Positions 1 through 64,000 of a DNA stretch of 64,000 nucleotides are shown piece by piece. How positions within the stretch are numbered: position 1 is the stretch's first letter; each line of letters opens with the position of its first letter. This stretch comes from Coriobacteriia bacterium. Its GTDB lineage: Bacteria; Actinomycetota; Coriobacteriia; Anaerosomatales; Anaerosomataceae. The stretch is taken from the NCBI GenBank assembly GCA_030651765.1, contig JAUSBY010000011.1, forward strand, positions 1 through 64,000, given 5' to 3'. A program made the translations under genes and the position numbers. The notes beneath the pieces were generated by a model. That model searched no databases. It was not told the origin of the DNA and saw nothing but the letters and a program-made list of their open reading frames with translations.

Positions 1-47
1 GCCTTGTGCATCGAGACGATGTCCACCCATTCCTCCAGCCGAATCAA
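1..47 (-). CDS. istA: IS21-family transposase IstA, first 15 codons only
   Basis: Only the amino end is in the window; the gene runs off the left edge. A TTG start at 47 is preceded by a GAGGAGG ribosome site (54-60) six bases away. The visible residues read L/M-I-R-L-E-E-W-V-D-I-V-S-M-H-K, which matches the usual beginning of IS21-type IstA proteins (a short leader, then E-[DE]-W-x-[DE]-I and a helix-turn-helix). The tandem terminal repeats just upstream support this reading. With so few residues the family call rests mainly on that combination. Confidence 0.6.
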   Translation of the reverse strand, partial: MIRLEEWVDIVSMHK

Positions 48-85
48 CTGACCCTCCTCGCCACGTCGCCGTGACAAGGAGCCTA

Positions 86-135
86 CAGGGTGGTCAGTTT
101 TCAATCGTCACAGGGTGGTCATTATTGCGTCGTCA
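86..135 (-). mobile_element. Terminus of an IS21-family insertion sequence (two tandem 25-bp end repeats)
   Basis: Two adjacent 25-bp copies lie at 86-110 and 111-135. On the minus strand both begin TGACGA and end TGACCACCCTG, and only the central eight bases differ. Multiple terminal repeats of this size, with TG at the outer edge and a TGACCACC core, are typical of IS21-family ends. The element would occupy positions 1-135 and continue to the left. Its outer boundary at 135 falls inside the rpiA reading frame. The target-site duplication cannot be checked because the other end lies outside the window. Confidence 0.7.
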
Positions 136-589
136 GCGACAGCGCGCGCAGCTCGCGCTCGACGAGCGCCTGTGCCATCGGCACGACCTCCACCGGCAGC
201 GGGAACGCCCCCAACGCGCGTACGAGTTTGGACTCGTCCACGATGCACACGAAACGCCGTGCCGCCGAGGCGAGGACCTTCTCGCGTGTGAGCGCGCCGC
301 CTCCGCCCTTGATGAGCCGCAGCTCGCCGTCGGCCTCGTCGGCCCCATCGACGTACACCGCGAGCGGGAGCACGTCGGCGGTCAGCGAGACCACCGCGAT
401 GCCATGCTCCACGAGCAGCGCCCGGCTGCGCTCCGACGCGGCCACCGCGGCGCGCGGGCGGCGATCCGATGCGGCGAGCACGTCGATGAACGCCTCGGCG
501 GTGCTTCCCGCACCAACCCCGATCACGTCCGACCCAACGTAGTCGAGTGCCGCGCATGCGGCCGCCCTCTTCATGCTCGCACGATCCAC
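122..589 (-). pseudogene. rpiA: Ribose-5-phosphate isomerase A, truncated by the insertion sequence
   Basis: The reading frame matches RpiA (ribose 5-phosphate/ribulose 5-phosphate interconversion in the pentose phosphate pathway) from its amino end. It shows GVGAGSTAEAFID (the phosphate loop), YVDGADEAD (with catalytic Asp/Glu) and LIKGGGGALTREK. RpiA proteins are about 220 residues; here homology stops near residue 150, after FPLPVEVVPMAQALV, at the insertion-sequence edge (135), and the frame ends four codons later. The C-terminal quarter is therefore missing. The start is GTG 589, preceded by GAGGTG six bases away; an upstream GTG at 622 is less likely. Activity is improbable unless the lost part is dispensable. 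Confidence 0.85.
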
Positions 590-702
590 ATCGCTCACCT
601 CTTTGCACGTAGGTACCCGCACTCTCGCCGCGTGGGCAGGATTCAGCGTTCATCATCCGAATATCGTGGTGGAGAGGTGTGCCCGCACGGGGGAGACAAA
701 CA

Positions 703-2865
703 GTGCCCAACAATACAAGCGAACGCCGCTGCTACTCTCACATCCGCGCGCTGCTCGCCGGGACGAGCGAGGGCATGATCGCGATCGCGCCGAACCGCCG
801 CGTGCGGGTCCTCAACGAGCGCGCCGCGGAGATCCTCGGTCTAGGGCGAGACACCATCGTCGGGGCCGAGATCCCTGCAGACCGGTTCCCCGGACTCGTG
901 GTAGCCATCGACTCGGCCATCGCCGACGGGACCACGGCCACCTGGATCATGGAACGCGACTCTCTGGACTACACGTGCATCGTCTCGCCGTATGACGACG
1001 ACGGCGTGCGGGCGGCTGTCATCACGATCCGTGACGACAGTGAGATCATGCGCATCCGGCGGCGCCAGGAAGCCATCCTATCGAGCACGGGTGACGGACT
1101 CCTGATCTTCGACACCAACGATCGCATCACGTTCGTGAACCCCGCCGCCGAGGAGATGCTCGGCAAAGGCGCCGAGTCACTCGTCGGGCTGATCACCGAC
1201 ACGTGGGCGTTGTTCGGCTTACAGGCCGACCCTGACGGAGGGGTGCGGACCACCGGCTCGCAGTCCCGCGAGGTCCGCGTGGAGGACCCCGTCCACCGGA
1301 TCGTCGACGTGCGGGTCGACCCCGTGCTCGACGACAACGCGGTCTACATGGGCGCTGTCACGACGATCCGCGACGTGACCGCCGAGCGCGAAGCGACCCA
1401 GATGAAGAACGAGTTCGTCTCGACGGTGAGCCACGAGCTGCGCACGCCGCTCACGTCCATCAAGGGCTACATCGACCTCATCCTCGACGGCGAAGCCGGG
1501 GAGATCAACGATATCCAGCAGGAGTTCCTGTCGATCGTGAAGGAGAACTCGGACAGGCTGGTCGATCTCATCAACGACATGCTCGACATCTCCCGTATCG
1601 AAAGCGGACGCATCGTCCTCAAGGTCCAGCCCCTGGACGTCGCCGAGCGGATCGACGGCGCGGTGAACACATTCCGCGCGGTGCTCGACCAGCAAGGCCG
1701 CACGATACACGTCGACATCCCCGCCGACCTGCCAAGAGCCGCCGGAGACCCCGACCGCGTCGGTCAGGTACTCATCAACTTCATCAGCAACGCGATCAAG
1801 TACTCGCCCGAAGGCGGCGATGTCGAGCTGAGCGCTGCGGTCGAGGGCTCGGCCGTACGCGTGGGGATCCGCGACCACGGTATCGGCATCGCGCCCGAAG
1901 ACCAGAGCCGACTGTTCACCAAGTTCTACCGGGTCGACTCCTCACTCACACGCGAGATCGGTGGCACGGGACTCGGCCTTTCGATCTGCAAGAGCATCAT
2001 CGAACTGCTCGGCGGCCAGGTCGGCGTCGACAGCACACCCGGAGAAGGATCGACGTTCTGGTTCGAGCTCCCGTTGGCCTCGGCCGAGCTGGTGCGCACA
2101 CCGTCGCTCGAGGGACCGCTCGGCACGCCCGGTGGTCGTGTGCTCGTGGTGGACAACTCCGAGGATGTCGCCAACCTCATCGCCACGTACCTCTCGCGAC
2201 GCGGCTACGAGGTGATCAAAGCCTTCACAGCCGATGAAGCGTGGCAGTACGCCCTGGAGCTCGACCCGCGTGTCATCACACTCGACGTCATGCTCGACGA
2301 GGGCGCGGGTTTCGACCTGCTGCAGAAGCTCAAAGCCGACGACCGGACGAAGGAGATCCCCGTCGTCGTGCTCTCGATCATATGCGACGAGGGAAAGAGC
2401 CACCGCATGGGGGCCACCGACTACCTGGAGAAGCCGATCGAGAAGACACGGCTCATCGGCATCATCGACGGCCTGGTGGGCTCGGTCGACACGCCTGTCG
2501 TCCTCGTGGTCGACGACGACAGGGCGATCGTCGAACTCCTCTCCCGCACCCTCAAGCAGCGTGGGTACGCCGTGATGGCGGCATACGACGGCAAGGAGGC
2601 CATGGCGGCGGTGCGTGCCCGTGCGCCGCACGCCATCCTGCTCGACCTGCGGATGCCCGTCATGGATGGCTACGAGGTGCTGCAGGCGCTCAAGGCCGAC
2701 TCCGAGACAGCCGACATCCCGGTCGTCATCATGTCCGCGTACCACTTCGATCGCGAGCGCGCCGATGTCCTCAAGCTTGCCGCCGAGCAGGTCTGCAAGC
2801 CGTTTGATGCCGATGAGTTCGTGAGTCGCATCGAGTCCGTACTGCACGATGGGGAGTCTTCGTGA
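703..2865 (+). CDS. Hybrid sensor histidine kinase, PAS-PAS-HisKA-HATPase-REC-REC
   Basis: A 720-residue cytoplasmic hybrid kinase without membrane segments. Two PAS-like domains (about 10-115 and 118-235) precede a HisKA dimerisation domain with the H box SHELRTP (His244). The ATPase domain has the N box INFISNAIKYSPEGG and G boxes DHGIGIAPED and GGTGLGLSICKS. Two receiver domains follow, with phosphoacceptors Asp528 (TLDVML) and Asp648 (LLDLRMPVMDGYE). GTG 703 is chosen because GGGGGAG lies seven bases upstream; an upstream GTG at 679 lacks a site. The next gene overlaps its stop by GTGA, so the kinase and the following receivers are probably one phosphorelay unit. The signal sensed is unknown. 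Confidence 0.9.
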   Translation: MPNNTSERRCYSHIRALLAGTSEGMIAIAPNRRVRVLNERAAEILGLGRDTIVGAEIPADRFPGLVVAIDSAIADGTTATWIMERDSLDYTCIVSPYDDDGVRAAVITIRDDSEIMRIRRRQEAILSSTGDGLLIFDTNDRITFVNPAAEEMLGKGAESLVGLITDTWALFGLQADPDGGVRTTGSQSREVRVEDPVHRIVDVRVDPVLDDNAVYMGAVTTIRDVTAEREATQMKNEFVSTVSHELRTPLTSIKGYIDLILDGEAGEINDIQQEFLSIVKENSDRLVDLINDMLDISRIESGRIVLKVQPLDVAERIDGAVNTFRAVLDQQGRTIHVDIPADLPRAAGDPDRVGQVLINFISNAIKYSPEGGDVELSAAVEGSAVRVGIRDHGIGIAPEDQSRLFTKFYRVDSSLTREIGGTGLGLSICKSIIELLGGQVGVDSTPGEGSTFWFELPLASAELVRTPSLEGPLGTPGGRVLVVDNSEDVANLIATYLSRRGYEVIKAFTADEAWQYALELDPRVITLDVMLDEGAGFDLLQKLKADDRTKEIPVVVLSIICDEGKSHRMGATDYLEKPIEKTRLIGIIDGLVGSVDTPVVLVVDDDRAIVELLSRTLKQRGYAVMAAYDGKEAMAAVRARAPHAILLDLRMPVMDGYEVLQALKADSETADIPVVIMSAYHFDRERADVLKLAAEQVCKPFDADEFVSRIESVLHDGESS

Positions 2866-3245
2866 GCCGTATCCTCATAGCCGACGACGAACCGCACATC
2901 CGCAAACTCGTTTCATTCGCCCTCGGCAATCGCGGGTATGAAGTGGTTGAGGCGTGCGACGGCGGGGAGGCCGTGCGCCTGGCATCGGAAACGCAGCCTG
3001 ACCTGATCCTGCTCGATGTGATGATGCCGGTGATGACAGGGTACGACGCCCTTCGGCAGCTCAAGGCGGATCCGGCCACCGCCGAGATCCCGGTGATCAT
3101 GCTCTCGGCCAAGAGCCAGAAGACGGAGGTCGAAGAAGGACTGGCGTGCGGCGCACGCGAATACATCTGCAAGCCGTTCACGCCCAAAGACCTTGTCCAA
3201 CGGGTCGCCGAACTGCTCGAGAACAATGGGGAAGGGACGCCGTGA
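2862..3245 (+). CDS. Stand-alone response regulator receiver protein (CheY-like)
   Basis: The 127 residues consist of one receiver domain with no output domain. The acidic pair is in LIADDEPHIRK, the phosphoacceptor Asp52 in LLDVMMPVMTGYD, the Thr/Ser switch in MLSAKS and the conserved Lys in CKPFTPKDL. It starts at GTG, overlapping the kinase stop by 4 bp, and ends overlapping the next receiver gene. It probably receives phosphate from the adjacent hybrid kinase or shuttles it among the receivers here. Confidence 0.88.
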   Translation: MSRILIADDEPHIRKLVSFALGNRGYEVVEACDGGEAVRLASETQPDLILLDVMMPVMTGYDALRQLKADPATAEIPVIMLSAKSQKTEVEEGLACGAREYICKPFTPKDLVQRVAELLENNGEGTP

Positions 3246-3700
3246 TGAAGAAGATCCTGGTCGTCGATGATGAACCGTCGATCCGCAGGTTGCTCAATGT
3301 CGCACTCAGCAGCCGGGGCTTCGAGGTGGTTGAAGCCGAGGACGGGCTCCTGGCCATGGGCATGGTCGCAGCCGAGAAACCCGACCTCATCGTGCTCGAC
3401 GTGATGATGCCGGGCCTCACGGGCCATCAGGTGCATGACAGACTTCGCCAGAAGCCCGAGACCAAGGAGATACCGATACTGTTCCTCTCGGCGGCCGGCA
3501 CGTTCGAGGAGCAGCACCGCGAGATCGCCTCGGACCCGTACAGCGACTACCTGCCGAAGCCGTTCAAGCCCTCCGAGGTCGCCGACCACATCGCGGCGAT
3601 GCTCGATCCTGCGCGCCGCGGTGCAGTCGAGCGCGAGCGCGGGCGTCGCGAGGCGAAGCTGTCCAAGATCGTGGAGATCATGCACCGCGACCGCGAGTGA
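3245..3700 (+). CDS. Stand-alone response regulator receiver protein
   Basis: A 151-residue receiver-only protein: LVVDDEPSIRR, phosphoacceptor Asp52 in VLDVMMPGLTGHQ, LSAAGTFEE and PKPFKPSEVADH. A short basic, helical tail of about 30 residues follows and contains no DNA-binding domain. ATG 3245 shares one base with the preceding stop. The insertion between the Ser switch and the conserved Lys is longer than in the other two receivers (LSAAGTFEEQHREIASDPYSD), so its partner specificity may differ. Confidence 0.87.
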   Translation: MKKILVVDDEPSIRRLLNVALSSRGFEVVEAEDGLLAMGMVAAEKPDLIVLDVMMPGLTGHQVHDRLRQKPETKEIPILFLSAAGTFEEQHREIASDPYSDYLPKPFKPSEVADHIAAMLDPARRGAVERERGRREAKLSKIVEIMHRDRE

Positions 3701-3729
3701 CATCCGACCGTCACGCGTAAGGGGCTCAC

Positions 3730-4104
3730 GTGACGACACCACGCACGATCCTCACAGCCGACGACAACCAGCAGATTCGCATGCTGGTGAAGGCGGCGCT
3801 GCGCTCGCTCGGCCACGAGCTGATCGAGGCCGTCGATGGCGAGCAGGCGATCGAACTCGCCGTGGAACGCATGCCTGATCTCGTGCTGTTGGACGTCACC
3901 ATGCCCAAGCTCGATGGGTGGGAGGTCCTGCACTTCCTCAGGCAACGCCCCGAGACTGCCGATATACAGGTTATGATGCTGACGACGGCCTCACAGACCG
4001 TGGATCTTGCGCATGGTGCCTCACTCGGCTGCAACGACTACCTCACCAAGCCGTTCTCGCCGGGGGACCTGCGGGCACACGTGGAACGGATGCTCGGAGC
4101 CTGA
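3730..4104 (+). CDS. Stand-alone response regulator receiver protein
   Basis: The 124 residues are one receiver domain: ILTADDNQQIRM, phosphoacceptor Asp55 in LLDVTMPKLDGWE, MLTTAS and TKPFSPGDLRAH. It uses a GTG start 29 bp after the previous gene and is the third consecutive single-domain receiver. The next gene, the cytochrome, begins 88 bp further on and may have its own promoter. An output role, for example binding a motor or another enzyme, cannot be read from the sequence. Confidence 0.87.
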   Translation: MTTPRTILTADDNQQIRMLVKAALRSLGHELIEAVDGEQAIELAVERMPDLVLLDVTMPKLDGWEVLHFLRQRPETADIQVMMLTTASQTVDLAHGASLGCNDYLTKPFSPGDLRAHVERMLGA

Positions 4105-4192
4105 CCGTGGGCGGCCTGTCGTGACTGGCACGGTTTATGCGATAATGGTTATTCAGATTGGCACGCGAGACGGCGAGACGGGCTTGCGGGAT

Positions 4193-5308
4193 ATGGTACG
4201 ACGGACGATCCTCATCATGATCATCGCGCTGACACTGTCGGCAGTGCCGGCTGTGGCCTACGCGTTCAACGAGGCGACCGCGACCGTCATCACCAGCCCG
4301 ATCGACAACGAGACGTGCGGCAGCTGCCATTCCAACACGGCTGAGCCGCCGAGTTACGACTTTGCGCCCTTCGTCGGACCCCACGGCGGGTACACAACGA
4401 CGAGCAACAAGTGCGCCTCGTGCCACAGCGTGCACGCCGCTCCAGCGGACTCCATCCTGCTGCTTCCCGGAGCGACACTCACCGAGACCTGCCTGACCTG
4501 CCACGACGGGACCCAGGGACGCGGCGTCTACGGCGCTATCGCCGCCCGGCTCGGCGGAGGTGCGGTGGCCTCCGGTCACAGCGTCGACACCACGAACGTC
4601 GTCCCCGGTGGCGATGCCAACACCGGCGGTTCGACGACGATGTCCTTCGCGGGTATCAGCGGTACCCTGGCGTGCTCGGACTGCCACTCGGTACACGCAG
4701 CCAACGTGGTGGAACCGTTCCTGGGCGACCGGCTGCGCACGAGCTCGATGATCGCGGAGCCGACCAACAAGCTCCTGAAGCAGCTGCCGGGTGCAGCCAC
4801 CGAACCAGTGACGGAGTACGGCTCCGACTGGTGCCTCGGGTGTCATCAGGGCCGCGCGAGCGACCTTTCCACGGTCCACAATCACCCGGCCGAGTCGGCC
4901 GGAACCACCGATACGCCGTTCACCTACGGCTACATCGCCCGTCTGGTCTCCGACGATCCCACCTCGGAGACCGAGATCTCCGAGACCGACTTGCTGAACG
5001 GTCCGCCCTGGGGCGGCCTCGGCGGCTCGAACCGCGGCTACCTCATGCCGTACCCCCGCACTCCGGAGCAGGAGGGGCACGACCCCATCTGCCAGCAGTG
5101 CCACGAGGACTCGCGTAACGTCGGCGCCCTCACGGGCGACGGTTCGGTGGGCGACGCGGCGCCGTTCTCGCCGTCGGTCGATGGAGCCTCGGATACCGCA
5201 AACCCGCGGTTCCAGAACTTCCCCCACGAGTCGACCAACCGCAAGCTGCTCGTGGAGACCGACGACAACCTCTGCCTCAACTGCCACCCGCTAGGCGCGC
5301 TGCCCTAG
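4193..5308 (+). CDS. Secreted seven-heme cytochrome c
   Basis: A 371-residue protein with an amino-terminal signal peptide (basic MVRRT, then a hydrophobic stretch ending near AVAYA). It has seven CXXCH heme c sites: CGSCH 42, CASCH 74, CLTCH 100, CSDCH 161, CLGCH 214, CQQCH 300 and CLNCH 361. Several are followed by a SVHAA-type segment, as in the doubled-CXXCH family. It probably moves electrons outside the membrane. ATG 4193 is preferred because it begins the signal peptide; in-frame starts at 4145 or further upstream would bury it. No cytochrome c maturation or quinone-dehydrogenase genes lie in the window, so its electron partners are unknown. Confidence 0.88.
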   Translation: MVRRTILIMIIALTLSAVPAVAYAFNEATATVITSPIDNETCGSCHSNTAEPPSYDFAPFVGPHGGYTTTSNKCASCHSVHAAPADSILLLPGATLTETCLTCHDGTQGRGVYGAIAARLGGGAVASGHSVDTTNVVPGGDANTGGSTTMSFAGISGTLACSDCHSVHAANVVEPFLGDRLRTSSMIAEPTNKLLKQLPGAATEPVTEYGSDWCLGCHQGRASDLSTVHNHPAESAGTTDTPFTYGYIARLVSDDPTSETEISETDLLNGPPWGGLGGSNRGYLMPYPRTPEQEGHDPICQQCHEDSRNVGALTGDGSVGDAAPFSPSVDGASDTANPRFQNFPHESTNRKLLVETDDNLCLNCHPLGALP

Positions 5309-5330
5309 CGGATCCGGCGAGTCGTGTACG

Positions 5331-6086
5331 TTATCGCCCTACGCGCGTCCACCGGCACACGCGCGCCTCGGCCATCTCGAGGAGCTCGTACAGCACGACG
5401 CCGAGTACCGCCATCGCGATGATTCCCGCGAACATGTCCCGATAGGCGATGCGGCTCCAGGCGTCGATGATGTAGTAGCCGATGCCGTCGGTGCCCGCGA
5501 TCGACTCGCTGAAGAACAGCACCGCGATCGCGGTACCCGTCGAGATGCGAAGCGCCGTGAACACGTCGGGCAGCGCTGCCGGGACCACCACGTGCCGAAA
5601 CACCTGCGTGCCGCCAGCGCCAAGCGAGCGAACCGACAGTACGCTCCCCGGCGGGATCGCACGCGCAGCGTCCCGCGCCGTCACGAGTATCTGGAAGAAC
5701 ACGATGAGCGTGATGAGCACGATCTTCGGCACGCTGCCGATGCCGAAGAGCACGAGCAGCACCGGCAGGAAGACGATCTTGGGCACCGGGTAGGTCAGGA
5801 AGATGAGCGGGGCGGCTACCGCGTCGATGCGGGGACTTCGGCCGAGCACGAGACCGAGCGGAACGGCGAGCGCGGTGCCGAGTGCCATCGAGACCACCAC
5901 ACGCCACGCGCTCACGAGTGCCTCCGGCAGCAGCGCAGCGAAGAAGAGGTTGCCGAACGTCTGAAGCGCAGGCGCGGGACCGGGCAGCGCCGGAGAGTCC
6001 ACGATCATCGCGAGCACCTGCCAGCCAGCGAGCAGGATCGCGACGGCACCGGCATACCCGACGATCTTGCGGACGGCGGCTTTCAC
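5331..6086 (-). CDS. ABC transporter permease, SsuC/TauC (NMT1-type) family
   Basis: The 251 residues carry about six membrane segments and the EAA loop (SLGAGGTQVFRHVVVPAALP) that contacts the ATPase. The length and the loop fit permeases for sulfonates, taurine, nitrate or thiamine precursors. GTG 6086 overlaps the stop of the ATPase gene by 4 bp, so it is the last gene of a binding protein-ATPase-permease operon. Its 3' end faces the cytochrome gene across only 22 bp, and no terminator is evident there. Confidence 0.88.
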   Translation of the reverse strand: MKAAVRKIVGYAGAVAILLAGWQVLAMIVDSPALPGPAPALQTFGNLFFAALLPEALVSAWRVVVSMALGTALAVPLGLVLGRSPRIDAVAAPLIFLTYPVPKIVFLPVLLVLFGIGSVPKIVLITLIVFFQILVTARDAARAIPPGSVLSVRSLGAGGTQVFRHVVVPAALPDVFTALRISTGTAIAVLFFSESIAGTDGIGYYIIDAWSRIAYRDMFAGIIAMAVLGVVLYELLEMAEARVCRWTRVGR

Positions 6087-6856
6087 GACGCAGCCTCGCC
6101 GAACGCGCCCTCTGCGGCGAGCAGGCGACGCAACTCCGCGCAGCGCTCGTAGAACGCCGGCGTGTCGCGGAAGTCATCGTCACCCATCTCGGGGTTCTCC
6201 ACGATGGCGGCCACACGACCGGGCCGCGGCGTGAGCACGACCACGCGCCTGCCGAGGTAGACGGCCTCCTCGATCGAGTGCGTGACCAGCACCGACGTGT
6301 GCCCGCGCTGACGCCAGATGTCGAGCAGCAGGCCCTGAAGGTCCTCACGCGTGAGCGCGTCGAGCGCCGAGAGCGGCTCGTCCATGAGCAGCAGATCGGC
6401 CTCGAGCGCGAGCGCTCGGGCAACGGCGAGCCGTTGCCGCATACCGCCCGATAGCTCACCGGGGTACGCGTTTGCAAACTCGGCCAGGCCCACCCGCTCG
6501 AGAGCCTCGGTCACCAGGCGGGCGCGCTCGGGGGCCGGGACGCGGCGGATCTCGAGACCGAGCGCGGCGTTGTGCATGACCGTCTTCCAGGGCAGGAGGC
6601 CGAAATCCTGCAAGATGAGCGCGGTGTGCAGCCGCGGGCCGACGACCGGCTCGTCGCCGACGCGCACGCTCCCCGACGTGGGCGCGACGAGTCCCGCCGT
6701 GGCGAGCAGCAATGTCGACTTGCCGCAGCCCGACGGACCGATGATCGCGATGGGCTCTCCGTCGTCGATCGAAAGATCGAGCGAGTGAAGGGCGTCGACG
6801 CGACGATCGACGCCCTCGTAGGTGACGCTCAGCGCCTGTACGTCGACGCGGGCCAC
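6083..6856 (-). CDS. ABC transporter ATPase, SsuB/TauB type
   Basis: A 257-residue nucleotide-binding subunit with Walker A GPSGCGKST, Q-loop LILQDFGLLPW, signature LSGGMRQR, Walker B LLLMDEPLSALD and switch His in LVTHSIEEA. It powers the neighbouring permease. GTG start; the binding-protein gene ends 4 bp upstream and the permease overlaps its end. The substrate cannot be deduced from this subunit. Confidence 0.9.
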   Translation of the reverse strand: MARVDVQALSVTYEGVDRRVDALHSLDLSIDDGEPIAIIGPSGCGKSTLLLATAGLVAPTSGSVRVGDEPVVGPRLHTALILQDFGLLPWKTVMHNAALGLEIRRVPAPERARLVTEALERVGLAEFANAYPGELSGGMRQRLAVARALALEADLLLMDEPLSALDALTREDLQGLLLDIWRQRGHTSVLVTHSIEEAVYLGRRVVVLTPRPGRVAAIVENPEMGDDDFRDTPAFYERCAELRRLLAAEGAFGEAAS

Positions 6857-6860
6857 GTGG

Positions 6861-7835
6861 CTACCGCAGGTCCATCACGAGGTCGTCGTAGGTCACATCG
6901 GCCTGCAGGAGCTCCTTGCCAGCCATCCACTCGAGCACCGGGTCCACCATCTCTCGCGTCGGCGGTGCCGCGTCCGGGTACGCGTTGACGCTGTAGGTGT
7001 CCCTGAGCGGCTCGGGCAGCCGTGCCATCTCCACCAGCAGATCGCGGTACGCATCCGGGTCGGCGTTGATGAGCGCGGCGGCCTCGTCCCACACCGCAAG
7101 CAGTTCGCGCACGGCGAACATGCCCGCCGGCAGGGCGATGTACTCATCCGACACGCCGAGGACGGTCTGCGTGAGGTTGGCGCCGGTGGTGTCGTCGGCA
7201 AGCACCGTCGCCCCTTCGAGCTCGGCAAGCGACAGGAAGGGCTCCGGGAGCGCGGCTGCCGCGATCTGACCGTTGATCAGCAGGTCGTAGCGGACGGGAA
7301 CCTTGGGCACGATCTCCTTGGCCACATCGGCGGGATCCACGCCGGCCTCGGCCATGAGACCGTCGAGAACGTACTCCTGAATCGATGCGGCCGAGGTCCC
7401 GATCGGGACGCCGGCGAGATCGGCGAGCGTCGCGGCGTCCGAGCCCGGCGTAGCGACGATACCGAATCTGCCCTCGGCGGCGGTCTGGCCGAGCATGACC
7501 GTGGCGAGCGTCACCCGCGCGCCGGAGGCCTCGAGGTTGGCGGCGGCGATGATGTCACCCATGAAGCCGTCGATGGCGCCGGACGAGAACGCGGTGTCGC
7601 GCTCCTGTGCGGCCTGGAACGTCACGATCTCCACCTCGAGTCCGGCTGCCTCGAACAGACCCTCGGACTCGGCTACCCACAGAGGGAGCGCGTCTTCGGT
7701 AGGCAGCGTGCCGATGGTGATCCGCGCGGGTTCCACGTTGGACAGCGGCGGTTCGGACTCTTTGGCGGCGCAGCCGAGGGGCAGCGCGCCGAGTGCGCAC
7801 ACGAGCGCGGCGGCCAGCAGACGACGATGGAGCAT
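6861..7835 (-). CDS. ABC transporter substrate-binding lipoprotein, NMT1/SsuA-like
   Basis: A 324-residue exported lipoprotein: a basic start (MLHRR), a hydrophobic stretch and a lipobox ending in LPLGC, followed by the NMT1/THI5-type fold (IGTLPTEDALPLWVAESEGL near the amino end). Family members bind aliphatic sulfonates, taurine, nitrate or the thiamine pyrimidine; no motif settles which. ATG 7835 is chosen because the signal peptide begins there and GAGAGGA lies upstream. It heads the transporter operon, only 29 bp after the GNAT gene, so the two may be cotranscribed. Confidence 0.88.
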   Translation of the reverse strand: MLHRRLLAAALVCALGALPLGCAAKESEPPLSNVEPARITIGTLPTEDALPLWVAESEGLFEAAGLEVEIVTFQAAQERDTAFSSGAIDGFMGDIIAAANLEASGARVTLATVMLGQTAAEGRFGIVATPGSDAATLADLAGVPIGTSAASIQEYVLDGLMAEAGVDPADVAKEIVPKVPVRYDLLINGQIAAAALPEPFLSLAELEGATVLADDTTGANLTQTVLGVSDEYIALPAGMFAVRELLAVWDEAAALINADPDAYRDLLVEMARLPEPLRDTYSVNAYPDAAPPTREMVDPVLEWMAGKELLQADVTYDDLVMDLR

Positions 7836-7864
7836 CAGGCGGGTCCTCTCATCGGATACGGGCG

Positions 7865-8470
7865 TCAGCGGTGGCACACCGGCCGCCGGAGACGGAACTC
7901 GTCGCGCACGGGGATCCCGGAGAAGCCGGGCTCGGCCGAGCCGTAGCGGTCGGCGAGCAGGCCTCGCTCGAACGAGTCGATCGTGAAGCCATGACGCTGG
8001 TAGAACGAGAACAGCGGTATGTCGTCGTTGCTCACCGCGACCTTGACCGCAGGCAGACCACGGTCCGTGGCACGCGCCGCCGCCGCCTCGATGAGCGCCG
8101 AGCCGACCCCCTGGCCCTGGAAGCCGGGGTAGACCGTCAGCAGCACGATCGCCAGGTCACCCGCATCGCCGGCAAGCGCGACGACGCCCGCGAAGCGTCC
8201 ATCGGCCTCGGCCACGAGGTTGTCGCACCCGAGCACGTCGAAGGTGCGGCCGAACGCATCGACCTCGGTCTCGCCGAGCGCCTGGTCGCAGATGTCCTCG
8301 ATATCGTGCCGGTCGGCGATGACGGCGGGGCGGACCGACAGCTCCACGGCCTCGCGGTCGGGCTGATGATCGTCGCACGTGACCGCCAGCCGTGCTTCGG
8401 TCAGGGGCAACTCCTTGTCGCACTCCGCGCAGCGGTACTGCGGGTACGGGGCCTCAACGGTGTCTTCCAC
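7865..8470 (-). CDS. GNAT-family N-acetyltransferase with a Cys-rich amino end
   Basis: The 201 residues hold a GNAT domain with the acetyl-CoA loop VYPGFQGQGVGSAL and a C-terminal FYQRHGF motif. Ahead of it is a short cysteine segment (CAECDKELPLTEA, then CDDHQ) that could bind a metal. GTG 8470 is chosen because AGGAGG lies eight bases upstream; an in-frame ATG at 8515 has no site and would start about 10 bases from the likely transcription start. The substrate is unknown. It could be cotranscribed with the downstream transporter genes. Confidence 0.75.
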   Translation of the reverse strand: MEDTVEAPYPQYRCAECDKELPLTEARLAVTCDDHQPDREAVELSVRPAVIADRHDIEDICDQALGETEVDAFGRTFDVLGCDNLVAEADGRFAGVVALAGDAGDLAIVLLTVYPGFQGQGVGSALIEAAAARATDRGLPAVKVAVSNDDIPLFSFYQRHGFTIDSFERGLLADRYGSAEPGFSGIPVRDEFRLRRPVCHR

Positions 8471-8531
8471 GGGCCGAGCCTCCTCGGATGGTGTCTGCGC
8501 GTCCGAGCCGCGCATGCAGCCGAACCTGCTC

Positions 8532-8559
8532 AGTATAGAATAGTCGCCGGACGACCGAA
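8532..8559 (-). promoter_or_regulatory. Candidate promoter for the GNAT gene, in the divergent region with the HAD gene
   Basis: On the minus strand a TTCGGT -35 box (8554-8559) and a TATACT -10 box (8532-8537) are separated by 16 bp. This would give a leader of about 55 nt to GTG 8470. The same AT-rich stretch (TATAGAAT on the plus strand) may also serve the divergent HAD gene at 8573. The -35 match is weak. Confidence 0.4.
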
Positions 8560-8572
8560 GGGATGAAACCGC

Positions 8573-9472
8573 ATGACGAACGGTGCACCACGCCTGGTCC
8601 GGGACGATCCGGCTGCGCTCGAGGCGCTCTCGCAGGTGCGCGTGCTCTACACCGACCTCGACGGCACGCTCGTGGCACCCGGCGGCAGCGTGCTCGCCGA
8701 TGCCGGTGGCGCCCCCTCCCTCATCGTGGCCGAGCAGATCGTCGCGCTCTCGCGCGCCGGGCTCGAGGCCGTCCCCATCTCCGGGCGCGGCCGCGTCCAA
8801 CTGCGCGAGTTCACCCAGCTCCTCGGCTGGAACGCGTATATAGCCGAGGCGGGCGGCATTCTCGTGCACGGCACTGGCCTCGACGCCGAGATCCGCGTCG
8901 ACCACGGCGAGTGGCCGGACGGCACCCTCCCTGCGGGCGAGACGCCGTTTGCGGCGATCAACCGCGTGCGCGCTGCCGAGACGCTCATGCAGGCGTTCCC
9001 CGGCCGCATCGAGCACTACGCTCCCTGGCAGATGGACCGCGAGGTCTCGCTGTTGCTGCGCGGCTGCCTCGATACCGCCAAGGGCCAGGCCGTCCTCGAC
9101 GCCCTACCGCTGCCGGTCGACCTGGTCGACAACGGCATGCTCCGCAGCTACGGCACACTGACCTGCCGAGACATGCCGCCGCACGCGTACCACGTCGTCC
9201 CGCACGGCGTCTCCAAGTCCCGGGCGATTGCTCTCGACCTGGCGTGGCGCGGGCTGACGCGTGCCAACGCCGCGGCTATCGGCGACTCGGCCACGGATCT
9301 CGAGATGGCCGACACGGTCGCCGTCATGGCCCTCGTCGGCAACGCGTTCGCAAGCGCCGGCGTCCTCGACGGACTCGAGCGGACGCCGCGGGACAACGTA
9401 TGGCGCACCGAAGGCGAGCGCACCGGGGGCTGGGCCGAGTTCGCCCGCGCCTGGCTCGAGGCTCGCCGGTAG
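8573..9472 (+). CDS. HAD-superfamily (Cof/MPGP-like) phosphatase
   Basis: A 299-residue haloacid-dehalogenase hydrolase. Motif I is YTDLDGTLVAP, motif II the Ser of ISGRGR, motif III the Lys of SKSRAIALDL and motif IV GDSATDLEMA. The large cap between motifs II and III matches class IIB enzymes such as mannosyl-3-phosphoglycerate and sucrose phosphatases. Substrates in this class are sugar phosphates; the exact one is not evident. ATG 8573 follows GAAGGG. The following 540 bp belong to the magnesium riboswitch leader, so the gene is transcribed separately. Confidence 0.85.
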   Translation: MTNGAPRLVRDDPAALEALSQVRVLYTDLDGTLVAPGGSVLADAGGAPSLIVAEQIVALSRAGLEAVPISGRGRVQLREFTQLLGWNAYIAEAGGILVHGTGLDAEIRVDHGEWPDGTLPAGETPFAAINRVRAAETLMQAFPGRIEHYAPWQMDREVSLLLRGCLDTAKGQAVLDALPLPVDLVDNGMLRSYGTLTCRDMPPHAYHVVPHGVSKSRAIALDLAWRGLTRANAAAIGDSATDLEMADTVAVMALVGNAFASAGVLDGLERTPRDNVWRTEGERTGGWAEFARAWLEARR

Positions 9473-9493
9473 CCGTCCCGGGCCCGGCTCGGC

Positions 9494-9523
9494 TTGCCAC
9501 GCCTCGGCGCTGCGGCCTACAAT
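9494..9523 (+). promoter_or_regulatory. Promoter of the M-box/magnesium transport operon
   Basis: TTGCCA (9494-9499) and TACAAT (9518-9523) are separated by 18 bp and lie about 50 bp before the M-box. A second TTGACA at 9548-9553 has no good -10 partner. The transcript would begin near 9530 and carry the whole riboswitch. Confidence 0.6.
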
Positions 9524-9572
9524 GGCCTCGCGCTGCAGGTGGGCGCGTTGACAACACGAGATCGGGCTCCAT

Positions 9573-9780
9573 CCGTTAAGGTGCGGCTCCTGCTCGAACA
9601 CAGGCCACTGCCCGGAAATGTCGAGAGACGCCAATGGGTAGAACAGCCCTCCCCGGCCTAAGGGGAAAGCTAAGGTGGCTGGGCATCAGGCGGTGGTTCT
9701 TGCCGCTGCGTCCGCGACAGCACACACGTGCCACGCGCGGCGCGCTCTACGTCGAACAGTGCCAAAACCTCCGACGAGGG
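9573..9780 (+). ncRNA. M-box (ykoK leader) magnesium riboswitch
   Basis: The region carries the conserved M-box blocks in order: GTTAAGGTGCGGCTCCTG near 9575, then CACTGCCCGGAAATGTCGAG and AGACGCCAATGGG around 9608-9644, and GTGCCAAAACCTCCGACGAG at the 3' end. These match the core of the Mg2+-sensing M-box, which folds on Mg2+ binding and favours a downstream terminator. A terminator follows at 9838-9870, and the downstream genes are an MgtE-like protein and an Nramp-related transporter, the expected kinds of targets. Confidence 0.93.
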
Positions 9781-9837
9781 ACGGGGCGACGGTGCGGCCG
9801 CGATGCGGCCGTGCCGCTTCAGGCGCATGCGCTGCGA

Positions 9838-9870
9838 GGTCCCCCGTCATACAGACGCGGGACCCTTTTT
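9838..9870 (+). terminator. Rho-independent terminator of the M-box riboswitch
   Basis: GGTCCC-C-CGTC (9838-9848) pairs with GACG-C-GGGACC (9854-9864) around the 5-nt loop ATACA, with a single C-C mismatch, and CTTTTT follows. It lies about 60 bp after the riboswitch core and 145 bp before the mgtE-like start. It is therefore placed to stop transcription when Mg2+ is plentiful. A GC-rich hairpin between them (about 9791-9817) may be the competing antiterminator. Confidence 0.88.
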
Positions 9871-10014
9871 CGTTTGTCGTGAACTGCTGTCAAGAGAAAC
9901 GGACCTCAGTGACTCCATCAAGTCCCTAGGTCCCGGCTCCTGCGAGGTGCGGGGGGCCGGGACCCCCACCACGCGACCTGCCGGCCGTGCACTGCGCCGG
10001 GAGGAGGGAGCCAT

Positions 10015-11901
10015 ATGTTCTACCTGACCCGGATGCTGGGCAGGCCGGTGGTCGATGCCGCCGGTGAGGTCATCGGCGAGATCAGCGACGTGGCCATCGC
10101 CACGGGCGAGGTCTTTCCCCGGGTGACCTCGCTCGCCTTCCTCGGCCCCACCAAGACGCCGTTCATGCTGTCATGGCGCAAGTACGTCTCGACGATCGAC
10201 GACGAGCAGGTCGTCCTGAACGCCGAGCGTCCGGACCTGCGGTTCAGCTATCTCCAGCCTGATGAGGTCCTGCTCGCACGCGACCTGCTCAACAAGCAGA
10301 TCGTCGACACGCAGGGCATGAAGGTCGTCCGGGTCAACGATCTCAAGGTGTCCGAGAGCCGCGGCCAGCTCCGCCTGCTCGGCGCCGAGGTCGGCGTGCG
10401 CGGCATCCTCCGGGGACTGCACCCTTCGATCGAACGCGTGGCCGCTGCGGCGACCCGGCTTCTCGGCAGGGAGCTTCCCGAGAACCTCATCGCCTGGAAC
10501 TACATGGACCTGCTCGACCGCGACCTCTCGCACGTGCGCCTATCGGTCACCCACAAGCGGCTACACGAGCTCCACCCGGCCGACGTCGCCGACGTCCTCG
10601 AGCAGCTCACGCCCACCCAGCGCGCCCGGGTCTTCGAGCACCTCGACAACGCGCAGGCCGCGCTCACGGTCGCCGAACTCGAGGACGAGTTCCAGGCCGA
10701 CGTGATCGACGACCTCGGCAGCCAGCGCGCCTCGGACATCCTCGAGATGATGGACCCCGACGACGCGGCGGACATCATCGGCGACCTGCCGTACGACAAG
10801 GCCGAGGCGCTGCTGCACCTCATGGGCGTGCAGGAGGCGAGCGCTGTCCGGTCGCTGCTCGGCTACAAGGAGAAGACCGCCGGCGGCATCATGACCCCTG
10901 AGGTCACCACGGTCACCGACGACATGACCGTCCAGCAGGTCATCGACTACCTCCGCACGGGCGCAGCCGAGCACGAATCGATCTACTACATCTATGTGGT
11001 CGAGGGTGACCGCCTCGAGGGCGTGATCTCGCTGCGCGATCTGGTCATATCCGAGCCGTCGACCCCGGTGGCGGATCTCGTGGACCGCGACGTCATCACC
11101 GTGGGCCCCGACGACGACCAGGAAGACGTGGCCGAGACGATGAGCAAGTACGACCTGCTCGCACTCCCTGTCGTCGACGAGACCGGCAAGCTCGTCGGCA
11201 TCGTGACGGTCGACGACGCGCTCGAGGTCATGGAGGAGGAGTCCGCCGAGGACCTCGCGCTGGCTACCGGCTCGGCGAGAGAGTATGGCCCGCTCGCCAG
11301 CATGGGCTGGTGGCTCGTGCGGCGCAGCGCGTGGGTCGCGATCTGGGCCCTGACGGTCTCCGGCTACGTCACCCTGGCCTCCTGGGCGCGCGGGGTGGCG
11401 GCCCGCACGTTCGACTTCCTCATCCCCGTGCCCCCGCTCGGCCACCTGTCTATCGCCGGCCTCGAGCTGGTCGCGTACGCGATCGTGCTTCTCCCGGTCG
11501 TGCTGCGCGCTACCGAGGAGGTGTCGTCTCGCTCGCTGGCCGAGCTCATCGGTGGCGTGGATGCCGATGAGCGGCCGGGCGTGATGCGCGTGCTGCTCCG
11601 GGAGTCGCTCCTGGGCTCCGGCCTCGGCCTTGCGACCGGCCTGCTCGCGTTCGGGTATGCCGCGCTCGTCCGCGGCGGAACGGAGGGCCCGGTCCCGCTG
11701 GCACTCGGTCTTGCCACGGCGGCAGCCGTGCTCGTCGCCGTGCTCGCAAGCGCCGGTCTCGGCGAGGCCGCATGGCGCAGGAGCGCGGCTGGGAAGCGGG
11801 TGTCCGGCACCGGCCTGCCGATCGTCGCCATGCTCATCGGGACGGTGCTCTACCTGGCGTTCACGTACTGGGCCGGCATCCTCTCCCTGCCTGTCGGCTG
11901 A
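10015..11901 (+). CDS. MgtE-like protein: PRC-like amino end, MgtE_N, two CBS domains, divergent membrane domain
   Basis: The 628 residues begin with a PRC-barrel-like region (MLGRPVVDAAGEVIGEISD). An MgtE_N helical domain follows (about 180-280, LHPADVADVLEQL), then paired CBS domains (about 290-410, GGIMTPEVTTV and the DDDQEDVAETMSKYDLLALPV segment), and a membrane domain from about 430. The soluble part matches the Mg2+-sensing gate of MgtE. The membrane part is unusual: the conserved GGNxGxQ segment of MgtE pores is absent, and LLPVVLRATEEVSSRSL occupies the corresponding place. It may be a regulator or partner of the transporter encoded 3 bp downstream rather than a channel. GGAGGAGGG precedes ATG 10015. 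Confidence 0.8.
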   Translation: MFYLTRMLGRPVVDAAGEVIGEISDVAIATGEVFPRVTSLAFLGPTKTPFMLSWRKYVSTIDDEQVVLNAERPDLRFSYLQPDEVLLARDLLNKQIVDTQGMKVVRVNDLKVSESRGQLRLLGAEVGVRGILRGLHPSIERVAAAATRLLGRELPENLIAWNYMDLLDRDLSHVRLSVTHKRLHELHPADVADVLEQLTPTQRARVFEHLDNAQAALTVAELEDEFQADVIDDLGSQRASDILEMMDPDDAADIIGDLPYDKAEALLHLMGVQEASAVRSLLGYKEKTAGGIMTPEVTTVTDDMTVQQVIDYLRTGAAEHESIYYIYVVEGDRLEGVISLRDLVISEPSTPVADLVDRDVITVGPDDDQEDVAETMSKYDLLALPVVDETGKLVGIVTVDDALEVMEEESAEDLALATGSAREYGPLASMGWWLVRRSAWVAIWALTVSGYVTLASWARGVAARTFDFLIPVPPLGHLSIAGLELVAYAIVLLPVVLRATEEVSSRSLAELIGGVDADERPGVMRVLLRESLLGSGLGLATGLLAFGYAALVRGGTEGPVPLALGLATAAAVLVAVLASAGLGEAAWRRSAAGKRVSGTGLPIVAMLIGTVLYLAFTYWAGILSLPVG

Positions 11902-11904
11902 CGC

Positions 11905-13155
11905 GTGTCGGCCACGAACGACACCCGGCGGCGTGTGCCGTTTCTCGCCCTCCTGGCCGTCATCGGACCGGGGGTCATCGCCGCGTCTGCCGGCAACGAC
12001 GCCGGCGGCATCTCCACCTACTCGGTGGCAGGCGCACGCTACGGTTACACGATGCTGTGGATGATGCTCGCCATCACGCCCAGCTTCATCATCGTCCAGG
12101 AGATGGCCGGGCGTATGGGCGCGGCAACCGGCAAGGGGTTCGCCGCACTCATCAGGGAGCGCTTTGGCCTGCGCCCGACGTTCTATGCCATGCTCATGCT
12201 GTTCGCGAGCACCGCCGCCACAACGGTGGCCGAGTTCGCAGGCATCGCCGCGGCGATGGAGCTCTTCGGCGTCTCTCGTTTCGTCTCGGTCCCGATAGCC
12301 GCAATCGTCGTGTGGCTGCTCGTGGTGCGCGGGAGCTACCGGAGCATCGAAAAGGTGCTGCTCGGGCTCTCCTCGGTGTTCATCGCATACGTGATCGCGG
12401 CGTTCCTCGCCCGGCCCGACTGGGGCGAGGTCGGCCGCAGCTTCATCACACCCCATGTCATCCCCGACCGGGCGTTCATCGCGCTATCTATTGGTATCGC
12501 GGGCACCACCATCGCTCCCTGGATGCAGTTCCTTCTCCAGAGCAACATCGTGGACAAGGGCACGACGATGAAGGAGTGGGCGCTGGCCCGCTGGGACGTG
12601 ATGGTGGGCGCCGCAGCGGCCAACGTGATCGCGTGCTTCATCATCATCACCACTGCGGCCGTGCTCCATCCCGCGGGCATCAGTGTTGAGAGCGCCAGCG
12701 ACGCCGCCCAGGCGCTCGCGCCGCTGGCTGGCCCGTACGCCGAGATGCTCTTCGCCATCGGCCTGCTGTCCGCCTCGGTGCTCGCCGCGGCCGTGCTTCC
12801 GCTTACAGCCTCGTACGCGGTATGCGAGGCGTTCGGCTGGGAGTCAGGCCTGGATCGCTCGTGGTCAGAAGCGCCGCTGTTCAACGGCCTGTACACGTTC
12901 GTCATCCTGGCCTCGGCTGCGGTGATCCTGCTCCCCGGCCTCAATCTCATAGCCATCATGCTGGTCTCCCAGGTGATCAACGGCGTGCTGCTGCCGTTCC
13001 TGCTCATCTTCATGATGATCATCATCAACGACCATCGGATTATGGGCCGGCACGTGAACAACCGTGTGAACAACGTGCTCTCCTGGAGCACGATCGCCGT
13101 GGTCATAGCGCTCACCGCCGCACTCACCGGCATGACGGTCCTCGGCATCGGCTGA
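11905..13155 (+). CDS. Nramp-related magnesium/manganese transporter (NRMT clade)
   Basis: A 416-residue Nramp-fold membrane protein of about eleven segments. In TM1 the DPGN metal site of classical Nramp proteins is replaced by SAGNDAGG (28-35). In TM6 the Met-Pro-His motif is replaced by GTTIAPWMQ (near 200). These changes match the Nramp-related Mg2+ transporters studied in Clostridium acetobutylicum and Eggerthella lenta, which carry Mg2+ and Mn2+ and do not need proton coupling. The M-box control and the mgtE-like neighbour 3 bp upstream support Mg2+ as substrate. GTG start; a proton-coupled manganese MntH is much less likely. Confidence 0.85.
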   Translation: MSATNDTRRRVPFLALLAVIGPGVIAASAGNDAGGISTYSVAGARYGYTMLWMMLAITPSFIIVQEMAGRMGAATGKGFAALIRERFGLRPTFYAMLMLFASTAATTVAEFAGIAAAMELFGVSRFVSVPIAAIVVWLLVVRGSYRSIEKVLLGLSSVFIAYVIAAFLARPDWGEVGRSFITPHVIPDRAFIALSIGIAGTTIAPWMQFLLQSNIVDKGTTMKEWALARWDVMVGAAAANVIACFIIITTAAVLHPAGISVESASDAAQALAPLAGPYAEMLFAIGLLSASVLAAAVLPLTASYAVCEAFGWESGLDRSWSEAPLFNGLYTFVILASAAVILLPGLNLIAIMLVSQVINGVLLPFLLIFMMIIINDHRIMGRHVNNRVNNVLSWSTIAVVIALTAALTGMTVLGIG

Positions 13156-13177
13156 CACCCGGAGTATGCTTCGGTCT

Positions 13178-13795
13178 ATGAGCTGCCCTCCCGACAGATC
13201 CGAGCACGACGCCCTCGACCGGGCGAAGGTGGCGCTGCGCCTCCACGCCCGGGCGGCCCGCCGCTCGATCACACCGGAGGTGCGGGCCGCCGCATCCTAC
13301 GCGATCGCCGAGCGCCTCCTTCGGCTGCCCGAGATCATCGACGCGACAGCCGTGGCTGTGTATGGCGCATCGCCCGAAGAGGCAGACCCCGGTGTGCTGG
13401 AGTCCGCTCTGCGGGAGCGCGGCCTGAGAATCGCGTACCCGCGCGTGAAGGGCGACCGGATGCTCGAACTGCACTGGGTGGACGTGCCCGACGTGCTGAT
13501 CCTGGGCGCGTTCGGGCTGACCGAGCCGACCACCGAAGCGCCCACGGCCGCACTCGGCGACCTCTCGGCGATCATCGTACCCGCCGTGGCGCTCGATCCC
13601 GACGGGAACCGCCTGGGGTTCGGCGGAGGCTTCTACGATGTGCTGCTCGGCGATCATGACGGCTACCCGCCCGCGATCGCCATCGCCTACGATGAGCAGC
13701 TCTTCGACCACGTGCCGCACGACGACCACGACCGTCGTGTGGACATCATCGTGACACCCACCCGCACGCTGCGTTGCGCTACCACACGCTCCTGA
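13178..13795 (+). CDS. fau: 5-formyltetrahydrofolate cyclo-ligase
   Basis: The 205 residues match MTHFS/YgfA, which uses ATP to convert 5-formyl-THF into 5,10-methenyl-THF. The family signature GNRLGFGGGFYD is present, together with an amino-terminal Lys/Arg-rich nucleotide-binding region and YPRVKGDRM. ATG 13178 is taken rather than 13166 because the frame between them adds nothing conserved; the ribosome site is weak. It lies 22 bp after the transporter and may share its transcript. Its end overlaps the convergent deacetylase gene by 17 bp. Confidence 0.87.
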   Translation: MSCPPDRSEHDALDRAKVALRLHARAARRSITPEVRAAASYAIAERLLRLPEIIDATAVAVYGASPEEADPGVLESALRERGLRIAYPRVKGDRMLELHWVDVPDVLILGAFGLTEPTTEAPTAALGDLSAIIVPAVALDPDGNRLGFGGGFYDVLLGDHDGYPPAIAIAYDEQLFDHVPHDDHDRRVDIIVTPTRTLRCATTRS

Positions 13796-14903
13796 CGATC
13801 TGCAGCTCGTCGAGGGTCACGAACTGGTAGCCCTGGGCTCGCAGTCCATCGATGATGCGCGGCAGGGCGTCGATAGTCGCGCTCTGGTCTCCACCCCCGT
13901 CGTGCAGCAGCACTACGGCCCCCGGCCGGACGCCGGAGAGCACCTGTGCGGCGATAGAGTCGGCCGTAGCGTCATCCCGCCAGTCTTGCGGGTCGACTGT
14001 CCACAGCGCCGAGTGAAGCCCCTCAGCTCTGAGCACCGTCGAGACCCGGTCGTCGAGGTGACCGCCCGGCGCCCGGAACCATCGCGGTCTCACGCCGGTC
14101 ACACTGCGGATGATGCCGTTCGTTCCCGCGATCTCCTGTTGGATCCGGCTGGGCGGGATCATGTCGAGTCTCGGATGTCCGTACGTGTGATTGCCGATGG
14201 CGTGACCCGCCTCGGCGACCGATCGGGCGAGCCCCGGTGTCAGCTTCACCCTGTGCCCCAACATGAAGAACGTCGCAGGGACACCGCGCTCCCCGAGGAT
14301 CTCGAGCACTCTGGCGGTCTGGCCCGGCCACGGACCGTCGTCGAATGTCAGCGCAACCACACGCGCACCCGGAAGCGGCGTTCGGCGCAGGAGACACGGC
14401 CGGGCCTCACGCACGATCTCGCTCGTGATGACGTCTCCGGAGATCTCGCCGCGCGTGCGGAGCTCGAGCCCCGGATCACCGGGCTCGATGATCGACGTCA
14501 GCGGGCCCTCTCCGATGACGCGCGGCGCGACATCGACCGTGCGTGTCTCGACGACCACGCGCTCGACGATGTCCGCGCCCGAGCGGGTCCTGACGACATC
14601 ACCGCTGCGCACGATCGCCGAGGTCCGGGCGGCACCGCCATTCACGAGGGCCTGGATCGGCTTGCCGCCTCCGCGAGCGAGCACGCGGCTGTCCCCCGCC
14701 GAGAGCAGGTCACCGGGGCGCGCTACCGAGTACTCGCGCACGATCTCCCGCACCTCGGTGCCGCGCGGGACCGTGACCCGGGACCCGTCGACGACGACCG
14801 GCACGGTCGCGTACGCGCTGCGCGCGACGGCTGCAAGCGTCACGAGGAGCGCGATGCCTATCACCGAGCGCACCGCGACAGCAAGGACGTCCACGCGTCT
14901 CAC
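13779..14903 (-). CDS. Polysaccharide (peptidoglycan-type) deacetylase with amino-terminal anchor and G5-like domain
   Basis: The 374 residues start with one hydrophobic membrane anchor or signal (about 10-32). A 150-residue region resembling the DUF348/G5 modules of cell-wall proteins follows, and then a NodB-homology domain (about 185-370). The catalytic motifs are visible: TFDDGP (Asp base and metal Asp), HTYGH (metal His pair), RAPGG, and LLHDGG near the end. It should remove N-acetyl groups from cell-wall glycan on the outer face. GTG 14903 overlaps the YbaK gene stop by 4 bp. Confidence 0.87.
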   Translation of the reverse strand: MRRVDVLAVAVRSVIGIALLVTLAAVARSAYATVPVVVDGSRVTVPRGTEVREIVREYSVARPGDLLSAGDSRVLARGGGKPIQALVNGGAARTSAIVRSGDVVRTRSGADIVERVVVETRTVDVAPRVIGEGPLTSIIEPGDPGLELRTRGEISGDVITSEIVREARPCLLRRTPLPGARVVALTFDDGPWPGQTARVLEILGERGVPATFFMLGHRVKLTPGLARSVAEAGHAIGNHTYGHPRLDMIPPSRIQQEIAGTNGIIRSVTGVRPRWFRAPGGHLDDRVSTVLRAEGLHSALWTVDPQDWRDDATADSIAAQVLSGVRPGAVVLLHDGGGDQSATIDALPRIIDGLRAQGYQFVTLDELQIVRSVW

Positions 14904-15394
14904 TCAGCCGCCTGCCCCACCGGCGCAAGGCGCCCGCGTGTGATCTCCAGCAGACGCTCGAACGTCATCCGCACCATCGAAGCCGGCGTGCCGGCGGCCG
15001 GATACACCACGCCATAGCGCGTGAGGGAGTCGTCGACAAGCACCGGCAGGTCGTCGGGCAGATCGAATGGTGAGACCCCGCCGATCGCGTAGCCCGTGGC
15101 GGCGCGCACCGTCTCCGCGTCGGCCAGACGCGCCCCGGCGCCACCCGCCTCGCGCGCGATCGCACGCGCGTCACCGCGCCGGTCACCCGCAACGAGCGCG
15201 AGGATCGGCCGGTCGTCGACGACGAAGACGAGCGACTTCACGATCTGCCCCAGCTCACAGCCCATCGCGTCGGCGGCCATCTGCGCCGTCCTCGTCGACT
15301 GCTCGAAGTAGACGACATCGTCTTCAAGGCCGTGCGCCGAGAGCACCGCACGGACCCGCGCCGCCGAGCCTCCCGGAGATGCCGGGCGGGTCAC
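14900..15394 (-). CDS. YbaK/ProX-type aminoacyl-tRNA deacylase
   Basis: A 164-residue single-domain member of the YbaK/EbsC editing family, which hydrolyses mischarged tRNA such as Cys-tRNA(Pro) or Ala-tRNA(Pro). Visible features are the KSLVFVVDDRPILALVAGD strand pair with the conserved Lys, and ATGYAIGGVSPF, the conserved Gly-rich segment. GTG 15394 has GGAGGG upstream and overlaps the preceding stop by GTGA; the longer upstream frame belongs to the GNAT gene region. It is translationally coupled to its neighbours on both sides. Confidence 0.87.
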   Translation of the reverse strand: MTRPASPGGSAARVRAVLSAHGLEDDVVYFEQSTRTAQMAADAMGCELGQIVKSLVFVVDDRPILALVAGDRRGDARAIAREAGGAGARLADAETVRAATGYAIGGVSPFDLPDDLPVLVDDSLTRYGVVYPAAGTPASMVRMTFERLLEITRGRLAPVGQAAE

Positions 15395-16035
15395 GAGTCG
15401 CCCTCCGGCATGGCAAGCGTGGCTGGCGCACGGCCCGGCACGCGGATCGGAAGGCGCAGCGAGTCGAGGACCGCCTCGATGTTCTCCGTCCATGTGACGA
15501 GCGACTTCAGGTCGAGACGCAGCAGCGGGACCTCCCCGTGCGGACGGTTGACGACGAACCCCTGCCGAAGGCAGAAGTCCATGCCCACCAGCGGGCTTTC
15601 CGGCGATCTGTTCGGAGACGCGTCTGCGTACACCTGTACGGACCGCTCCTGACGTTGCGCCAGATCTCGCAGGGCCGCGCGCAACAGCACGCCGCCGAGT
15701 CCTCTGCCTCGCGCATCCGGAGAGATATGCATGCAGGCGATCATGACGACGTCGGGCGCCGGAGGACCGGAGGGCATGTACCGCGCCTGAGGGAAGTACT
15801 CCGGCGGCGCGTACTTGATGAAGCCGAGCACCTCGCCGCCGTCGACCGCCACACGACCGCACTCGCCCCACTCGCCCGACACGCGTCGGATCCACTCGGT
15901 GGCCGCCGGACCGTCACACACGGCGCCGCACCTGCGCGCGAGCCGCGAGTCGTGTTCCCAGAACACACACCCTGCGCACGCGGCGGGCAGCCCGTCGTTG
16001 GCCACCAGACTCAGACCTGTAAGCGTCCGTGCCAC
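15391..16035 (-). CDS. GNAT-family N-acetyltransferase
   Basis: A 214-residue protein with a GNAT core (MHISPDARGRGLGGVLLRAAL is the acetyl-CoA site) and a C-terminal FCLRQGFVV motif. The amino end contains ACAGCVFWE and RRCGAVC, cysteine pairs that recur in a GNAT subfamily linked to small-molecule or thiol chemistry. The substrate is unknown. It lies between a PRC-barrel gene, 3 bp upstream, and the YbaK gene it overlaps, so it is in the middle of an operon. Confidence 0.8.
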   Translation of the reverse strand: MARTLTGLSLVANDGLPAACAGCVFWEHDSRLARRCGAVCDGPAATEWIRRVSGEWGECGRVAVDGGEVLGFIKYAPPEYFPQARYMPSGPPAPDVVMIACMHISPDARGRGLGGVLLRAALRDLAQRQERSVQVYADASPNRSPESPLVGMDFCLRQGFVVNRPHGEVPLLRLDLKSLVTWTENIEAVLDSLRLPIRVPGRAPATLAMPEGDS

Positions 16036-16038
16036 GCG

Positions 16039-16728
16039 CTACTCCCCGTCGTCCATGAGCGACTTGAGCTTGTCGAGTGCCTTCTTGCCCGCGCCGCTCC
16101 TGAAGGAACGGCCGATCATGGCCGCTGCGGCCACACTCGTCTTGAGTGCCGAGGCCGCGAGCTGCTCGCCATGTACCTTCGCCCGGGCTACCCCGGTCGC
16201 TGCCGCTTTGGCGGCCCCGCCGGTAGCGCTGATCTCGTTGTAGCCGGGCTTCACGATCACGTGTTCACCGTCGAAGCCGCCGACGTAGGCGCCCTCGACC
16301 TCAAGCCGCCCGAGCGTGGCATCGCCGAACGCGCCGGTGGAGATCACAAGCCGGGTGACGAGGTGCGTGCTATGCGCGTACACCGCATCGTGCACAGCGC
16401 CGACCACCTCGTCCGCCTCCGAGTGCACGGGCATACCCCGCCAGACGACGGTGTCATGCCAGCTGTGGCCAAGGACACGCTCCCCGGCCCGCTCGGCGGG
16501 CAGCCGGTCTGCAGAGAGCCGGAGCGCGTCCTCGCCGACCGCCTCGACGTCGGCGATCAGCGCGAAACGGGGTCGCCGGCTGATGATGTAGAAGTACGGG
16601 TCGGGCTGGAGCTGGATCCCGACGACGCGCGGCTCGGACGGGTGGAACAGCACCTCGCTCGCACGACCCAGCCGTCGGCCACCCGCGCCGTACACTCCTC
16701 GGCCCATCATCGTGCTGACCCGGGGCAC
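16039..16728 (-). CDS. PRC-barrel domain protein
   Basis: The 229 residues begin with a PRC-barrel-like fold (MMGRGVYGAGGRRLGRASEV and LHP-type strands), with a second similar segment from about residue 80 (MPVHSEADEVVGAVHDAV). An alanine-rich helical tail ends in a lysine-rich stretch. PRC barrels bind partner proteins or RNA; no enzyme motif is visible. GTG 16728 is chosen because GAGGTG lies six bases upstream, while the frame is open further. It shares orientation with the GNAT-YbaK-deacetylase run. Confidence 0.65.
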   Translation of the reverse strand: MPRVSTMMGRGVYGAGGRRLGRASEVLFHPSEPRVVGIQLQPDPYFYIISRRPRFALIADVEAVGEDALRLSADRLPAERAGERVLGHSWHDTVVWRGMPVHSEADEVVGAVHDAVYAHSTHLVTRLVISTGAFGDATLGRLEVEGAYVGGFDGEHVIVKPGYNEISATGGAAKAAATGVARAKVHGEQLAASALKTSVAAAAMIGRSFRSGAGKKALDKLKSLMDDGE

Positions 16729-16762
16729 TCGCTCACCTCGCCTTGATCCCATCCGGACATGA

Positions 16763-16791
16763 GAAGACCGGCCGCTTAGCGACCGGTCTTC
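16763..16791 (-). terminator. Strong hairpin, probable terminator between ytxH-like and PRC genes
   Basis: GAAGACCGG (16763-16771) pairs with CCGGTCTTC (16783-16791), and an inner CGC/GCG pair surrounds a TTA loop. It lies 23 bp past the end of the YtxH-like gene and just upstream of the PRC gene. The U-run is short (TCTTC, inside the stem), so termination may be partial. Confidence 0.5.
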
Positions 16792-16813
16792 ATCATACCG
16801 CGACCACGCGATG

Positions 16814-17263
16814 CTAGTCGGTAGACGCCGCATCAGCAACCGCATCCGCGGCCGCCTCGCCGCTCTCGGAGAGCCGATCGAGGACCTGCTGTGCCTTGGC
16901 CTCGGCGGCATCCACGCCACCTTTGACCGCTTCGCCGGCACGGACGACGGCATCCTTGGCCGCCGGCGCGACCTCATGGACCTTATCCTTGGCCTGGCGG
17001 GAGACCGTCTCGACCTGGTCGCGCAGACGATCCCTCGCAGCGTCGATCTTCACACGCAGCTCTTCGGTCTCATCGGCCACACGTGCGCGGCTGGTCTCGT
17101 AGAACTCCTTGCCCTCACCCCAGTACTCCTCGGCCTTGGAGGAGATGAACTCACGGTTCTCCTTGCCAGAGCGCGGCGAGAAGAGCAGACCGAGAACGGC
17201 GCCCACTGCACCGCCGAGAAGGAACGCTGCGAGGACGCTTTCACCTCTGCGATAGTCATACAT
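16814..17263 (-). CDS. YtxH-like general stress protein
   Basis: A 149-residue protein with one membrane segment (LAAFLLGGAVGAVLGLLFSP) followed by SGKENRE and a long charged alpha-helical, coiled-coil-like tail. This is the YtxH arrangement, known from Bacillus general-stress proteins of unclear biochemistry. ATG 17263 has GGAGGTG eight bases upstream and is preferred to TTG 17269. A short dyad (ACCGT-ACTAG-ACGGT, 17301-17315) lies in the upstream gap and may be a control site. Confidence 0.75.
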   Translation of the reverse strand: MYDYRRGESVLAAFLLGGAVGAVLGLLFSPRSGKENREFISSKAEEYWGEGKEFYETSRARVADETEELRVKIDAARDRLRDQVETVSRQAKDKVHEVAPAAKDAVVRAGEAVKGGVDAAEAKAQQVLDRLSESGEAAADAVADAASTD

Positions 17264-17332
17264 CGGCAACCCACCTCCGAGATCGTACGCGGACAGTCAC
17301 ACCGTACTAGACGGTACAGGTGTATGTACCCA

Positions 17333-18283
17333 TCACACCCGACCGTCGAGCGTCGAGCGTACCATAGACTCCACCAACTCCTGGAAATCAATGCCAACGG
17401 CCGCCGCCGCCATCGGCAGAAGCGACGTCTCGGTCATGCCCGGAGACGTGTTCACTTCGAGAACATACGGGACGTCGTCGGTACCAACGACCATATCCAC
17501 CCTGCTCACCCGCTCGCAGCCGAGCAGGACGTGGACCTTCTCGGCAAGTGCCACGACCTCTGCTATACGTTCGGGCTCGAGCCGGGCAGGCACGTAGTAG
17601 TCGGTCTCGCCGGGGGTGTACATGGCGTTGAAATCGAACAGCCCGGACTTCGGCACCATCTCCACCGGTGGCAGCACGCGCAGACCGCCCGGACCGTCGA
17701 GCACCGAGACGGCGAGCTCGCGACCATCGACCCACTTCTCTACGATCGCGGTGTCCCCGTAGGACAGCGCCGAGAGCAGCGCCTCGGGCAGCGCCTCGGC
17801 CTCGGTGACCCTCGCCAGGCCGAGTGCGGAGCCCTGCTCGGCCGGTTTGACCGCCACGGGAAAGCCTCCGACCGCGTCGGGGACGAGATCGAGCGCCGTG
17901 GCCGCGCCTGCCTGCTTGAACGCATCGGCGGTGAACGTGACCCACGCGGGCGTCGGGATGCCTGCACGCTCGAACAGCCGCTTGGAGACCGCCTTGTTCC
18001 ACGCAAGCGCCGAGGCAGCCACGCCGGGGCCGGTGTACGGGATGCGCAGGAACTCGAGGAGCTCCTGTATCGTGCCATCCTCGCCGTACTTGCCGTGGAG
18101 CGCGATGTAGACGGCATCCGGGCGCTCGGCGCGAAGCGTCGTCACGAGGTCCGGCGTCACGTCGAGCGCGAGCACCTTGTAGCCTCGCTCGATGAGCGCA
18201 TCGCATACGCGCTCGCCGCTCACGAGCGACACGTCACGTTCGAGCGAGCGCCCGCCCATGAGCACCGCGATCTTCTCGTTCAT
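17333..18283 (-). CDS. ddl: D-alanine--D-alanine ligase
   Basis: A 316-residue ATP-grasp ligase that joins two D-alanines for peptidoglycan. It shows VLMGGRSLERDVSL at the amino end, ALHGKYGEDGTIQ, PYTGPGVAASALAWNK, VKPAEQGSALG (ATP loop), VSRVDM, and VLEVNTSPGMTETSL with the metal ligands. ATG 18283 overlaps the aminotransferase stop (ATGA), so both are made from one T-box-controlled transcript. In most Ddl proteins the segment before SxxS reads KP...GSSVG; here it is EQGSALG, a mild deviation. Confidence 0.93.
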   Translation of the reverse strand: MNEKIAVLMGGRSLERDVSLVSGERVCDALIERGYKVLALDVTPDLVTTLRAERPDAVYIALHGKYGEDGTIQELLEFLRIPYTGPGVAASALAWNKAVSKRLFERAGIPTPAWVTFTADAFKQAGAATALDLVPDAVGGFPVAVKPAEQGSALGLARVTEAEALPEALLSALSYGDTAIVEKWVDGRELAVSVLDGPGGLRVLPPVEMVPKSGLFDFNAMYTPGETDYYVPARLEPERIAEVVALAEKVHVLLGCERVSRVDMVVGTDDVPYVLEVNTSPGMTETSLLPMAAAAVGIDFQELVESMVRSTLDGRV

Positions 18284-19566
18284 GATCGGCCCCTCTCCCC
18301 GGCCTGACCCGGTACGGCCGGCAGGACCCCGGCAACGGCGAATGCACGGTACAGCTCGAGGCGGTCGTCGAGCACCTCGGCGAGTCTGCGGATGCCTTCT
18401 CTGATCGCGTCCGGTTCGGCGAAGCAGAACGCCAGCCGCATGCAGTTCCGGCCACGACCGTCCGGGAAGAACGCATCGCCGGGGACATAGGTCACGCCAT
18501 GCTCGACTGCCTCGGCAAGGATCGACTTGAGATCGAGGAACGACGGCATCTCCACCCATACGAAGAAGCCGCCCTCGGGTACGGTCCAGTGCGCCTCGGC
18601 CGGGAAGTGCTCGGCGAGCGCCTCGAGCATCGCGTCGCGCCGCTCGGCATAGGTCCTGGTCAGGTCCTGCAACGTGCGCCGCCACCGGGTGCCGCTGAAG
18701 TATCGCTCGGCCGTCGCCTGCGCATAGGCGCTGCCGCACAGGTCTGCCGCCTGCTTGGCAAGGACGAACTTGGCGAGGATGGGGTGCGGCGCCGTTACCC
18801 ATCCGAGCCGCAGCCCGGGAGCGAAGATCTTGGAGAACGTCCCCGTGTAGATGACCTCGTCGTCGAGCGCGCGAAGCGGCAGGCAGTGCCCACCTTCGAA
18901 GCGCAAGCGCCCGTACGGGTCGTCCTCGATCACCGGGATATCGTAGGAGCGCGCCAGGTCGAGTAGCTCACGTCTCCGGACAGGCGTGAGCGTGACCCCT
19001 GCCGGGTTCTGGAAGGTCGGGATCGTGTAGATGAACTTCGCGCCGCGAGGGCCGAGTCGCTCGAGCTCGGCGGCAAGAAGATCGGTGCGCATGCCGCACT
19101 CGTCCATCGGGATGCAGACGATCTCGGGCTGGTACGCCGAGAACGCCTGGAGCGCGCCGAGGTACGTGGGCCCCTCGCAGATGATGGTGTCGCCCGGATC
19201 GATGAAGATCTTGGCGAGCAGGTCGAGCGCCTGCTGCGCGCCGGCGGTCACCACGACATCATCGGGGCGCAGCCTGACGCCGACCTCGGCCATCAGGTCG
19301 ATGACGACCTGGCGCACCGCCGGTCTGCCCTCCGAGGAACCGTACTGCAGCGCCTCGGGTCCCGACTCGCGAAGCGCGGCGGTCGCGGCCCTCACGACGT
19401 CGTCGGTCGGCACCCGGCTGATCTCGGGCATGCCGCCTGAAAACGAGATCATGTCGGGGCGCGTGGCGGCGGCGAACAGGTCGCGCACAGCGCTCGAACG
19501 CACGTCGGCCATACGGGCCGAGTAACGCCCGCTCCATTTGTCGAACACCACTCTGGCGGTACCCAT
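18280..19566 (-). CDS. Class I/II PLP-dependent aminotransferase
   Basis: The 428 residues match fold-type I aminotransferases of the LysN/ARO8/2-aminoadipate group. Visible are SGGMPE near the amino end, TAGAQQALDLLAKIF, PTYLGALQAF, the Asn of TFQNPAGVTL, EDDPYGRLRF, the PLP Lys in GTFSKIFAPGLRLGW and the substrate Arg in NCMRLAF. It lacks the helix-turn-helix of MocR regulators. ATG 19566 has AAGGAG six bases upstream. A T-box leader precedes it, so expression follows the charging of one tRNA; which amino acid is not resolved. ddl overlaps its end. Confidence 0.88.
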   Translation of the reverse strand: MGTARVVFDKWSGRYSARMADVRSSAVRDLFAAATRPDMISFSGGMPEISRVPTDDVVRAATAALRESGPEALQYGSSEGRPAVRQVVIDLMAEVGVRLRPDDVVVTAGAQQALDLLAKIFIDPGDTIICEGPTYLGALQAFSAYQPEIVCIPMDECGMRTDLLAAELERLGPRGAKFIYTIPTFQNPAGVTLTPVRRRELLDLARSYDIPVIEDDPYGRLRFEGGHCLPLRALDDEVIYTGTFSKIFAPGLRLGWVTAPHPILAKFVLAKQAADLCGSAYAQATAERYFSGTRWRRTLQDLTRTYAERRDAMLEALAEHFPAEAHWTVPEGGFFVWVEMPSFLDLKSILAEAVEHGVTYVPGDAFFPDGRGRNCMRLAFCFAEPDAIREGIRRLAEVLDDRLELYRAFAVAGVLPAVPGQAGERGRS

Positions 19567-19602
19567 TCGCTGCTCCTTCGGGCCGTGAGCCCCGGACAAC
19601 AG

Positions 19603-19633
19603 AAAACGACCCTGCCGACAGGGCGAGGGTCGT
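19603..19633 (-). terminator. T-box attenuator terminator
   Basis: On the minus strand ACGACCCT pairs with AGGGTCGT, with an inner GCC/GGC helix and a 5-nt loop, followed by TTTCT. It starts immediately after the T-box sequence, so its 5' arm can pair alternatively in the antiterminator. Confidence 0.8.
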
Positions 19634-19832
19634 CGCGGTACCACCTGTCTTCGTCCGGCGCTCGAGTGCGCCCGCCGGACCTCGTCTCTCCGGATATCGG
19701 CCGAAGCACCGCCCGCTTCCCCCCGCTCTCAGGAGCGGGACTGACGGGGGACCTGCGGAGGGGTGGCCGGGCGAATGATGCCCTCTTCCCTCACGTCCAC
19801 CTGCGATCTTCGCCCCACCTCAGGCGGGGTTG
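19603..19832 (-). ncRNA. T-box riboswitch (tRNA-sensing leader) of the aminotransferase-ddl operon
   Basis: The leader contains the T-box sequence AGGTGGTACCGCG (19634-19646), directly followed by a terminator hairpin (19606-19633), the normal arrangement of a transcription-attenuating T-box. Upstream lie a GTCCGGCG...CGCCGGAC hairpin (stem III position) and a GAGAGCGGG...GCGGTGC segment that may be the AG/GNUG part of stem I. Uncharged tRNA should stabilise the antiterminator and allow transcription. I could not identify the specifier codon with confidence. Confidence 0.85.
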
Positions 19833-19838
19833 CAGGCA

Positions 19839-19868
19839 ACCTTAGCACCGCACTTCCGCTGCGGTCAA
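19839..19868 (-). promoter_or_regulatory. Promoter of the T-box operon
   Basis: On the minus strand TTGACC (19863-19868) and TAAGGT (19839-19844) are separated by 18 bp and lie directly before the leader. The predicted transcription start is near 19832, giving a leader of about 265 nt before ATG 19566. The boxes start only 13 bp beyond the end of the upstream gene. Confidence 0.55.
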
Positions 19869-19880
19869 TCGGCCCGACCG

Positions 19881-20342
19881 TCAGGCCGGGAGACCCCGCA
19901 GAGCCCTCAGCCGCTCCGTCGCATGCTCGACGTCCGGCACATCTCCGCCCTCGAGCATGTAGCGCACGAGCGTGTCGGCCGCCTTGATGGCGCCGAGACA
20001 CACGAGATCGTCGTCGTACTCGAGCGAGACCCGGAACACGCCCTTCCCATCGCGCCGAAAGTCCCATGCGGTCTCTCCACGCAGGTCACGGGGCGATCCC
20101 GCACAAGCCATGAGCTCAAGGATCACGTGCTCGAGCAGATGCGGGACCTCGGTATCGGCCAGCTCCTCGGGGAAGGAGCGTCCCTTGCCGTTCAGGCATG
20201 CGTGCGAGACGAGACCGGGCAGGAGCTCGAGCGCGCGCTCGGCTACCCCGTCACCGGGAGTGGTGCTCAACGATCGGGCGTGCTCGACCATCACGATGAC
20301 ATCCACACGGTCCGGACACACGGTGATGCTCTGCACGCGCAT
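19881..20342 (-). CDS. Stand-alone homologue of the cyanophycin synthetase amino-terminal domain
   Basis: The 153 residues resemble the N domain of cyanophycin synthetase (CphA) along their whole length: LPGLVSHAC, VPHLLEHVILELMACAG (CphA has H-I-[IV]-EH-[IV]-A-LEL), RGETAW, then a strand GVFRVSLEYDDDLVCLGA and an AADTLVRYMLEGGD helix. The ATP-grasp and Mur-ligase modules of CphA are absent here and next door. In CphA this domain helps bind the polymer; a solo role is not known to me. Start ATG 20342. It lies 32 bp after a small membrane-protein gene. Confidence 0.6.
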   Translation of the reverse strand: MRVQSITVCPDRVDVIVMVEHARSLSTTPGDGVAERALELLPGLVSHACLNGKGRSFPEELADTEVPHLLEHVILELMACAGSPRDLRGETAWDFRRDGKGVFRVSLEYDDDLVCLGAIKAADTLVRYMLEGGDVPDVEHATERLRALRGLPA

Positions 20343-20374
20343 GATCGCCCCCAGACGTCGTGCCCGACCCGCGA

Positions 20375-20563
20375 TCAGCGTCGCCGCGATCCGAGATAAT
20401 ACGCGATCGATATCGCCGCGACGACCGCAACCACACCCACGACCACGACCGTGGTGGCACGTTCTGACGCGATGTGACGCGCCTCCACCTCGGCCATGTC
20501 GCGGATGTGGACCGCCTTGCGCTTCAGGTCCTCAACGGTGATGGGTGCGGCAGACTCGGTCAT
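20375..20563 (-). CDS. Small single-span membrane protein
   Basis: The 62 residues have a charged amphipathic first half (VEDLKRKAVHIRDMAEVEAR) and one membrane segment (TTVVVVGVVAVVAAISIAYYL) ending in GSRRR. The start ATG overlaps the stop of the preceding membrane-protein gene by 4 bp. The pair is likely to act together, perhaps as envelope or stress components; no family is recognised. Confidence 0.6.
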   Translation of the reverse strand: MTESAAPITVEDLKRKAVHIRDMAEVEARHIASERATTVVVVGVVAVVAAISIAYYLGSRRR

Positions 20564-20907
20564 TTCTGCATCGACCTCACTTTGATCACAATGAACACGA
20601 CGGAGAACAATACGTAGACGCCACCGATGAGCAGCAGCGCGCCGGGATGGGTCAACCAGGAGGCGAGCAACAGGTAGAGCGCGACGGCGATGAAGATGAG
20701 GCCGATCACGAGCAGGCAGCCCGCGGCGGTCGCCGACACCAAGGTGAGTCCCAGCTTCTGGATCGGAAGCACGATCTTCTCGCGGACGACCGTCTCGGCT
20801 TCCTGGCGCACCCAGTCAGATGCCGTCTGAAGCAGGTCGGCAGCGGCTTCTATGATGCCCTCGACACCTGTCTTCGGTCCCGGGGACCTCTGATCGGACG
20901 GTGCCAT
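20560..20907 (-). CDS. Phage-holin-superfamily-like membrane protein
   Basis: The 115 residues carry an amino-terminal amphipathic helix (GVEGIIEAAADLLQTASDWV) and two membrane segments (about 55-77 and 85-106). This arrangement resembles the Actinobacterial holin-X/YqjE-like small membrane proteins. ATG 20907 is chosen with AGGAGG five bases upstream; ATG 20910 is only two bases from it. The following small membrane gene is translationally coupled (ATGA). Confidence 0.6.
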   Translation of the reverse strand: MAPSDQRSPGPKTGVEGIIEAAADLLQTASDWVRQEAETVVREKIVLPIQKLGLTLVSATAAGCLLVIGLIFIAVALYLLLASWLTHPGALLLIGGVYVLFSVVFIVIKVRSMQK

Positions 20908-20980
20908 CATTTCCTCCTCGGGTCCGGAACATGCCACTTGCGAAGATACCCCAAAGCGCCGCCGATGCCCCGACAGTGAC

Positions 20981-21011
20981 AGCGGCGCCGCCCTCTCGGG
21001 ACGGCGCCGCT
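20981..21011. terminator. GC-rich hairpin after the rlpA-like gene
   Basis: AGCGGCGCCG (20981-20990) pairs perfectly with CGGCGCCGCT (21002-21011) around an 11-nt loop, 36 bp beyond the end of the rlpA-like gene. There is no proper U-run on the minus strand, so it may terminate weakly or protect the transcript end. On the plus strand it is followed by TGTTG. Confidence 0.45.
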
Positions 21012-21046
21012 TGTTGTACACAACGCTCGTGCAGACGGTTGCGGGT

Positions 21047-21688
21047 CTAGAGGATCCGGTACTTGACCGTCCCTACGCCAGAGAACCCGAGAGCCCCCGC
21101 GGTACCGGGTCCGAGATCGAAGACCCGGCCGGCGACATGCGGTCCGCGGTCCTGAACGACCGCGGTGCAGGTGCGTCCCTTGTACGAGAACTCGATCTTG
21201 GTGCCGAAGGGGAGGCTGCGGTGGGCGACGACCATGCTTGACGGCGTGAGTTTCCCGCCACCGGCCATCGTGTTGCCGTAGAAGCCAGGGCCGTACCACG
21301 AGACCTTGGCGCTCTTCCAGCCGGTAGTGTCGGCCGTCGACGCCGCAGATGTCGCAGGCGTCTGCTGCTTCGGAGCGGCGGGCTTAGGTGCAGGCTTGGG
21401 TGCGGGCTTGGGCTTGATGGCCGTCGGTGTGCGAACGCCCGAGGCCTTCGCCTCTGCCGCACCGAGACCGGACGGCTGCCGGAGATCGTCGGCTTTGGGC
21501 TGCTCAGCGGCCGGCGGCAGGACACTGCCACTCAGGCTGCCGGGTACGCCGACTTCGGTCACCTGCGCCGACGCGACAGTGGCCGGAACGATCCCGGCTC
21601 CGACGAGGAGCGTCACCGCAACGGCGACGCCGGTTGTGGCGGTTGCGACCGTGTTGAGGCCGAAGCCCCGCTTACTCTCTACCTTCAC
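21047..21688 (-). CDS. RlpA-like double-psi beta-barrel secreted protein
   Basis: The 213 residues have a signal/anchor segment (about 13-45), a Pro-Lys-rich linker (KPKPAPKPAPKPAAPK) and a C-terminal RlpA-like domain (about 125-213): VSWYGPGFYGNTMAGGG, AHRSLPFGTKI, VQDRGPHVAGRVFDL. Such domains bind or cut denuded glycan strands in the cell wall. GTG 21688 is preferred because GGAGG lies five bases upstream; ATG 21700 has none. A leader of about 300 nt precedes it. The catalytic Asp of active RlpA corresponds to the Asp of QDRGP; activity is plausible but unproven. Confidence 0.8.
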   Translation of the reverse strand: MKVESKRGFGLNTVATATTGVAVAVTLLVGAGIVPATVASAQVTEVGVPGSLSGSVLPPAAEQPKADDLRQPSGLGAAEAKASGVRTPTAIKPKPAPKPAPKPAAPKQQTPATSAASTADTTGWKSAKVSWYGPGFYGNTMAGGGKLTPSSMVVAHRSLPFGTKIEFSYKGRTCTAVVQDRGPHVAGRVFDLGPGTAGALGFSGVGTVKYRIL

Positions 21689-21993
21689 ACTGTCCTCCAT
21701 GTACGGGTACAGGACAGGCGGCAGCCCGGGACATACGACGACAGTCGAGCAGGGGGGAGAGAAGAAGCATGCCGTCGCGCTCCCGGCCACGCGGATCGGA
21801 CGTTCCCGCCGCCTTGGCCACTCAAGCACGAACTCTGCTATTCATGGTGGTGGACCGTTATCCTCCGGCGTCGCGCACCCTTGCACGACGCCCGCTGGTT
21901 CGATCGCCCGGAGTCCCGCACCTCGCCGGTCCGGCGCGGCGGCCCTTCGGCACGCACGCACACGCGGCACAGACTCCACTTTCCAGCCAACGG
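21689..21993 (-). promoter_or_regulatory. Long untranslated leader of the rlpA-like gene
   Basis: About 305 nt lie between a predicted transcription start and GTG 21688, with no open reading frame that looks coding. Several GC-rich inverted repeats are present, and a segment with GAACCAG followed by a stem and AAGGGTG recalls part of the c-di-AMP (ydaO) riboswitch, which often controls cell-wall hydrolases. The conserved 3' block of that riboswitch is not found, so I do not call it. Confidence 0.4.
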
Positions 21994-21999
21994 GGAGAG

Positions 22000-22028
22000 A
22001 CTCTAGCACACCCCGTGCCGTATGGGAA
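22000..22028 (-). promoter_or_regulatory. Candidate promoter of the rlpA-like gene
   Basis: On the minus strand TTCCCA (22023-22028) and TAGAGT (22000-22005) are separated by 17 bp, giving a start near 21993. Both boxes match the consensus at four of six positions. Confidence 0.4.
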
Positions 22029-22049
22029 CCACTTCGTTAGCGCGCGAGC

Positions 22050-24773
22050 TTACTGCGCCGGCGTCACCGTCGTCTCCACCGCGGCGCCCGACAGACGTCC
22101 CAGGACGTCCCCGAGCTCCCCGATGAGGCGCCCGTAGGCCGCCCAGTCACCCGTACGCTGCGCCTCGAGGGCACGCTCGTAGAGCTCCAGCGCTGCTGCG
22201 GGATCGGCCGGGGCACCGCCGTCGGTCGCCGGCACCTCCACCTCACCGAACACGCGCAAGAGCGCGGCGGCGAGATCGGTCTCCATGGCGACGGTGTCGC
22301 CGTACGCCACGATCACGCGCGTCAACTGTGGCATGGCGGTTTGCTCGGCCTGCAGGTAGAGCGGCTGGATGTAGACGATCGCCTCCTCGATGGGAATCAC
22401 GAGCAGGTTGCCGAAGATGACGCCGCTCCCGCGCTGACTCCACAGCGTGAGTTGCTGCGAGATGATCGGATCCTGGTTGATGCGGGCCGAGACCTGCTCC
22501 GGTCCGAGCACGAGCCGTTGCTTGGGCAGCGTGTACACGACGCGGGCTCCGTAATCATCCGGATCGGACTTGGCGGCCATCCAGCCGATCATGTTCGCTT
22601 TTGTCCGCGGCGTGAACGGCAGCATCAGCATGAAGTCTTCGCGGTCCTCCTCGGGGAGCTCCATCAGCACGTAGAACGGATCCATCGGGACCCCGCCGCC
22701 CTCGGTTCCCTCGCCCGGCAACGCCCACTGGTCCTCCTTGTTATAGAAGACCTTCGGGTCGAGCATGTGGTACGTCTTGTAGACCTCGGCCTGGAGCATG
22801 AACAGATCGGCCGGGTAGCGCAGGTGCGCACGAACACTCTCCGGCATCTCGGATGCGTCGGTGAGCAGGTCAGGGAAGACCCGGCTCCACGCCTCCAGCA
22901 GCGGATCGTCCGGATCGAACGCATACAGCGTGGTCGTGCCGTCATACGCATCGACCGTCATCTTCACCGAGTTGCGGATGTAGTTCGCCCCGCCGTAGCG
23001 TTCCGAGTAGGGGTAGCGGTCGGAGACCGTGTACCCGTCGAGGATCCACACGATCCGGTCGTCGATGATCGCGGGATACGGGTCCCCATCGAAGGTGAGC
23101 CACGGCGCAAGCGCCTCGGCACGCTCGGTGATCGAACGGCGGAACAGCACCTGGCTGTCCGACCGGATGTACCGGCTGAACACGATCTGCGGAGCCGAGA
23201 ATCGCAGCGCGAACGCGGCACGACGCAGCGGTCCCCCGACCTCGATCCCGCCCTGACCGGCATAGGTCGTCTCGGCGTTCTCGGAGCCCACCGGGTAGTC
23301 GAACTCGGGCAGCTCGGTATTGGCGATGACGTAGTTGCCCACCTGCTCACCGAAGTAGATGGCCGGCTGGGCAACCTCAAGATCGGTGCCGGACTCGGGC
23401 GGGATGTCCTTGACGATGAAGAGCGGGTAGCCCTGTCCGCTCGTCTCGTTCACGGGGCTCACCACGATCCCGTAGCCGTGCGTGTAGACGAGATGCTGGT
23501 TGACCCACGTCTGTGCCTGGTCCGCCAGCCGGGCGACGTTCATCTCGCGGACCGACACGAGGACCTGCCGACGCACGCCATCGACCGTGTAGCGATCCAC
23601 GTCCACATCGTTGAAGTCGTAGTAGGGACGGATTCCCTGCAGCTGGCGATACGTCTGCACGACGATCGTGGGGTCCCACACACGCACGTTCCTGATCGTC
23701 TGGGTGTTGGCGGTGAGGTTCTCGGCGGTGAGGTTCTCCTCGGCCGGGAATGCCCTGACTTCGATGTCCTCGAGGCCGTAGGCCGCACGTGTCGCCGCGA
23801 TGTTCCGCTCGATGTACGGTGACTCGGCCTCTACCTCGTTGGGGGATACCCGGAACTGCTGGACGAGACCCGGGTACACGCCGCCGACGAGGATGGCCGC
23901 GCCGACCCACGCGCCGACCGCGACTACCGGAAGCCTCCAGCCGCGGAAGCGGATGTTGACGAGCAACGCGATGCCCGAGAGCAGCGCGATGACGATCAGG
24001 ATCGTGTACGCGGGGATCTGAGCGTTGACGTCGGTGAACGACGCACCCACGACCTGCCCGCGCGGCGAGTAGACGAGCTCGAAGATGCTGAGCCAGTAGC
24101 CGAGCGCCTGCACGACGACGACGAAGCCACCGACGACCGACAGGTGGGCCTTCACGTGGGGATCGAAGCCCCTCCAGCGGTCCCATGGCCTGATCGATCC
24201 GTTGAACACGTGTAGCGCGGCGCTGGCGATGAGTGTGAAGACGAGAGTCCCGGTGAGCCAGGCCTGCACCAGCCGAAGCGCAGGTAGCGTGAAGAAGTAG
24301 AATCCGATGTCCCGGCCGAACTGCGGATCGGTCGCGCCAAAGAGCCCGCCTGATGTGGCGAGAGCGAACACCTCCCACGACTCGGCCATGGCCGCGCCCG
24401 CCACAAGGGCAGCCACGCCGCTTGCGACGAGCAGGGCCGTCCCCGCGATCCGACCGACCGCGTCACGCACCCGGTCGATGGCCACCTCCACGGGAAGGCC
24501 CACGGTGCCCGCGGGTCGCAGCACTCGCACCGGCGTCATCTTCCGGGCGATGGTCAGGTTGCCAAGCAGGATCGCGAAGAAGACGAGCCCGAAGGCGACG
24601 CCGGTCCCCCACTGCCAGGCGAGCGTGCGCCAGAACACACCGGTCTGCCCGACCTCGCCATACCACAGCGCGTCGGTGTAGAACTCGGCGATCGCGCCCG
24701 AAGCGACCAGGAGCGCGGCGAGTGCGATCGCGGCGATGGTCGTGGGGCGTATCTTGCGGCGTGACTGCTCCAT
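22050..24773 (-). CDS. UPF0182 family membrane protein
   Basis: A 907-residue protein of the UPF0182 (COG1615) family, common in Actinomycetota and cyanobacteria. About seven membrane segments fill residues 1-310, followed by a large extracytoplasmic domain with the conserved SPNEVEAESPYIERNIAATR, YTHGYGIV, RFMLMLPFTP-like and VIPIEEAIVYIQPLY segments. A Pro/Glu-rich C-terminal tail ends the protein. A short repeat (ENLTAENLTA) comes from two 15-bp direct repeats at 23711-23740. Its function is unknown; a cell-surface role is likely. It starts 58 bp downstream of the HD-GYP gene in the same orientation. Confidence 0.88.
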   Translation of the reverse strand: MEQSRRKIRPTTIAAIALAALLVASGAIAEFYTDALWYGEVGQTGVFWRTLAWQWGTGVAFGLVFFAILLGNLTIARKMTPVRVLRPAGTVGLPVEVAIDRVRDAVGRIAGTALLVASGVAALVAGAAMAESWEVFALATSGGLFGATDPQFGRDIGFYFFTLPALRLVQAWLTGTLVFTLIASAALHVFNGSIRPWDRWRGFDPHVKAHLSVVGGFVVVVQALGYWLSIFELVYSPRGQVVGASFTDVNAQIPAYTILIVIALLSGIALLVNIRFRGWRLPVVAVGAWVGAAILVGGVYPGLVQQFRVSPNEVEAESPYIERNIAATRAAYGLEDIEVRAFPAEENLTAENLTANTQTIRNVRVWDPTIVVQTYRQLQGIRPYYDFNDVDVDRYTVDGVRRQVLVSVREMNVARLADQAQTWVNQHLVYTHGYGIVVSPVNETSGQGYPLFIVKDIPPESGTDLEVAQPAIYFGEQVGNYVIANTELPEFDYPVGSENAETTYAGQGGIEVGGPLRRAAFALRFSAPQIVFSRYIRSDSQVLFRRSITERAEALAPWLTFDGDPYPAIIDDRIVWILDGYTVSDRYPYSERYGGANYIRNSVKMTVDAYDGTTTLYAFDPDDPLLEAWSRVFPDLLTDASEMPESVRAHLRYPADLFMLQAEVYKTYHMLDPKVFYNKEDQWALPGEGTEGGGVPMDPFYVLMELPEEDREDFMLMLPFTPRTKANMIGWMAAKSDPDDYGARVVYTLPKQRLVLGPEQVSARINQDPIISQQLTLWSQRGSGVIFGNLLVIPIEEAIVYIQPLYLQAEQTAMPQLTRVIVAYGDTVAMETDLAAALLRVFGEVEVPATDGGAPADPAAALELYERALEAQRTGDWAAYGRLIGELGDVLGRLSGAAVETTVTPAQ

Positions 24774-24831
24774 TGTGCCTCCCGGCAGTAGGTTCTCACG
24801 TCATGATGGTACCCGCCGGAAGCACAACGCC

Positions 24832-26352
24832 CTAAAGGAAGTCGGCGATGTCCACGTTCAGACCGGCGGGATCGAGGCAGCGGAGCGCCGAGCGCCCGCC
24901 GCTGTCGGCGGTGATGCTGAGGTCGAGATCGACCGGCTCGATCATCGCTCCCGCGCTGTCCGCGATGATGCGCACGACAGGCCGGGCCGGATCCGATGGA
25001 CTCGGGCTGACCACGATCGCGGTCTCGCCCGTGCTCAGAAGCACCACCGAGCGCGGCGGGAAGTAGCCGAGCAGATCGACGAAGAGGCGCACGAGCGTCG
25101 GGTCGAGCGCGGTCCCGGCGTTGCGGACGACAACGCCCATCGCCTCGTCTTGCATGCGCGGTGCGCTATACGGGCGCTGCGAGGTCATAGCGTCGTAGGC
25201 GTCGGCCACCGCGACGATGCGGCTTGAGATGTGCTGCGCACGCTTGGGCTCGCGCTGCGGGTAGCCCGTCAGGTCGTACCGCATATGGTGCTCGAGAACA
25301 CACACGATCGATGCCCGGTCCAGACCGTTCGTAAGCGCGGTCATCTCGGCGCCGTGCACCGGATGGTGCCGGATATCCGCCCACTCGTCGCTGGTGAGCG
25401 GGCCCTCCTTGTTGAGCGTGGCCAGGTCGACGGACATCTTGCCGATATCGTGCAGCAGGGCGCCAACCCCGAGTGAGGACAGGAAGCGGTAGTCACGGGT
25501 GAGTTTGGAGCCCAGTGCCAGCGAGAGGATCGCGACGTTGACCGAGTGAAAGAACGTGTATTCGTCGAAGCTCTTGAGGCCGGAAAGTTCGAGCATCGCG
25601 AAACGATTGCGCAGGATGTTGTCCACGAGACTGCGCACCGTGCTCTTCACGTGGCCGGCGCTGATCATGTGATTGGAGCGGATCAGGCGCTCGAGCTCGC
25701 GGAGCAGATCGACCGCGCCGGTATACGTCGCCTTCGCGACCTGATCGCCGTCCCCCTCCGAAACGGTCACGTCGTCGCGAACGATGCTGACGGTGCTCAC
25801 CACGATGTGCGGCACGTTGGCGCGCTCCACGAGCGCCGACACGCCACCCTCGACAGACGCCACATCCTCGGCGCGCGCGCCGAGGACCGGGCCGAATCGC
25901 TCGATCTCGGCGGGCGTCACGTCACGCAGGAACGTTATGCTTCCGGCCCCGATCGCGCTGATGTCACGGATGAGCTGGTCGAACAGGACGCTGTCCTCGG
26001 CAAGCACCTGGCTGCCCAGTAGGACCTCTTCCTCGAAGAACGTCAGCGGCACGTCGGTGCCCTCGGCGTGGTAGAGCGCGAGGACATCGTGGAGCTCGCC
26101 TGCGGCCTCGCCCATCGCGGGGTGTCCCGGCGGGTAGAGGCGACACGCGCGACGGAGACTGTACAACCTCGTGAGTAGCTCCCGCGCCCGCGTCAGCTGC
26201 TTGGACGAGAACGTCTGCGTCCCGGACATGTCCTTCACTTCGGCGGTGATGCGCTCGATGTCGGACGCCGCGGCGGCGGCATCGTCCCTGTCACTGTGCG
26301 GCGTCCTGACTTCGGACTGATTCCCGGGGATGATGGGGTGCTCGTCGCTCAT
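24832..26352 (-). CDS. HD-GYP phosphodiesterase with YP-rich amino-terminal domain (module 1, protein B)
   Basis: A 506-residue soluble protein. Residues 50-185 form a domain shared with three other proteins in this window (CRLYPPGHPAM, then a GSQVL-type hairpin). Residues 245-435 are an HD-GYP domain with HSVNVA, LLHDIGK (near 300), HHPVHGAE, LEHHMRYDLTGYP and RIVAVADAYDAM. The GYP triad and metal-binding residues are intact, so c-di-GMP hydrolysis is plausible. A beta-rich tail follows. ATG 26352 overlaps the HEAT-protein stop by ATGA, so both are made together. Confidence 0.85.
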   Translation of the reverse strand: MSDEHPIIPGNQSEVRTPHSDRDDAAAAASDIERITAEVKDMSGTQTFSSKQLTRARELLTRLYSLRRACRLYPPGHPAMGEAAGELHDVLALYHAEGTDVPLTFFEEEVLLGSQVLAEDSVLFDQLIRDISAIGAGSITFLRDVTPAEIERFGPVLGARAEDVASVEGGVSALVERANVPHIVVSTVSIVRDDVTVSEGDGDQVAKATYTGAVDLLRELERLIRSNHMISAGHVKSTVRSLVDNILRNRFAMLELSGLKSFDEYTFFHSVNVAILSLALGSKLTRDYRFLSSLGVGALLHDIGKMSVDLATLNKEGPLTSDEWADIRHHPVHGAEMTALTNGLDRASIVCVLEHHMRYDLTGYPQREPKRAQHISSRIVAVADAYDAMTSQRPYSAPRMQDEAMGVVVRNAGTALDPTLVRLFVDLLGYFPPRSVVLLSTGETAIVVSPSPSDPARPVVRIIADSAGAMIEPVDLDLSITADSGGRSALRCLDPAGLNVDIADFL

Positions 26353-28508
26353 GCTCCACCTCCCGCCTTCAGGGCACGGTGCAAGCCCGCAAGCGCCGTC
26401 TCGGCAGCAGTGCGCAGTTCGCGCGATCTGCCGGTCCGAATGATGCCACGCTGACGGATGATGTCGTTGAGCACCGCCTCCGCCTCGGGATTGCCGAGTC
26501 GGCCGAGCGCCTCGATCGCCTCGATGCGGGCACCCACTTCGCGGTTGCCGCGACCCTCGCCGCGCGCCGCCTGCGAGAGCGCCGCGAGGGCCCCACCCGT
26601 GCCGAGCGTGCCGAGCAGCCGTGCCGCGAGGCCCACGTTCTGCGCGTCCTCGTCGGCGAGCGCCGCGATGAGCATCTCACCGGCAAGGCGGTCACGTATC
26701 CCGGCAACGGCCCTGATCGTCTCACGACGCACGCGGGAGTCGCTGTGACGCAGCGTGCGCGCGAGGTGAGGCACCGCATCGGGACGGCGTGTCGAGCCCA
26801 GAATGGCGACGACGTTGCGCACGAAGTACCACCGGGGATCCGCCACACGCGCGCCGAGCGTGCTGATGTGCCGGGGTGCTATAGACGAGACCAGGTCGAC
26901 GAGCGCCTTGCGAGCCGCCATGTCCGGCTCGTCGGCCAGCACCTCGAGCAGCGGGCTGATCGTGTGCTCGCCCAGTGTGTTGAGCAGCCTCTTGCACGCC
27001 TCGTGCTCGACCGTGCCGGCATCGTGCCGCCTGAGCGCGGCCGTCAGCTCTCGCATGTGTCGTGGTCGAGCCATCGTGACAAGAGCGTCGTGCACGCGTT
27101 GGCGCTGCGCGGGTTCGAGCGTCTCATCTTCCAGGAGCGCGGCAAACGCACCGGCAGCGTCGGCAGCATCCTCGTACTCGCCCCACTCCAGCAACAGGCC
27201 GAGTCCGTCCTCCACGATCGCCATGAGGGACGTGAACATCTCGGGACGGCGCTCGATCGAGATGAGCGTGACGATGCCGAGCATGATGTCGCCGTCGGAG
27301 ATGCCGACGGCGACCTCGGCCCGCACCGCAGCCACGTCGTCGCCTTCGGCCTCGGCCGCCACGGGAGCGAGGTCGACCAGCCGCAGAACGTTCTCCACGC
27401 TCTCGACCCGCTCATCGGCGGGAGGCAATGCGCCCAGCCGCGCTGGCGCCGCGTTCTCCAGGACCGTTGCGATGGTCGACTCGTCGGCACCGGCCCGGCG
27501 CATGGCGTCTTCGGCAGCGCCAAGGACCTCCTCCTTGGGCCGCAAGGTGATCACGGCGAGGTTCCGGATGGCCCGAGACAGGCCGTCTCTCGAGACCGGG
27601 TCGGGACTCATGCCCTCGACGAGCGCGTTGCACAGCTCGCTTAGCTCGAACTGCCTGAGCACGCTTGCCACCGACTCGTCGAGCCGCGCGTCGGGCAGCA
27701 ACCGCTCGACGAGCACGTCGCGACGGACGTCCGGATCGAGTGAGAGCAGGCTCTCCGCAATCGACCTGAACAGCGCGGGCTGGTCCTCGGACAGCTCGCC
27801 GTACGCTATGTGCGCAAGCGACACGACCCTCCCGGCGATCAGCCTGGTAAGCGGACGACCACCGCGGCCCGACGCGGCAAGATCGCCCAGGTAGCGCGAG
27901 ACCAGGCGCGGGTTCTGCACGAACCGCACGAGGATCCGCTGGTCGCGCGGCCGAGCGCCGTAGGCCGACTCGACGAGCTCGTCGATCCGCTCGTGCGCCG
28001 GCGGCCACTCCTCATCCGGGATGGCAGGATCGCTCTCGGGGATCAGCTCGGTGTCTACGATCTTCGTGGCGACGAGGCTCACGCTGATCCCGTCCACCTG
28101 CAGATCCCACAGGCGCTGCTCGAAACCACCGGAGGCCTGGATCTCCTCGGCAGACTCCTGCAAGACACGCAGGAACCCGACGACCTGCTTCGGGGTCACC
28201 GAAGCGTGGAAGCGCACGTCGGCAAGCGACCGATGATAGAACTCGCGCGCAAAGGACTCGAATACCTTTTGCCCCGGCAGTACCGGAAGCGCACCGTACA
28301 ACAGCCCGGTCTTCGCTACCTGGAACTTCAACTCCGAGCGCTCCCGAAGCAGCCCGCGCAGCATGCCGATCAGAACCGCGGCATTCTCGAGAGGAATGTC
28401 GCTCGCGGCAGGATAGAGCTGCACCGCCTTGTACGTGACGAGAAGATGCTTGACGAAGCGTTCAACAGCCTCGGGTGCCTTCTCGGGTTTGGACTCGCCT
28501 GTGTACAT
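26349..28508 (-). CDS. HEAT-repeat protein with YP-rich amino-terminal domain (module 1, protein A)
   Basis: The 719 residues have an amino-terminal domain of about 150 residues with LLVTYKAVQLYPAASDIPLE, the segment that recurs in all four module proteins. A long all-helical body follows, whose last 250 residues are clear HEAT/armadillo repeats (VRRETIRAVAGI, AIEALGRLGNPEAEAVL). The end, IIRQRGIIRTGRSREL, is mirrored in the second module. There is no catalytic motif; a scaffold for the coupled HD-GYP enzyme is the best guess. ATG 28508 is chosen over 28535 because AGGAAG lies upstream and the conserved part begins there. Confidence 0.75.
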   Translation of the reverse strand: MYTGESKPEKAPEAVERFVKHLLVTYKAVQLYPAASDIPLENAAVLIGMLRGLLRERSELKFQVAKTGLLYGALPVLPGQKVFESFAREFYHRSLADVRFHASVTPKQVVGFLRVLQESAEEIQASGGFEQRLWDLQVDGISVSLVATKIVDTELIPESDPAIPDEEWPPAHERIDELVESAYGARPRDQRILVRFVQNPRLVSRYLGDLAASGRGGRPLTRLIAGRVVSLAHIAYGELSEDQPALFRSIAESLLSLDPDVRRDVLVERLLPDARLDESVASVLRQFELSELCNALVEGMSPDPVSRDGLSRAIRNLAVITLRPKEEVLGAAEDAMRRAGADESTIATVLENAAPARLGALPPADERVESVENVLRLVDLAPVAAEAEGDDVAAVRAEVAVGISDGDIMLGIVTLISIERRPEMFTSLMAIVEDGLGLLLEWGEYEDAADAAGAFAALLEDETLEPAQRQRVHDALVTMARPRHMRELTAALRRHDAGTVEHEACKRLLNTLGEHTISPLLEVLADEPDMAARKALVDLVSSIAPRHISTLGARVADPRWYFVRNVVAILGSTRRPDAVPHLARTLRHSDSRVRRETIRAVAGIRDRLAGEMLIAALADEDAQNVGLAARLLGTLGTGGALAALSQAARGEGRGNREVGARIEAIEALGRLGNPEAEAVLNDIIRQRGIIRTGRSRELRTAAETALAGLHRALKAGGGA

Positions 28509-28569
28509 CGACTCACTTCCTGCAGCGGAGCGCACGCCATCAATTATGCCGCTTACGCGCGGCCGGTGC

Positions 28570-28575
28570 TATCAT
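28570..28575 (+). promoter_or_regulatory. Extended -10 element close to the maf start
   Basis: TGCTATCAT (extended -10, TATCAT at 28570-28575) ends 8 bp before ATG 28584. Transcription would start within a few bases of the start codon, implying a leaderless maf mRNA. There is no ribosome site upstream of the ATG and no clear -35 box. Confidence 0.4.
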
Positions 28576-28583
28576 CGCTGACC

Positions 28584-29258
28584 ATGGACGCTCCCTTCGT
28601 GCTTCTCGCGTCGGCGTCTCCCCGGCGCCGCCGGCTCATCGAATGGCTCGGGCTCGGCATCGGTGTCATGTCGGTCGACACCCCCGAGGATCTCGGCGCG
28701 CCGCTCGAGCCCGGCCCGCTCGCTGCGTCGCTCGCCGCCGAGAAGGCGCTGGCCGCCCGGGCGGTGTCCGGTGACGGACCGCTGATCCTCGCATTCGACA
28801 CCGTCGTGGTCTCGGACGGCATCGTGCTCGGCAAACCGGCCAACGAGGCCGACGCCCGCCGCATGCTCGGCAGCCTTGCCGGCCGCACGCACGAGGTCGT
28901 GACCGGCGTGGCGCTCCTCCCTGACGGCGCGACCGCTCCGGATACCTTCGTCACGACCACCCGGGTCGCGATGCGCGCGCTCGACGACGCGACGACGGAC
29001 GCGTGGATCGCCCGGGGTGAGTACCTGGGGTGCGCCGGCGCCTACAACATCGAACACCATCTCGCCAGCGTGGCCGATGACGAGTGTTTCCAGAATGTGG
29101 CAGGCTTGCCTCTGTGCCACCTGTACGCCGAACTGGCCTCCGGTCGCGCCGGTACGATCCCCCAGGGGCTCGTCGTGCCGATTCGTGCGTGCGACGCGGC
29201 GCTCGACCGCCGCTGCCTGCTCGGGCCGCGGGTATGCGGAATCGGGCCCCGAATCTAG
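28584..29258 (+). CDS. maf: Maf/YceF-like nucleoside triphosphate pyrophosphatase
   Basis: The 224 residues match Maf house-cleaning pyrophosphatases, which hydrolyse non-canonical or m7G-type nucleotides to monophosphates. Seen are the amino-terminal LLASASPRRRRLIEWLG, AFDTVVVSDGIVLGKP (catalytic Asp) and, near the end, GEYLGCAGAYNIEH and NVAGLPLCHLYAEL. The usual SPRR-downstream Asp-Glu pair is degenerate. About 30 extra residues follow the family end. The gene overlaps the convergent methyltransferase by 4 bp and is divergent from the HEAT gene. Confidence 0.85.
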   Translation: MDAPFVLLASASPRRRRLIEWLGLGIGVMSVDTPEDLGAPLEPGPLAASLAAEKALAARAVSGDGPLILAFDTVVVSDGIVLGKPANEADARRMLGSLAGRTHEVVTGVALLPDGATAPDTFVTTTRVAMRALDDATTDAWIARGEYLGCAGAYNIEHHLASVADDECFQNVAGLPLCHLYAELASGRAGTIPQGLVVPIRACDAALDRRCLLGPRVCGIGPRI

Positions 29259-30088
29259 CGCAGGGCCTTCACGGCCACCACGATGATGCTCTCGTCGGAA
29301 TCCGCTTCCAGCAGGCGTCCCGTGTGATCGCCGAGGACACGCACGTCTGCGAAGCCGGCGCTCTCGAGTTCACGCGTGATCATCTCGGGCACCATGGCGA
29401 AGTGCAGCGATCGGCGCGACCGCACACTCCAGCCGCCGGACGGATCCGCCTCGAGCGTCGTGGGCCAGCTCTCGATCGTGTGCTCGCCCTCCCGCACGCT
29501 GGCATCGCGAACAAGGGTGACGAAGTCGAACAGGACGCCGTCGCCCTCCGGGGTGTAGTCGAGCAGACGCAGGAAGAACTTGTCGCCGGCGGACGTCTGT
29601 CTGAACACCGGCGACATCGTGCGGATCCGCTGCGTGATGAGCCGGTGATGGTTGAGGTAGTGCAGCACGAGCAGCCCGCCCGGAACGAGCGCTTCGGCGA
29701 AGTCCCGCAGCGCATCATGGAGTCCCCGCAGCGAGCGCACGTGCGGGAGCGCATTGCCGGTGCAGGTGATGGCGTCCACCGGTGCGCCGACGATGCGCGC
29801 GACGTCGCCGAAGCTGCCCTCGACGATGCGGACGTCACTTCCCAGCCGCCGGGCGTTCTCGCGCGCCAGCTCGAGCATGTCCTCGCTCGGATCGATCGCC
29901 CAGACGTCGAGGCCCCACGAGCGGTACAAGATAGCGTGGCGTGCACTGCCGGCTCCCACGTCCGCCACCGACCGCACGTCGTAGCCGGCGAAGAGCCCCT
30001 CGAGAAACGGCGCTTCGCGCGCGAGACGGCGGTCCCAGTCGACGAGCTCATCGTATTCGCGCTCGTCGTTGTGTCGCGTCCAGCTCAT
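29255..30088 (-). CDS. Class I SAM-dependent methyltransferase
   Basis: The 277 residues have a Rossmann-type methyltransferase core: motif I VADVGAGSARHA, acidic loop VWAIDPSEDML, motif II region ITCTGNALPHV and post-motif LLVLHYLNHH. The C-terminal half is a beta-rich lid. The substrate is unknown; small-molecule or lipid targets are common for this shape. It starts with ATG 12 bp after the amidohydrolase gene and is probably cotranscribed with it. Confidence 0.8.
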   Translation of the reverse strand: MSWTRHNDEREYDELVDWDRRLAREAPFLEGLFAGYDVRSVADVGAGSARHAILYRSWGLDVWAIDPSEDMLELARENARRLGSDVRIVEGSFGDVARIVGAPVDAITCTGNALPHVRSLRGLHDALRDFAEALVPGGLLVLHYLNHHRLITQRIRTMSPVFRQTSAGDKFFLRLLDYTPEGDGVLFDFVTLVRDASVREGEHTIESWPTTLEADPSGGWSVRSRRSLHFAMVPEMITRELESAGFADVRVLGDHTGRLLEADSDESIIVVAVKALR

Positions 30089-30100
30089 CGCCGCCCCTCC

Positions 30101-31042
30101 TTAGACGTCCAGGCGGAAGATCCGCACGGCGTTGGCACGAAGCACACGATCGCGATCGTGATCGGAGAGGCCGAGTTCCTCGAGCGTTCGACGCTGCTGG
30201 AATGCGATCCACTTCCGGTACGGTCCCGTGGTGCCCGAGTCGGTGCCGAAGAGCACCCGTTCCGGACCGAGCGCGGTCAGAGCCCGATCGAAGACCTGCG
30301 CCAGCGTGTAACCGTGCGGATCGTAGTCCATCCAGTTGTTAGTGCCCGACGAATCCAGACACACGTTCTTGCACTGATAGCCGACACGCAGCGCCTCGTG
30401 CAGGTATCCCGCGCCGAAGTGCGCGATGACGAACGTGATCTCCGGGAAGTCGCGAGCCACGGGCGAAAGGTCGGTGGGGTCCGCATAGCGCAGGTCGCCC
30501 TGCGGGTCGACCGTCACTCCGTAATGGACCGTGATCGCGGCACCGAGCTCGGCGGCCTTCTCGAAGAACGGACGGCATGCCGGGTCCGAGAGCCTGAAGC
30601 AGCGGTTCACCGGCAGCAGCTTCACTCCCTTGAAACCCGCAGCCATCTCTCGCTCGAGCAGCGCCGGCGCGTCGGGCAGCCGTGGGTCGAGATTGCACAA
30701 CGCCGCGACGCGTCCTTGGGAGGCGTTGATGAAATCGCGCATGTACTGCGAGTCGGGCAGCACCGAGACCACAACCGCGCGTGCGATGTCCGCGTCATCG
30801 AGGCGCCGAGCGTACCACTCGGCCATCTTCTCCGGTCCGAGGTCTGGCAGAGCCTCCTGGCGACGGCCGAACGTGCCCTCCTCGAGCGCCTTCTTCCACC
30901 GGGGGTTCGCCTCGGGATTCTTGTCGACGAACTCGCGGAACAGCGGAAGCGCGAACAGATGGACGTGCGCGTCGATCACGTCACCGGGAACGGTGCCACG
31001 CCCCTCAACGTTCTTGGGTGCACCACCGCTTCCGAGGCTCAC
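30101..31042 (-). CDS. Amidohydrolase-2 family metal-dependent hydrolase
   Basis: A 313-residue TIM-barrel hydrolase or decarboxylase: the amino-terminal metal motif DAHVHLF, KGVKLLPVNRCF, TVHYG, FVIAHFGAGY (metal His) and LFGTDSG (catalytic Asp). The ACMSD-like family includes decarboxylases and lactonases; the substrate is not evident. It starts at GTG 31042, overlapping the PspC gene stop by GTGA, which links it to an otherwise envelope-related group. Confidence 0.82.
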   Translation of the reverse strand: MSLGSGGAPKNVEGRGTVPGDVIDAHVHLFALPLFREFVDKNPEANPRWKKALEEGTFGRRQEALPDLGPEKMAEWYARRLDDADIARAVVVSVLPDSQYMRDFINASQGRVAALCNLDPRLPDAPALLEREMAAGFKGVKLLPVNRCFRLSDPACRPFFEKAAELGAAITVHYGVTVDPQGDLRYADPTDLSPVARDFPEITFVIAHFGAGYLHEALRVGYQCKNVCLDSSGTNNWMDYDPHGYTLAQVFDRALTALGPERVLFGTDSGTTGPYRKWIAFQQRRTLEELGLSDHDRDRVLRANAVRIFRLDV

Positions 31043-31596
31043 CGGTCCGCGCTGGTCTCATCCACCGGCGCAGGGGGTTCGGGCGCGGGTCCGGGCGACT
31101 CGGGGACCTGTGACTGCGGCCAGGCCACGGGTGCCGCGGGCACAGCCGCCACGCCCTTGGGCGCCTGCGGTACGACGATAGCCAACACGATGTAGGCAGC
31201 GATAAGGCCGCCGACGTCGAACAGCACGACGAGCGCGATGAACGCGAGCCGCAGGAGCGTGACATCCACGCCGAAGTAGTCTGCAAGCCCGCCGAGCACT
31301 CCCGCGAGCCACTTGTCGTCGCGGGAGCGGTAGAGCCTGGTCCCGCGCTTCGGCGTGCTGAAGCCCCTACCCGACTGCGACCACCAGATGAGCACCACGC
31401 CGATGAGCACGATCCCTATGCCGACCCGTGCCTTGACGATGAAGTCCCACATGTAGCCGAGGGGCCACGGGACGATCCCGAGATTTCGGGCGCCCAGGAA
31501 GAAACCCGCTGCGATCAGCACGGCCCCAAGAATGACCCAGCCGGTCGAATCGTGGTCGCCCGTAGGGTTCGTCTGCTGGTGCTGGTCCTCTGTCAC
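31039..31596 (-). CDS. PspC-domain membrane protein
   Basis: The 185 residues have two membrane segments in the first half, then a PspC domain (LYRSRDDKWLAGVLGGLADY, followed by FGVDVTLLRLAF and a further membrane pair) and a Pro-rich tail. PspC proteins sense envelope stress. It is 9 bp downstream of the LiaF-like gene, a pairing common in Gram-positive envelope-stress systems. Confidence 0.85.
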   Translation of the reverse strand: MTEDQHQQTNPTGDHDSTGWVILGAVLIAAGFFLGARNLGIVPWPLGYMWDFIVKARVGIGIVLIGVVLIWWSQSGRGFSTPKRGTRLYRSRDDKWLAGVLGGLADYFGVDVTLLRLAFIALVVLFDVGGLIAAYIVLAIVVPQAPKGVAAVPAAPVAWPQSQVPESPGPAPEPPAPVDETSADR

Positions 31597-31605
31597 GATG
31601 ACCTC

Positions 31606-32793
31606 CTAGTAGTATTCGAGAGTGATACTGCCGATACCTGACTCGACATCGATGTCCCAGTAGGCGCCCGACGTCCGGAAACCGTCGCTCTCATAGGTCC
31701 GGGTGTCGCCGTCACGGCCGCTCTTCCACTCACCACGTGCGGTCACACCCGACAGACCCTGGCTGACGTTCACACGGACGCTGTCCCCCTCGGGAACCCG
31801 CAGCGTCAACGCGGAGACGCCCGCCTTGACGCGCACGTCCACGGGACCACGCAGACCCGATGCCGCCGCCTCGCCGAACGTGAGCCGGCCCTCCGAGACC
31901 CCGGCGTCGAAGGTCACGGCTTCGACGGCCAGGTCCCGCAGGTCCACGTCGTAACTCGAGACACCCGCCTCGACCGTCAGATCCCACACGACATCGGAGT
32001 CCAGCGTCACATCGAGCCGCGTGTCCCCGACACCGGGCATCCACGTCCCACTGCCGAGTCCGGCGCTCACGAGCGCGTGAGAACGGTCGATCGTCACGTC
32101 GAACTCAGGCGTGAACGGCGAGCGACCCGATGCGGTGACCAGGTCGTCACCGGCCGTGAGCTTGAGCACCCCGACGCCACCCTTGATGACAGCCGTGCCC
32201 TCGGTGACCTGCGCGTCGTGCGGAGCCTCGCCCGAGAATGTCTCGGCTGCTCCACTCACGGGCACGAGAAACGACCACCCGGCCGTCGGCGTCATCGCGA
32301 GTGCGCCGTACGCAAGCCCGGCGATCACCACGAAACTGCCGAGGGTGCGGATCCCCTCGGACTTCATGCCCTTGCCCGCGATCTCAAGACCGAGCGCTAC
32401 GAGCAGCAGCGGCCACAGACGGAAGATGTTGAGCCACGCGTTCCAGCCTATGTAGCCGAGCATCTGCCCGAGGAAGATCAGGCCGATAGTGACGGTCGTG
32501 AGCCCCTCGGCGGCATCCTTGACAGACCATCTCCCGGTGCCGGTGCCGAACATCGATCTGACACCGAACACGACGATGATGAGTGGCCAGTAGCGCCAGA
32601 TGGCGATCCCCGGCACGAACTGGTTGATGAGCAGGAGACCGCCGAGTGCGACCAGTGCCGCTCCCCACAGCACCGCTCCACGCCGAACGCGAGCGGCCGG
32701 TGCCGCGGCCACTGGTGGCGGTGAAGTATCCGGCGCGGCGGCCGGTATCGGCGGCTCTGTGGGCGCAAACGGCACCCCGTTGTGTTCCGTCAT
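31606..32793 (-). CDS. LiaF-like membrane protein with beta-helical extracytoplasmic domain
   Basis: The 395 residues have a Pro/Ala-rich amino tail and four membrane segments (about 38-175, with RYWPLIIVVFGV and RLWPLLLVALGL repeats typical of LiaF/DUF5668). A C-terminal repetitive beta domain follows (VSSYDVDLRDLAVEAVTFDA, VKAGVSALTLRVPEG). LiaF-like proteins restrain LiaRS-type envelope responses. ATG 32793 has CAGGAG five bases upstream. No LiaRS pair lies in the window; the PspC gene is next. Confidence 0.78.
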   Translation of the reverse strand: MTEHNGVPFAPTEPPIPAAAPDTSPPPVAAAPAARVRRGAVLWGAALVALGGLLLINQFVPGIAIWRYWPLIIVVFGVRSMFGTGTGRWSVKDAAEGLTTVTIGLIFLGQMLGYIGWNAWLNIFRLWPLLLVALGLEIAGKGMKSEGIRTLGSFVVIAGLAYGALAMTPTAGWSFLVPVSGAAETFSGEAPHDAQVTEGTAVIKGGVGVLKLTAGDDLVTASGRSPFTPEFDVTIDRSHALVSAGLGSGTWMPGVGDTRLDVTLDSDVVWDLTVEAGVSSYDVDLRDLAVEAVTFDAGVSEGRLTFGEAAASGLRGPVDVRVKAGVSALTLRVPEGDSVRVNVSQGLSGVTARGEWKSGRDGDTRTYESDGFRTSGAYWDIDVESGIGSITLEYY

Positions 32794-32838
32794 CGCGACT
32801 CCTGTTGTTCGGGCGGACAGCACACCCCGCGCTGGACG

Positions 32839-34164
32839 TCAGTCGGACGCCGTCGTATTCGCTCCGTCGGCGCCCATCGTCCTAGATACCCGAAGTCGGG
32901 CGATCCTTCTCCGCCTGACGACATCGACCCGCACGACGAGGTCGTGGTAGAGCACGGTCTCACCCTCGGACGGGATATGACCGAGCTCGACGAGGACCCA
33001 TCCGGCGACGGTCTCGTACTCATCGGAGAACGGCAGGTCCCATCCGAGCGTCTCGTTGGCCTCGTGAACCGAGAGCAAACCATCTACGACCCACTCGTCC
33101 GGACCGAGCGAAGTGATGTACCGGCGCTCGCGGTCGAACTCATCGGCGATCTCCCCGATGATCTCCTCCACGATGTCCTCGATGGTGGCCAGACCAGCCG
33201 TGCCCCCGTACTCGTCGACCACGATCGCGAGGTGGTTGTGCGCCCGCTGCATGTCGTTGAGCATCGCCAGGATCGGCTTCGTCTCGGGAACGAAGACAGC
33301 CGGTCTCACGAAGACCGCGACCGGCTCGTCCATCAGGCCCTCGGAGGCCGGGCCGACCAGGTCTTTGAGCATCGCGATCCCGACGATGGAGTCGGCGTCC
33401 TCCCCGAAGACCGGAAGCCGCGAGTACCCGGACGTACGGAATGTCTCGATCGCCTCACGCAACGGCGTGGAGTCCTGGAGCATCAGCATGTCGACGCGCG
33501 GGACCATGATCTCCTTGGCCACCATGTCGCCAAGCTCGAATATCTCGTGGATCATGCGCTTCTCGTCTTCGAGCAGCGTGCCCTGCTCGGTGACGAGCAG
33601 CTTGATCTCCTCCTCGGTTACGCCCGGACGGACCGAGCCCGGACGTACGCCGAGAAGCCGTGCGGCCGCATTCGTGGAGTGCGCGAGGACCCAGATGAGC
33701 GGTGCGGTAAGGCGCTGCAGGAGCGTGACCGGTCCCGAGACGGCCTTGGCGACCTTCTCGGCGCTCTGCAGTCCGAGCCGCTTGGGCGCGAGCTCCCCGA
33801 ACACGAGCGTCACGTACGAGATGACGAGCGTCACGAGGAACACCGCGAGCCCTGACGCGATCGAACTCACCCACGTCACGCCTAGCGTGCCAAGCCACCG
33901 GGCCACCGGTTCCGCGAGCGTGACGGCGGCGGTGGCCGAAGCTCCGAAGCCCACCAGCGTGATGCCGACCTGGATAGCCGCCAGGAACCGCGACGGGTCC
34001 TCGGTCAGCCGCAGGACGGCCCGCGCACGGGTTGAGCCGGCATCAGCTTCCATCTTGATCGCAGCGCGGCGCGCGCTCACGAGCGCGATCTCGGCGGCGG
34101 CCAGATAGCCGTTGGCCACGATCAGGACGATGACGAGCAGTATCTGTGCGGTGAGCCCATTCAT
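32839..34164 (-). CDS. CorC/HlyC/CNNM-family transporter-associated protein
   Basis: The 441 residues match the CNNM/CorB (DUF21) family. A three- or four-helix DUF21 membrane domain (residues 1-190, with VGFGASATAAVTLAEPVA and VFGELAPKRLG) precedes a CBS pair (about 205-330, MVPRVDMLML and VDEYGGTAGLATIEDI) and a C-terminal CorC_HlyC domain (WVVDGLLSV). CNNM proteins move or regulate Mg2+. ATG 34164; the longer upstream frame has no conserved content. It is divergent from the second HEAT-repeat gene. Confidence 0.9.
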   Translation of the reverse strand: MNGLTAQILLVIVLIVANGYLAAAEIALVSARRAAIKMEADAGSTRARAVLRLTEDPSRFLAAIQVGITLVGFGASATAAVTLAEPVARWLGTLGVTWVSSIASGLAVFLVTLVISYVTLVFGELAPKRLGLQSAEKVAKAVSGPVTLLQRLTAPLIWVLAHSTNAAARLLGVRPGSVRPGVTEEEIKLLVTEQGTLLEDEKRMIHEIFELGDMVAKEIMVPRVDMLMLQDSTPLREAIETFRTSGYSRLPVFGEDADSIVGIAMLKDLVGPASEGLMDEPVAVFVRPAVFVPETKPILAMLNDMQRAHNHLAIVVDEYGGTAGLATIEDIVEEIIGEIADEFDRERRYITSLGPDEWVVDGLLSVHEANETLGWDLPFSDEYETVAGWVLVELGHIPSEGETVLYHDLVVRVDVVRRRRIARLRVSRTMGADGANTTASD

Positions 34165-34270
34165 GCCGATAAGGGTAGCAGGAAGCGGGCGGTATGGTGC
34201 GGTGCTGGTGGACGGACACCGGACGTTCGCCGAGAATCGAGCACGACACCGAACCGGGGGTGATTCCTGG

Positions 34271-36250
34271 ATGGCGCCCGATGCAGAGACGACGCGTGCG
34301 GCGGAGGCGGTGGTACGTGCCCTGACCACGGCCGCCAAGACACTGCGCCTGTATCCCGCAGCCAGCCCGATCCCCCTCCAGGCGATGCAAGCCGCATCTG
34401 AGGCCCTCGGCGGGGTTCTGGCCACCGAGTCGTCAGTGTCCCTCATCGTCGCGCGCGACGGCTTCACGTACCGGGGCGAGCGCATCGCCACACCGGGAGC
34501 GAGCGACCTGGCGGAGCTGCTCACCGCACACGAGGTCGCCGGGGTAGACCTCGTTCCCGGCTGCTCCACACACGACCTATCCACCTTCCTTACGACCCTG
34601 CTGCGCGACCCGGCCGACGTCCGCGCGGAAGGCGGCTTCTCGGCGGCTCTGGCGTACGGCGGGGTCAGCTCCATCTCGATCTCCGAGGTCGTGCTTACCG
34701 CTGCGGCCACCGAGATGCCGGACGACGTGGACGTGGACGAGTTCTTGCGGGAGCTCGCCACAGACGAGGCGCGGCTTGCCGCATGGCTTGCGGCCGCCGC
34801 TGCTGGTGATCCGGCCATGCTCGCCGACGGACTGGCCGAACTCGCCCGGGCTGCGGGACCGGAGGGGGCCGCCGCGCTCGCCCGCGCACTCGGCGGAGCA
34901 TTCCTCGGACAGGAGACCGCGAGCAGGGACACGCTCGTCGGGCTTGCGCTCGACGAGACGGACGGCACACCCGTACTTCGGGAGATGCTGCATACGCTGC
35001 AGCCACACGACTTCGCAGCGTCAGTTGCTGACGGGCTGTACGCCAACAACATGCTCTCCATGTCCAACGTCCTCGCGTCGCTGCCACACCCCTCGGTGCT
35101 CGAGGCGATCATCGACGAGATCAGGCCCATGCTTGCCGAAGGCGGACATAGCGACCGCGAGCTCGTGTTCCTCGGCCACATGATCGACGTGCGCGCTGCC
35201 GACGAAGCCGAGTCCGCCCTGGCCGACCGGCAACCCGACTACCGCACCGTCGCGGCGCTCAGCCGCGTGAACGAAGACGACCTCGCGCCCGCGCGCGAGG
35301 AGTTGCGCACCTCGGATGCGACCGTGCATGCGCGTACCGTCAACACGATGGTGTCGCTCCTCGACCAGCAGCAGGACTTCGCCCTGTGGTCGAGGACACT
35401 GGCCGCGCTCGCATCGGTCGTACCGCGCCTGCTGACTCACGGGGATCTGGAACTTGCCGAACGAGTGCTGACCGATCTGGTGACCCGCGAGTCACGCACG
35501 ACCCACCCGTGGCCGGGCCTTGCGGACCACATGCAGCGTGCACTCGATCTGGCCACGTCATCCGAGGCGATGCGCGCGCTCATCGGCGCCGTACTCGACG
35601 ACCCCGCCGCCGCCCCTCGCGCCCGGAGCATCCTCGGCCATGCAAGCGTTGCGGCGCAGCAGCGACTCGTGACCGAGGCCCTCGGCGCGCGGGACCGCGA
35701 CGGGCTCGCGGCAGCCGAGGTGTTGCTCGGGCGACGCCTCATCGACCTGCTGGTGAGTCGCGCCTCCGAGCTGCAGTGGTTCCAGATCGCCGAGGTAGCC
35801 CGCAGGCTCGCAGCCGAGTCAGACCCCCGTTCGAAAGAAGCGCTCTCGGCACTCGCCGCGAGGCCGGATGACCGCTCGCGCCTCGAGGTCGCGAAGGGGC
35901 TGGCCGACACCGCGACCGGGGAATCGGTGGAGATCCTCGCCGCACTGGCGGGAGACCCCGTCCCGGAGATCGCCGTGACGGCGGTGCGGTCTCTCGAGCG
36001 TCACGCGACGCCAGGCGCCGCACGGGCGCTCGGCGGGGTGTTCGAGCGCCTAGATGCCGACGGGAAGGATTTCCCGGTCGCCCGCGAGATCGTCGCCGCG
36101 CTGGGCCGCACCGGCTCGGATGCGGCGGCCGAGGTCCTGGAGCGCATCGCCGGCCGACGGACCCTGATCAGGCGCGGCCACTTCACCGAACTCCACAACC
36201 TTGCGACCGGCGCTCTCGCCTCGCGCCCGAAAGGGGGCGACGACCGGTGA
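34271..36250 (+). CDS. HEAT-like helical repeat protein with YP-rich amino-terminal domain (module 2, protein A)
   Basis: The 659 residues share their plan with the first-module protein A: an amino-terminal domain with LTTAAKTLRLYPAASPIPLQ, then a GFTYRGERI hairpin and a GGFSAALAYGGVSSISISEV segment. A helical repeat body follows, with a HEAT-like C-terminal part (VPEIAVTAVRSLERHATPGA) ending IAGRRTLIRRGHFTEL, close to the other copy. No catalytic motif is visible. ATG 34271 follows GGGGGTG at eight bases. Its stop overlaps the HD-GYP start by GTGA. Confidence 0.75.
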   Translation: MAPDAETTRAAEAVVRALTTAAKTLRLYPAASPIPLQAMQAASEALGGVLATESSVSLIVARDGFTYRGERIATPGASDLAELLTAHEVAGVDLVPGCSTHDLSTFLTTLLRDPADVRAEGGFSAALAYGGVSSISISEVVLTAAATEMPDDVDVDEFLRELATDEARLAAWLAAAAAGDPAMLADGLAELARAAGPEGAAALARALGGAFLGQETASRDTLVGLALDETDGTPVLREMLHTLQPHDFAASVADGLYANNMLSMSNVLASLPHPSVLEAIIDEIRPMLAEGGHSDRELVFLGHMIDVRAADEAESALADRQPDYRTVAALSRVNEDDLAPAREELRTSDATVHARTVNTMVSLLDQQQDFALWSRTLAALASVVPRLLTHGDLELAERVLTDLVTRESRTTHPWPGLADHMQRALDLATSSEAMRALIGAVLDDPAAAPRARSILGHASVAAQQRLVTEALGARDRDGLAAAEVLLGRRLIDLLVSRASELQWFQIAEVARRLAAESDPRSKEALSALAARPDDRSRLEVAKGLADTATGESVEILAALAGDPVPEIAVTAVRSLERHATPGAARALGGVFERLDADGKDFPVAREIVAALGRTGSDAAAEVLERIAGRRTLIRRGHFTELHNLATGALASRPKGGDDR

Positions 36251-37569
36251 GTGAGCAGCGCGCCGTCGCGCTCGTGACCGCGCTCTCCGGCGCGCGCAAG
36301 GCGTTCAGCCTGTACCCACCGCAGCATCCGGAGCACCGCGGAGCGCTCGAAGCGCTCCTGCGTGCGGTCCTCGAGGCGACGGCCGACGGACCGTTCGCGC
36401 TCAACCTGCACCTCGGTCGCCTGTATCAGGAAAGCCGCGTGCTTCCCGCTGACTCACCGGGTCTCAAGTCGACCGCGAGTTCGCTTGAGGGGCACCGCAT
36501 CGAGAGCCTCACGTTCCATCCGTCGTTCACCGAGAGCGACGCGATCGTGCTCCTCGAAGTGCTGGCTCGCAGACCGTCTCCTGACCTGGACGCAGCCACG
36601 CTGCTCGAGGAACGCGGGGTCGTCGGTGTCGTCGCCCGCCGTCTGGAAGAGGGTGCCGCCGAGGAGACCGCGGAACGCGAGGAGCATCGTGTGCGCGACC
36701 GCGCGCTGCACCGGCGTCTGGCCGGCGCACTCAGGCAGGTGACGTCGCAGGTCGGTCCCTCGGGGTCGCCTGACATGGGTGAGGCGAGCGTCGTCGTCGA
36801 GGACATCCTCAACAGGCTCATGGAGGACAACGCCGCCGTCCTCGGACTCGCAACGCTGCATGACGACGGCGAGTCCGACCTGTTCCACGCGATCTCCACG
36901 ATGATCTACGCGCTCACGATAGGCCTCGGGCTGGGGATACCGCCCGAGGGCCTCACGTCACTCGGGCTGTCGGCTCTGCTGCACGACATCGGCAAGATGG
37001 CCTTTGACCGCAGCGACCCGGCTGAGCGAGAGCGCGCACGCGTGCTGCATCCGCGCATCGGAGCGGAGATACTGGCCCGGATCCCCAACGTCGATCAGGC
37101 GGCCATGCTCGTGGCTCACGAGCACCATATGAAGCCAGGAGGTGGCGGCTGGCCCGAGGCGGAGCCCGACTACGTCGCACACCCGTACAGTCGCATGGTG
37201 GCGATCGCGGACCGCTACGACCGCCTGATCACCGACGGTCCCAACGGCTTCGGTCTCACCCCGGATCGCGCGATCGTCCAGCTGCTCCGCGAGACGAACG
37301 ACGCCCTCGACCGGACCTTCACGCGGGTCTTCGTCCGGGAGATGGGCGCATTCCCCGTCGGCTGCCTCGTTCGTCTCTCGGATCTGTCGGTCGGTGTGGT
37401 GAGTGCGCCTGGTGAGGATCCGCTGCAACCACGTGTCCGGCTCGTCTACGGTGCAGACGGGCTGACGCTCGAGGAGCACAGGGACACCGATCTCGCCGGG
37501 TCGGATCTGAGCATCATGGAAGTCGTGCAGCCAGCCGACCTCGCCGAGACGGTCTCGGATCACCTCTAG
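36247..37569 (+). CDS. Degenerate HD-GYP protein with YP-rich amino-terminal domain (module 2, protein B)
   Basis: The 440 residues begin with the shared domain (SGARKAFSLYPPQHPEHRGA, then LNLHLGRLYQESRVLP). An HD-GYP-type domain follows (about 190-390): DLFHAISTMIYA, LLHDIGKMAF (His246), LHPRIGAEIL, AHEHHMKPGGGGWPEA and MVAIADRYDRL. The GYP triad reads GWP and the preceding DGxGYP loop is glycine-rich, so c-di-GMP hydrolysis may be lost or changed while the HD metal site remains. A beta-rich tail follows, as in module 1. GTG start, coupled to the HEAT gene. Confidence 0.82.
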   Translation: MSEQRAVALVTALSGARKAFSLYPPQHPEHRGALEALLRAVLEATADGPFALNLHLGRLYQESRVLPADSPGLKSTASSLEGHRIESLTFHPSFTESDAIVLLEVLARRPSPDLDAATLLEERGVVGVVARRLEEGAAEETAEREEHRVRDRALHRRLAGALRQVTSQVGPSGSPDMGEASVVVEDILNRLMEDNAAVLGLATLHDDGESDLFHAISTMIYALTIGLGLGIPPEGLTSLGLSALLHDIGKMAFDRSDPAERERARVLHPRIGAEILARIPNVDQAAMLVAHEHHMKPGGGGWPEAEPDYVAHPYSRMVAIADRYDRLITDGPNGFGLTPDRAIVQLLRETNDALDRTFTRVFVREMGAFPVGCLVRLSDLSVGVVSAPGEDPLQPRVRLVYGADGLTLEEHRDTDLAGSDLSIMEVVQPADLAETVSDHL

Positions 37570-37577
37570 CAGGTGGG

Positions 37578-37898
37578 TCAGGAGCCGGCGACCGGATTGA
37601 TCTTATGCAGCACGAGGGCGATGAGCGCCAGCCGACGCCCACGGTCCTGGCAGCTGTCCACGAAGCGCGCCACCGTCTCGCGCATCTCCGGTGTCGGCTT
37701 GTACCTGATGAGGCCGCCCGCCTTCGCAAGAATGTGGCCCTCGCACAGGGCGTCGATCTCGGGACCGAGCTCTTCTGTGCGTCGGCCGAGACGGGACGCA
37801 AGGCCTTCAAGATCCAGAACGGCCTCCGCGTTACGGTGGAAGAAGACAAGGATGTCCCAGGTCAGGAGCGAGCGAACGTGATCGTCCACGAACTCCAT
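37578..37898 (-). CDS. Small winged-helix protein, possible transcriptional regulator
   Basis: The 106 residues fit a winged helix: helix 1 SLLTWDILVFFHRN, then LDLEGLASRLGRRTEELGPE (helix-turn-helix), a recognition turn LCEGHILAKAGG and a wing LIRYKPTPEM. No sensor domain is present. ATG 37898 is used; an in-frame TTG at 37934 with GGAAGG upstream would add 12 residues and is equally possible. It is divergent from the universal-stress gene and convergent with module 2, so it may regulate the former. Confidence 0.6.
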   Translation of the reverse strand: MEFVDDHVRSLLTWDILVFFHRNAEAVLDLEGLASRLGRRTEELGPEIDALCEGHILAKAGGLIRYKPTPEMRETVARFVDSCQDRGRRLALIALVLHKINPVAGS

Positions 37899-38153
37899 GA
37901 CGGCCGGTCCCAGGACTCCTTCGAGGTCGTACAAGACAAGCCCTTCCACGACGCCCGGCTGGACGTGTCCACCGGGCACGACTGAGCCGACACCACATAA
38001 CCCGTGCTTCCAGTGTAAACCATCGGCGCTGGAGCAGACAGCATGCGTGAGCGTGAACCTCCACCTGTCCAGCGGTTTGCCGACCGCGTGCTGTGTCACC
38101 GCACGCAGGGGTACATGGTATGTGACAGCACGTCGCCGACCGGGGAGCTGCCG
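37899..38153. other. Divergent intergenic region between winged-helix and universal-stress genes
   Basis: No gene is evident in these 255 bp. The region must hold the promoters of both flanking genes. A 17-bp imperfect dyad around 38089-38108 (GTGCTGTGTCACCGCACGC) sits on the stress-gene side and could bind the winged-helix protein. No convincing -35/-10 pair was found. Confidence 0.3.
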
Positions 38154-38990
38154 ATGTTCACGCGCGCCATCGTCTCGACCGACCTCGGCCCCACATCCGA
38201 GGCCACCATCTCAAGTGCCGCAGCCCTCGGCGCACTCGGCGTCCGGTACGCGGTGCTCGTGTATGTCATGGACCTCGATCGCGCGCCATCTGCAGCCGAC
38301 GATGAGATGTTCGCGCGCCAGATCTCTTCGCTCGAATCCGCCGGGATCCGCGTGTCGGTCGAGACCCCCCTCGGCTACGCGCCACACGCGATCGTCGATA
38401 TGGCCGAAAGGCATGCCGCCGGCCTGGTGGTCATGGGAACGCGAGGGCAGGGCCTGTTCCACGCCGGCTTCTCGGGCAGTGTCAGCTCCGACGTCATCCG
38501 CCTGAGTCCTGTCCCGGTACTGCTGACGCCGTATGCCGGCGTGACGACGGCGGATGAGGGCACGTATGCCCGCAGGGGCGTGCTGTCCTCCGTACTCGTG
38601 CCCACCGACTTCTCGCTCGCAGCAGATCGGACCTTCGACCTGATATGTGCGCTCGCACCCGCGGGCATCGAGCGCCTTTCGATCGTCCATGTGATCCAGT
38701 CGACGTTCGAGGCGCTCCGAGGAGGCACCGAGTGCACCGCGCGGGACCGACTAAGCGCCCTGGCAACACGAGCGCGCGACGCCGGCGTTCCGGAGGTCGA
38801 CACCGAGGTGGTGGTAGGCGATCCCACCGGGGTGGTCGCGCAGCTGGCGGCGGCCGGGGTACACAGCATGATCGCACTCGCCCCCCGATGTCTGGACGCG
38901 ATCGATCAGCAGTTCGGGTCGGTCACCAACGCGGTGATCCAGGAGAGCACGATCCCCCTCCTGTTGACCACGGCGCGCCGCGGCACGTAG
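38154..38990 (+). CDS. Tandem universal stress protein (two UspA domains)
   Basis: The 278 residues hold two Usp domains. The first (1-130) has the ATP-loop-like VVMGTRGQGLFHAGFSGSVS with SPVPVLLTP after it. The second (145-275) starts VLVPTDFSLAADRTF and has a degraded nucleotide loop (IALAPRCLDAIDQQFGSVTN). Tandem Usp proteins respond to energy or redox stress. ATG 38154 has GGGGAG six bases upstream; the frame is open further upstream but without a site. It converges on the TrhA gene 2 bp away. Confidence 0.87.
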   Translation: MFTRAIVSTDLGPTSEATISSAAALGALGVRYAVLVYVMDLDRAPSAADDEMFARQISSLESAGIRVSVETPLGYAPHAIVDMAERHAAGLVVMGTRGQGLFHAGFSGSVSSDVIRLSPVPVLLTPYAGVTTADEGTYARRGVLSSVLVPTDFSLAADRTFDLICALAPAGIERLSIVHVIQSTFEALRGGTECTARDRLSALATRARDAGVPEVDTEVVVGDPTGVVAQLAAAGVHSMIALAPRCLDAIDQQFGSVTNAVIQESTIPLLLTTARRGT

Positions 38991-38992
38991 CG

Positions 38993-39676
38993 TCAGGTGC
39001 GCGGGAACACGTACAGCATGACCGCGAGAAAGTGCAGCACCGTCCCCGCGAGCACCCACAGATGCCACACGGCGTGCATGAACCTCACCCGCTTGAGGAC
39101 GTAGAACACCGTACCGACGGAGTACGCGAGTCCGCCGCCGACAAGCAGCCAGACCCCGCCGGGTTCCAGATTGGCTGTGAGCGGCCGGATCGCCGCGAGC
39201 GCAAGCCACCCCATACCGAGGTAGACGACCGCAGAGACCCACTTCGGCCGGTAGACCCAGAACGCCTCAAGCGAGATACCGACCAGGGCAAGCGACCAGA
39301 CGATGCCGAATAGCAGCCAGCCGCCCTGGTCACGGATGGTCACGAGCGTGAAGGGTGTGTACGTCCCCGCGATGAGCAGGTAGATTCCGGCGTGATCGAT
39401 CACTTTGAACACGTGACGCGCCCGCGGATGTCTGATCGCGTGGTAGAGGGTCGAGGCCATATAGAGCAGGAACATCGTTACGCCATAGACGATGGCGCTG
39501 GCTAGATGCCAGACGTTGCCCCACAGCGCGGCTATGCCGACCAGCACGACAAGTGCGGCGATGCTGAGCGCCGCGCCCACTCCGTGAGTGACCGCGTTGG
39601 CGATCTCCTCACCGAGGGAGTAGTGACACTGCGCGGGCTGCGGCTCCGCTTTGGAACCCGACCGAATGATGCTCAT
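38993..39676 (-). CDS. trhA: TrhA/hemolysin III family membrane protein
   Basis: The 227 residues have seven membrane segments and the family markers EEIANAVTHGVGAALSIAAL, STLYHAIRHPRARHVFKVID (His/Asp metal site), YTPFTL and a C-terminal FMHAVWHLWVLAG. The family (YqfA/hemolysin III, PAQR-related) affects membrane-energy balance and lipid state. ATG 39676 follows GGAG at five bases. The upstream gap is shared with the GGDEF-like gene. Confidence 0.9.
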   Translation of the reverse strand: MSIIRSGSKAEPQPAQCHYSLGEEIANAVTHGVGAALSIAALVVLVGIAALWGNVWHLASAIVYGVTMFLLYMASTLYHAIRHPRARHVFKVIDHAGIYLLIAGTYTPFTLVTIRDQGGWLLFGIVWSLALVGISLEAFWVYRPKWVSAVVYLGMGWLALAAIRPLTANLEPGGVWLLVGGGLAYSVGTVFYVLKRVRFMHAVWHLWVLAGTVLHFLAVMLYVFPRT

Positions 39677-39974
39677 CACGACTCCAGGAGTAGGCCTTTC
39701 GCCCTCGGGACTCGGCGCACGAACGATGCTTAACTCTACCGTTATCCCCCCGTGTCTACCACCCGCCGATGAGCACGGACCGCCGACCCGGGCCGTCAGG
39801 TTCGCTCAGGCTTGCCAGTGTTCGTGATTTCGGCGCATCGGAGTGGCATACTCATGCCGATATCGATACTCACTCACGAACTTCGAGGGGACGAGGGTCG
39901 GTACAGGCGTCAGACGTTTGCGGGGGCGCGTCTGCGCGCACGGGGATCGGCGAGCACCACGGGAGGCGTCACTG
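39677..39974. other. Divergent intergenic region between trhA and the GGDEF-antiporter operon
   Basis: No gene is evident in these 298 bp. On the plus strand an extended -10 (TGGCATACT, 39845-39852) with a weak GTGATT box 17 bp upstream (39824-39829) may drive the antiporter operon. GGCAT-ACTC-ATGCC (39845-39858) is a perfect inverted repeat lying over that -10, followed by ATATCGATA; it could be an operator. No riboswitch core was recognised. Confidence 0.4.
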
Positions 39975-40859
39975 ATGCGCGAAGTGACCCCTGCCGACGA
40001 CGACGCGCGCACCTCGCACCGGAAGCCCACGCTACTGAGCGCACTGCTCGTCGCTGGCGGAATAGCGTTCGTGTCCGTCCTTATCCTCTCAACGGGTCGG
40101 CTTTCGCCTGCCTGGATCCTCTACCTCCTGCCGGTCATCCTTGCCTCCCTGCTTGCAGACGTCCCGGGCGGGATCGTCGCGGCGGCCCTTTCCGCTATGG
40201 CGGTCGTCCTCGTAGCATCCCCCTCGGAGCTCTCTGCCCTGTGGCTGGAACTGCTAACCGGACTCTCGGCCTTCGTTTTGTGCGGGATCGTCGTCGGCAT
40301 CCAGGCGAGACGTCAACGCACGCACGCCCAAGCGCTCGAACGCGTCTCGACCCGAGATCCGGTCACGGGGGTGCGCAAGGCCGAATCGTTCTACGCGCGG
40401 CTCAACGAGGAGATGCGGCGTTCGGACCGGTACGGCAGCGACGTGGGTGTGGTGCTCGCCCGGGTCGAGGACATCGACGAGTTCTCCCGCACCTTCGGGC
40501 GCTACAAGACGGACCTGATGCTCGAGCATCTTGCAGACATCATGCGTCTAAGCGCACGGGACACGGACATCATGGGCCGCGTAGGACCCGAGACCTTCGC
40601 GCTCGCCATCCCGCACGCGGACCCCGCGGCCGCCGAGACAGTAGCACGTCGCGTAGCGGCTGCGTCGGCGGCGGCGGAGTTCGAGGGTGACGCGCTTGAG
40701 CCGGCCACCCACTGTCGCGTCTCCGTGACCTCGGTCAGCTATCCCGCCGACGCCGGCGACGTGCCCGGACTCCTGTCCACAGCCTCAACCCGGCTCGCTC
40801 CCGAGGCCGAGCGCGTGCAGGAGGCTCGGCTACCGGGACCTGGCGAGGTGATCGCATGA
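39975..40859 (+). CDS. Membrane-anchored protein with degenerate GGDEF domain
   Basis: The 294 residues have three or four membrane segments (about 18-110, LLSALLVAGGIAFVSVLIL onward) and a C-terminal GGDEF-type domain (about 130-260): DPVTGVRKAESFYARLNEEM, VVLARVEDIDEFSRTFGRYK and, at the active site, RVGPETFAL. The signature GGDEF therefore reads GPETF, so diguanylate cyclase activity is unlikely; GTP or c-di-GMP sensing, or protein contact, is more likely. ATG 39975 has GGGAGG upstream. The MrpE-like gene overlaps its stop (ATGA), tying it to the antiporter. Confidence 0.8.
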   Translation: MREVTPADDDARTSHRKPTLLSALLVAGGIAFVSVLILSTGRLSPAWILYLLPVILASLLADVPGGIVAAALSAMAVVLVASPSELSALWLELLTGLSAFVLCGIVVGIQARRQRTHAQALERVSTRDPVTGVRKAESFYARLNEEMRRSDRYGSDVGVVLARVEDIDEFSRTFGRYKTDLMLEHLADIMRLSARDTDIMGRVGPETFALAIPHADPAAAETVARRVAAASAAAEFEGDALEPATHCRVSVTSVSYPADAGDVPGLLSTASTRLAPEAERVQEARLPGPGEVIA

Positions 40860-41341
40860 GACGCCTGCTGTCCTTCGCCGTTCTGTTCGTGTTCTGGCTC
40901 GTGATCACGGGCTCGGTCCGACCTTTCGACCTTGCAGTGGGTATCGCACTCTCGTTCGCAGTCAGCCGATGGGCCGATCGCGTTCTGTGGGCCGGCGAAC
41001 CCGAGCCACTCTCGGTTCGCGCATGGCTCAGACTGCCGGGCTACCTGGCGTACCTCATCAAGGAGATCGTCGTCGCAGCCATCTACGTGGCCGAGCGCGT
41101 ACTCGACCCACGGATGGGCATCGCGCCGACACTTCACACGCACCGGGCCGTATTCACTCGCGACAGCGCGCGGGTCGCATTCGCCAACTCGATCACACTC
41201 ACGCCGGGAACGATCACCCTCGACGTCGACGGCGACACGTACATCATCCACTGCCTACACGAGTCCTTCACCGATGCGATCTCGAGCGGCGACCTGGAGC
41301 GACGGGTCTCCCGCGTCTTCGACGACCAGGGGTCGCTATGA
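40856..41341 (+). CDS. mrpE: Cation antiporter subunit MrpE/MnhE (MbhA-like)
   Basis: The 161 residues match MrpE: two or three amino-terminal membrane segments (LLSFAVLFVFWLVITGSVRP) and a cytoplasmic domain with NSITLTPGTITLDV and YIIHCLH, the family signature. It is needed to assemble the Na+/H+ antiporter complex. It is the first gene of the antiporter set and overlaps both neighbours by ATGA. Confidence 0.92.
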   Translation: MRRLLSFAVLFVFWLVITGSVRPFDLAVGIALSFAVSRWADRVLWAGEPEPLSVRAWLRLPGYLAYLIKEIVVAAIYVAERVLDPRMGIAPTLHTHRAVFTRDSARVAFANSITLTPGTITLDVDGDTYIIHCLHESFTDAISSGDLERRVSRVFDDQGSL

Positions 41342-41613
41342 CGACCTTTCTCTGGGGACTCACCGTGTTCCTGATGATCAACGCGACGCTGTGCCTGGTG
41401 CGGGCGTACCTTGGCCCGACGCCGCCAGACCGTCTACTGGCCATCAACGTGATGGGAACCAAGACGCTCGTTGCTCTCTCGCTACTCGCCTTCGTGTTCG
41501 ATCGCACGTTGTTCGTCGATGTCGCGCTCGTGTACGGATTGCTCAACTTCGTCGTCACTCTGGCCGCGAGCAGGCTCATTGAGACCGGTCGGCTCGAGGG
41601 TGATACGACATGA
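41338..41613 (+). CDS. mrpF: Cation antiporter subunit MrpF/MnhF (MbhB-like)
   Basis: A 91-residue protein with three membrane segments and the family pattern LCLVRAYLGPTPPDRLLAIN and FVDVALVYGLLNFV. A small structural subunit of Mrp-type antiporters. It overlaps mrpE and mrpG by 4 bp each. Confidence 0.92.
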   Translation: MTTFLWGLTVFLMINATLCLVRAYLGPTPPDRLLAINVMGTKTLVALSLLAFVFDRTLFVDVALVYGLLNFVVTLAASRLIETGRLEGDTT

Positions 41614-41936
41614 CGTGGCTCCTCGGTATCCGAGATGCTGTCGTCGTCGTTCTCGGCGGCATCGGTGCCTTCTTCTTCCTGGTGGGAACACTCGGCATGC
41701 TCCGCTTCCCTGATTTCTACGCCCGGACCCACGCCGCGACCAAGTGCGATACCGTCGGCGCGGGCGCGGTCCTGCTCGCACTCGTCCTGCTCCGGGGCTT
41801 GGATCCCGACTCACTCAAGCTCCTGCTCCTCGCTGCGCTCGTGCTGCTCTCGAGTCCGACGGCCGCGCATGCGCTCGCCCGGGCGGCGTTCCGCACGGGG
41901 CACGAACCGTGGTACGGCCCCGGGAGGGAGTCGTGA
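41610..41936 (+). CDS. mrpG: Cation antiporter subunit MrpG/MnhG (MbhC-like)
   Basis: A 108-residue protein with three membrane segments: FFLVGTLGMLRFPDFYARTH, ATKCDTVGAGAVL and a C-terminal SSPTAAHALARAAF helix, all typical of MrpG. It overlaps mrpF and the following small gene by 4 bp. Confidence 0.92.
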   Translation: MTWLLGIRDAVVVVLGGIGAFFFLVGTLGMLRFPDFYARTHAATKCDTVGAGAVLLALVLLRGLDPDSLKLLLLAALVLLSSPTAAHALARAAFRTGHEPWYGPGRES

Positions 41937-42175
41937 GCCGGGCGTTCGATATCGTCCTCCTGCTTCTGTTGATCGGATGCGCGGTCGCGGTCGTCCGGCT
42001 CAAGGACCTGCTTGCGGCCGCCATTGTGTTCTCTAGCTACAGCCTGCTCATGTGCCTGCTCTGGCTGCACCGTGGCGCCCCGGATGTCGCCATGACCGAA
42101 GCCGCTGTGGGCGCCGGGGTCACCACGGTGCTCTTCCTGACTGCGGTCAGCAGGACCACGAGGAAGGAGCGATGA
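41933..42175 (+). CDS. MbhD-like antiporter subunit (DUF4040)
   Basis: The 80 residues form three membrane helices (ending LFLTAVSRTTRKE) with LKDLLAAAIVFSSYSLLMCL and GAPDVAMTEAAVGAGVTTV, the signature found in MbhD and in the C-terminal part of MrpA. In Bacillus-type Mrp this segment is fused to MrpA; here it is a separate gene, as in archaeal Mbh. GTG 41933 has GGGAGGG upstream; coupled on both sides. Confidence 0.87.
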   Translation: MSRAFDIVLLLLLIGCAVAVVRLKDLLAAAIVFSSYSLLMCLLWLHRGAPDVAMTEAAVGAGVTTVLFLTAVSRTTRKER

Positions 42176-42897
42176 TGATACGCCGCGCGCTCGTCATCTT
42201 CGTCCTCGTCGTGGTGGCGATCCCGCTCATGCTGGCCATGGCCGAGCTCCCCCCACACGGTTCGCCCGATGCGCCGCCGCAGACGCATGTCGCCCCCTAC
42301 TACCTCGAGCACGGACCCGAGGAGGCCGGCGCCGAGAACGTCGTGACCGCCGTCATCCTCAACTACCGCGGCTTCGACACACAGGGCGAGGTCACGGTCA
42401 TCTTCACCGCGATGGCTGCGGTGGTCGCCGTGCTCGTTGCGGGAGGCGCGGGCGTGCCGGCGGAAAGGACCGCCGCGCCGACGACTACCCCGGTGAGCCT
42501 GATCGTCCGCTTCATCGTGCGCGTCTTGGCGCCGTTCATCGTGCTCTTCTCCGTCTACGTCATCCTGAACGGCCACGTCACCCCGGGCGGCGGCTTCCAG
42601 GGCGGCACGATACTCGGCGCGCTACTCATCGCCCTCACACTCATCATGAGTGAATCCGACGCACGGGCGCTGCTGCCACAACGGCCCGAGCGACTCCTGC
42701 AGGCGGCGGCCCCGCTGACGTTCTTCGCTGTCGGGATGACCGGTCTCCTGCTGACAGGCGACTACCTTGCGTATCCACACTCCGGACCTACGATCTGGAT
42801 CGCCACGCTCATGCTGACCGTCGTGGAGATCGGTATCGGCATCGGCGGAGCGATGGTCGTCGCCACCATCTTCCGGACGATGGGGGCCGACCGATGA
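42172..42897 (+). CDS. mrpB: MrpB/MnhB antiporter subunit with fused MbhE-like amino half
   Basis: The 241 residues combine two parts. Residues 1-100 match MbhE (AENVVTAVILNYRGFDTQGE and an FTAMAAVVAVLVAGG helix). Residues 105-241 match MrpB/MbhF (VLAPFIVLFSVYVILNGHVT and PGGGFQGGTILGALL). The order and fusion reproduce Mbh subunits E and F. ATG 42172 (ATGATG) overlaps the preceding stop, with AAGGAG upstream. Confidence 0.88.
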   Translation: MMIRRALVIFVLVVVAIPLMLAMAELPPHGSPDAPPQTHVAPYYLEHGPEEAGAENVVTAVILNYRGFDTQGEVTVIFTAMAAVVAVLVAGGAGVPAERTAAPTTTPVSLIVRFIVRVLAPFIVLFSVYVILNGHVTPGGGFQGGTILGALLIALTLIMSESDARALLPQRPERLLQAAAPLTFFAVGMTGLLLTGDYLAYPHSGPTIWIATLMLTVVEIGIGIGGAMVVATIFRTMGADR

Positions 42898-43247
42898 TCG
42901 CCGCGTTGTGGCACAACCTCGACTACGCGGCCTCGGTGATCCTGTTCTGCATCGGCCTGTATGCGGTGATCACCAAGGAGAACCTCATCAAGAAGTTCAT
43001 GGGCCTGAACATCATGGAGACCGCCGTCTTCGCGTTCATCGTAGCCATAGGGGTAGTCGACGGCGGCGAAGCGCCGATCATGGGTCCGGGTGTCGAGCCA
43101 CCGTTCATCAACCCGCTGCCGCAGGCTCTCATCCTCACCGGCATCGTCGTCGCCCTGAGCACCACCGCACTCGCCCTGAGTCTCATCATCCGCATCTGGA
43201 GGCAGTGCGGCACCATCGAGGCCGACGAGCTCAGGGAGGTCGAGTGA
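42894..43247 (+). CDS. mrpC: Cation antiporter subunit MrpC/MnhC (NuoK-like, MbhG)
   Basis: The 117 residues have three membrane helices with the NuoK/MrpC features LFCIGLYAVITKENLIKKFM, GLNIMETAVFAFIV and NPLPQALILTGIVV. The membrane Glu of GLNIMET is in place for proton or cation passage. It overlaps mrpB by ATGA; the next gene starts after 1 bp. Confidence 0.92.
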   Translation: MIAALWHNLDYAASVILFCIGLYAVITKENLIKKFMGLNIMETAVFAFIVAIGVVDGGEAPIMGPGVEPPFINPLPQALILTGIVVALSTTALALSLIIRIWRQCGTIEADELREVE

Positions 43248-43248
43248 G

Positions 43249-44739
43249 TTGACCCCCTGGCCGCCACTGCTCGCGCTCCTGATCGTGGTCCCGCTCACCG
43301 GCGCGGTGATCACGCCTGTGGTCGGCCGCACGCGCGCCGTCCGATCGGCCAACTGGTCACTCGGCGTGATGCTTGCGACAAGCGTCATCGCGCTCGTGCT
43401 CGTCGTTCAGGTGGCTCGCGTAGGTCCGTTCTCCTATGTCGTTGGCGGGTGGGTGGCACCGTACGGCATCGAACTCCGGTTCGATGAGTTCGGCGCCGTG
43501 ATAGCCGTCATCTGCCTTCTGGGTACGCTCGCGATCGTGTTCTCCCGCAGGTATGCGGCCCGGGCGATGGCCGAGCAGCGCATCCCCTACTACTACGCCC
43601 TGTTGCTGCTCAACCTCACCGGCATGATCGGGTTCGCGGTCACCGGAGACCTGTTCAACCTGTTCGTCTTCATGGAGATCTTGTCGCTATCCGGTTACGC
43701 ACTCGTGGCGGTGAGCGGTGAGAAGATCGCCGAGATGGCGGCGTTCAAGTATCTCATTATGGGCGCGATCTCCTCGCTCGTCATACTGCTCGCCATAGGG
43801 ATCCTGTACGCGCTGACCGGCAGTCTCAACATGGCCGACGTGACCGAGCGTCTCGGCGGCGCCCCCGCTGCCCCGCTCGCGGTGGCGTTTGGGGCGCTCA
43901 CGCTCGGGTTCATGGTCAAGGCGGCCGCGTTCCCGCTCCACATCTGGCTGCCCGACGCCCACGCCATCGCGCCGAGCCCCGTCTCGGCGATCCTCTCGGG
44001 TCTCGTGGTCAAGGTGGGCATCATCGGGATGCTCAGGGTGTATCAGATCGCATACGGCTCCGGTGCCGTCGACATGACCGCGCTCAACACCGTGCTCATG
44101 TGGCTCGGTGCCCTCTCGATCGTGATGGGGGCGTTCTTCGCGGTGTTCCAGGACGACATCAAGATGATGCTCGCCTACTCGACCATCTCGAACATCGGCT
44201 ACATCATCATGGGCCTCGGTCTCGCGTCGAGTTACGGGATGATCGGCGCAAGCGTGCACGTCTTCAACCACGCGATCATCAAGGCCACGCTGTTCCTCGG
44301 TGCCGGTGCCCTGATCTTCCAGACAGGCAAGCGCACGCTTACCGACCTTGCCGGCGTCGGACATGCGATGCCGTGGACCGTCGCGGCCATCTCGGTCGGC
44401 GCTATCTCGATCGTCGGCATCCCGCCGACTGCCGGCTTCGTGTGCAAGTGGTATATCGCGCTCGGTGCCGTGCAGGCCGGCCATCCGTTCTTCGCGTTCG
44501 CGCTCGTCTTCGGCGCTCTGTTCATCTTCATCTACTACATCCGAATGGTGAACGCGTTCTACTTCCGGCAGCCGCGCGACCCCGCGATCCTGGAGGTCAC
44601 CGAGGCGCCAGCCAGCATGCTCGTGCCCGTGCTCATTCTCGCGAGTCTGTGTCTGATCATGGGCGTCATGGGAAGCGTGCCCCTGAGCTTCATCGAGCCG
44701 GCGGTACAACGGCTACTACTGCCGCTAGGAGGTGGATAG
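43249..44739 (+). CDS. mrpD: Cation antiporter subunit MrpD (MbhH-like)
   Basis: The 496 residues have about 14 membrane helices of the NuoM/N-MrpD family. The charged membrane residues are visible: Glu in LFVFMEILSLSGYALV, Lys in GFMVKAAAFPLHIWLPDA and Lys in SGLVVKVGIIGML. The start is TTG 43249 with AGGGAGG nine bases upstream. It is the normal last gene of an Mbh-type antiporter set; here three more large subunits follow. Confidence 0.9.
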   Translation: MTPWPPLLALLIVVPLTGAVITPVVGRTRAVRSANWSLGVMLATSVIALVLVVQVARVGPFSYVVGGWVAPYGIELRFDEFGAVIAVICLLGTLAIVFSRRYAARAMAEQRIPYYYALLLLNLTGMIGFAVTGDLFNLFVFMEILSLSGYALVAVSGEKIAEMAAFKYLIMGAISSLVILLAIGILYALTGSLNMADVTERLGGAPAAPLAVAFGALTLGFMVKAAAFPLHIWLPDAHAIAPSPVSAILSGLVVKVGIIGMLRVYQIAYGSGAVDMTALNTVLMWLGALSIVMGAFFAVFQDDIKMMLAYSTISNIGYIIMGLGLASSYGMIGASVHVFNHAIIKATLFLGAGALIFQTGKRTLTDLAGVGHAMPWTVAAISVGAISIVGIPPTAGFVCKWYIALGAVQAGHPFFAFALVFGALFIFIYYIRMVNAFYFRQPRDPAILEVTEAPASMLVPVLILASLCLIMGVMGSVPLSFIEPAVQRLLLPLGGG

Positions 44740-44743
44740 GCCC

Positions 44744-46219
44744 GTGGAGGTCGTGGATGCCAGAGCAGCGCTTGCCCCGGCGATCTCTCTCGTCTGCGCA
44801 GCGCTCGTGTTCGCCTCGGCCGACAACACGTTCTGGCGGCGGTTCTTCAGCATCGCGGCTGCATTGGCCAAGCTCGTCATCGTGATGTCGATGCTGCCGG
44901 GCAGTCTCCGGGGTGTCGTCTACACGTTCAAGTTAGTGGAGTTCACTGAAGGGGTCGGTCTCGCATTCAGGGCCGACGCCCTCGGCATGTTCTTCTCCGT
45001 GGTGTCCTCCACCCTGTGGCTCATCACCACCATCTACGCGATCGGCTACATGGAGCGCGAACCGAACAGACGGCGCTTCTTCGGCTTCTTCGCGCTGTGC
45101 GTATCCACCACCGTCGGTGTCGCCTTTGCCGAGAACCTCCTGACCATGTTCCTGTTCTACGAGTCGCTCACCATCTGCACCTACCCGCTCGTGATCCACG
45201 ACGAAACGCCCGAAGCGATGAAGGCGGGCCGAAAGTACCTCATCTACACGCTCACCGGCGGAGCGTTCGTGCTGCTCGGCTCGATCGTGACCTACCAGCT
45301 CGCCGGGACGATGACACTGTCCCAACCGGGCATTCTTCCGCTCGAGGCGGGACGCACGACGCTGACGATGCTGTTCGTCGCCCTGATCGCCGGGTTCGGC
45401 GTGAAGGCCGCGATCATGCCGCTGCACGGGTGGCTTCCCTCCGCTATGGTCGCCCCGACGCCCGTGAGCGCGCTGCTGCACGCAGTGGCCGTCGTCAAGG
45501 TCGGCGCCTTCGGCATCCTGCGCACGATCTACAACATCTTCGGCGTTGCGCTGCTCAGAGAACTCGGTGTCTGCACGTGGCTCGCGGCACTCGCGGCATT
45601 CACGATACTCGCCGCCTCGGTGGTGGCGATCTTCCAGGACAATCTGAAGCGACGGCTTGCGTTCTCGACCATTAGTCAGCTCTCGTACATCGTGCTGGGA
45701 GCTGCGCTCCTCACTCCTCTCGCCGCCACCGCTGCGATAGTGCATATCGCCAACCAGGCGTTCGCGAAGATCACGATGTTCTTCGTGGCGGGTTCGATCC
45801 AACGCACGACTGGCAAGACGACCGTGCACGAGCTTGCGGGCATCGGATTCCGCATGCCCTACACCATGGCGGCCTTCACCGTCGCCGCTCTGAGCTTCAT
45901 CGGCGTGCCGCTATTCGCCGGTTTCGTGACCAAGTGGTACCTGTCGCTCGGTGCGCTTGAGGCTGGAGAGTGGTGGTACGCGCTCGTGATGCTCGCAAGC
46001 GCACTGCTGAACGCCGCCTACTGGCTGCCGGTTGTCTACACCGCGTTTTTCAAGACCGAGCCCACGGCGGAAGTCGAGGTGCATGAGGCTCACTGGACGA
46101 TGCTTGGGCCGACGCTCGTGTGCGCGGTGTTCGTCATCATCCTCGGCGCCACCGTCTCTGTGCCGGGTATGCCGTTCGCGCTGGCGTCTGCCGCCGTGAA
46201 GTTCGTCTTCGGGATGTAG
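44744..46219 (+). CDS. Second MrpD/NuoN-type antiporter subunit
   Basis: A 491-residue antiporter-like membrane protein. It has LTMFLFYESLTICTYPLVIH, GFGVKAAIMPLHGWLPSAMV and LHAVAVVKVGAFGIL, so both lysines of the channel helices are kept. GTG 44744 is used, with AGGAGG eleven bases upstream; GTG 44732, overlapping mrpD, has no spacing to that site. It is a paralogue of its two neighbours rather than a standard Mrp component. Confidence 0.87.
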   Translation: MEVVDARAALAPAISLVCAALVFASADNTFWRRFFSIAAALAKLVIVMSMLPGSLRGVVYTFKLVEFTEGVGLAFRADALGMFFSVVSSTLWLITTIYAIGYMEREPNRRRFFGFFALCVSTTVGVAFAENLLTMFLFYESLTICTYPLVIHDETPEAMKAGRKYLIYTLTGGAFVLLGSIVTYQLAGTMTLSQPGILPLEAGRTTLTMLFVALIAGFGVKAAIMPLHGWLPSAMVAPTPVSALLHAVAVVKVGAFGILRTIYNIFGVALLRELGVCTWLAALAAFTILAASVVAIFQDNLKRRLAFSTISQLSYIVLGAALLTPLAATAAIVHIANQAFAKITMFFVAGSIQRTTGKTTVHELAGIGFRMPYTMAAFTVAALSFIGVPLFAGFVTKWYLSLGALEAGEWWYALVMLASALLNAAYWLPVVYTAFFKTEPTAEVEVHEAHWTMLGPTLVCAVFVIILGATVSVPGMPFALASAAVKFVFGM

Positions 46220-46231
46220 GGGTGGTCTGAC

Positions 46232-47731
46232 ATGGAGACCGAAGCGACCCGCTCGTTCCTGCCGCTTGCAGCGTTCCTGTTGCCGCTTGCCGGTGCGGTG
46301 CTCACCGTGCCGCTGCGCCGGATCTCGGCGCGCGTGCGTGACATCACGCTGCTCGCACTCACTGCACTCTGTGCCTCCGTCGCCGTATGGCTGGCGGCGC
46401 ACGTCGCCGGAGGGGCGGTCTACGAGGCATACCTCCTGCAGCTCACGCCCGACATCTGGATGTACATGCGCGTCGACGCGCTCGGCGCGCTGTTCGGCGC
46501 CACGGTGGCCGTGCTCTGGATGCTCGCACTCGTCTACTCGTGGGGGTACATGGCCGAAGGTCATCGCCTCGGCCGGTACTACAGCTTCTTCATGCTGTCC
46601 CTAGCGTGGACGATGGGAGTAGCCTACTCGGGCAACTTGCTCACGTTCCTGATCTTCTACGAGTTGTTCAGCATCCTCACCTACCCGCTCGTCGTGCACG
46701 AACAGACGCCTGAAGCCATGGCCGCGGGCACCAAGTACATCATCTACATCCTCGTCGGCGGCAGCCTCGTCTTGCTCGCGATCGTCCTCACGTACTTCGC
46801 CGCGGGAGACCAGACACTGAGGACGGGAGGTATCCTGTCCGCCGACATCGGGCAGCAGAGCCTGTTCGCGATCTTCTGGTGCTACATCGCGGGCTTCGGC
46901 GTCAAGGCAGCGCTCGTCCCGCTCCACGGTTGGGTCCCTGACGCGCACCCGGCCGCGCCGGCGCCGTTCTCCGCCGTGCTTTCGGGCGTCATGGTGGCAG
47001 CAGGAAGCTTCGGCATCATGCGCGTGCTGTTCCAGGTGTTCGGCGTGGAGCTCCTCCGCGAGATGGGCGTGATGAGCATGGTCACGATCCTCGCAGGCTT
47101 CACGGTTCTCTTCGCCGCGGTGCTGGCCGTCAACCAGGATAACCTCAAGCGGCGACTCGCCTACTCCACGATCAGTCAGATGGCGTACGTGGTGCTCGGC
47201 GTCTCGCTGCTCGGCTCCGACTCCACGATCGGGGCAATCATCCACGTGACGAACCACGCCTTCATGAAGGGCGGACTCTTCCTGTGCGCCGGTCTGTTCA
47301 TTCGTCGGCTCGGCGTGCACCGCGTGAGCCAGCTCGACGGCGCGGCCAAGCGGATGCCCGTCACTGCAGCCGGTTTCGCGATCGCCGCCCTCGGCATGAT
47401 CGGCACCCCGCCGCTCTCCGGATTCGTGAGCAAGTGGTACCTGGGGCTCGGCATGCTCGAGACCGGGAACCCGCTCCTGCTCGTCGTCCTGCTCGGCGGG
47501 GCGCTTCTGGCGGCCATCTACCTGTTGCCGATCGTGTACCGGATGTACTTCCGTGAACCGGTGCTGACCGCCGACGACAAGGTCACCACCGAGGGGCGCG
47601 AGGCGCCGGCGTCGATGCTCGTTCCGCTTGTCATCGTGACGCTCCTGACGATCGCTCTCGGACTCGGCGCGTCACTCCCGGGGATGCCGGTGTCGCTTGC
47701 ACGAATGGCTGCCGAGACGTTCTTCCATTAA
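46232..47731 (+). CDS. Third MrpD-type antiporter subunit, lacking one channel lysine
   Basis: A 499-residue membrane protein most like the preceding subunit. It keeps LTFLIFYELFSILTYPLVVH and GFGVKAALVPLHGWVPDAHP, but the next helix reads VMVAAGSFGI: Ala256 stands where its relatives have Lys. Proton or ion transfer through this subunit may be weakened or it may serve as a coupling element. ATG 46232 starts 12 bp after the previous gene. Confidence 0.87.
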   Translation: METEATRSFLPLAAFLLPLAGAVLTVPLRRISARVRDITLLALTALCASVAVWLAAHVAGGAVYEAYLLQLTPDIWMYMRVDALGALFGATVAVLWMLALVYSWGYMAEGHRLGRYYSFFMLSLAWTMGVAYSGNLLTFLIFYELFSILTYPLVVHEQTPEAMAAGTKYIIYILVGGSLVLLAIVLTYFAAGDQTLRTGGILSADIGQQSLFAIFWCYIAGFGVKAALVPLHGWVPDAHPAAPAPFSAVLSGVMVAAGSFGIMRVLFQVFGVELLREMGVMSMVTILAGFTVLFAAVLAVNQDNLKRRLAYSTISQMAYVVLGVSLLGSDSTIGAIIHVTNHAFMKGGLFLCAGLFIRRLGVHRVSQLDGAAKRMPVTAAGFAIAALGMIGTPPLSGFVSKWYLGLGMLETGNPLLLVVLLGGALLAAIYLLPIVYRMYFREPVLTADDKVTTEGREAPASMLVPLVIVTLLTIALGLGASLPGMPVSLARMAAETFFH

Positions 47732-47740
47732 GGGGGACCG

Positions 47741-50425
47741 ATGGACGGCGCGCATGTAGCGTCCGAGGTCGTTCATACCGCAGCCGAGGTGGCGCACGTC
47801 ACCGCGAGTCCCCTCCCGCTGCTGCTGGTTCTCGTCCCGCTGCTTGGCGCCGCGCTGGTCTACCCGCTCGGCAGACGGTGGCCGAAGGTCCGCGACGCCT
47901 GGGTGGTCGTCATCGCCGCACTGACGCTCCTCGGCGCGACAGGGCTCATCCCGCTCATCGCCGAACACCACCGCGTCGAGAGCGTCGTGCACATGCTCAT
48001 CGGCACGCTCTCGTTCAGCGTCGACTCGTTCTCGATGCTCTTCGCCGTCTTCACGTCGTTCATATGGCTTGCGTCCACGCTGTACTCGCTGGACTACCTC
48101 AAACACGAGCAGAAGCACGACCGCTACCACACGACGAGTCTTGTCGTGCTCGCGGCCATGCTCGGCGTGGTCCTCGCCGGCGACCTGATCACGCTCTACC
48201 TGTGCTTCGAGGCACTCGGACTCGTCGCGTTCCTGTTCGTGATCCACACAGAGACCGACGACGCCAAGAAGGCGTCGATCAAGTACTTCTGGATGACGGT
48301 GGTGGGCGGCTTCGCGCTCATCGGCGGCATCTTCCTCACGTACGCACTCGGCGGCACCGGCGCGATCGGGCCACTTCCCACGGGACACGGGGATGAGCTC
48401 ATCAGATGGGCCGCGGCCATCATGCTCATCCTGGGTTTCGGGGTGAAGGCGGGCATGGTACCCGTGCATGTGTGGCTCCCCGACGCACACCCGGTCGCGC
48501 CGTCCCCCGCCAGTGCACTGCTCTCGGGCGTCATGATCAAGGCAGGCGCGTACGGCATCTTCCGCGTGGTGACGGGCATCTTCAGGCCCGAGGTGGCCGA
48601 GACGATCGAAGAGTCCCTCTGGCACTTCTCCGAGCAGCTCGGGCTGGCAGTGCTGTGGATCGGTATCGCCACCATGGCCATCGGCGTGTTCCTCGCGCTC
48701 CAGCAGTCCAACGCCAAGCGCATGCTTGCCTACCACAGCGTGAGCCAGATGGGCTTCATTCTCGCCGGCATCGGCGCGGCGGGCTACCTGGGCGCGCACG
48801 GAGCGATGGGCGTGGCGGGCGGCCTGTTCCACGTGGTCAACCACGCGCTGTTCAAGGCGTGCCTCTTCCTCGGCGTGGGCGCCGTCTACTTCCGCACGCG
48901 CTCGCTCGACATGTACCACCTGGGCGGTCTCTGGAAGAAGATGCCGCTTACGTTCCTGTTCACGCTCATCGCGGCCATGGGTATCACCGGCGTCCCGCTC
49001 CTGAACGGCTTCGTGAGCAAGTGCCTCATCCACCACGCGATCGTCGAGGCATGGGAGTACCACCACCTGGCATCCCTCGGTATCGCTGAGAAGATCTACG
49101 TCGTGACCTGCGGTGGCACGGCGGCCTCGTTCATCAAGCTCATCGGATTGGTCTTCCTCGGCAAACCGAAGGTCGAGTACGGTCCCGAGGTCAAAGACGC
49201 GCCCAAGCGCATGCTCGTTGCCATGGCGGCGCTTTCCGTCGCGATCATCACGCTCGGTCTGCGCCCGCAGATCCTGCTCAGGGGCGTCTTCCAGCCGGGA
49301 CTGCACACCTGGGGCCTACACGGCGACATCCTCGACGACTACCTGGCGCACTACTTCTTGTCGCCGGCTGACCTGATGAGCGTGGTGGTCGCGTTCGCTC
49401 TCGGCTTCACGTTCTTCTTCGTCGGCATGAGATTCGGCTTGTTCCACCTGCACGGACCGAAGTGGCTCTCGATCGACTGGTGGTACCGGCAGATCGCACA
49501 CGGCCTGATCGCATTCTGCGTCGCAACGGACAGCGCCTACGAGGCTGTCCGAGGCGCCGCTTCACGCCTCCTGCGACGAACGCTTTCCGAGTACGGCGGT
49601 CTGGTCATCCGCATGGGCCGACAGCAGCGGTTGCTCGTCGCAACCCTGCTCACTGGCGCGCCCGGCGCACGCGACCAGCACTTCATCCAGCACGCGTATG
49701 TGACCCTCGAGCGCGAGCGACAAGACGCAGTCCGGCGTGCTGTGGCACAGGCGATCGAGAAGCTGCGCCCCCGTGTTGGCGAGACTGCAACCGTTGATGA
49801 GGCCGCCTATCTCGATGCGGTCCGCGACATCGCGGGCTACATGTCGCAACGGTTGATGACCGAGCGGATGGGCGTCCTGTCCGACCTCACCCGCACCGGG
49901 GACCTTCAGGCGGCCCGGGCGCCTTTCGAGGCCGTCCGCTCCGAGCTCACCCGGGTCTATCGACCGATCGCCGAGACCGCTATCGCCAACGCTCCGCGCC
50001 GTATGCGCGGCGAGAGCGTCACGCGGGAGGTTGCATCGGCGGTCAACGCCATTCTGAGCAACGAGCGATTCGACCTGCTCATCGCCTCGGCGATCCCGCA
50101 GTCGCGTCAGGCACTCGGCCAGGTCCTCGAGATCGGCGCATCGGTGCGCCACGGTCTCCCCCCTCGCTCGGCGATCCAGGCTGCCCGGGCTGGCGGCCTG
50201 AGCGCACTGGAGCGTGCGGCTGCCTGGTCCGTCGAGATGCTCGCCATCGTCGTGGACGCACTCACCCGGGAGGGGACCGGCCGCCTTCTGGATCGGCCGA
50301 TCGACGAAACGACGGTGCTCGGGACACGCCTCGGCATCCAGCGCTATGCGCGAGACATCGGCCTGAACGTCACGGTACTGCTCGTGCTCCTGCTCGCGTT
50401 CATCGGCGCGCTCGCGCTGCGCTAG
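47741..50425 (+). CDS. NuoL/MrpA-type antiporter subunit with long C-terminal extension
   Basis: An 894-residue protein. Residues 30-570 are a NuoL-like antiporter (LCFEALGLVAFLFVIHTETD, GFGVKAGMVPVHVWLPDAHP and SGVMIKAGAYGIFRV, both lysines present). Residues 580-872 form a soluble, helix-rich, Arg-rich extension that matches nothing I know. A final membrane helix (VTVLLVLLLAFIGALAL) ends the protein. NuoL usually ends with a lateral amphipathic helix, not such a domain. ATG 47741 follows GGGGGAC. It ends the antiporter run; the ferredoxin gene is 66 bp further on. Confidence 0.87.
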   Translation: MDGAHVASEVVHTAAEVAHVTASPLPLLLVLVPLLGAALVYPLGRRWPKVRDAWVVVIAALTLLGATGLIPLIAEHHRVESVVHMLIGTLSFSVDSFSMLFAVFTSFIWLASTLYSLDYLKHEQKHDRYHTTSLVVLAAMLGVVLAGDLITLYLCFEALGLVAFLFVIHTETDDAKKASIKYFWMTVVGGFALIGGIFLTYALGGTGAIGPLPTGHGDELIRWAAAIMLILGFGVKAGMVPVHVWLPDAHPVAPSPASALLSGVMIKAGAYGIFRVVTGIFRPEVAETIEESLWHFSEQLGLAVLWIGIATMAIGVFLALQQSNAKRMLAYHSVSQMGFILAGIGAAGYLGAHGAMGVAGGLFHVVNHALFKACLFLGVGAVYFRTRSLDMYHLGGLWKKMPLTFLFTLIAAMGITGVPLLNGFVSKCLIHHAIVEAWEYHHLASLGIAEKIYVVTCGGTAASFIKLIGLVFLGKPKVEYGPEVKDAPKRMLVAMAALSVAIITLGLRPQILLRGVFQPGLHTWGLHGDILDDYLAHYFLSPADLMSVVVAFALGFTFFFVGMRFGLFHLHGPKWLSIDWWYRQIAHGLIAFCVATDSAYEAVRGAASRLLRRTLSEYGGLVIRMGRQQRLLVATLLTGAPGARDQHFIQHAYVTLERERQDAVRRAVAQAIEKLRPRVGETATVDEAAYLDAVRDIAGYMSQRLMTERMGVLSDLTRTGDLQAARAPFEAVRSELTRVYRPIAETAIANAPRRMRGESVTREVASAVNAILSNERFDLLIASAIPQSRQALGQVLEIGASVRHGLPPRSAIQAARAGGLSALERAAAWSVEMLAIVVDALTREGTGRLLDRPIDETTVLGTRLGIQRYARDIGLNVTVLLVLLLAFIGALALR

Positions 50426-50491
50426 AGCGCCTGCGGCCACACCTGGCGACGCCATGCTACGCTGCACACACGCGCGTCGGAAGGCGGGGTC

Positions 50492-51340
50492 GTGTGCGAG
50501 TTCTGCGTCCAGCATGGTGACGGTCGAACGTGGTATCTGGAAGCCTCTAACTACGCTGCGGACCTCTCACGCGATCTCGAGCGACGAGACTACATGATCG
50601 ACTTCGTCCGGGGCTTCGACACCCGCATGCGCCGCAACGTCAAACTCCTCGATGCACTGACCGTTGCGCCGCGACCCGTGCGCGCAGCGTTCCATTCGAT
50701 TGCGGGCAAGCGGCAGATGCAGGACCACTTCGGGCAGCCGGTCCCCTTTGAAGAGTGCGCGCGCATCTTCGACTTCGCCACCTCCATCGTCCAGCTCCCC
50801 TGCGTCTGCAGGCACTTCGCCGGGAAGCCCGAACAAGGCTACTGCCTCGCGGTCACCGTGACGCCGATCGACGACGTGCTGTCCGAGGCGTTCGCGGACT
50901 ACCTGCAGGGTCCCGACGTGCCCGCCCTGCAGCACCTCAGCCGTGCCGAAGCACTCGGCGTGCTCGAACGTGCAGAGCGCGAAGGGCTGATGCACTCCGT
51001 GTGGACGTTCAAGACCCCGTTCATCGCTGCGATCTGCAACTGCGATCTCGCGAGCGGCTGCGTGGCCATGAAGACGACGCTCGAATGGGGCCACAGAACG
51101 ATGTGGCATGGAGAGTACGTCGCGGCCGTCGATGAGACCGCCTGCAGCGGCTGCGGCGCATGCGTCGAGCGGTGTCCGTTCTCGGCAGTGGCGCTCGACG
51201 CCCGCGAGGTGGCCGCGATCGATCCGCTGGCGTGCTTCGGGTGCGGGATCTGCCGCTCGGCCTGTCCGGTGGATGCGATCGCGCTCGAGGACCGCGCAGC
51301 CGAGGGCGTCCCATCAGCTGGTGACCATCGGGTCTTCTGA
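50492..51340 (+). CDS. Cysteine-rich 2x[4Fe-4S] ferredoxin-domain protein
   Basis: The 282 residues end in a bacterial-type ferredoxin domain: CSGCGACVERCP (from Cys218) and CFGCGICRSACP (from Cys248), enough for two [4Fe-4S] clusters. Earlier are further cysteines: CEFC at residues 2-5, LPCVCRHFAG, QGYC and CNCDLASGC, which could hold another cluster. No membrane segment is present. It may pass electrons to or from the antiporter complex, but no catalytic partner is present. GTG start with AAGGCGGGG upstream. Confidence 0.82.
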   Translation: MCEFCVQHGDGRTWYLEASNYAADLSRDLERRDYMIDFVRGFDTRMRRNVKLLDALTVAPRPVRAAFHSIAGKRQMQDHFGQPVPFEECARIFDFATSIVQLPCVCRHFAGKPEQGYCLAVTVTPIDDVLSEAFADYLQGPDVPALQHLSRAEALGVLERAEREGLMHSVWTFKTPFIAAICNCDLASGCVAMKTTLEWGHRTMWHGEYVAAVDETACSGCGACVERCPFSAVALDAREVAAIDPLACFGCGICRSACPVDAIALEDRAAEGVPSAGDHRVF

Positions 51341-51347
51341 CGCGGAA

Positions 51348-51415
51348 GTGGGGCACCGACCCTGGCCGACCCTGACTCTCAACGCTCGCCGGATCCTGCA
51401 GGGAGGGCGCCCCAC
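51348..51415. repeat. Imperfect long inverted repeat in a convergent gap
   Basis: GTGGGGC (51348-51354) pairs with GCCCCAC (51409-51415), with a further CCCTG...CAGGG pair inside. It lies between the ends of the ferredoxin gene (plus) and the SDR gene (minus). It may serve as a bidirectional stop, but there is no U-run. Confidence 0.3.
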
Positions 51416-51434
51416 TGACAGTGCACCTGGACCG

Positions 51435-52205
51435 CTAGCGAATCGTGTACCCGCCGTCGATGAGCAGGTCCGCGCCGTTGATCATGTCGGCACCGTCGGA
51501 GGCAAGGAACACCGCGGCTGCGGCGATCTCCTCGGGGATGGCGAACCGCTCGGTGGGGATAAGTCTCATCATCGCGTCACCCTTAGGGCCCGACCACGCC
51601 TTCTTGCCGAGCTCGGTCAGCACGACCGTCGGCGAGATGCTGTTCACGATGACGCCGCGCCCCGCCCACTCAGAGGCGAGCACCTTGGTGAGGCCGATCA
51701 CGCCGAACTTGGAGGCGCAGTACGCCGCGTGTTCGTGGAGCGCGACCGAACCGGCCTGCGAGGCGAGGTTGATGATCTTGCCGCGCCCGGCCGCGAGCAT
51801 GACTCGCCCGACCGCCTGCGACATCACGAACGTGCCGCCCAGGTTGACCTTCATGGTGAGGTTCCAGGCGTCCATGCTCAGGTCCTCAGCCGGCGCGAGC
51901 GCGACGATGCCGGCGCTGTTGACGAGGATGTCGATTCGCCCGTGCGCCGCCACGATGCCGTCCACGGCGGCCTTCACCGAGTCCGGATCCGAGACGTCGC
52001 ACCCGAACGCGAGCACGCCTTCGCCGAGTGCTGCGGCCTCGGCCTGCGCCTCCTCGATCTTCAGGTCGACAATCACGACCTTGGCGCCCTTCTCGTGGAA
52101 CGCCTCCACGATGGCCTTGCCGATACCGGACGCACCGCCGGTCACGACCGCGACGCGATCGGTCAGCGGGAACGTGTAGTCGATCTTCTCCGGTGCTGTG
52201 GACAC
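51435..52205 (-). CDS. SDR-family polyol dehydrogenase
   Basis: A 256-residue classical short-chain dehydrogenase: NAD(P) loop VTGGASGIGKA, Asp of VVIVDLK (suggesting NAD), NSAG, catalytic Ser in NLASQAG, and YCASK (Tyr, Lys). Neighbours are an RpiB-type isomerase, a DhaKL kinase and a ribose-type ABC importer. This matches the threitol/erythritol pathway genes described in Mycobacterium smegmatis, where an SDR (DthD) oxidises D-threitol to erythrulose. The role here is inferred from that context. ATG 52205, 14 bp after rpiB. Confidence 0.82.
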   Translation of the reverse strand: MSTAPEKIDYTFPLTDRVAVVTGGASGIGKAIVEAFHEKGAKVVIVDLKIEEAQAEAAALGEGVLAFGCDVSDPDSVKAAVDGIVAAHGRIDILVNSAGIVALAPAEDLSMDAWNLTMKVNLGGTFVMSQAVGRVMLAAGRGKIINLASQAGSVALHEHAAYCASKFGVIGLTKVLASEWAGRGVIVNSISPTVVLTELGKKAWSGPKGDAMMRLIPTERFAIPEEIAAAAVFLASDGADMINGADLLIDGGYTIR

Positions 52206-52219
52206 GACTGCCCCCTCCT

Positions 52220-52696
52220 CTACGAATCGCCCTTCAGGCTGTCCTCGTACTCGCTGATGACGGCCACCTTGGCTGCCGATGGCGAGCCGTCATCGAACTC
52301 GTAGCCCAGCCACTCCTTGGCAAGCCGGCGCGCCAACTCGATGCCCACGACACGCTGACCCATGCACAGGACCTGCGCGTTGTTGCTCAGGACCGACCGC
52401 TCCACCGAGTAGCTGTCGTGCGCGGTCACCGCGCGGATGCCGGGCACCTTGTCGGCCGCGATCGCCATGCCGAGACCGGTGCCGCAGACGAGCAGCCCGC
52501 GGTCGGCCTTGCCTTCGACCACGTGCGTCGCCACCACGATCGCGGTGGACGGATAGTACGGGAGTGTCTCGCCAGCGCCAACACCGACGTCGATGACCTC
52601 GGTCACGCGGTCGTCGGCGAGGAAGTCCGCCTTGATCTTCTCCTTGTAGTCGTAACCGGCGTCATCACTGCCGATCGCGATCCTCCACTTGGACAT
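52220..52696 (-). CDS. rpiB: RpiB/LacAB-type sugar-phosphate isomerase
   Basis: The 158 residues match RpiB: amino-terminal IAIGSDDAGYDYKE, catalytic Cys in LLVCGTGLGMAIAADKVPGI, RAVTAHDSYS and LCMGQRVVG. RpiB-type enzymes isomerise ribose-5-phosphate or, in tetritol pathways, erythrulose-4-phosphate to erythrose-4-phosphate (EryI). The operon suggests the second role; activity on ribose-5-phosphate could also compensate for the broken rpiA at the left edge. ATG 52696 is preferred to GTG 52705 on homology; the ribosome site is close. Confidence 0.85.
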   Translation of the reverse strand: MSKWRIAIGSDDAGYDYKEKIKADFLADDRVTEVIDVGVGAGETLPYYPSTAIVVATHVVEGKADRGLLVCGTGLGMAIAADKVPGIRAVTAHDSYSVERSVLSNNAQVLCMGQRVVGIELARRLAKEWLGYEFDDGSPSAAKVAVISEYEDSLKGDS

Positions 52697-52764
52697 AGCC
52701 TCCACACTCCCTCTGTCTCACCGGTGCGACCCGACGTCTGAACGCCGACGCCGGGGCCGCCTGT

Positions 52765-54483
52765 CTACCGCAGCGCCTTACCGATAGCCGTCATTGAAAG
52801 CGCGAACGAGGTCGCACCAGCATCGGGTGTCCCGACGCTCTTATCCGCCAGCGGCCGCGCACGGCCGAGCTTGGGCCGAAGCGGCGCGGTGTCCACTGCG
52901 GCCTGCGTCGCCACGGCGGCCGCCCTGTCCCACGCATCGGCCAGGCCGTCGCCCGCATCGAGTGCAGCGACAAGCGCATCGACGAAGGGAATCATCGCGT
53001 CGAGCATGGTCTTGTCGCCGAGTTCAGCCTTGCCCATCGACCTGATGGTCTCCACCCCGGCGCGGACGGCCTCCGCGACGTCATGTGCACTGACCTCCTC
53101 GGCCTCGTCGCCGAGGCTCGCGCCTACCGCCACGATCGCGTTACCCCATAGCACGCCCGAGGTGCCGCCCGCTTTGCTCGCCCATGCGTCGCCGGCGGCC
53201 TTGAGCAGCGCACCCGCACCGCCTCCGCGCTCGTCGATGGACTTGGCCGCCGTTGACGCCGCCATGGTGCCCTTCACCATGCCGCGCCCGTGGTCACCGT
53301 CGCCGGCCACCGCGTCGATCCGGCCGAGTTCGTCCTCCGCGTCGAGCATGGCGTCCCGCATCGCGTTAAGCGCGGCGTAAGCGCGGACCGCCGCCCGCCG
53401 CGAGGCCTCGCTCGCCGACAGCGGACCGGTGTCCTCAGTCTGGAGGGCACCGAGATCGATCTCACGACGTTTGGCGGGGCCGCTCGATACGCTGCCCTTC
53501 TTGAATGCCGGCGTGTCGGCCGGAGCGCGCCAGAAGTGCTCCAGCTCCTCGTCGAGTGCCATGAGGGTGAGCGAGCAGCCGGCCATGTCGAGGCTGGTGA
53601 CGAGCTCGCCGGCCTCCGGGTCCACGAGCGTGTAGCCGAGCTCCTCGAGGTATGCAGAGACCGTCTTCCACATGACGAAGAGTTCCTCGTACTTCGTCGC
53701 GCCGAGGCCGTTCAGGATGACCGCAACGCGCTTGCCTTCGATCTCGGGCAGCTCCTCGACAACGCCGTCGACGAGCGTCTTGGCGAGCTCGGCCGCCGAC
53801 GGCAGGTCCATGTCGCGGATGCCTGGCTCGCCATGAATCCCGAGTCCGAGGCCCATCGTGCCGTCTTCGACGATGAACAGCGGCTTGTGGGCGCCCGGCA
53901 GTGTGCATCCCGAGAGACCGACGCCGAGCGTGCGCGTGTAGTCGTTGGCGCGGCTGGCTACTCTGAGCACCTCGTCGAGGCTGTAGCCCGCGTCTGCGGC
54001 GGCTCCCGCTACCTTGAAGACAGTGAAGTCGCCGGCGATGCCGCGGCGCTTCTCGAGAGTCTCCTTCGGAGCGCTCGCAAGATCGTCGGTCACGTACAAC
54101 GCTATGCAACGCTCGCCTTCGGCATTCAGGCGGTCAGTGGCCTTGTTGAAGTTGAGGACGTCACCCGCGTAGTTGCCGGTGATGTAAAGGATGCCGCCGC
54201 CAACGGACGCGGCCTTGGCGACGTTGTAGGCGTCGTCGGTCGAGGGCGAGGTGAAGATGTTGCCCACCACGGCTCCGTCTGCAAACCCCTCGCCGACCAC
54301 GCCGCAGAACGCGGGGTAGTGTCCCGAGCCGCCGCCGACGATGACGACGACCTTGCCCTCCTTGGGCTCGGCGGCACGGACGACACCGCCGGGAACGAGC
54401 GTGACGTACTTCGAGTAGAGCGTCGTGAAGCCCGCAAGCATGTCCTCCATGAAGGTCGCGGGATCGTTCCATAGGTGCGTCAT
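52765..54483 (-). CDS. Fused dihydroxyacetone/erythrulose-type kinase (DhaK-DhaL)
   Basis: A 572-residue ATP-dependent kinase. The DhaK half (1-335) has VIVGGGSGHYPAFCGVVG and His217 in GIHGEPG, which binds the keto substrate covalently. The DhaL half (about 375-572) has VAGDGDHGRGM and ASKAGGTSGVLWG for ATP-Mg. In most DhaK proteins the first loop reads GHEP; here it is GHYP. The tetritol-type neighbours suggest erythrulose as substrate. ATG 54483 has GGAGGAGG eight bases upstream. A stem-loop separates it from the binding-protein gene. Confidence 0.87.
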   Translation of the reverse strand: MTHLWNDPATFMEDMLAGFTTLYSKYVTLVPGGVVRAAEPKEGKVVVIVGGGSGHYPAFCGVVGEGFADGAVVGNIFTSPSTDDAYNVAKAASVGGGILYITGNYAGDVLNFNKATDRLNAEGERCIALYVTDDLASAPKETLEKRRGIAGDFTVFKVAGAAADAGYSLDEVLRVASRANDYTRTLGVGLSGCTLPGAHKPLFIVEDGTMGLGLGIHGEPGIRDMDLPSAAELAKTLVDGVVEELPEIEGKRVAVILNGLGATKYEELFVMWKTVSAYLEELGYTLVDPEAGELVTSLDMAGCSLTLMALDEELEHFWRAPADTPAFKKGSVSSGPAKRREIDLGALQTEDTGPLSASEASRRAAVRAYAALNAMRDAMLDAEDELGRIDAVAGDGDHGRGMVKGTMAASTAAKSIDERGGGAGALLKAAGDAWASKAGGTSGVLWGNAIVAVGASLGDEAEEVSAHDVAEAVRAGVETIRSMGKAELGDKTMLDAMIPFVDALVAALDAGDGLADAWDRAAAVATQAAVDTAPLRPKLGRARPLADKSVGTPDAGATSFALSMTAIGKALR

Positions 54484-54598
54484 GAACTGAACCTCCTCCG
54501 TCAGAAACGACAGCACGACGTGAAGGGAGCGCGTTGGAGGTCATCCCGCAAACGTGCGGCTCCCCCAGCAGGCACGTCCGCGTCGATCAGAAGAGGCC

Positions 54599-54627
54599 GG
54601 TGGGGCCGGCACGCGGTCGGCCCCACC
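54599..54627 (-). terminator. Stem-loop between binding-protein and kinase genes
   Basis: GGTGGGGCCG (54599-54608) pairs perfectly with CGGCCCCACC (54618-54627) around a 9-nt loop, 16 bp past the end of the binding-protein gene; GGCCTCTTCT follows on the minus strand. It likely lowers read-through or stabilises the upstream mRNA, so that the binding protein is made in excess over the enzymes. A smaller hairpin (CCGCA-AACG-TGCGG, 54546-54559) follows. Confidence 0.6.
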
Positions 54628-54642
54628 TCTCACTCAAAGGTA

Positions 54643-55665
54643 CTAGAGCTCCTCGTTGGAGATGTCTCCGGATGCGAGGTTCTTGGCCATCAGCTCGGGA
54701 AGGGTCTCCAGGAAGGCGTCCTTCTCGGTGACGACGTTCTTGATGAACTGGTCGACGTTGTCCGGGGTGATCTCGGGCATCAGGTACCAGTAGTTCTTCT
54801 CGTACTCCTCGCCGTTGATGACCTTGAGGGCCACAGCGAGACCGGCGGCCAGCTCGACACGACCGTGCTGCAGGTTCGAGCCGATGAAGTCACCGCTCTC
54901 AACCGCACGCAGACCGTCCTCGATGCCGTCGATGCCGACGACGGGAACCGACATGCCGGCTTCCTTCAGCGCCTGGACGGCGCCAAGGCCCATGTCGTCG
55001 TTCTCCGCGACGATACCGTCGATATCATCGCCAAAGCTGGAGATCCAATTCTTGACCTTGTTGACGGCCTCTTCACGCGCCCAGTTGGCGGTGTCCATCG
55101 CGAGAACCTCGATGTTGGGGTAGTTCGCGAGAACGTTGTTGATGCCCTCGGTGCGGTCAAGCTCAGGCGACGAACCGAGCGGGCCTTGCAGGATGACGAT
55201 CTTGCCCTCGCCACCGAGTGCGTCGGCCATCATCTGCATCTCCTGCTCGCCGGCCTTGACGTCATCCGGAAGCACGGCTGCGGTGATGAGCTCTTCGTTC
55301 GAGAGCGTCGTGTTGACCGCGAGCACCGGGATACCGGCATCGCTGGCAGCCTGAAGCTGCGGCTGCAGCGAGTCGGCCTGGACCGGAACGATGATGATCG
55401 CGTCGACACCCTGGTTGATCAGCGACTCGACCTGGCTGGCCTGCGTGGCCACGTCGTTGTTCGCCGAGTTCCAGAGCAGTTCGATGTCGTTCGCCTCGGC
55501 GAACGCCTCCATGCCCTCGCGGCCCTGGGTGATGAACGAGGACATGTTGTACACGGTGACGCCTACGCGCACCTTGTCACCGGTGTCACCGCCAGCGCAC
55601 CCCGCGAGACCCATCGCGAGTACGAGCGCAACGACGACGACACCTGCCAACCACTTGCGGCTCAT
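54643..55665 (-). CDS. Sugar ABC transporter substrate-binding lipoprotein (RbsB family)
   Basis: The 340 residues have a lipoprotein signal ([11 protein letters not shown], lipobox LAGC near residue 23) and a periplasmic-binding-protein type I fold ([13 protein letters not shown], then [50 protein letters not shown] and [14 protein letters not shown]). This fold binds pentoses, hexoses or small polyols. ATG 55665 with GGAGG upstream. It lies between the permease and kinase genes of the same operon. Confidence 0.88.
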
Positions 55666-55722
55666 TGACTCACCCTCCTTCTTGCTGTCGACCGATACCG
55701 AGGACCGGCACCGGATGTTCGC

Positions 55723-56727
55723 CTAGCCACTCGAACGCTTGGCGGCCACCATATCGACGGCCACGGCTGACACGATGAGGATGCCGCTGATGACCGTCTG
55801 CCAATACGCAGGGACCACGAGGATGTCGAGGCCGTTGTTGAGCGTCTGGATCAGGAACAGACCAAGCATCGTCCCCCAGACTGTTCCCCTTCCGCCCGTG
55901 AGACTAGCACCGCCGATCACGACGGCAGCAATTGCACCGAGCTCGTAGCCCTTGCCGAGATAGGGTGCCGCGGAGATAACGCGGGAGGACAGGATGACGC
56001 CCGACATGCCGGCGAGGGCGCCGCTGATCGCGTAGACGCTCGTCAAGATGCCGCGGACGTTGACACCGGCTACCTCGGCAGCGGTGCGGTTGCCGCCCAC
56101 CGCGTAGATGCGCATACCGAACGAGGTGCGCGTCATGATCACACCGAGGACGATGAACCCGGCGATCATCACGAGCACGGGAACCTGCACACCCAGGAAC
56201 CTCGTGTTCGCAATCAATCCCCACTCGACCGGCAGGCCGTTGATGGGCGCGCCGCGACCGATCGCATAGGCCAGACCCGAAGCCACACTCAACATGCCGA
56301 GCGTGGCGACGAACGGAGCGACGTTGATGTAGGCCACCACCACACCGCTCACGAGTCCAGCAAGCAGACCGACCACGACTCCCGCGATGACGCCGAGGAC
56401 CATGCGCTCCGGGTGGTCGACGATGATCGCGGCACTTGTCATCGCACTGAGCGCGACGATGCTACCGACGGACAGGTCGATGCCGCCGGTGAGGATGACC
56501 AGCGTCTGCCCCAGAGCGATCAGCGCGAACGGCGCGGCGGCGATGAGGATCGTCCGCATGTTGGCCGTGGTGGCGAACTGCGGCCTGACGATGGTGAAAT
56601 AGACGGCCACCGCGATGACGACGAGCGCCATCAGGTTCCTGAGGAGCAGATTCGTCGTGCGCTGCTTGTCGAACTGCAGCAGCTTCTTCCCGCCCGGTTC
56701 GCCTGCCTTCACAGGAACCTCAGCCAT
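55723..56727 (-). CDS. Sugar ABC transporter permease (RbsC family)
   Basis: The 334 residues have about ten membrane segments and the RbsC signatures LVILTGGIDLSVGSIVALSA, FVATLGMLSVASGLAYAIG, GGNRTAAEVAGVNV and GGASLTGGRGTVWGTMLG. It forms the channel with the RbsA-type ATPase encoded upstream. ATG 56727, 75 bp after the ATPase gene; the binding-protein gene follows after 57 bp. Confidence 0.9.
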   Translation of the reverse strand: MAEVPVKAGEPGGKKLLQFDKQRTTNLLLRNLMALVVIAVAVYFTIVRPQFATTANMRTILIAAAPFALIALGQTLVILTGGIDLSVGSIVALSAMTSAAIIVDHPERMVLGVIAGVVVGLLAGLVSGVVVAYINVAPFVATLGMLSVASGLAYAIGRGAPINGLPVEWGLIANTRFLGVQVPVLVMIAGFIVLGVIMTRTSFGMRIYAVGGNRTAAEVAGVNVRGILTSVYAISGALAGMSGVILSSRVISAAPYLGKGYELGAIAAVVIGGASLTGGRGTVWGTMLGLFLIQTLNNGLDILVVPAYWQTVISGILIVSAVAVDMVAAKRSSG

Positions 56728-56802
56728 CGTGGTCTCCCCGCTCCTCTTAGTCCAACGATCCTACATCCAGGCCACCCGCGAACCAACCCGACCCGAGTAC
56801 CA

Positions 56803-58344
56803 CTAGCCGGTGCACACCACCTGCTCTCCAAAGACGTCCAGCGTCTGCCCGCTCGCCAGGCGGAATATCTGCTCCTGGGCATCCGAGAGGTCGAGTGCCT
56901 CCCGATCGAGCTCGCCCACGATCTTGCCTGCCCTCACTACCAGGACGCGGTGGCTCAGCCCAATGAGCTCGGGCATGTCTGAGCTGACGAACACCACGGC
57001 CAGGCCGTAGCTCGCCAGATCTCGGATGATCCGGTAGATCTCGCCGCGCGCCCCGACGTCCACGCCCCGAGTGGGCTCGTCGAGCAGCAGCACGCAGCCT
57101 TCCTGCGTGAGCCAGCGGGCGAGCACGACCTTCTGCTGGTTGCCGCCTGAAAGCGTCCCCACGAGCTGCCCCAGACCGCGGCACTTGAGATTCACTGAGG
57201 CGGTCGCCTTCTCCACTGCGTTCCTGCGGACGAGCGGCCTGATCCAGCCGCCAAGCGTGAACGACCGCAGGTGCGGCAGGCTGCCGTTGTCGAGCACTGA
57301 CCGCGAGGGCACCAGCCCGGCGCCCTTGCGGTCCTCGGGCACGAACGCCACGCCTCTGCGAATCGTCGCGTCGATGCGATTACGCTCGAGCGGCTCGCCG
57401 TCGATGGTGATGGTGCCGTCATACGAGCGACGGACACCGAAGACGGCTTCGATAATCTCGGTGCGTCCGCCGCCAACCAGACCACCAATCCCGAGTATCT
57501 CGCCCTGGCGCACTTCGAAGCTGACACTGGGTCCGCCGCGAATCACCTGAAGATCGCGGACCTCAAGGCGCACGGGACCTGTCGATATCGTCTGCCCCGG
57601 GAACAGCGCCTCCATGTCCCGACCCACCATCGCATGCACGATCGTGGCCTCGTCGGCGCCGGCGATGTCCGACTCGAACACGAGGTGACCATCGCGGAGC
57701 ACCGCGACAGAGTCCGCCAGTTCCTGGATCTCGGCCATGCGATGCGTGGTGTACATCATCGCAACGCCCTGCTCGCGCAGGCGGTGAACGACAGAGTACA
57801 GGCGTCCAACCTCATGGTCCGGGATGGCCGATGTGGGCTCGTCGAGCAGCAGAACCCGGGCGCCCCACGTCGTCGCCTTGGCGATCTCCACGATCTGCAC
57901 GAGGGCGACCGAGAGGCGGTTCATCTGCCAACGAGAATCAATGTCGAGTTCGAACACGTCGAGCATCTCGCGCGCCTGCTTGGCCATCTCTGGCCGGTCG
58001 AGCACACCCGCCCTGTTGCGGATCTCGCGGCCGACGAAGATGTTTTCGTAGATGGTGAGGTCCGGATACGGCGCGAGCTCCTGGGGGACGATCGCGACGC
58101 CGAGTCGGCGCGCACTGATCGGATCGTGCTGCGTGAGCTGGGTGCCGTAAACGTGCACTTCGCCGCTGTCAGGGCGCACCTGGCCCGAGACGATCTTGAG
58201 GAGGGTCGACTTCCCGGCCCCGTTCTCGCCGGCAAGTGCCATGACGTGTCCCGCGGGAACCGTGAGAGAAGCCGAATGAAGGACTGTGACGCCACCGTAA
58301 GACTTGCTCACTCCCCGAACGGTGAGCGCCGGCGCCTCACTCAT
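56803..58344 (-). CDS. Sugar ABC transporter ATPase with two nucleotide-binding domains (RbsA family)
   Basis: A 513-residue tandem ATPase. The first domain has ALAGENGAGKSTLLKI, MNRLSVALVQIVEIAKA in the signature region and VLLLDEPTSAI. The second has GIGGLVGGGRTEIIEAVFG (a degenerate Walker A, as usual in RbsA/AraG), LSGGNQQKVVLARWL and VLLLDEPTRGVD. ATG 58344 is chosen over 58356 on homology. It is the first gene of the six-gene uptake and catabolic operon, with a TACAAT -10 box at 58401-58406 on the minus strand. Confidence 0.9.
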   Translation of the reverse strand: MSEAPALTVRGVSKSYGGVTVLHSASLTVPAGHVMALAGENGAGKSTLLKIVSGQVRPDSGEVHVYGTQLTQHDPISARRLGVAIVPQELAPYPDLTIYENIFVGREIRNRAGVLDRPEMAKQAREMLDVFELDIDSRWQMNRLSVALVQIVEIAKATTWGARVLLLDEPTSAIPDHEVGRLYSVVHRLREQGVAMMYTTHRMAEIQELADSVAVLRDGHLVFESDIAGADEATIVHAMVGRDMEALFPGQTISTGPVRLEVRDLQVIRGGPSVSFEVRQGEILGIGGLVGGGRTEIIEAVFGVRRSYDGTITIDGEPLERNRIDATIRRGVAFVPEDRKGAGLVPSRSVLDNGSLPHLRSFTLGGWIRPLVRRNAVEKATASVNLKCRGLGQLVGTLSGGNQQKVVLARWLTQEGCVLLLDEPTRGVDVGARGEIYRIIRDLASYGLAVVFVSSDMPELIGLSHRVLVVRAGKIVGELDREALDLSDAQEQIFRLASGQTLDVFGEQVVCTG

Positions 58345-58400
58345 GTGCCCAGCCACCCTTCCTGCACAAGTCCCACGTTACAGAACCACGCTGTGTCTTG

Positions 58401-58406
58401 ATTGTA
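58401..58406 (-). promoter_or_regulatory. Candidate -10 element for the polyol operon
   Basis: TACAAT on the minus strand lies about 57 bp before ATG 58344. The expected -35 region (around 58424-58429, TCTTCG) is poor, so an activator may be required. No regulator gene lies in or beside the operon. Confidence 0.4.
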
Positions 58407-58448
58407 AAGAAGCCTGAGAGTCGCGAAGATCCGGGTTCTCAGTCAGGT

Positions 58449-59249
58449 CTATACCCCCGGAACGAAGCGCGCCACGTCGGGCGACGGGAGCGTTTCCCAC
58501 GAGCCCTCCACGCCGTACGATGCCACCGCCAGTTCCGCGTGCAGCATCGCGATCCCACAGTCAAGGCGCTTCGAGATGCGCGGCGTGTCCTTGCCGTCGA
58601 AGGAGATGACGAGCGCGGCGCCCTCGAACCGAAGCCGCCATGGCTGCCGGTTCATCGCCGAAGGCGCGGGAACGACCGCCTCGGCGGCCGCACGCGCCCA
58701 CTCCGGCCACGATCCGCTTCCCGGGGCGATCTCCTCCACGCTCATCCGTCGCCGCGGTCGCCCGCCCTTGAACAACACCCGCTCCTTGAGCGTGACGGTG
58801 TCGTGTGCGCGCCCGACAGGCGAGACGCCGAAGACGCGCTCGGCAGGCGACGCCCCCGCCGACCGTGCCGCATGCACCGAGCTGAACATCCCCCCGACCC
58901 AACACGTGTCCAGGTCGCGCGCGGTAGCCTCGAGCATGAGGGCCTCGCCGGTGTAACCAACGGTCTGGGGAGGCGTGTCCGCACGCCCGAGAAGGACGAA
59001 TGCCGAAGGAGCGCCAGAGACCCCGCCGTACGCGCCGACGATGCCGACGAACATGTCAGACGATGCTTCTCTGACGAGGCCCACGCGGGCGCCGGCAAAT
59101 GGACGGAAGCTCTCGGCGAGAGCCTCGAGCGCATCGAGGTCGGCTGGGTCGAGCCGCGTCTCGTCGTAGCTGCGGCGGGATCGACGTCGGTCGATAGCCG
59201 CGTGCCAGCGTGCGGCCTGCGCGAGTGTCAGGCCGCTACCCTGCGTCAT
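58449..59249 (-). CDS. Nitroreductase-like flavoprotein (TM1586-type)
   Basis: The 266 residues fit the nitroreductase superfamily: amino-terminal RRSRRSYDETRLDPADLDAL for the flavin phosphate, YTGEALMLEATARDLDTCWV in the middle, and PSAMNRQPWRLRFEG near the end. The layout is that of the TM1586-like subgroup with a duplicated half. The electron donor and substrate are unknown. ATG 59249 overlaps the sensor-kinase stop by 14 bp, so it is likely cotranscribed with it. Confidence 0.78.
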   Translation of the reverse strand: MTQGSGLTLAQAARWHAAIDRRRSRRSYDETRLDPADLDALEALAESFRPFAGARVGLVREASSDMFVGIVGAYGGVSGAPSAFVLLGRADTPPQTVGYTGEALMLEATARDLDTCWVGGMFSSVHAARSAGASPAERVFGVSPVGRAHDTVTLKERVLFKGGRPRRRMSVEEIAPGSGSWPEWARAAAEAVVPAPSAMNRQPWRLRFEGAALVISFDGKDTPRISKRLDCGIAMLHAELAVASYGVEGSWETLPSPDVARFVPGV

Positions 59250-61302
59250 CTGCCGTCGCCCGTCCCGGCGTATCCGCAGGCTCGACGATGCACCGGTCCG
59301 GGAGCCGAAGTGTGAATACCGACCCGCGTCCGGGTACGCTCGCGACCTCGATCGTCGCTCCAAGCGCGTCGGCGATGCGGCGGCTCGCCGGCAGACCGAT
59401 GCCCGCTGCGGGTTCGTGCATCTCGGGACCTTCGAACAGCGACTTGAGTCGCTCAGGATCGATACCCCGGCCGGTGTCCGACACCGTAATCGTGCTCTGT
59501 CCCTCTTCGGAGTGACCTACCGTGACGCTGACCTCGCCGCGCTCGGTGTACTTGATCGCATTCGAGAGTAAGTTGAGCAGGACCTTCTGCACCTTGTAGC
59601 GATCCGTCTCCACGTCGATTGGTCGGACGTCTGCCGCCATCGCGATTCGAAGACCTTTGTCCGCGGCAAACGAGCTAAGACCGAACACGACCGATTCGAC
59701 CAACTCTACGAGGTCGAACGCCTCGGGTTCGCACCTGAGATCCCCGTCATCGTCGCGCTGGCTCTCGATCAGACTGTTCACGAACGCCGACAGCCGCCTG
59801 CCCGCCTCAAGCACCATCGCGGTCTGCCGTCGCTGCTCGTCGGTGAGTTCACCAGCCATGCCACCGAGCATCAGTTCCGAGAAGCCGGTGATGGTCTGCA
59901 AAGAGGTGCGGACCTCCTGGGTCAGGTTCGCGAAGATCATGTCCCGCGCGACCGACGCATGTTGGAGCTCGGCGTTGGCGCGCAAGAGGTCCTGCGTGCG
60001 CTGGCTCACGATCTGCTCGAGGCTCCGCTGGTGCCGTTCGATCTGGGCCTCCATGCGGAGGCGCTCCGTGACGTCGGTAAGCATCGAGTACAGCAGTCGT
60101 CTGCCCCCGACCATGATCGAGCCCGTGCTCACCTCGACGTCGCGTGCCGAGCCGTCGGCAGTCCTGTGCTTTCCGGCAAAGCGTACGCGCGTCCCGTCAA
60201 CGGCACGCTCCAGCTCGGCCTGGACCGTATCGGCCGGCAGGGCGTCGACCTGCAACACGCTCATGGTCACGAGATCCTCGCGGTTGTACCCGTAGAATGC
60301 GCACGCCGCAGGATTGGCATCGATGATCTGGGTCGTGACCGGCTCGATCAGCAGGATCGGCACCGAAGAGCCCTGGAAGACGGCCCCGTATCGCTGTTCG
60401 CTGTCCTTGAGCTCCCGTTCGGCCACCAGCCGCGCCAGGATCTCGGCGGCGCGCGTACTCATGATGCTCAGCGTGGCGCAGGCGCCGGCGATGTCTGATG
60501 GCGGCTCGCGCCAGAGTCCGACGAGCATGCCCAGACGCCGACCATCACTGCCGGGTAACGCAACGCCGATGTAGACTCCGAAGCCCTTGTCGGCCAGCCA
60601 TGAGTTCCCCGTGAGGCTCTCCGCCGCGCCATCCGCCACGCAGACGAACCGTCTTCCTTTGAGCGGTCTGGCGAGCGTGCCCGCGAGTGTCGCCGCGGAC
60701 TCAGGTGATGGCTGGGCGTTCCCGTGTGGCTCCCAGGCCGCCAGGAGCGACGCCTCCTCGGGGTCGTCCGGGTCGGTCTCGGCCATACACATGTAGTCCG
60801 CGCCCACCAGCATACCGAGTCTCGCGACGATCTCATCGAGTGCCTGGTACGACTCCTCGTCGGACATCGTGCGGAGTCCCTCGTAGGCCAAGGCGCGGCG
60901 ATCGCCCGGCGTGACCGTGACGAAGACGATGGCGCCGCCGAGTGAGCCTCCCGGCCCTCTGAACGGTATGGCGGTGAGTGTTGTGTCGGTGGCCTGACCG
61001 TCGGGCGTGCGGAGCCGGACGCGGATATCGAACGTCGGGTCGGCTTCTTCGCTGCGCGCCGCCACGATGGTCCATAGGTCCGTGCCATCGTGAGCCAGAA
61101 CGCGCGGGGTCTCGCCTTCGCCCGATGCGCAGAGCCAGCCTGCCGAGCGGCTACAGGCGAGCAGCTCTCCGTCGGGACCGAAGATGAAGGTCGGGAGCGG
61201 CTGCGCGTCGGCGATCGCGACCACCAGCGGCCTGGCCCCCGTGGGCATGAGAGGCGCGGTCTGCCCCCGCCGCTCCTGCGAATGACGGCCCTCGGCTTCC
61301 AC
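59236..61302 (-). CDS. Sensor histidine-kinase-like protein lacking the phosphoacceptor histidine
   Basis: The 688 residues run PAS (about 25-130), GAF-like (145-300), PAS (315-430), a coiled-coil linker, a HisKA-like pair of helices (455-520) and an ATPase domain (545-665). The H box reads IFANLTQEVRTSLQTITG, so Gln462 stands where the phosphoaccepting His should be. The N box LLNLLSNAIKYTERG and G box DTGRGIDPE are intact; the last G box is AGIGLPAS. It may bind ATP but cannot autophosphorylate in the usual way. GTG 61302 has GAGGAGG upstream. No response-regulator gene is adjacent. Confidence 0.85.
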   Translation of the reverse strand: MEAEGRHSQERRGQTAPLMPTGARPLVVAIADAQPLPTFIFGPDGELLACSRSAGWLCASGEGETPRVLAHDGTDLWTIVAARSEEADPTFDIRVRLRTPDGQATDTTLTAIPFRGPGGSLGGAIVFVTVTPGDRRALAYEGLRTMSDEESYQALDEIVARLGMLVGADYMCMAETDPDDPEEASLLAAWEPHGNAQPSPESAATLAGTLARPLKGRRFVCVADGAAESLTGNSWLADKGFGVYIGVALPGSDGRRLGMLVGLWREPPSDIAGACATLSIMSTRAAEILARLVAERELKDSEQRYGAVFQGSSVPILLIEPVTTQIIDANPAACAFYGYNREDLVTMSVLQVDALPADTVQAELERAVDGTRVRFAGKHRTADGSARDVEVSTGSIMVGGRRLLYSMLTDVTERLRMEAQIERHQRSLEQIVSQRTQDLLRANAELQHASVARDMIFANLTQEVRTSLQTITGFSELMLGGMAGELTDEQRRQTAMVLEAGRRLSAFVNSLIESQRDDDGDLRCEPEAFDLVELVESVVFGLSSFAADKGLRIAMAADVRPIDVETDRYKVQKVLLNLLSNAIKYTERGEVSVTVGHSEEGQSTITVSDTGRGIDPERLKSLFEGPEMHEPAAGIGLPASRRIADALGATIEVASVPGRGSVFTLRLPDRCIVEPADTPGRATADDAG

Positions 61303-61360
61303 GACCCTCCTCACCCGTGACTCCTCAACAGTAAGACGATAGCACGGCTGAGCCGAGAGG

Positions 61361-62251
61361 TTACCGGCGTACCGCGCCTCGCGCGCCTCGCGCGTTGACG
61401 AGTGTGACGCCGACGATCGCCACCGCACCTCCGACAAGCGAGACTACGGATGGCGTTTCCCGGATCCACACCCACGCGATGCCGATGGCGAGCACCGGCG
61501 ACAGGTAGAGGAACGACGACAGGAGTGAGGCCGGCATGCGCGCCAATGCGTACGACCAGGCAAGGTACGCAAGCGCCGCCGGGAAGACGCCAAGATACAC
61601 GACGGCCACCGTTTCACTCCAGCTGGCGGCGGGGATCTGCCGGAGCAGGGACGGCGCCCACACGAGCATCGGGACGGTTCCCGACCAGATGACGTATGTG
61701 GTGAACTCGAGCGGCCGATACCGGGTGAGCAGCGGCTTGGACACGACGAAGTACGCCGCCGTGACCACAGCCGACACGAGAATGAGCAGCGCCCCGGGCT
61801 CGAAGTGCAGGCCGCCAGTCCCTTCGCCGAGTGTGATCAGCGCCACGCCCGCGAACGACACGCCGATACCGGCCCATCCGCGCAGCGTCAGGCGCTCGCC
61901 GAGGAACGCTACGGCCATCAGCGCCGTGAACACCGGCCCCGACGCGATGATCAGGCTCGCGGCGCCCGCACTCACCGTGAGTTCGCCGTAGTTGAGCGCC
62001 ACGTGATAGATGGTGATGCCGAACGCGCCTGCAAGCGCGATGCGGGGCAGATCCCGGGCATCAGGCAGCCGCATCCTCGTCAGGACCGCATAGCCACCCA
62101 AGACGACGGAGGCGACGCCGAAACGCAGCAGGGCGAGCTCGCCGGGACCGTAGCCACTGAGTCCGGCCTTGATGCCCGCGAACGCGGAGGCCCACAAGAC
62201 GAGCGTGACGGCGATGGCAAGCGCGGTCTTGAGGTCGAGGGTGCGCCTCAC
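61361..62251 (-). CDS. EamA/DMT-family transporter
   Basis: A 296-residue membrane protein with ten helices in two EamA repeats. Each half begins with a TLVLWASAFAGIKAG-like or ILVSAVVTAAYFVVSK segment, and FLGERLTLRGWAGIGVSFAG occurs at the end of the first repeat. The family exports amino acids or metabolites. GTG 62251 is 10 bp after the ABC-2 permease gene, so they may be cotranscribed. The substrate is not evident. Confidence 0.87.
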   Translation of the reverse strand: MRRTLDLKTALAIAVTLVLWASAFAGIKAGLSGYGPGELALLRFGVASVVLGGYAVLTRMRLPDARDLPRIALAGAFGITIYHVALNYGELTVSAGAASLIIASGPVFTALMAVAFLGERLTLRGWAGIGVSFAGVALITLGEGTGGLHFEPGALLILVSAVVTAAYFVVSKPLLTRYRPLEFTTYVIWSGTVPMLVWAPSLLRQIPAASWSETVAVVYLGVFPAALAYLAWSYALARMPASLLSSFLYLSPVLAIGIAWVWIRETPSVVSLVGGAVAIVGVTLVNARGARGAVRR

Positions 62252-62261
62252 GCCGACGCGC

Positions 62262-63443
62262 TCACTCGAACTTCAACAGCTTGATGCCCGCGCCGAGAGA
62301 CACGGCCGCGAAGCCGAGGAGGATTGCCGACGGCAGAAGCGCCGCATCGAGACCCTGGTTGCGTGCGATGACATCGGTAAGACCCGTCACGGCCCAGCCG
62401 GTCGGGGTGAGTCTCGCGATGGCCTGCATGAAGGGCGGGACGACCTCGATCGGCCACAGACAGCCACCGAGCATCGCGAGACCGGTCGAGATGAGCGGGC
62501 TCAGGCCGCTCAACTGATCGCGCGTGCGCACGAGTGCGGTGACGAGCACTGCAAGTCCGGTCCCCGCAAGAATGTACGCGCCGAGGACGAGTCCGGTGGC
62601 GACCGGGTCGCGGCCCCACGGAACGCCGAAGACGAGCGCCCCGACGGCGACGAGTATGAGTGCCTGCACGGATGCCGCCATGACGATGCCGAGTACCTTG
62701 CCGCCCAGCAGCGTGCCCCTCGCAAGCGGCGCGACGAGCAGCCGACGAAGGGTGCCCTGCTCGCGCTCCTCGAGAATACCGCCCGCGCTACCGAAGGTCA
62801 TGAACAGGATGAACCAGACCGTGAACCCGATCGAGCTGAGCGTGGCGCCCTCGGCCATGACCGAGTCTCCGCGGACATCGGATGCCACGACCGTCTGGCC
62901 TTCGGCATAGACCGGCGGCTTCGGGTCCCACTTCGCGTTCGCGGTCTCGTAGACCTCGTCGAAGTCCACCGAACCCGGCGGCGCCATGCGCACGACCACT
63001 TCGGCGGTCTGCGCGTTTCCGGACATCCGCATCGCGATGCCCTGAACGACCGAGATGACGGCGTACGCGCTCTCCGAGGTGGGATCGCGCAGGACCTGGA
63101 TGACGCCGCCATCGCCCTTCAGCCCCTCCTCGAATCCGTCCGGCACGAGTACCGCGACCCCGTCGCTGCCGGAGGCTATCAGATCCTCGGCCTGCGAGCG
63201 GGACACCGCGCTCGTCTCGAACGACTCCTCCGCGTCGAGCAGTGTACCGACCTGCGCAGAGTAGACGGAGTCGTCATCGTCGACGAAGAGCACCCGCATC
63301 GCCTCGCCCTCGCCACCGGAGAAGGCAGAGCCGAAGAGCATCGTGAGCGCGAGCGGCAGGATGATGACCCCGACGAGTTCACCCGGGTTGCGCAGGAGCT
63401 GCAACCCGTTCAGCCACGCGAGAGCGAGCATCTTGCGCATCAT
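62262..63443 (-). CDS. ABC-2 family transporter permease
   Basis: A 393-residue permease. One membrane segment near the start (VGVIILPLALTMLFGSAFSG) is followed by a 170-residue extracytoplasmic domain (ending near GATLSSIGFTVW), then five membrane segments with ILEEREQGTLRRLLVAPLAR and LTPTGWAVTGLTDVI, the typical ABC-2 layout. It may export a drug, lipid or cell-wall part. ATG 63443 overlaps the previous permease stop; the two probably form a heterodimer whose ATPase lies beyond the window. Confidence 0.87.
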   Translation of the reverse strand: MMRKMLALAWLNGLQLLRNPGELVGVIILPLALTMLFGSAFSGGEGEAMRVLFVDDDDSVYSAQVGTLLDAEESFETSAVSRSQAEDLIASGSDGVAVLVPDGFEEGLKGDGGVIQVLRDPTSESAYAVISVVQGIAMRMSGNAQTAEVVVRMAPPGSVDFDEVYETANAKWDPKPPVYAEGQTVVASDVRGDSVMAEGATLSSIGFTVWFILFMTFGSAGGILEEREQGTLRRLLVAPLARGTLLGGKVLGIVMAASVQALILVAVGALVFGVPWGRDPVATGLVLGAYILAGTGLAVLVTALVRTRDQLSGLSPLISTGLAMLGGCLWPIEVVPPFMQAIARLTPTGWAVTGLTDVIARNQGLDAALLPSAILLGFAAVSLGAGIKLLKFE

Positions 63444-64000
63444 TCGTGCCTCAGCCGCCACACGCCGAACGCAAAGAGCGTCGCGGCGATAACGAGGAGC
63501 CAGGCAACGTTCATCAGTACGTCCGACGCGGTCCCGCCGCGCATCAGGTCGAGGAATCCGTCGACGGCCCAGTAGACCGGCGAGATCACCTGAACGGGAA
63601 GCAGGAACTTCGGCAGTTGCTCGGTGGGGACCATCGAGCCGCCGGTCGCTGCGAACAGCATGATCGCAGCCGGGGCGATGCCGCCGATGGTGCGCTCGGT
63701 CTTCCCGAGCGCCGCCAGCGTCATCGCCAGCCCCGCTCCCGCGAGGGCCTCGGCAAGGCCGAGCGACAGGACACCCACAAGGTCCGCGCCCCAGTCGACG
63801 CCAAAGAGCATCCGTGTGCCCACGAGCAGCACCAGGAACTGCCCGACGCCGATCATGAGTACCGCGATAGCTTTGCCCCCGACGATGGCGATCGTGGTGG
63901 CGGGAGTCGACATCATGCGCGCGAACGTCTGCTCACGGCGCTCCTTCACGAACGAGAATGCGCCGAACATACTGCCGAACAGGAGGAACATCGCCGTCAT
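63440..64000 (-). CDS. ABC-2 family transporter permease, C-terminal part (runs off the window)
   Basis: At least 186 residues, the C-terminal half of a second ABC-2 permease: a membrane segment (AMFLLFGSMFGAFSFVKE), RREQTFARMMSTPATTIAIV, four more helices and VISPVYWAVDGFLDLMRGG near the end. The amino end lies beyond position 64000, and the first Met in the window is internal. It is coupled to the downstream permease gene by overlapping stop and start codons. Confidence 0.85.
   Translation of the reverse strand: MTAMFLLFGSMFGAFSFVKERREQTFARMMSTPATTIAIVGGKAIAVLMIGVGQFLVLLVGTRMLFGVDWGADLVGVLSLGLAEALAGAGLAMTLAALGKTERTIGGIAPAAIMLFAATGGSMVPTEQLPKFLLPVQVISPVYWAVDGFLDLMRGGTASDVLMNVAWLLVIAATLFAFGVWRLRHE

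Follow-up and report, generated by a model that had tools for sequence, protein, structure and literature searches.

Within the window, a stretch of 64,000 nucleotides from the genome of a Coriobacteriia bacterium (contig JAUSBY010000011.1), two gene pairs each encode a HEAT-repeat protein (A) followed by an HD-GYP protein (B), and all four proteins carry homologous versions of an N-terminal domain of ~150 residues common to A and B, for which we use the name LYP domain. On balance, we lean towards a model in which LYP domains connect the HEAT scaffold with the HD-GYP enzyme; pair 1 would be catalytic, and pairs 2 and 3 derived and probably non-hydrolysing. An earlier note on this DNA had described the two pairs of the window (Table 1); their coordinates, common gene order and 4-bp overlaps (ATGA and GTGA) were re-checked and are as it claimed. 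Its count of two holds inside the window, while a third pair (A3-B3), situated outside the window on contig C10 of the same genome, had been missed. A profile search of this genome recovered exactly six LYP domains, all of them within the three A-B pairs.

Table 1. Positions of the A-B gene pairs and their domains; coordinates refer to the window except for the third pair
Feature	Position	Strand	Basis
A1: LYP domain + two-part alpha-solenoid (HEAT) protein, 719 aa	26349..28508	(-)	ORF; HEAT_2 E 8.6e-14; AF2
LYP domain of A1, motif QLYPAAS	28044..28493	(-)	profile match E 8.5e-46; hhalign
A1 alpha-solenoid, two segments, residues 172-353 + 390-714	26367..27995	(-)	AF2 secondary structure
ATGA stop/start overlap A1-B1, GGAGGTGGAGC just before	26349..26352	(-)	
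B1: LYP domain + HD-GYP domain + C-terminal segment, 506 aa, catalytic residues all kept	24832..26352	(-)	
LYP domain of B1, motif RLYPPGH	25765..26214	(-)	profile match E 1.1e-46; AF2 pLDDT 93.0
HD-GYP domain of B1: DEYTFFH, HDIGK, EHH, GYP, DAYDAMTSQRPY	25063..25575	(-)	phmmer to 5z7c/4mcw; residue table
A2: LYP domain + HEAT-like protein, 659 aa	34271..36250	(+)	ORF, domain scan, hhalign
LYP domain of A2, motif RLYPAAS	34274..34723	(+)	profile match E 3.0e-42
GTGA start/stop overlap A2-B2	36247..36250	(+)	
B2: LYP domain + HD-GYP-like domain, 440 aa	36247..37569	(+)	ORF, Pfam, residue table
LYP domain of B2, motif SLYPPQH	36247..36684	(+)	profile match E 1.0e-37
HD-GYP-like domain of B2	36859..37356	(+)	PF01966 E 6.8e-12; residue table
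Third A-B pair (A3-B3), locus L039	contig C10 of the same genome, about 5917-9317		

The LYP domain and the proposed HEAT scaffold

Single-sequence comparisons by blastp relate the LYP N-domains to one another (two-sequence E-values of 5e-14 for A1/A2, 3e-6 for B1/B2, 2e-6 for A1/B1 and 4e-8 for A2/B2). Profiles of the A1, A2, A3, B1, B2 and B3 families match in 15/15 pairs with hhalign probabilities of 95.0-99.9% over 124-142 columns, as against at most 21.4% when N-domain profiles were compared with the C-terminal regions of the same proteins. Measured against these controls, the profile comparison rules out chance likeness, and the LYP domains of all four window proteins are homologous; the earlier note had proposed as much from the LYPxxxP motif, and had staked its proposal on this point. 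Over the N-terminal 150 residues of A1, B1, A2 and B2, nothing convincing was found in Pfam or NCBIfam, and among 103 LYP-domain relatives compared with Pfam-A and NCBIfam no family matched more than one member (isolated best E 8e-4).

The AlphaFold2 (AF2) model of the B1 LYP domain (pLDDT 93.0, pTM 0.84) has the element order H-H-E-E-H-H-E-H-H-H-E and places the LYP motif between helices 1 and 2, and the N-terminus of A1 in the full-length AF2 model has nearly the same order, with one middle helix fewer. Comparison of this fold with the PDB gave nothing convincing (Foldseek best E 0.65; VIA best Z 4.1), by which a new fold is not proven, and the same was true of a viral model library. A FliS-like fold was considered and set aside, its best Z of 4.1 being too weak to trust, and a sequence search of solved structures for the LYP domain yielded weak matches only, with E 0.004 for a designed protein and about 1 for ERCC-1.

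Behind the LYP domain, the A proteins continue as helical repeat proteins. HEAT_2 scores 52.0 bits in A1 and 25.5 bits in A2, respectively above and just below the Pfam cut-off of 27.7, and the C-terminal parts of the two proteins are homologous (99.4%, hhalign), a result that covers the matching IRxGRxxEL-type tail to which the earlier note had drawn attention. In the full-length AF2 model of A1 (mean pLDDT 89.7), the LYP domain is followed by a flexible linker and then by a two-segment helical solenoid, the relative placement of these domains not being defined at a pTM of 0.52. A D-x-R-W-Y-x-V-R-N element is conserved in the solenoid near residues 557-565, and across 51 sequences W560 is invariant and R533, D557, R594 and E596 are near-invariant.

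We propose that the two proteins of each pair make up one c-di-GMP signalling unit, in which A would serve as an alpha-solenoid scaffold and B as an HD-GYP phosphodiesterase. LYP domains would bring A and B together, possibly along with other LYP-domain proteins, and A would control or position c-di-GMP hydrolysis by B and hand the result on to a target; the contact between A and B through the LYP domain, the identity of the substrate as c-di-GMP and the direction of regulation are points that we infer. That the LYP domain mediates assembly had been suggested before, and the suggestion draws indirect support from the coupling of the genes, the co-duplication of the pairs and the presence of LYP domains on GGDEF and PilZ proteins (see below). 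Mean-field DCA between the A and B LYP domains (217 pairs, Neff 188) is uninformative in this respect: it gave no interaction signal, and since pairs within the domain were not prominent either, the test was without power.

The main rival to the assembly model takes the LYP domain for an independent ligand- or signal-sensing input, through which A and B, encoded in one operon, would answer a common cue without having to form a complex. Like many sensor domains, the LYP domain is compact, folds with high model confidence and invariably precedes the effector part of A and of B; its occurrence in single proteins lacking a B partner, together with the silence of the powerless DCA, would suit this reading as well. 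Set against it are the co-duplication of A and B as a unit and a systematic difference between the two families at the residue after the LYP motif, which is mostly S in A (LYPxxS) and mostly H in B (LYPxxH). This difference fits a heterotypic contact without proving one, and a shared sensor would still be compatible with both observations; we nevertheless regard the sensor explanation as unlikely, and retain assembly through the LYP domain as the working model.

Active sites of the HD-GYP proteins

Both B1 and B2 score above the Pfam cut-offs for HD and HD_5. The catalytic residues of PmGH and the effects of alanine changes at these positions are listed in PMC4159591, and the PmGH numbering is used here. 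B1 has the metal ligands H189, H221, D222, H250, H276, H277 and D305, as do 30/30 B1 orthologues, and the sole metal ligand that is changed is E185, replaced by Y as in the Y/F subfamily (PMC4159591). D183, K225, D308, GYP and R314 are also kept by B1 and are the same in the 30 orthologues except for one D183 change, the GYP motif reading YDLTGYP in B1 and being kept in 30/30. Among B relatives from other classes and phyla, the metal histidines, the HD dyad, the GYP tyrosine and R314 are kept in 44/44.

The other two B proteins of this genome depart from this pattern in different ways. The window copy of B2 has its metal ligands, reads GWP instead of GYP, carries G at the D183 equivalent and has lost the R314 equivalent; across the B2 family, D183 is lost in 21/22 members, Y285 is Y in 8/22 only and R314 is not conserved. 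D183 is essential in PmGH, and changes of GYP and of R314 are tolerated singly (PMC4159591); because the latter alone are tolerated, B2 is probably, though not certainly, inactive as a hydrolase. In B3, H221 of the HD dyad is Y (YD for HD) in 10/10 genomes, with the remaining metal ligands, GYP and R314 retained. The H221A change abolishes PmGH activity (PMC4159591), and for this reason B3 is very likely inactive as a hydrolase; it could bind without cutting.

Given that the B copies differ in predicted catalytic state, the label phosphodiesterase is safe for B1 alone, and by sequence only. The earlier equation of HD-GYP with phosphodiesterase is thus a safe prediction for B1, whose residues are intact, and an unsafe one for B2, with its eroded substrate site, and for B3, with its lost metal ligand; the reading of B2 as a plain HD-GYP protein had overlooked its eroded GYP. 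In the model proposed here, pair 1 would be the catalytically competent unit, as predicted from its residues, and pairs 2 and 3 would have specialised after whole-pair duplication, B2 by losing substrate-site residues while keeping its metal ligands, B3 by losing the HD histidine while keeping its substrate contacts. B2 and B3 would then probably sense c-di-GMP without hydrolysing it, or serve as competing subunits.

The substrate assigned to B also has to be weighed. Among PDB entries, B1 is matched best by V-cGAP3, a phosphodiesterase of 3'3'-cGAMP (5z7c; phmmer E 1e-18), with PmGH behind it, and at the position equivalent to K317, which contacts guanine in PmGH, 30/30 B1 proteins carry S, as might be expected if B acted on another cyclic dinucleotide (e.g. 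3'3'-cGAMP) or another phosphoester and the pair were not a c-di-GMP module. However, B1, B3 and the 44/44 others have all retained R314, 11 GGDEF domains are encoded in the genome, and the same LYP domain is found on GGDEF and PilZ proteins. We consider a different substrate improbable and continue with c-di-GMP.

Duplication and spread of the pairs

In the order to which the genome belongs, A1 matches with E below 1e-50 in 59/61 relatives, the other two being fragmented assemblies with weak matches. The 30 loci sampled from the order share an arrangement of UPF0182, B1, A1, methyltransferase, amidohydrolase, PspC, LiaF-like, CorC-like and divergent A2-B2 genes, with single members of the UPF0182-B1-A1...CorC-A2-B2 block absent from some of them. 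Pair 1 is near-universal, and pair 2 is absent in some relatives (e.g. L077 and L078). UPF0182, a large uncharacterised membrane protein (window 22050-24773), comes directly after B1 in 30/30 sampled loci of the order. A GGDEF protein is encoded at window positions 39843-40859, just past pair 2 and after USP and HlyIII genes, and its neighbourhood is retained in the nearest relatives (L040, L078). The third pair is flanked in relatives by a conserved block of M78 peptidase, ROK kinase, DUF362 ferredoxin and RsmI genes, and also by a two-component system.

The A tree and the B tree both resolve three monophyletic pair families and group pair 2 with pair 3 as sisters (support 0.98 in either tree); the node of pair 1 in the B tree is weakly supported (0.23). 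The agreement of the A and B trees indicates that the pairs were duplicated as whole units, and from this phylogenetic standpoint pairs 2 and 3 are the products of duplication of a whole pair. The notion that two copies form a regulated pair had to be dropped, as there are three pairs in the genome, pair 2 is patchy in relatives and the predicted catalytic states differ.

Beyond the order, 84,980 named species genomes were scanned with a motif from the solenoid of A, with B absent from the query, and 80 loci were obtained. B lies directly downstream on the same strand of 91/96 A genes in these loci, in 39 cases with the exact 4-bp overlap; the remaining five, as far as visible, lie at the end of a contig or in open frames that are broken or overlap. 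The loci belong to Actinomycetota, Deltaproteobacteria (Syntrophaceae, Desulfuromonadaceae), Nitrospirota, Zixibacteria, Armatimonadota, Acidobacteriota and the 'ANGP1' group, and the A-B pair is present in at least six phyla. The side-by-side conservation that the earlier note had made its other touchstone is thus observed, A and B being syntenic across the order and in other phyla. Additionally, domain searches found the LYP domain in 61/396 genomes of the window's phylum, in 75/118 sampled Nitrospirota genomes and in 66/148 sampled genomes of the Deltaproteobacteria-type phylum (that of the Desulfuromonadaceae locus), and 77/80 further loci from Nitrospirota and Deltaproteobacteria, preselected as paired domain hits, hold A then B. 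The scan of named species genomes and the searches of Actinomycetota, Deltaproteobacteria and Nitrospirota rule out a lineage-specific oddity.

This distribution bears on a simpler explanation, namely plain co-transcription of two unrelated regulators whose N-domain likeness dates from an old domain shuffle and entails no present coupling. The neighbours of the pair do vary between phyla, as this explanation would allow, but the pairing itself persists in at least six phyla amid differing surroundings, in which genes without a link would have come apart, and whole pairs have been duplicated together at least twice. Such fortuitous co-transcription appears to us very improbable, and a functional coupling of A with B is the reading that we carry forward.

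When loci were compared across the order and phyla, no conserved neighbour revealing the output was found, and neighbours recur within clades only: UPF0182 and CorC in the order, and HPF-SecA-RF2, TatA/TatC and Rrf2-NifU elsewhere. In an Acidimicrobiia-type clade (L225, L229, L233, L146, L148), the pair adjoins SecA and release factor 2 genes with a ribosome-hibernation (HPF) gene upstream, and the A protein of L146/L148 is without a LYP domain. The pair comes after TatA and TatC genes in several Nitrospirota (L217, L218, L222-L224, L228), and two A-B pairs stand in direct tandem in an Armatimonadetes locus (L212, 2458-9606). A bacterial-looking pair was also recovered on a 6-kb contig (L189, MTNE01000161.1) binned as Thermoplasmatales archaeon JdFR-43, and is probably mis-binned.

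The LYP domain beyond the pairs and in relation to known systems

The LYP domain also occurs in other architectures. Proteins of ~1,200-1,450 residues with the order GGDEF-STAND(AAA_16)-LYP(-LYP)-HEAT, GGDEF being N-terminal, are encoded in Actinomycetota and in the Deltaproteobacteria-type phylum (loci L234-L238, L241, L248 and L125), and no description of them was found in the open literature. Most of these proteins have AGDEF at the GGDEF site; AGDEF sites can be active. Other LYP-HEAT proteins end in cNMP-binding and PilZ domains (L239 80-4456, L240 4014-8999, L247 3920-6676) and could possibly be the read-out arm of the same system; no PilZ domain is detectable in the window's own genome. 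With LYP on GGDEF and PilZ proteins and alongside HD-GYP, the domain meets makers, breakers and readers of c-di-GMP, and this architecture, to judge from domain composition, links it to c-di-GMP more firmly than HD-GYP pairing alone. Finally, long LYP-HEAT proteins of about 760-1,200 aa with no adjoining HD-GYP partner are found in other Actinomycetota (L118, L119, L124, L130-L136, L138, L139, L142, L143, L150, L151), and hence the LYP domain works outside the pair too.

The LYP domain stands a fair chance of marking a signalling platform in its own right. More tentatively, and with less confidence than in the pairing model itself, we suggest that it may be a broadly distributed assembly domain defining a separate c-di-GMP platform, in which GGDEF/STAND synthesis, HD-GYP breakdown and cNMP/PilZ read-out would be recruited onto HEAT scaffolds, the duplicated pairs supplying inactive receptor versions of the enzyme in the window's lineage, in a genome without a detectable PilZ receptor. 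A gene pair whose signature domain reaches more than half of the sampled Nitrospirota and nearly half of the sampled Deltaproteobacteria-type genomes is without a name or a domain model. If the LYP domain is indeed an assembly point, it would explain the wiring of local c-di-GMP circuits in many uncultured subsurface and metal-cycling bacteria. The predicted series B1, B2 and B3 constitutes a clean natural experiment on the conversion of an enzyme into a receptor.

HD-GYP enzymes and HEAT scaffolds are already known. In the openly accessible journal literature, no description was found of the LYP domain, of the arrangement of A and B as a pair, of how widely it is spread or of its use with makers, breakers and readers, and this accords with the earlier remark that no system with such a layout is known to have been described. 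In common with the HD-GYP phosphodiesterases PmGH (4mcw), V-cGAP3 (5z7c) and Bd1817 (3tm8), B1 has the HD dyad, the metal histidines, D305/D308, GYP and R314, and it shares with the Y/F subfamily (PMC4159591) the tyrosine in place of E185. Unlike these enzymes, B has a LYP domain in front and is encoded behind a LYP-HEAT partner, and the sites of B2 and B3 are altered. C-terminally, A resembles the HEAT/PBS-lyase repeat proteins (NblB, CpcE/F) in its HEAT_2 repeats, the matches of A to the NCBIfam models for NblB, CpcE and CpcF being weak and far below cut-off; A differs from these proteins in its long N-terminal LYP extension, its D-x-R-W-Y-x-V-R-N element and its lack of a phycobilisome context. 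Trigger phosphodiesterases are placed as a class of c-di-GMP effectors in the abstract of PMC5052742, and neither a LYP domain nor a HEAT partner or gene pair was found reported for them. What they would have in common with the A-B pairs, in a comparison of function only, is the concept of a c-di-GMP-degrading enzyme that also steers its partners through protein contacts.
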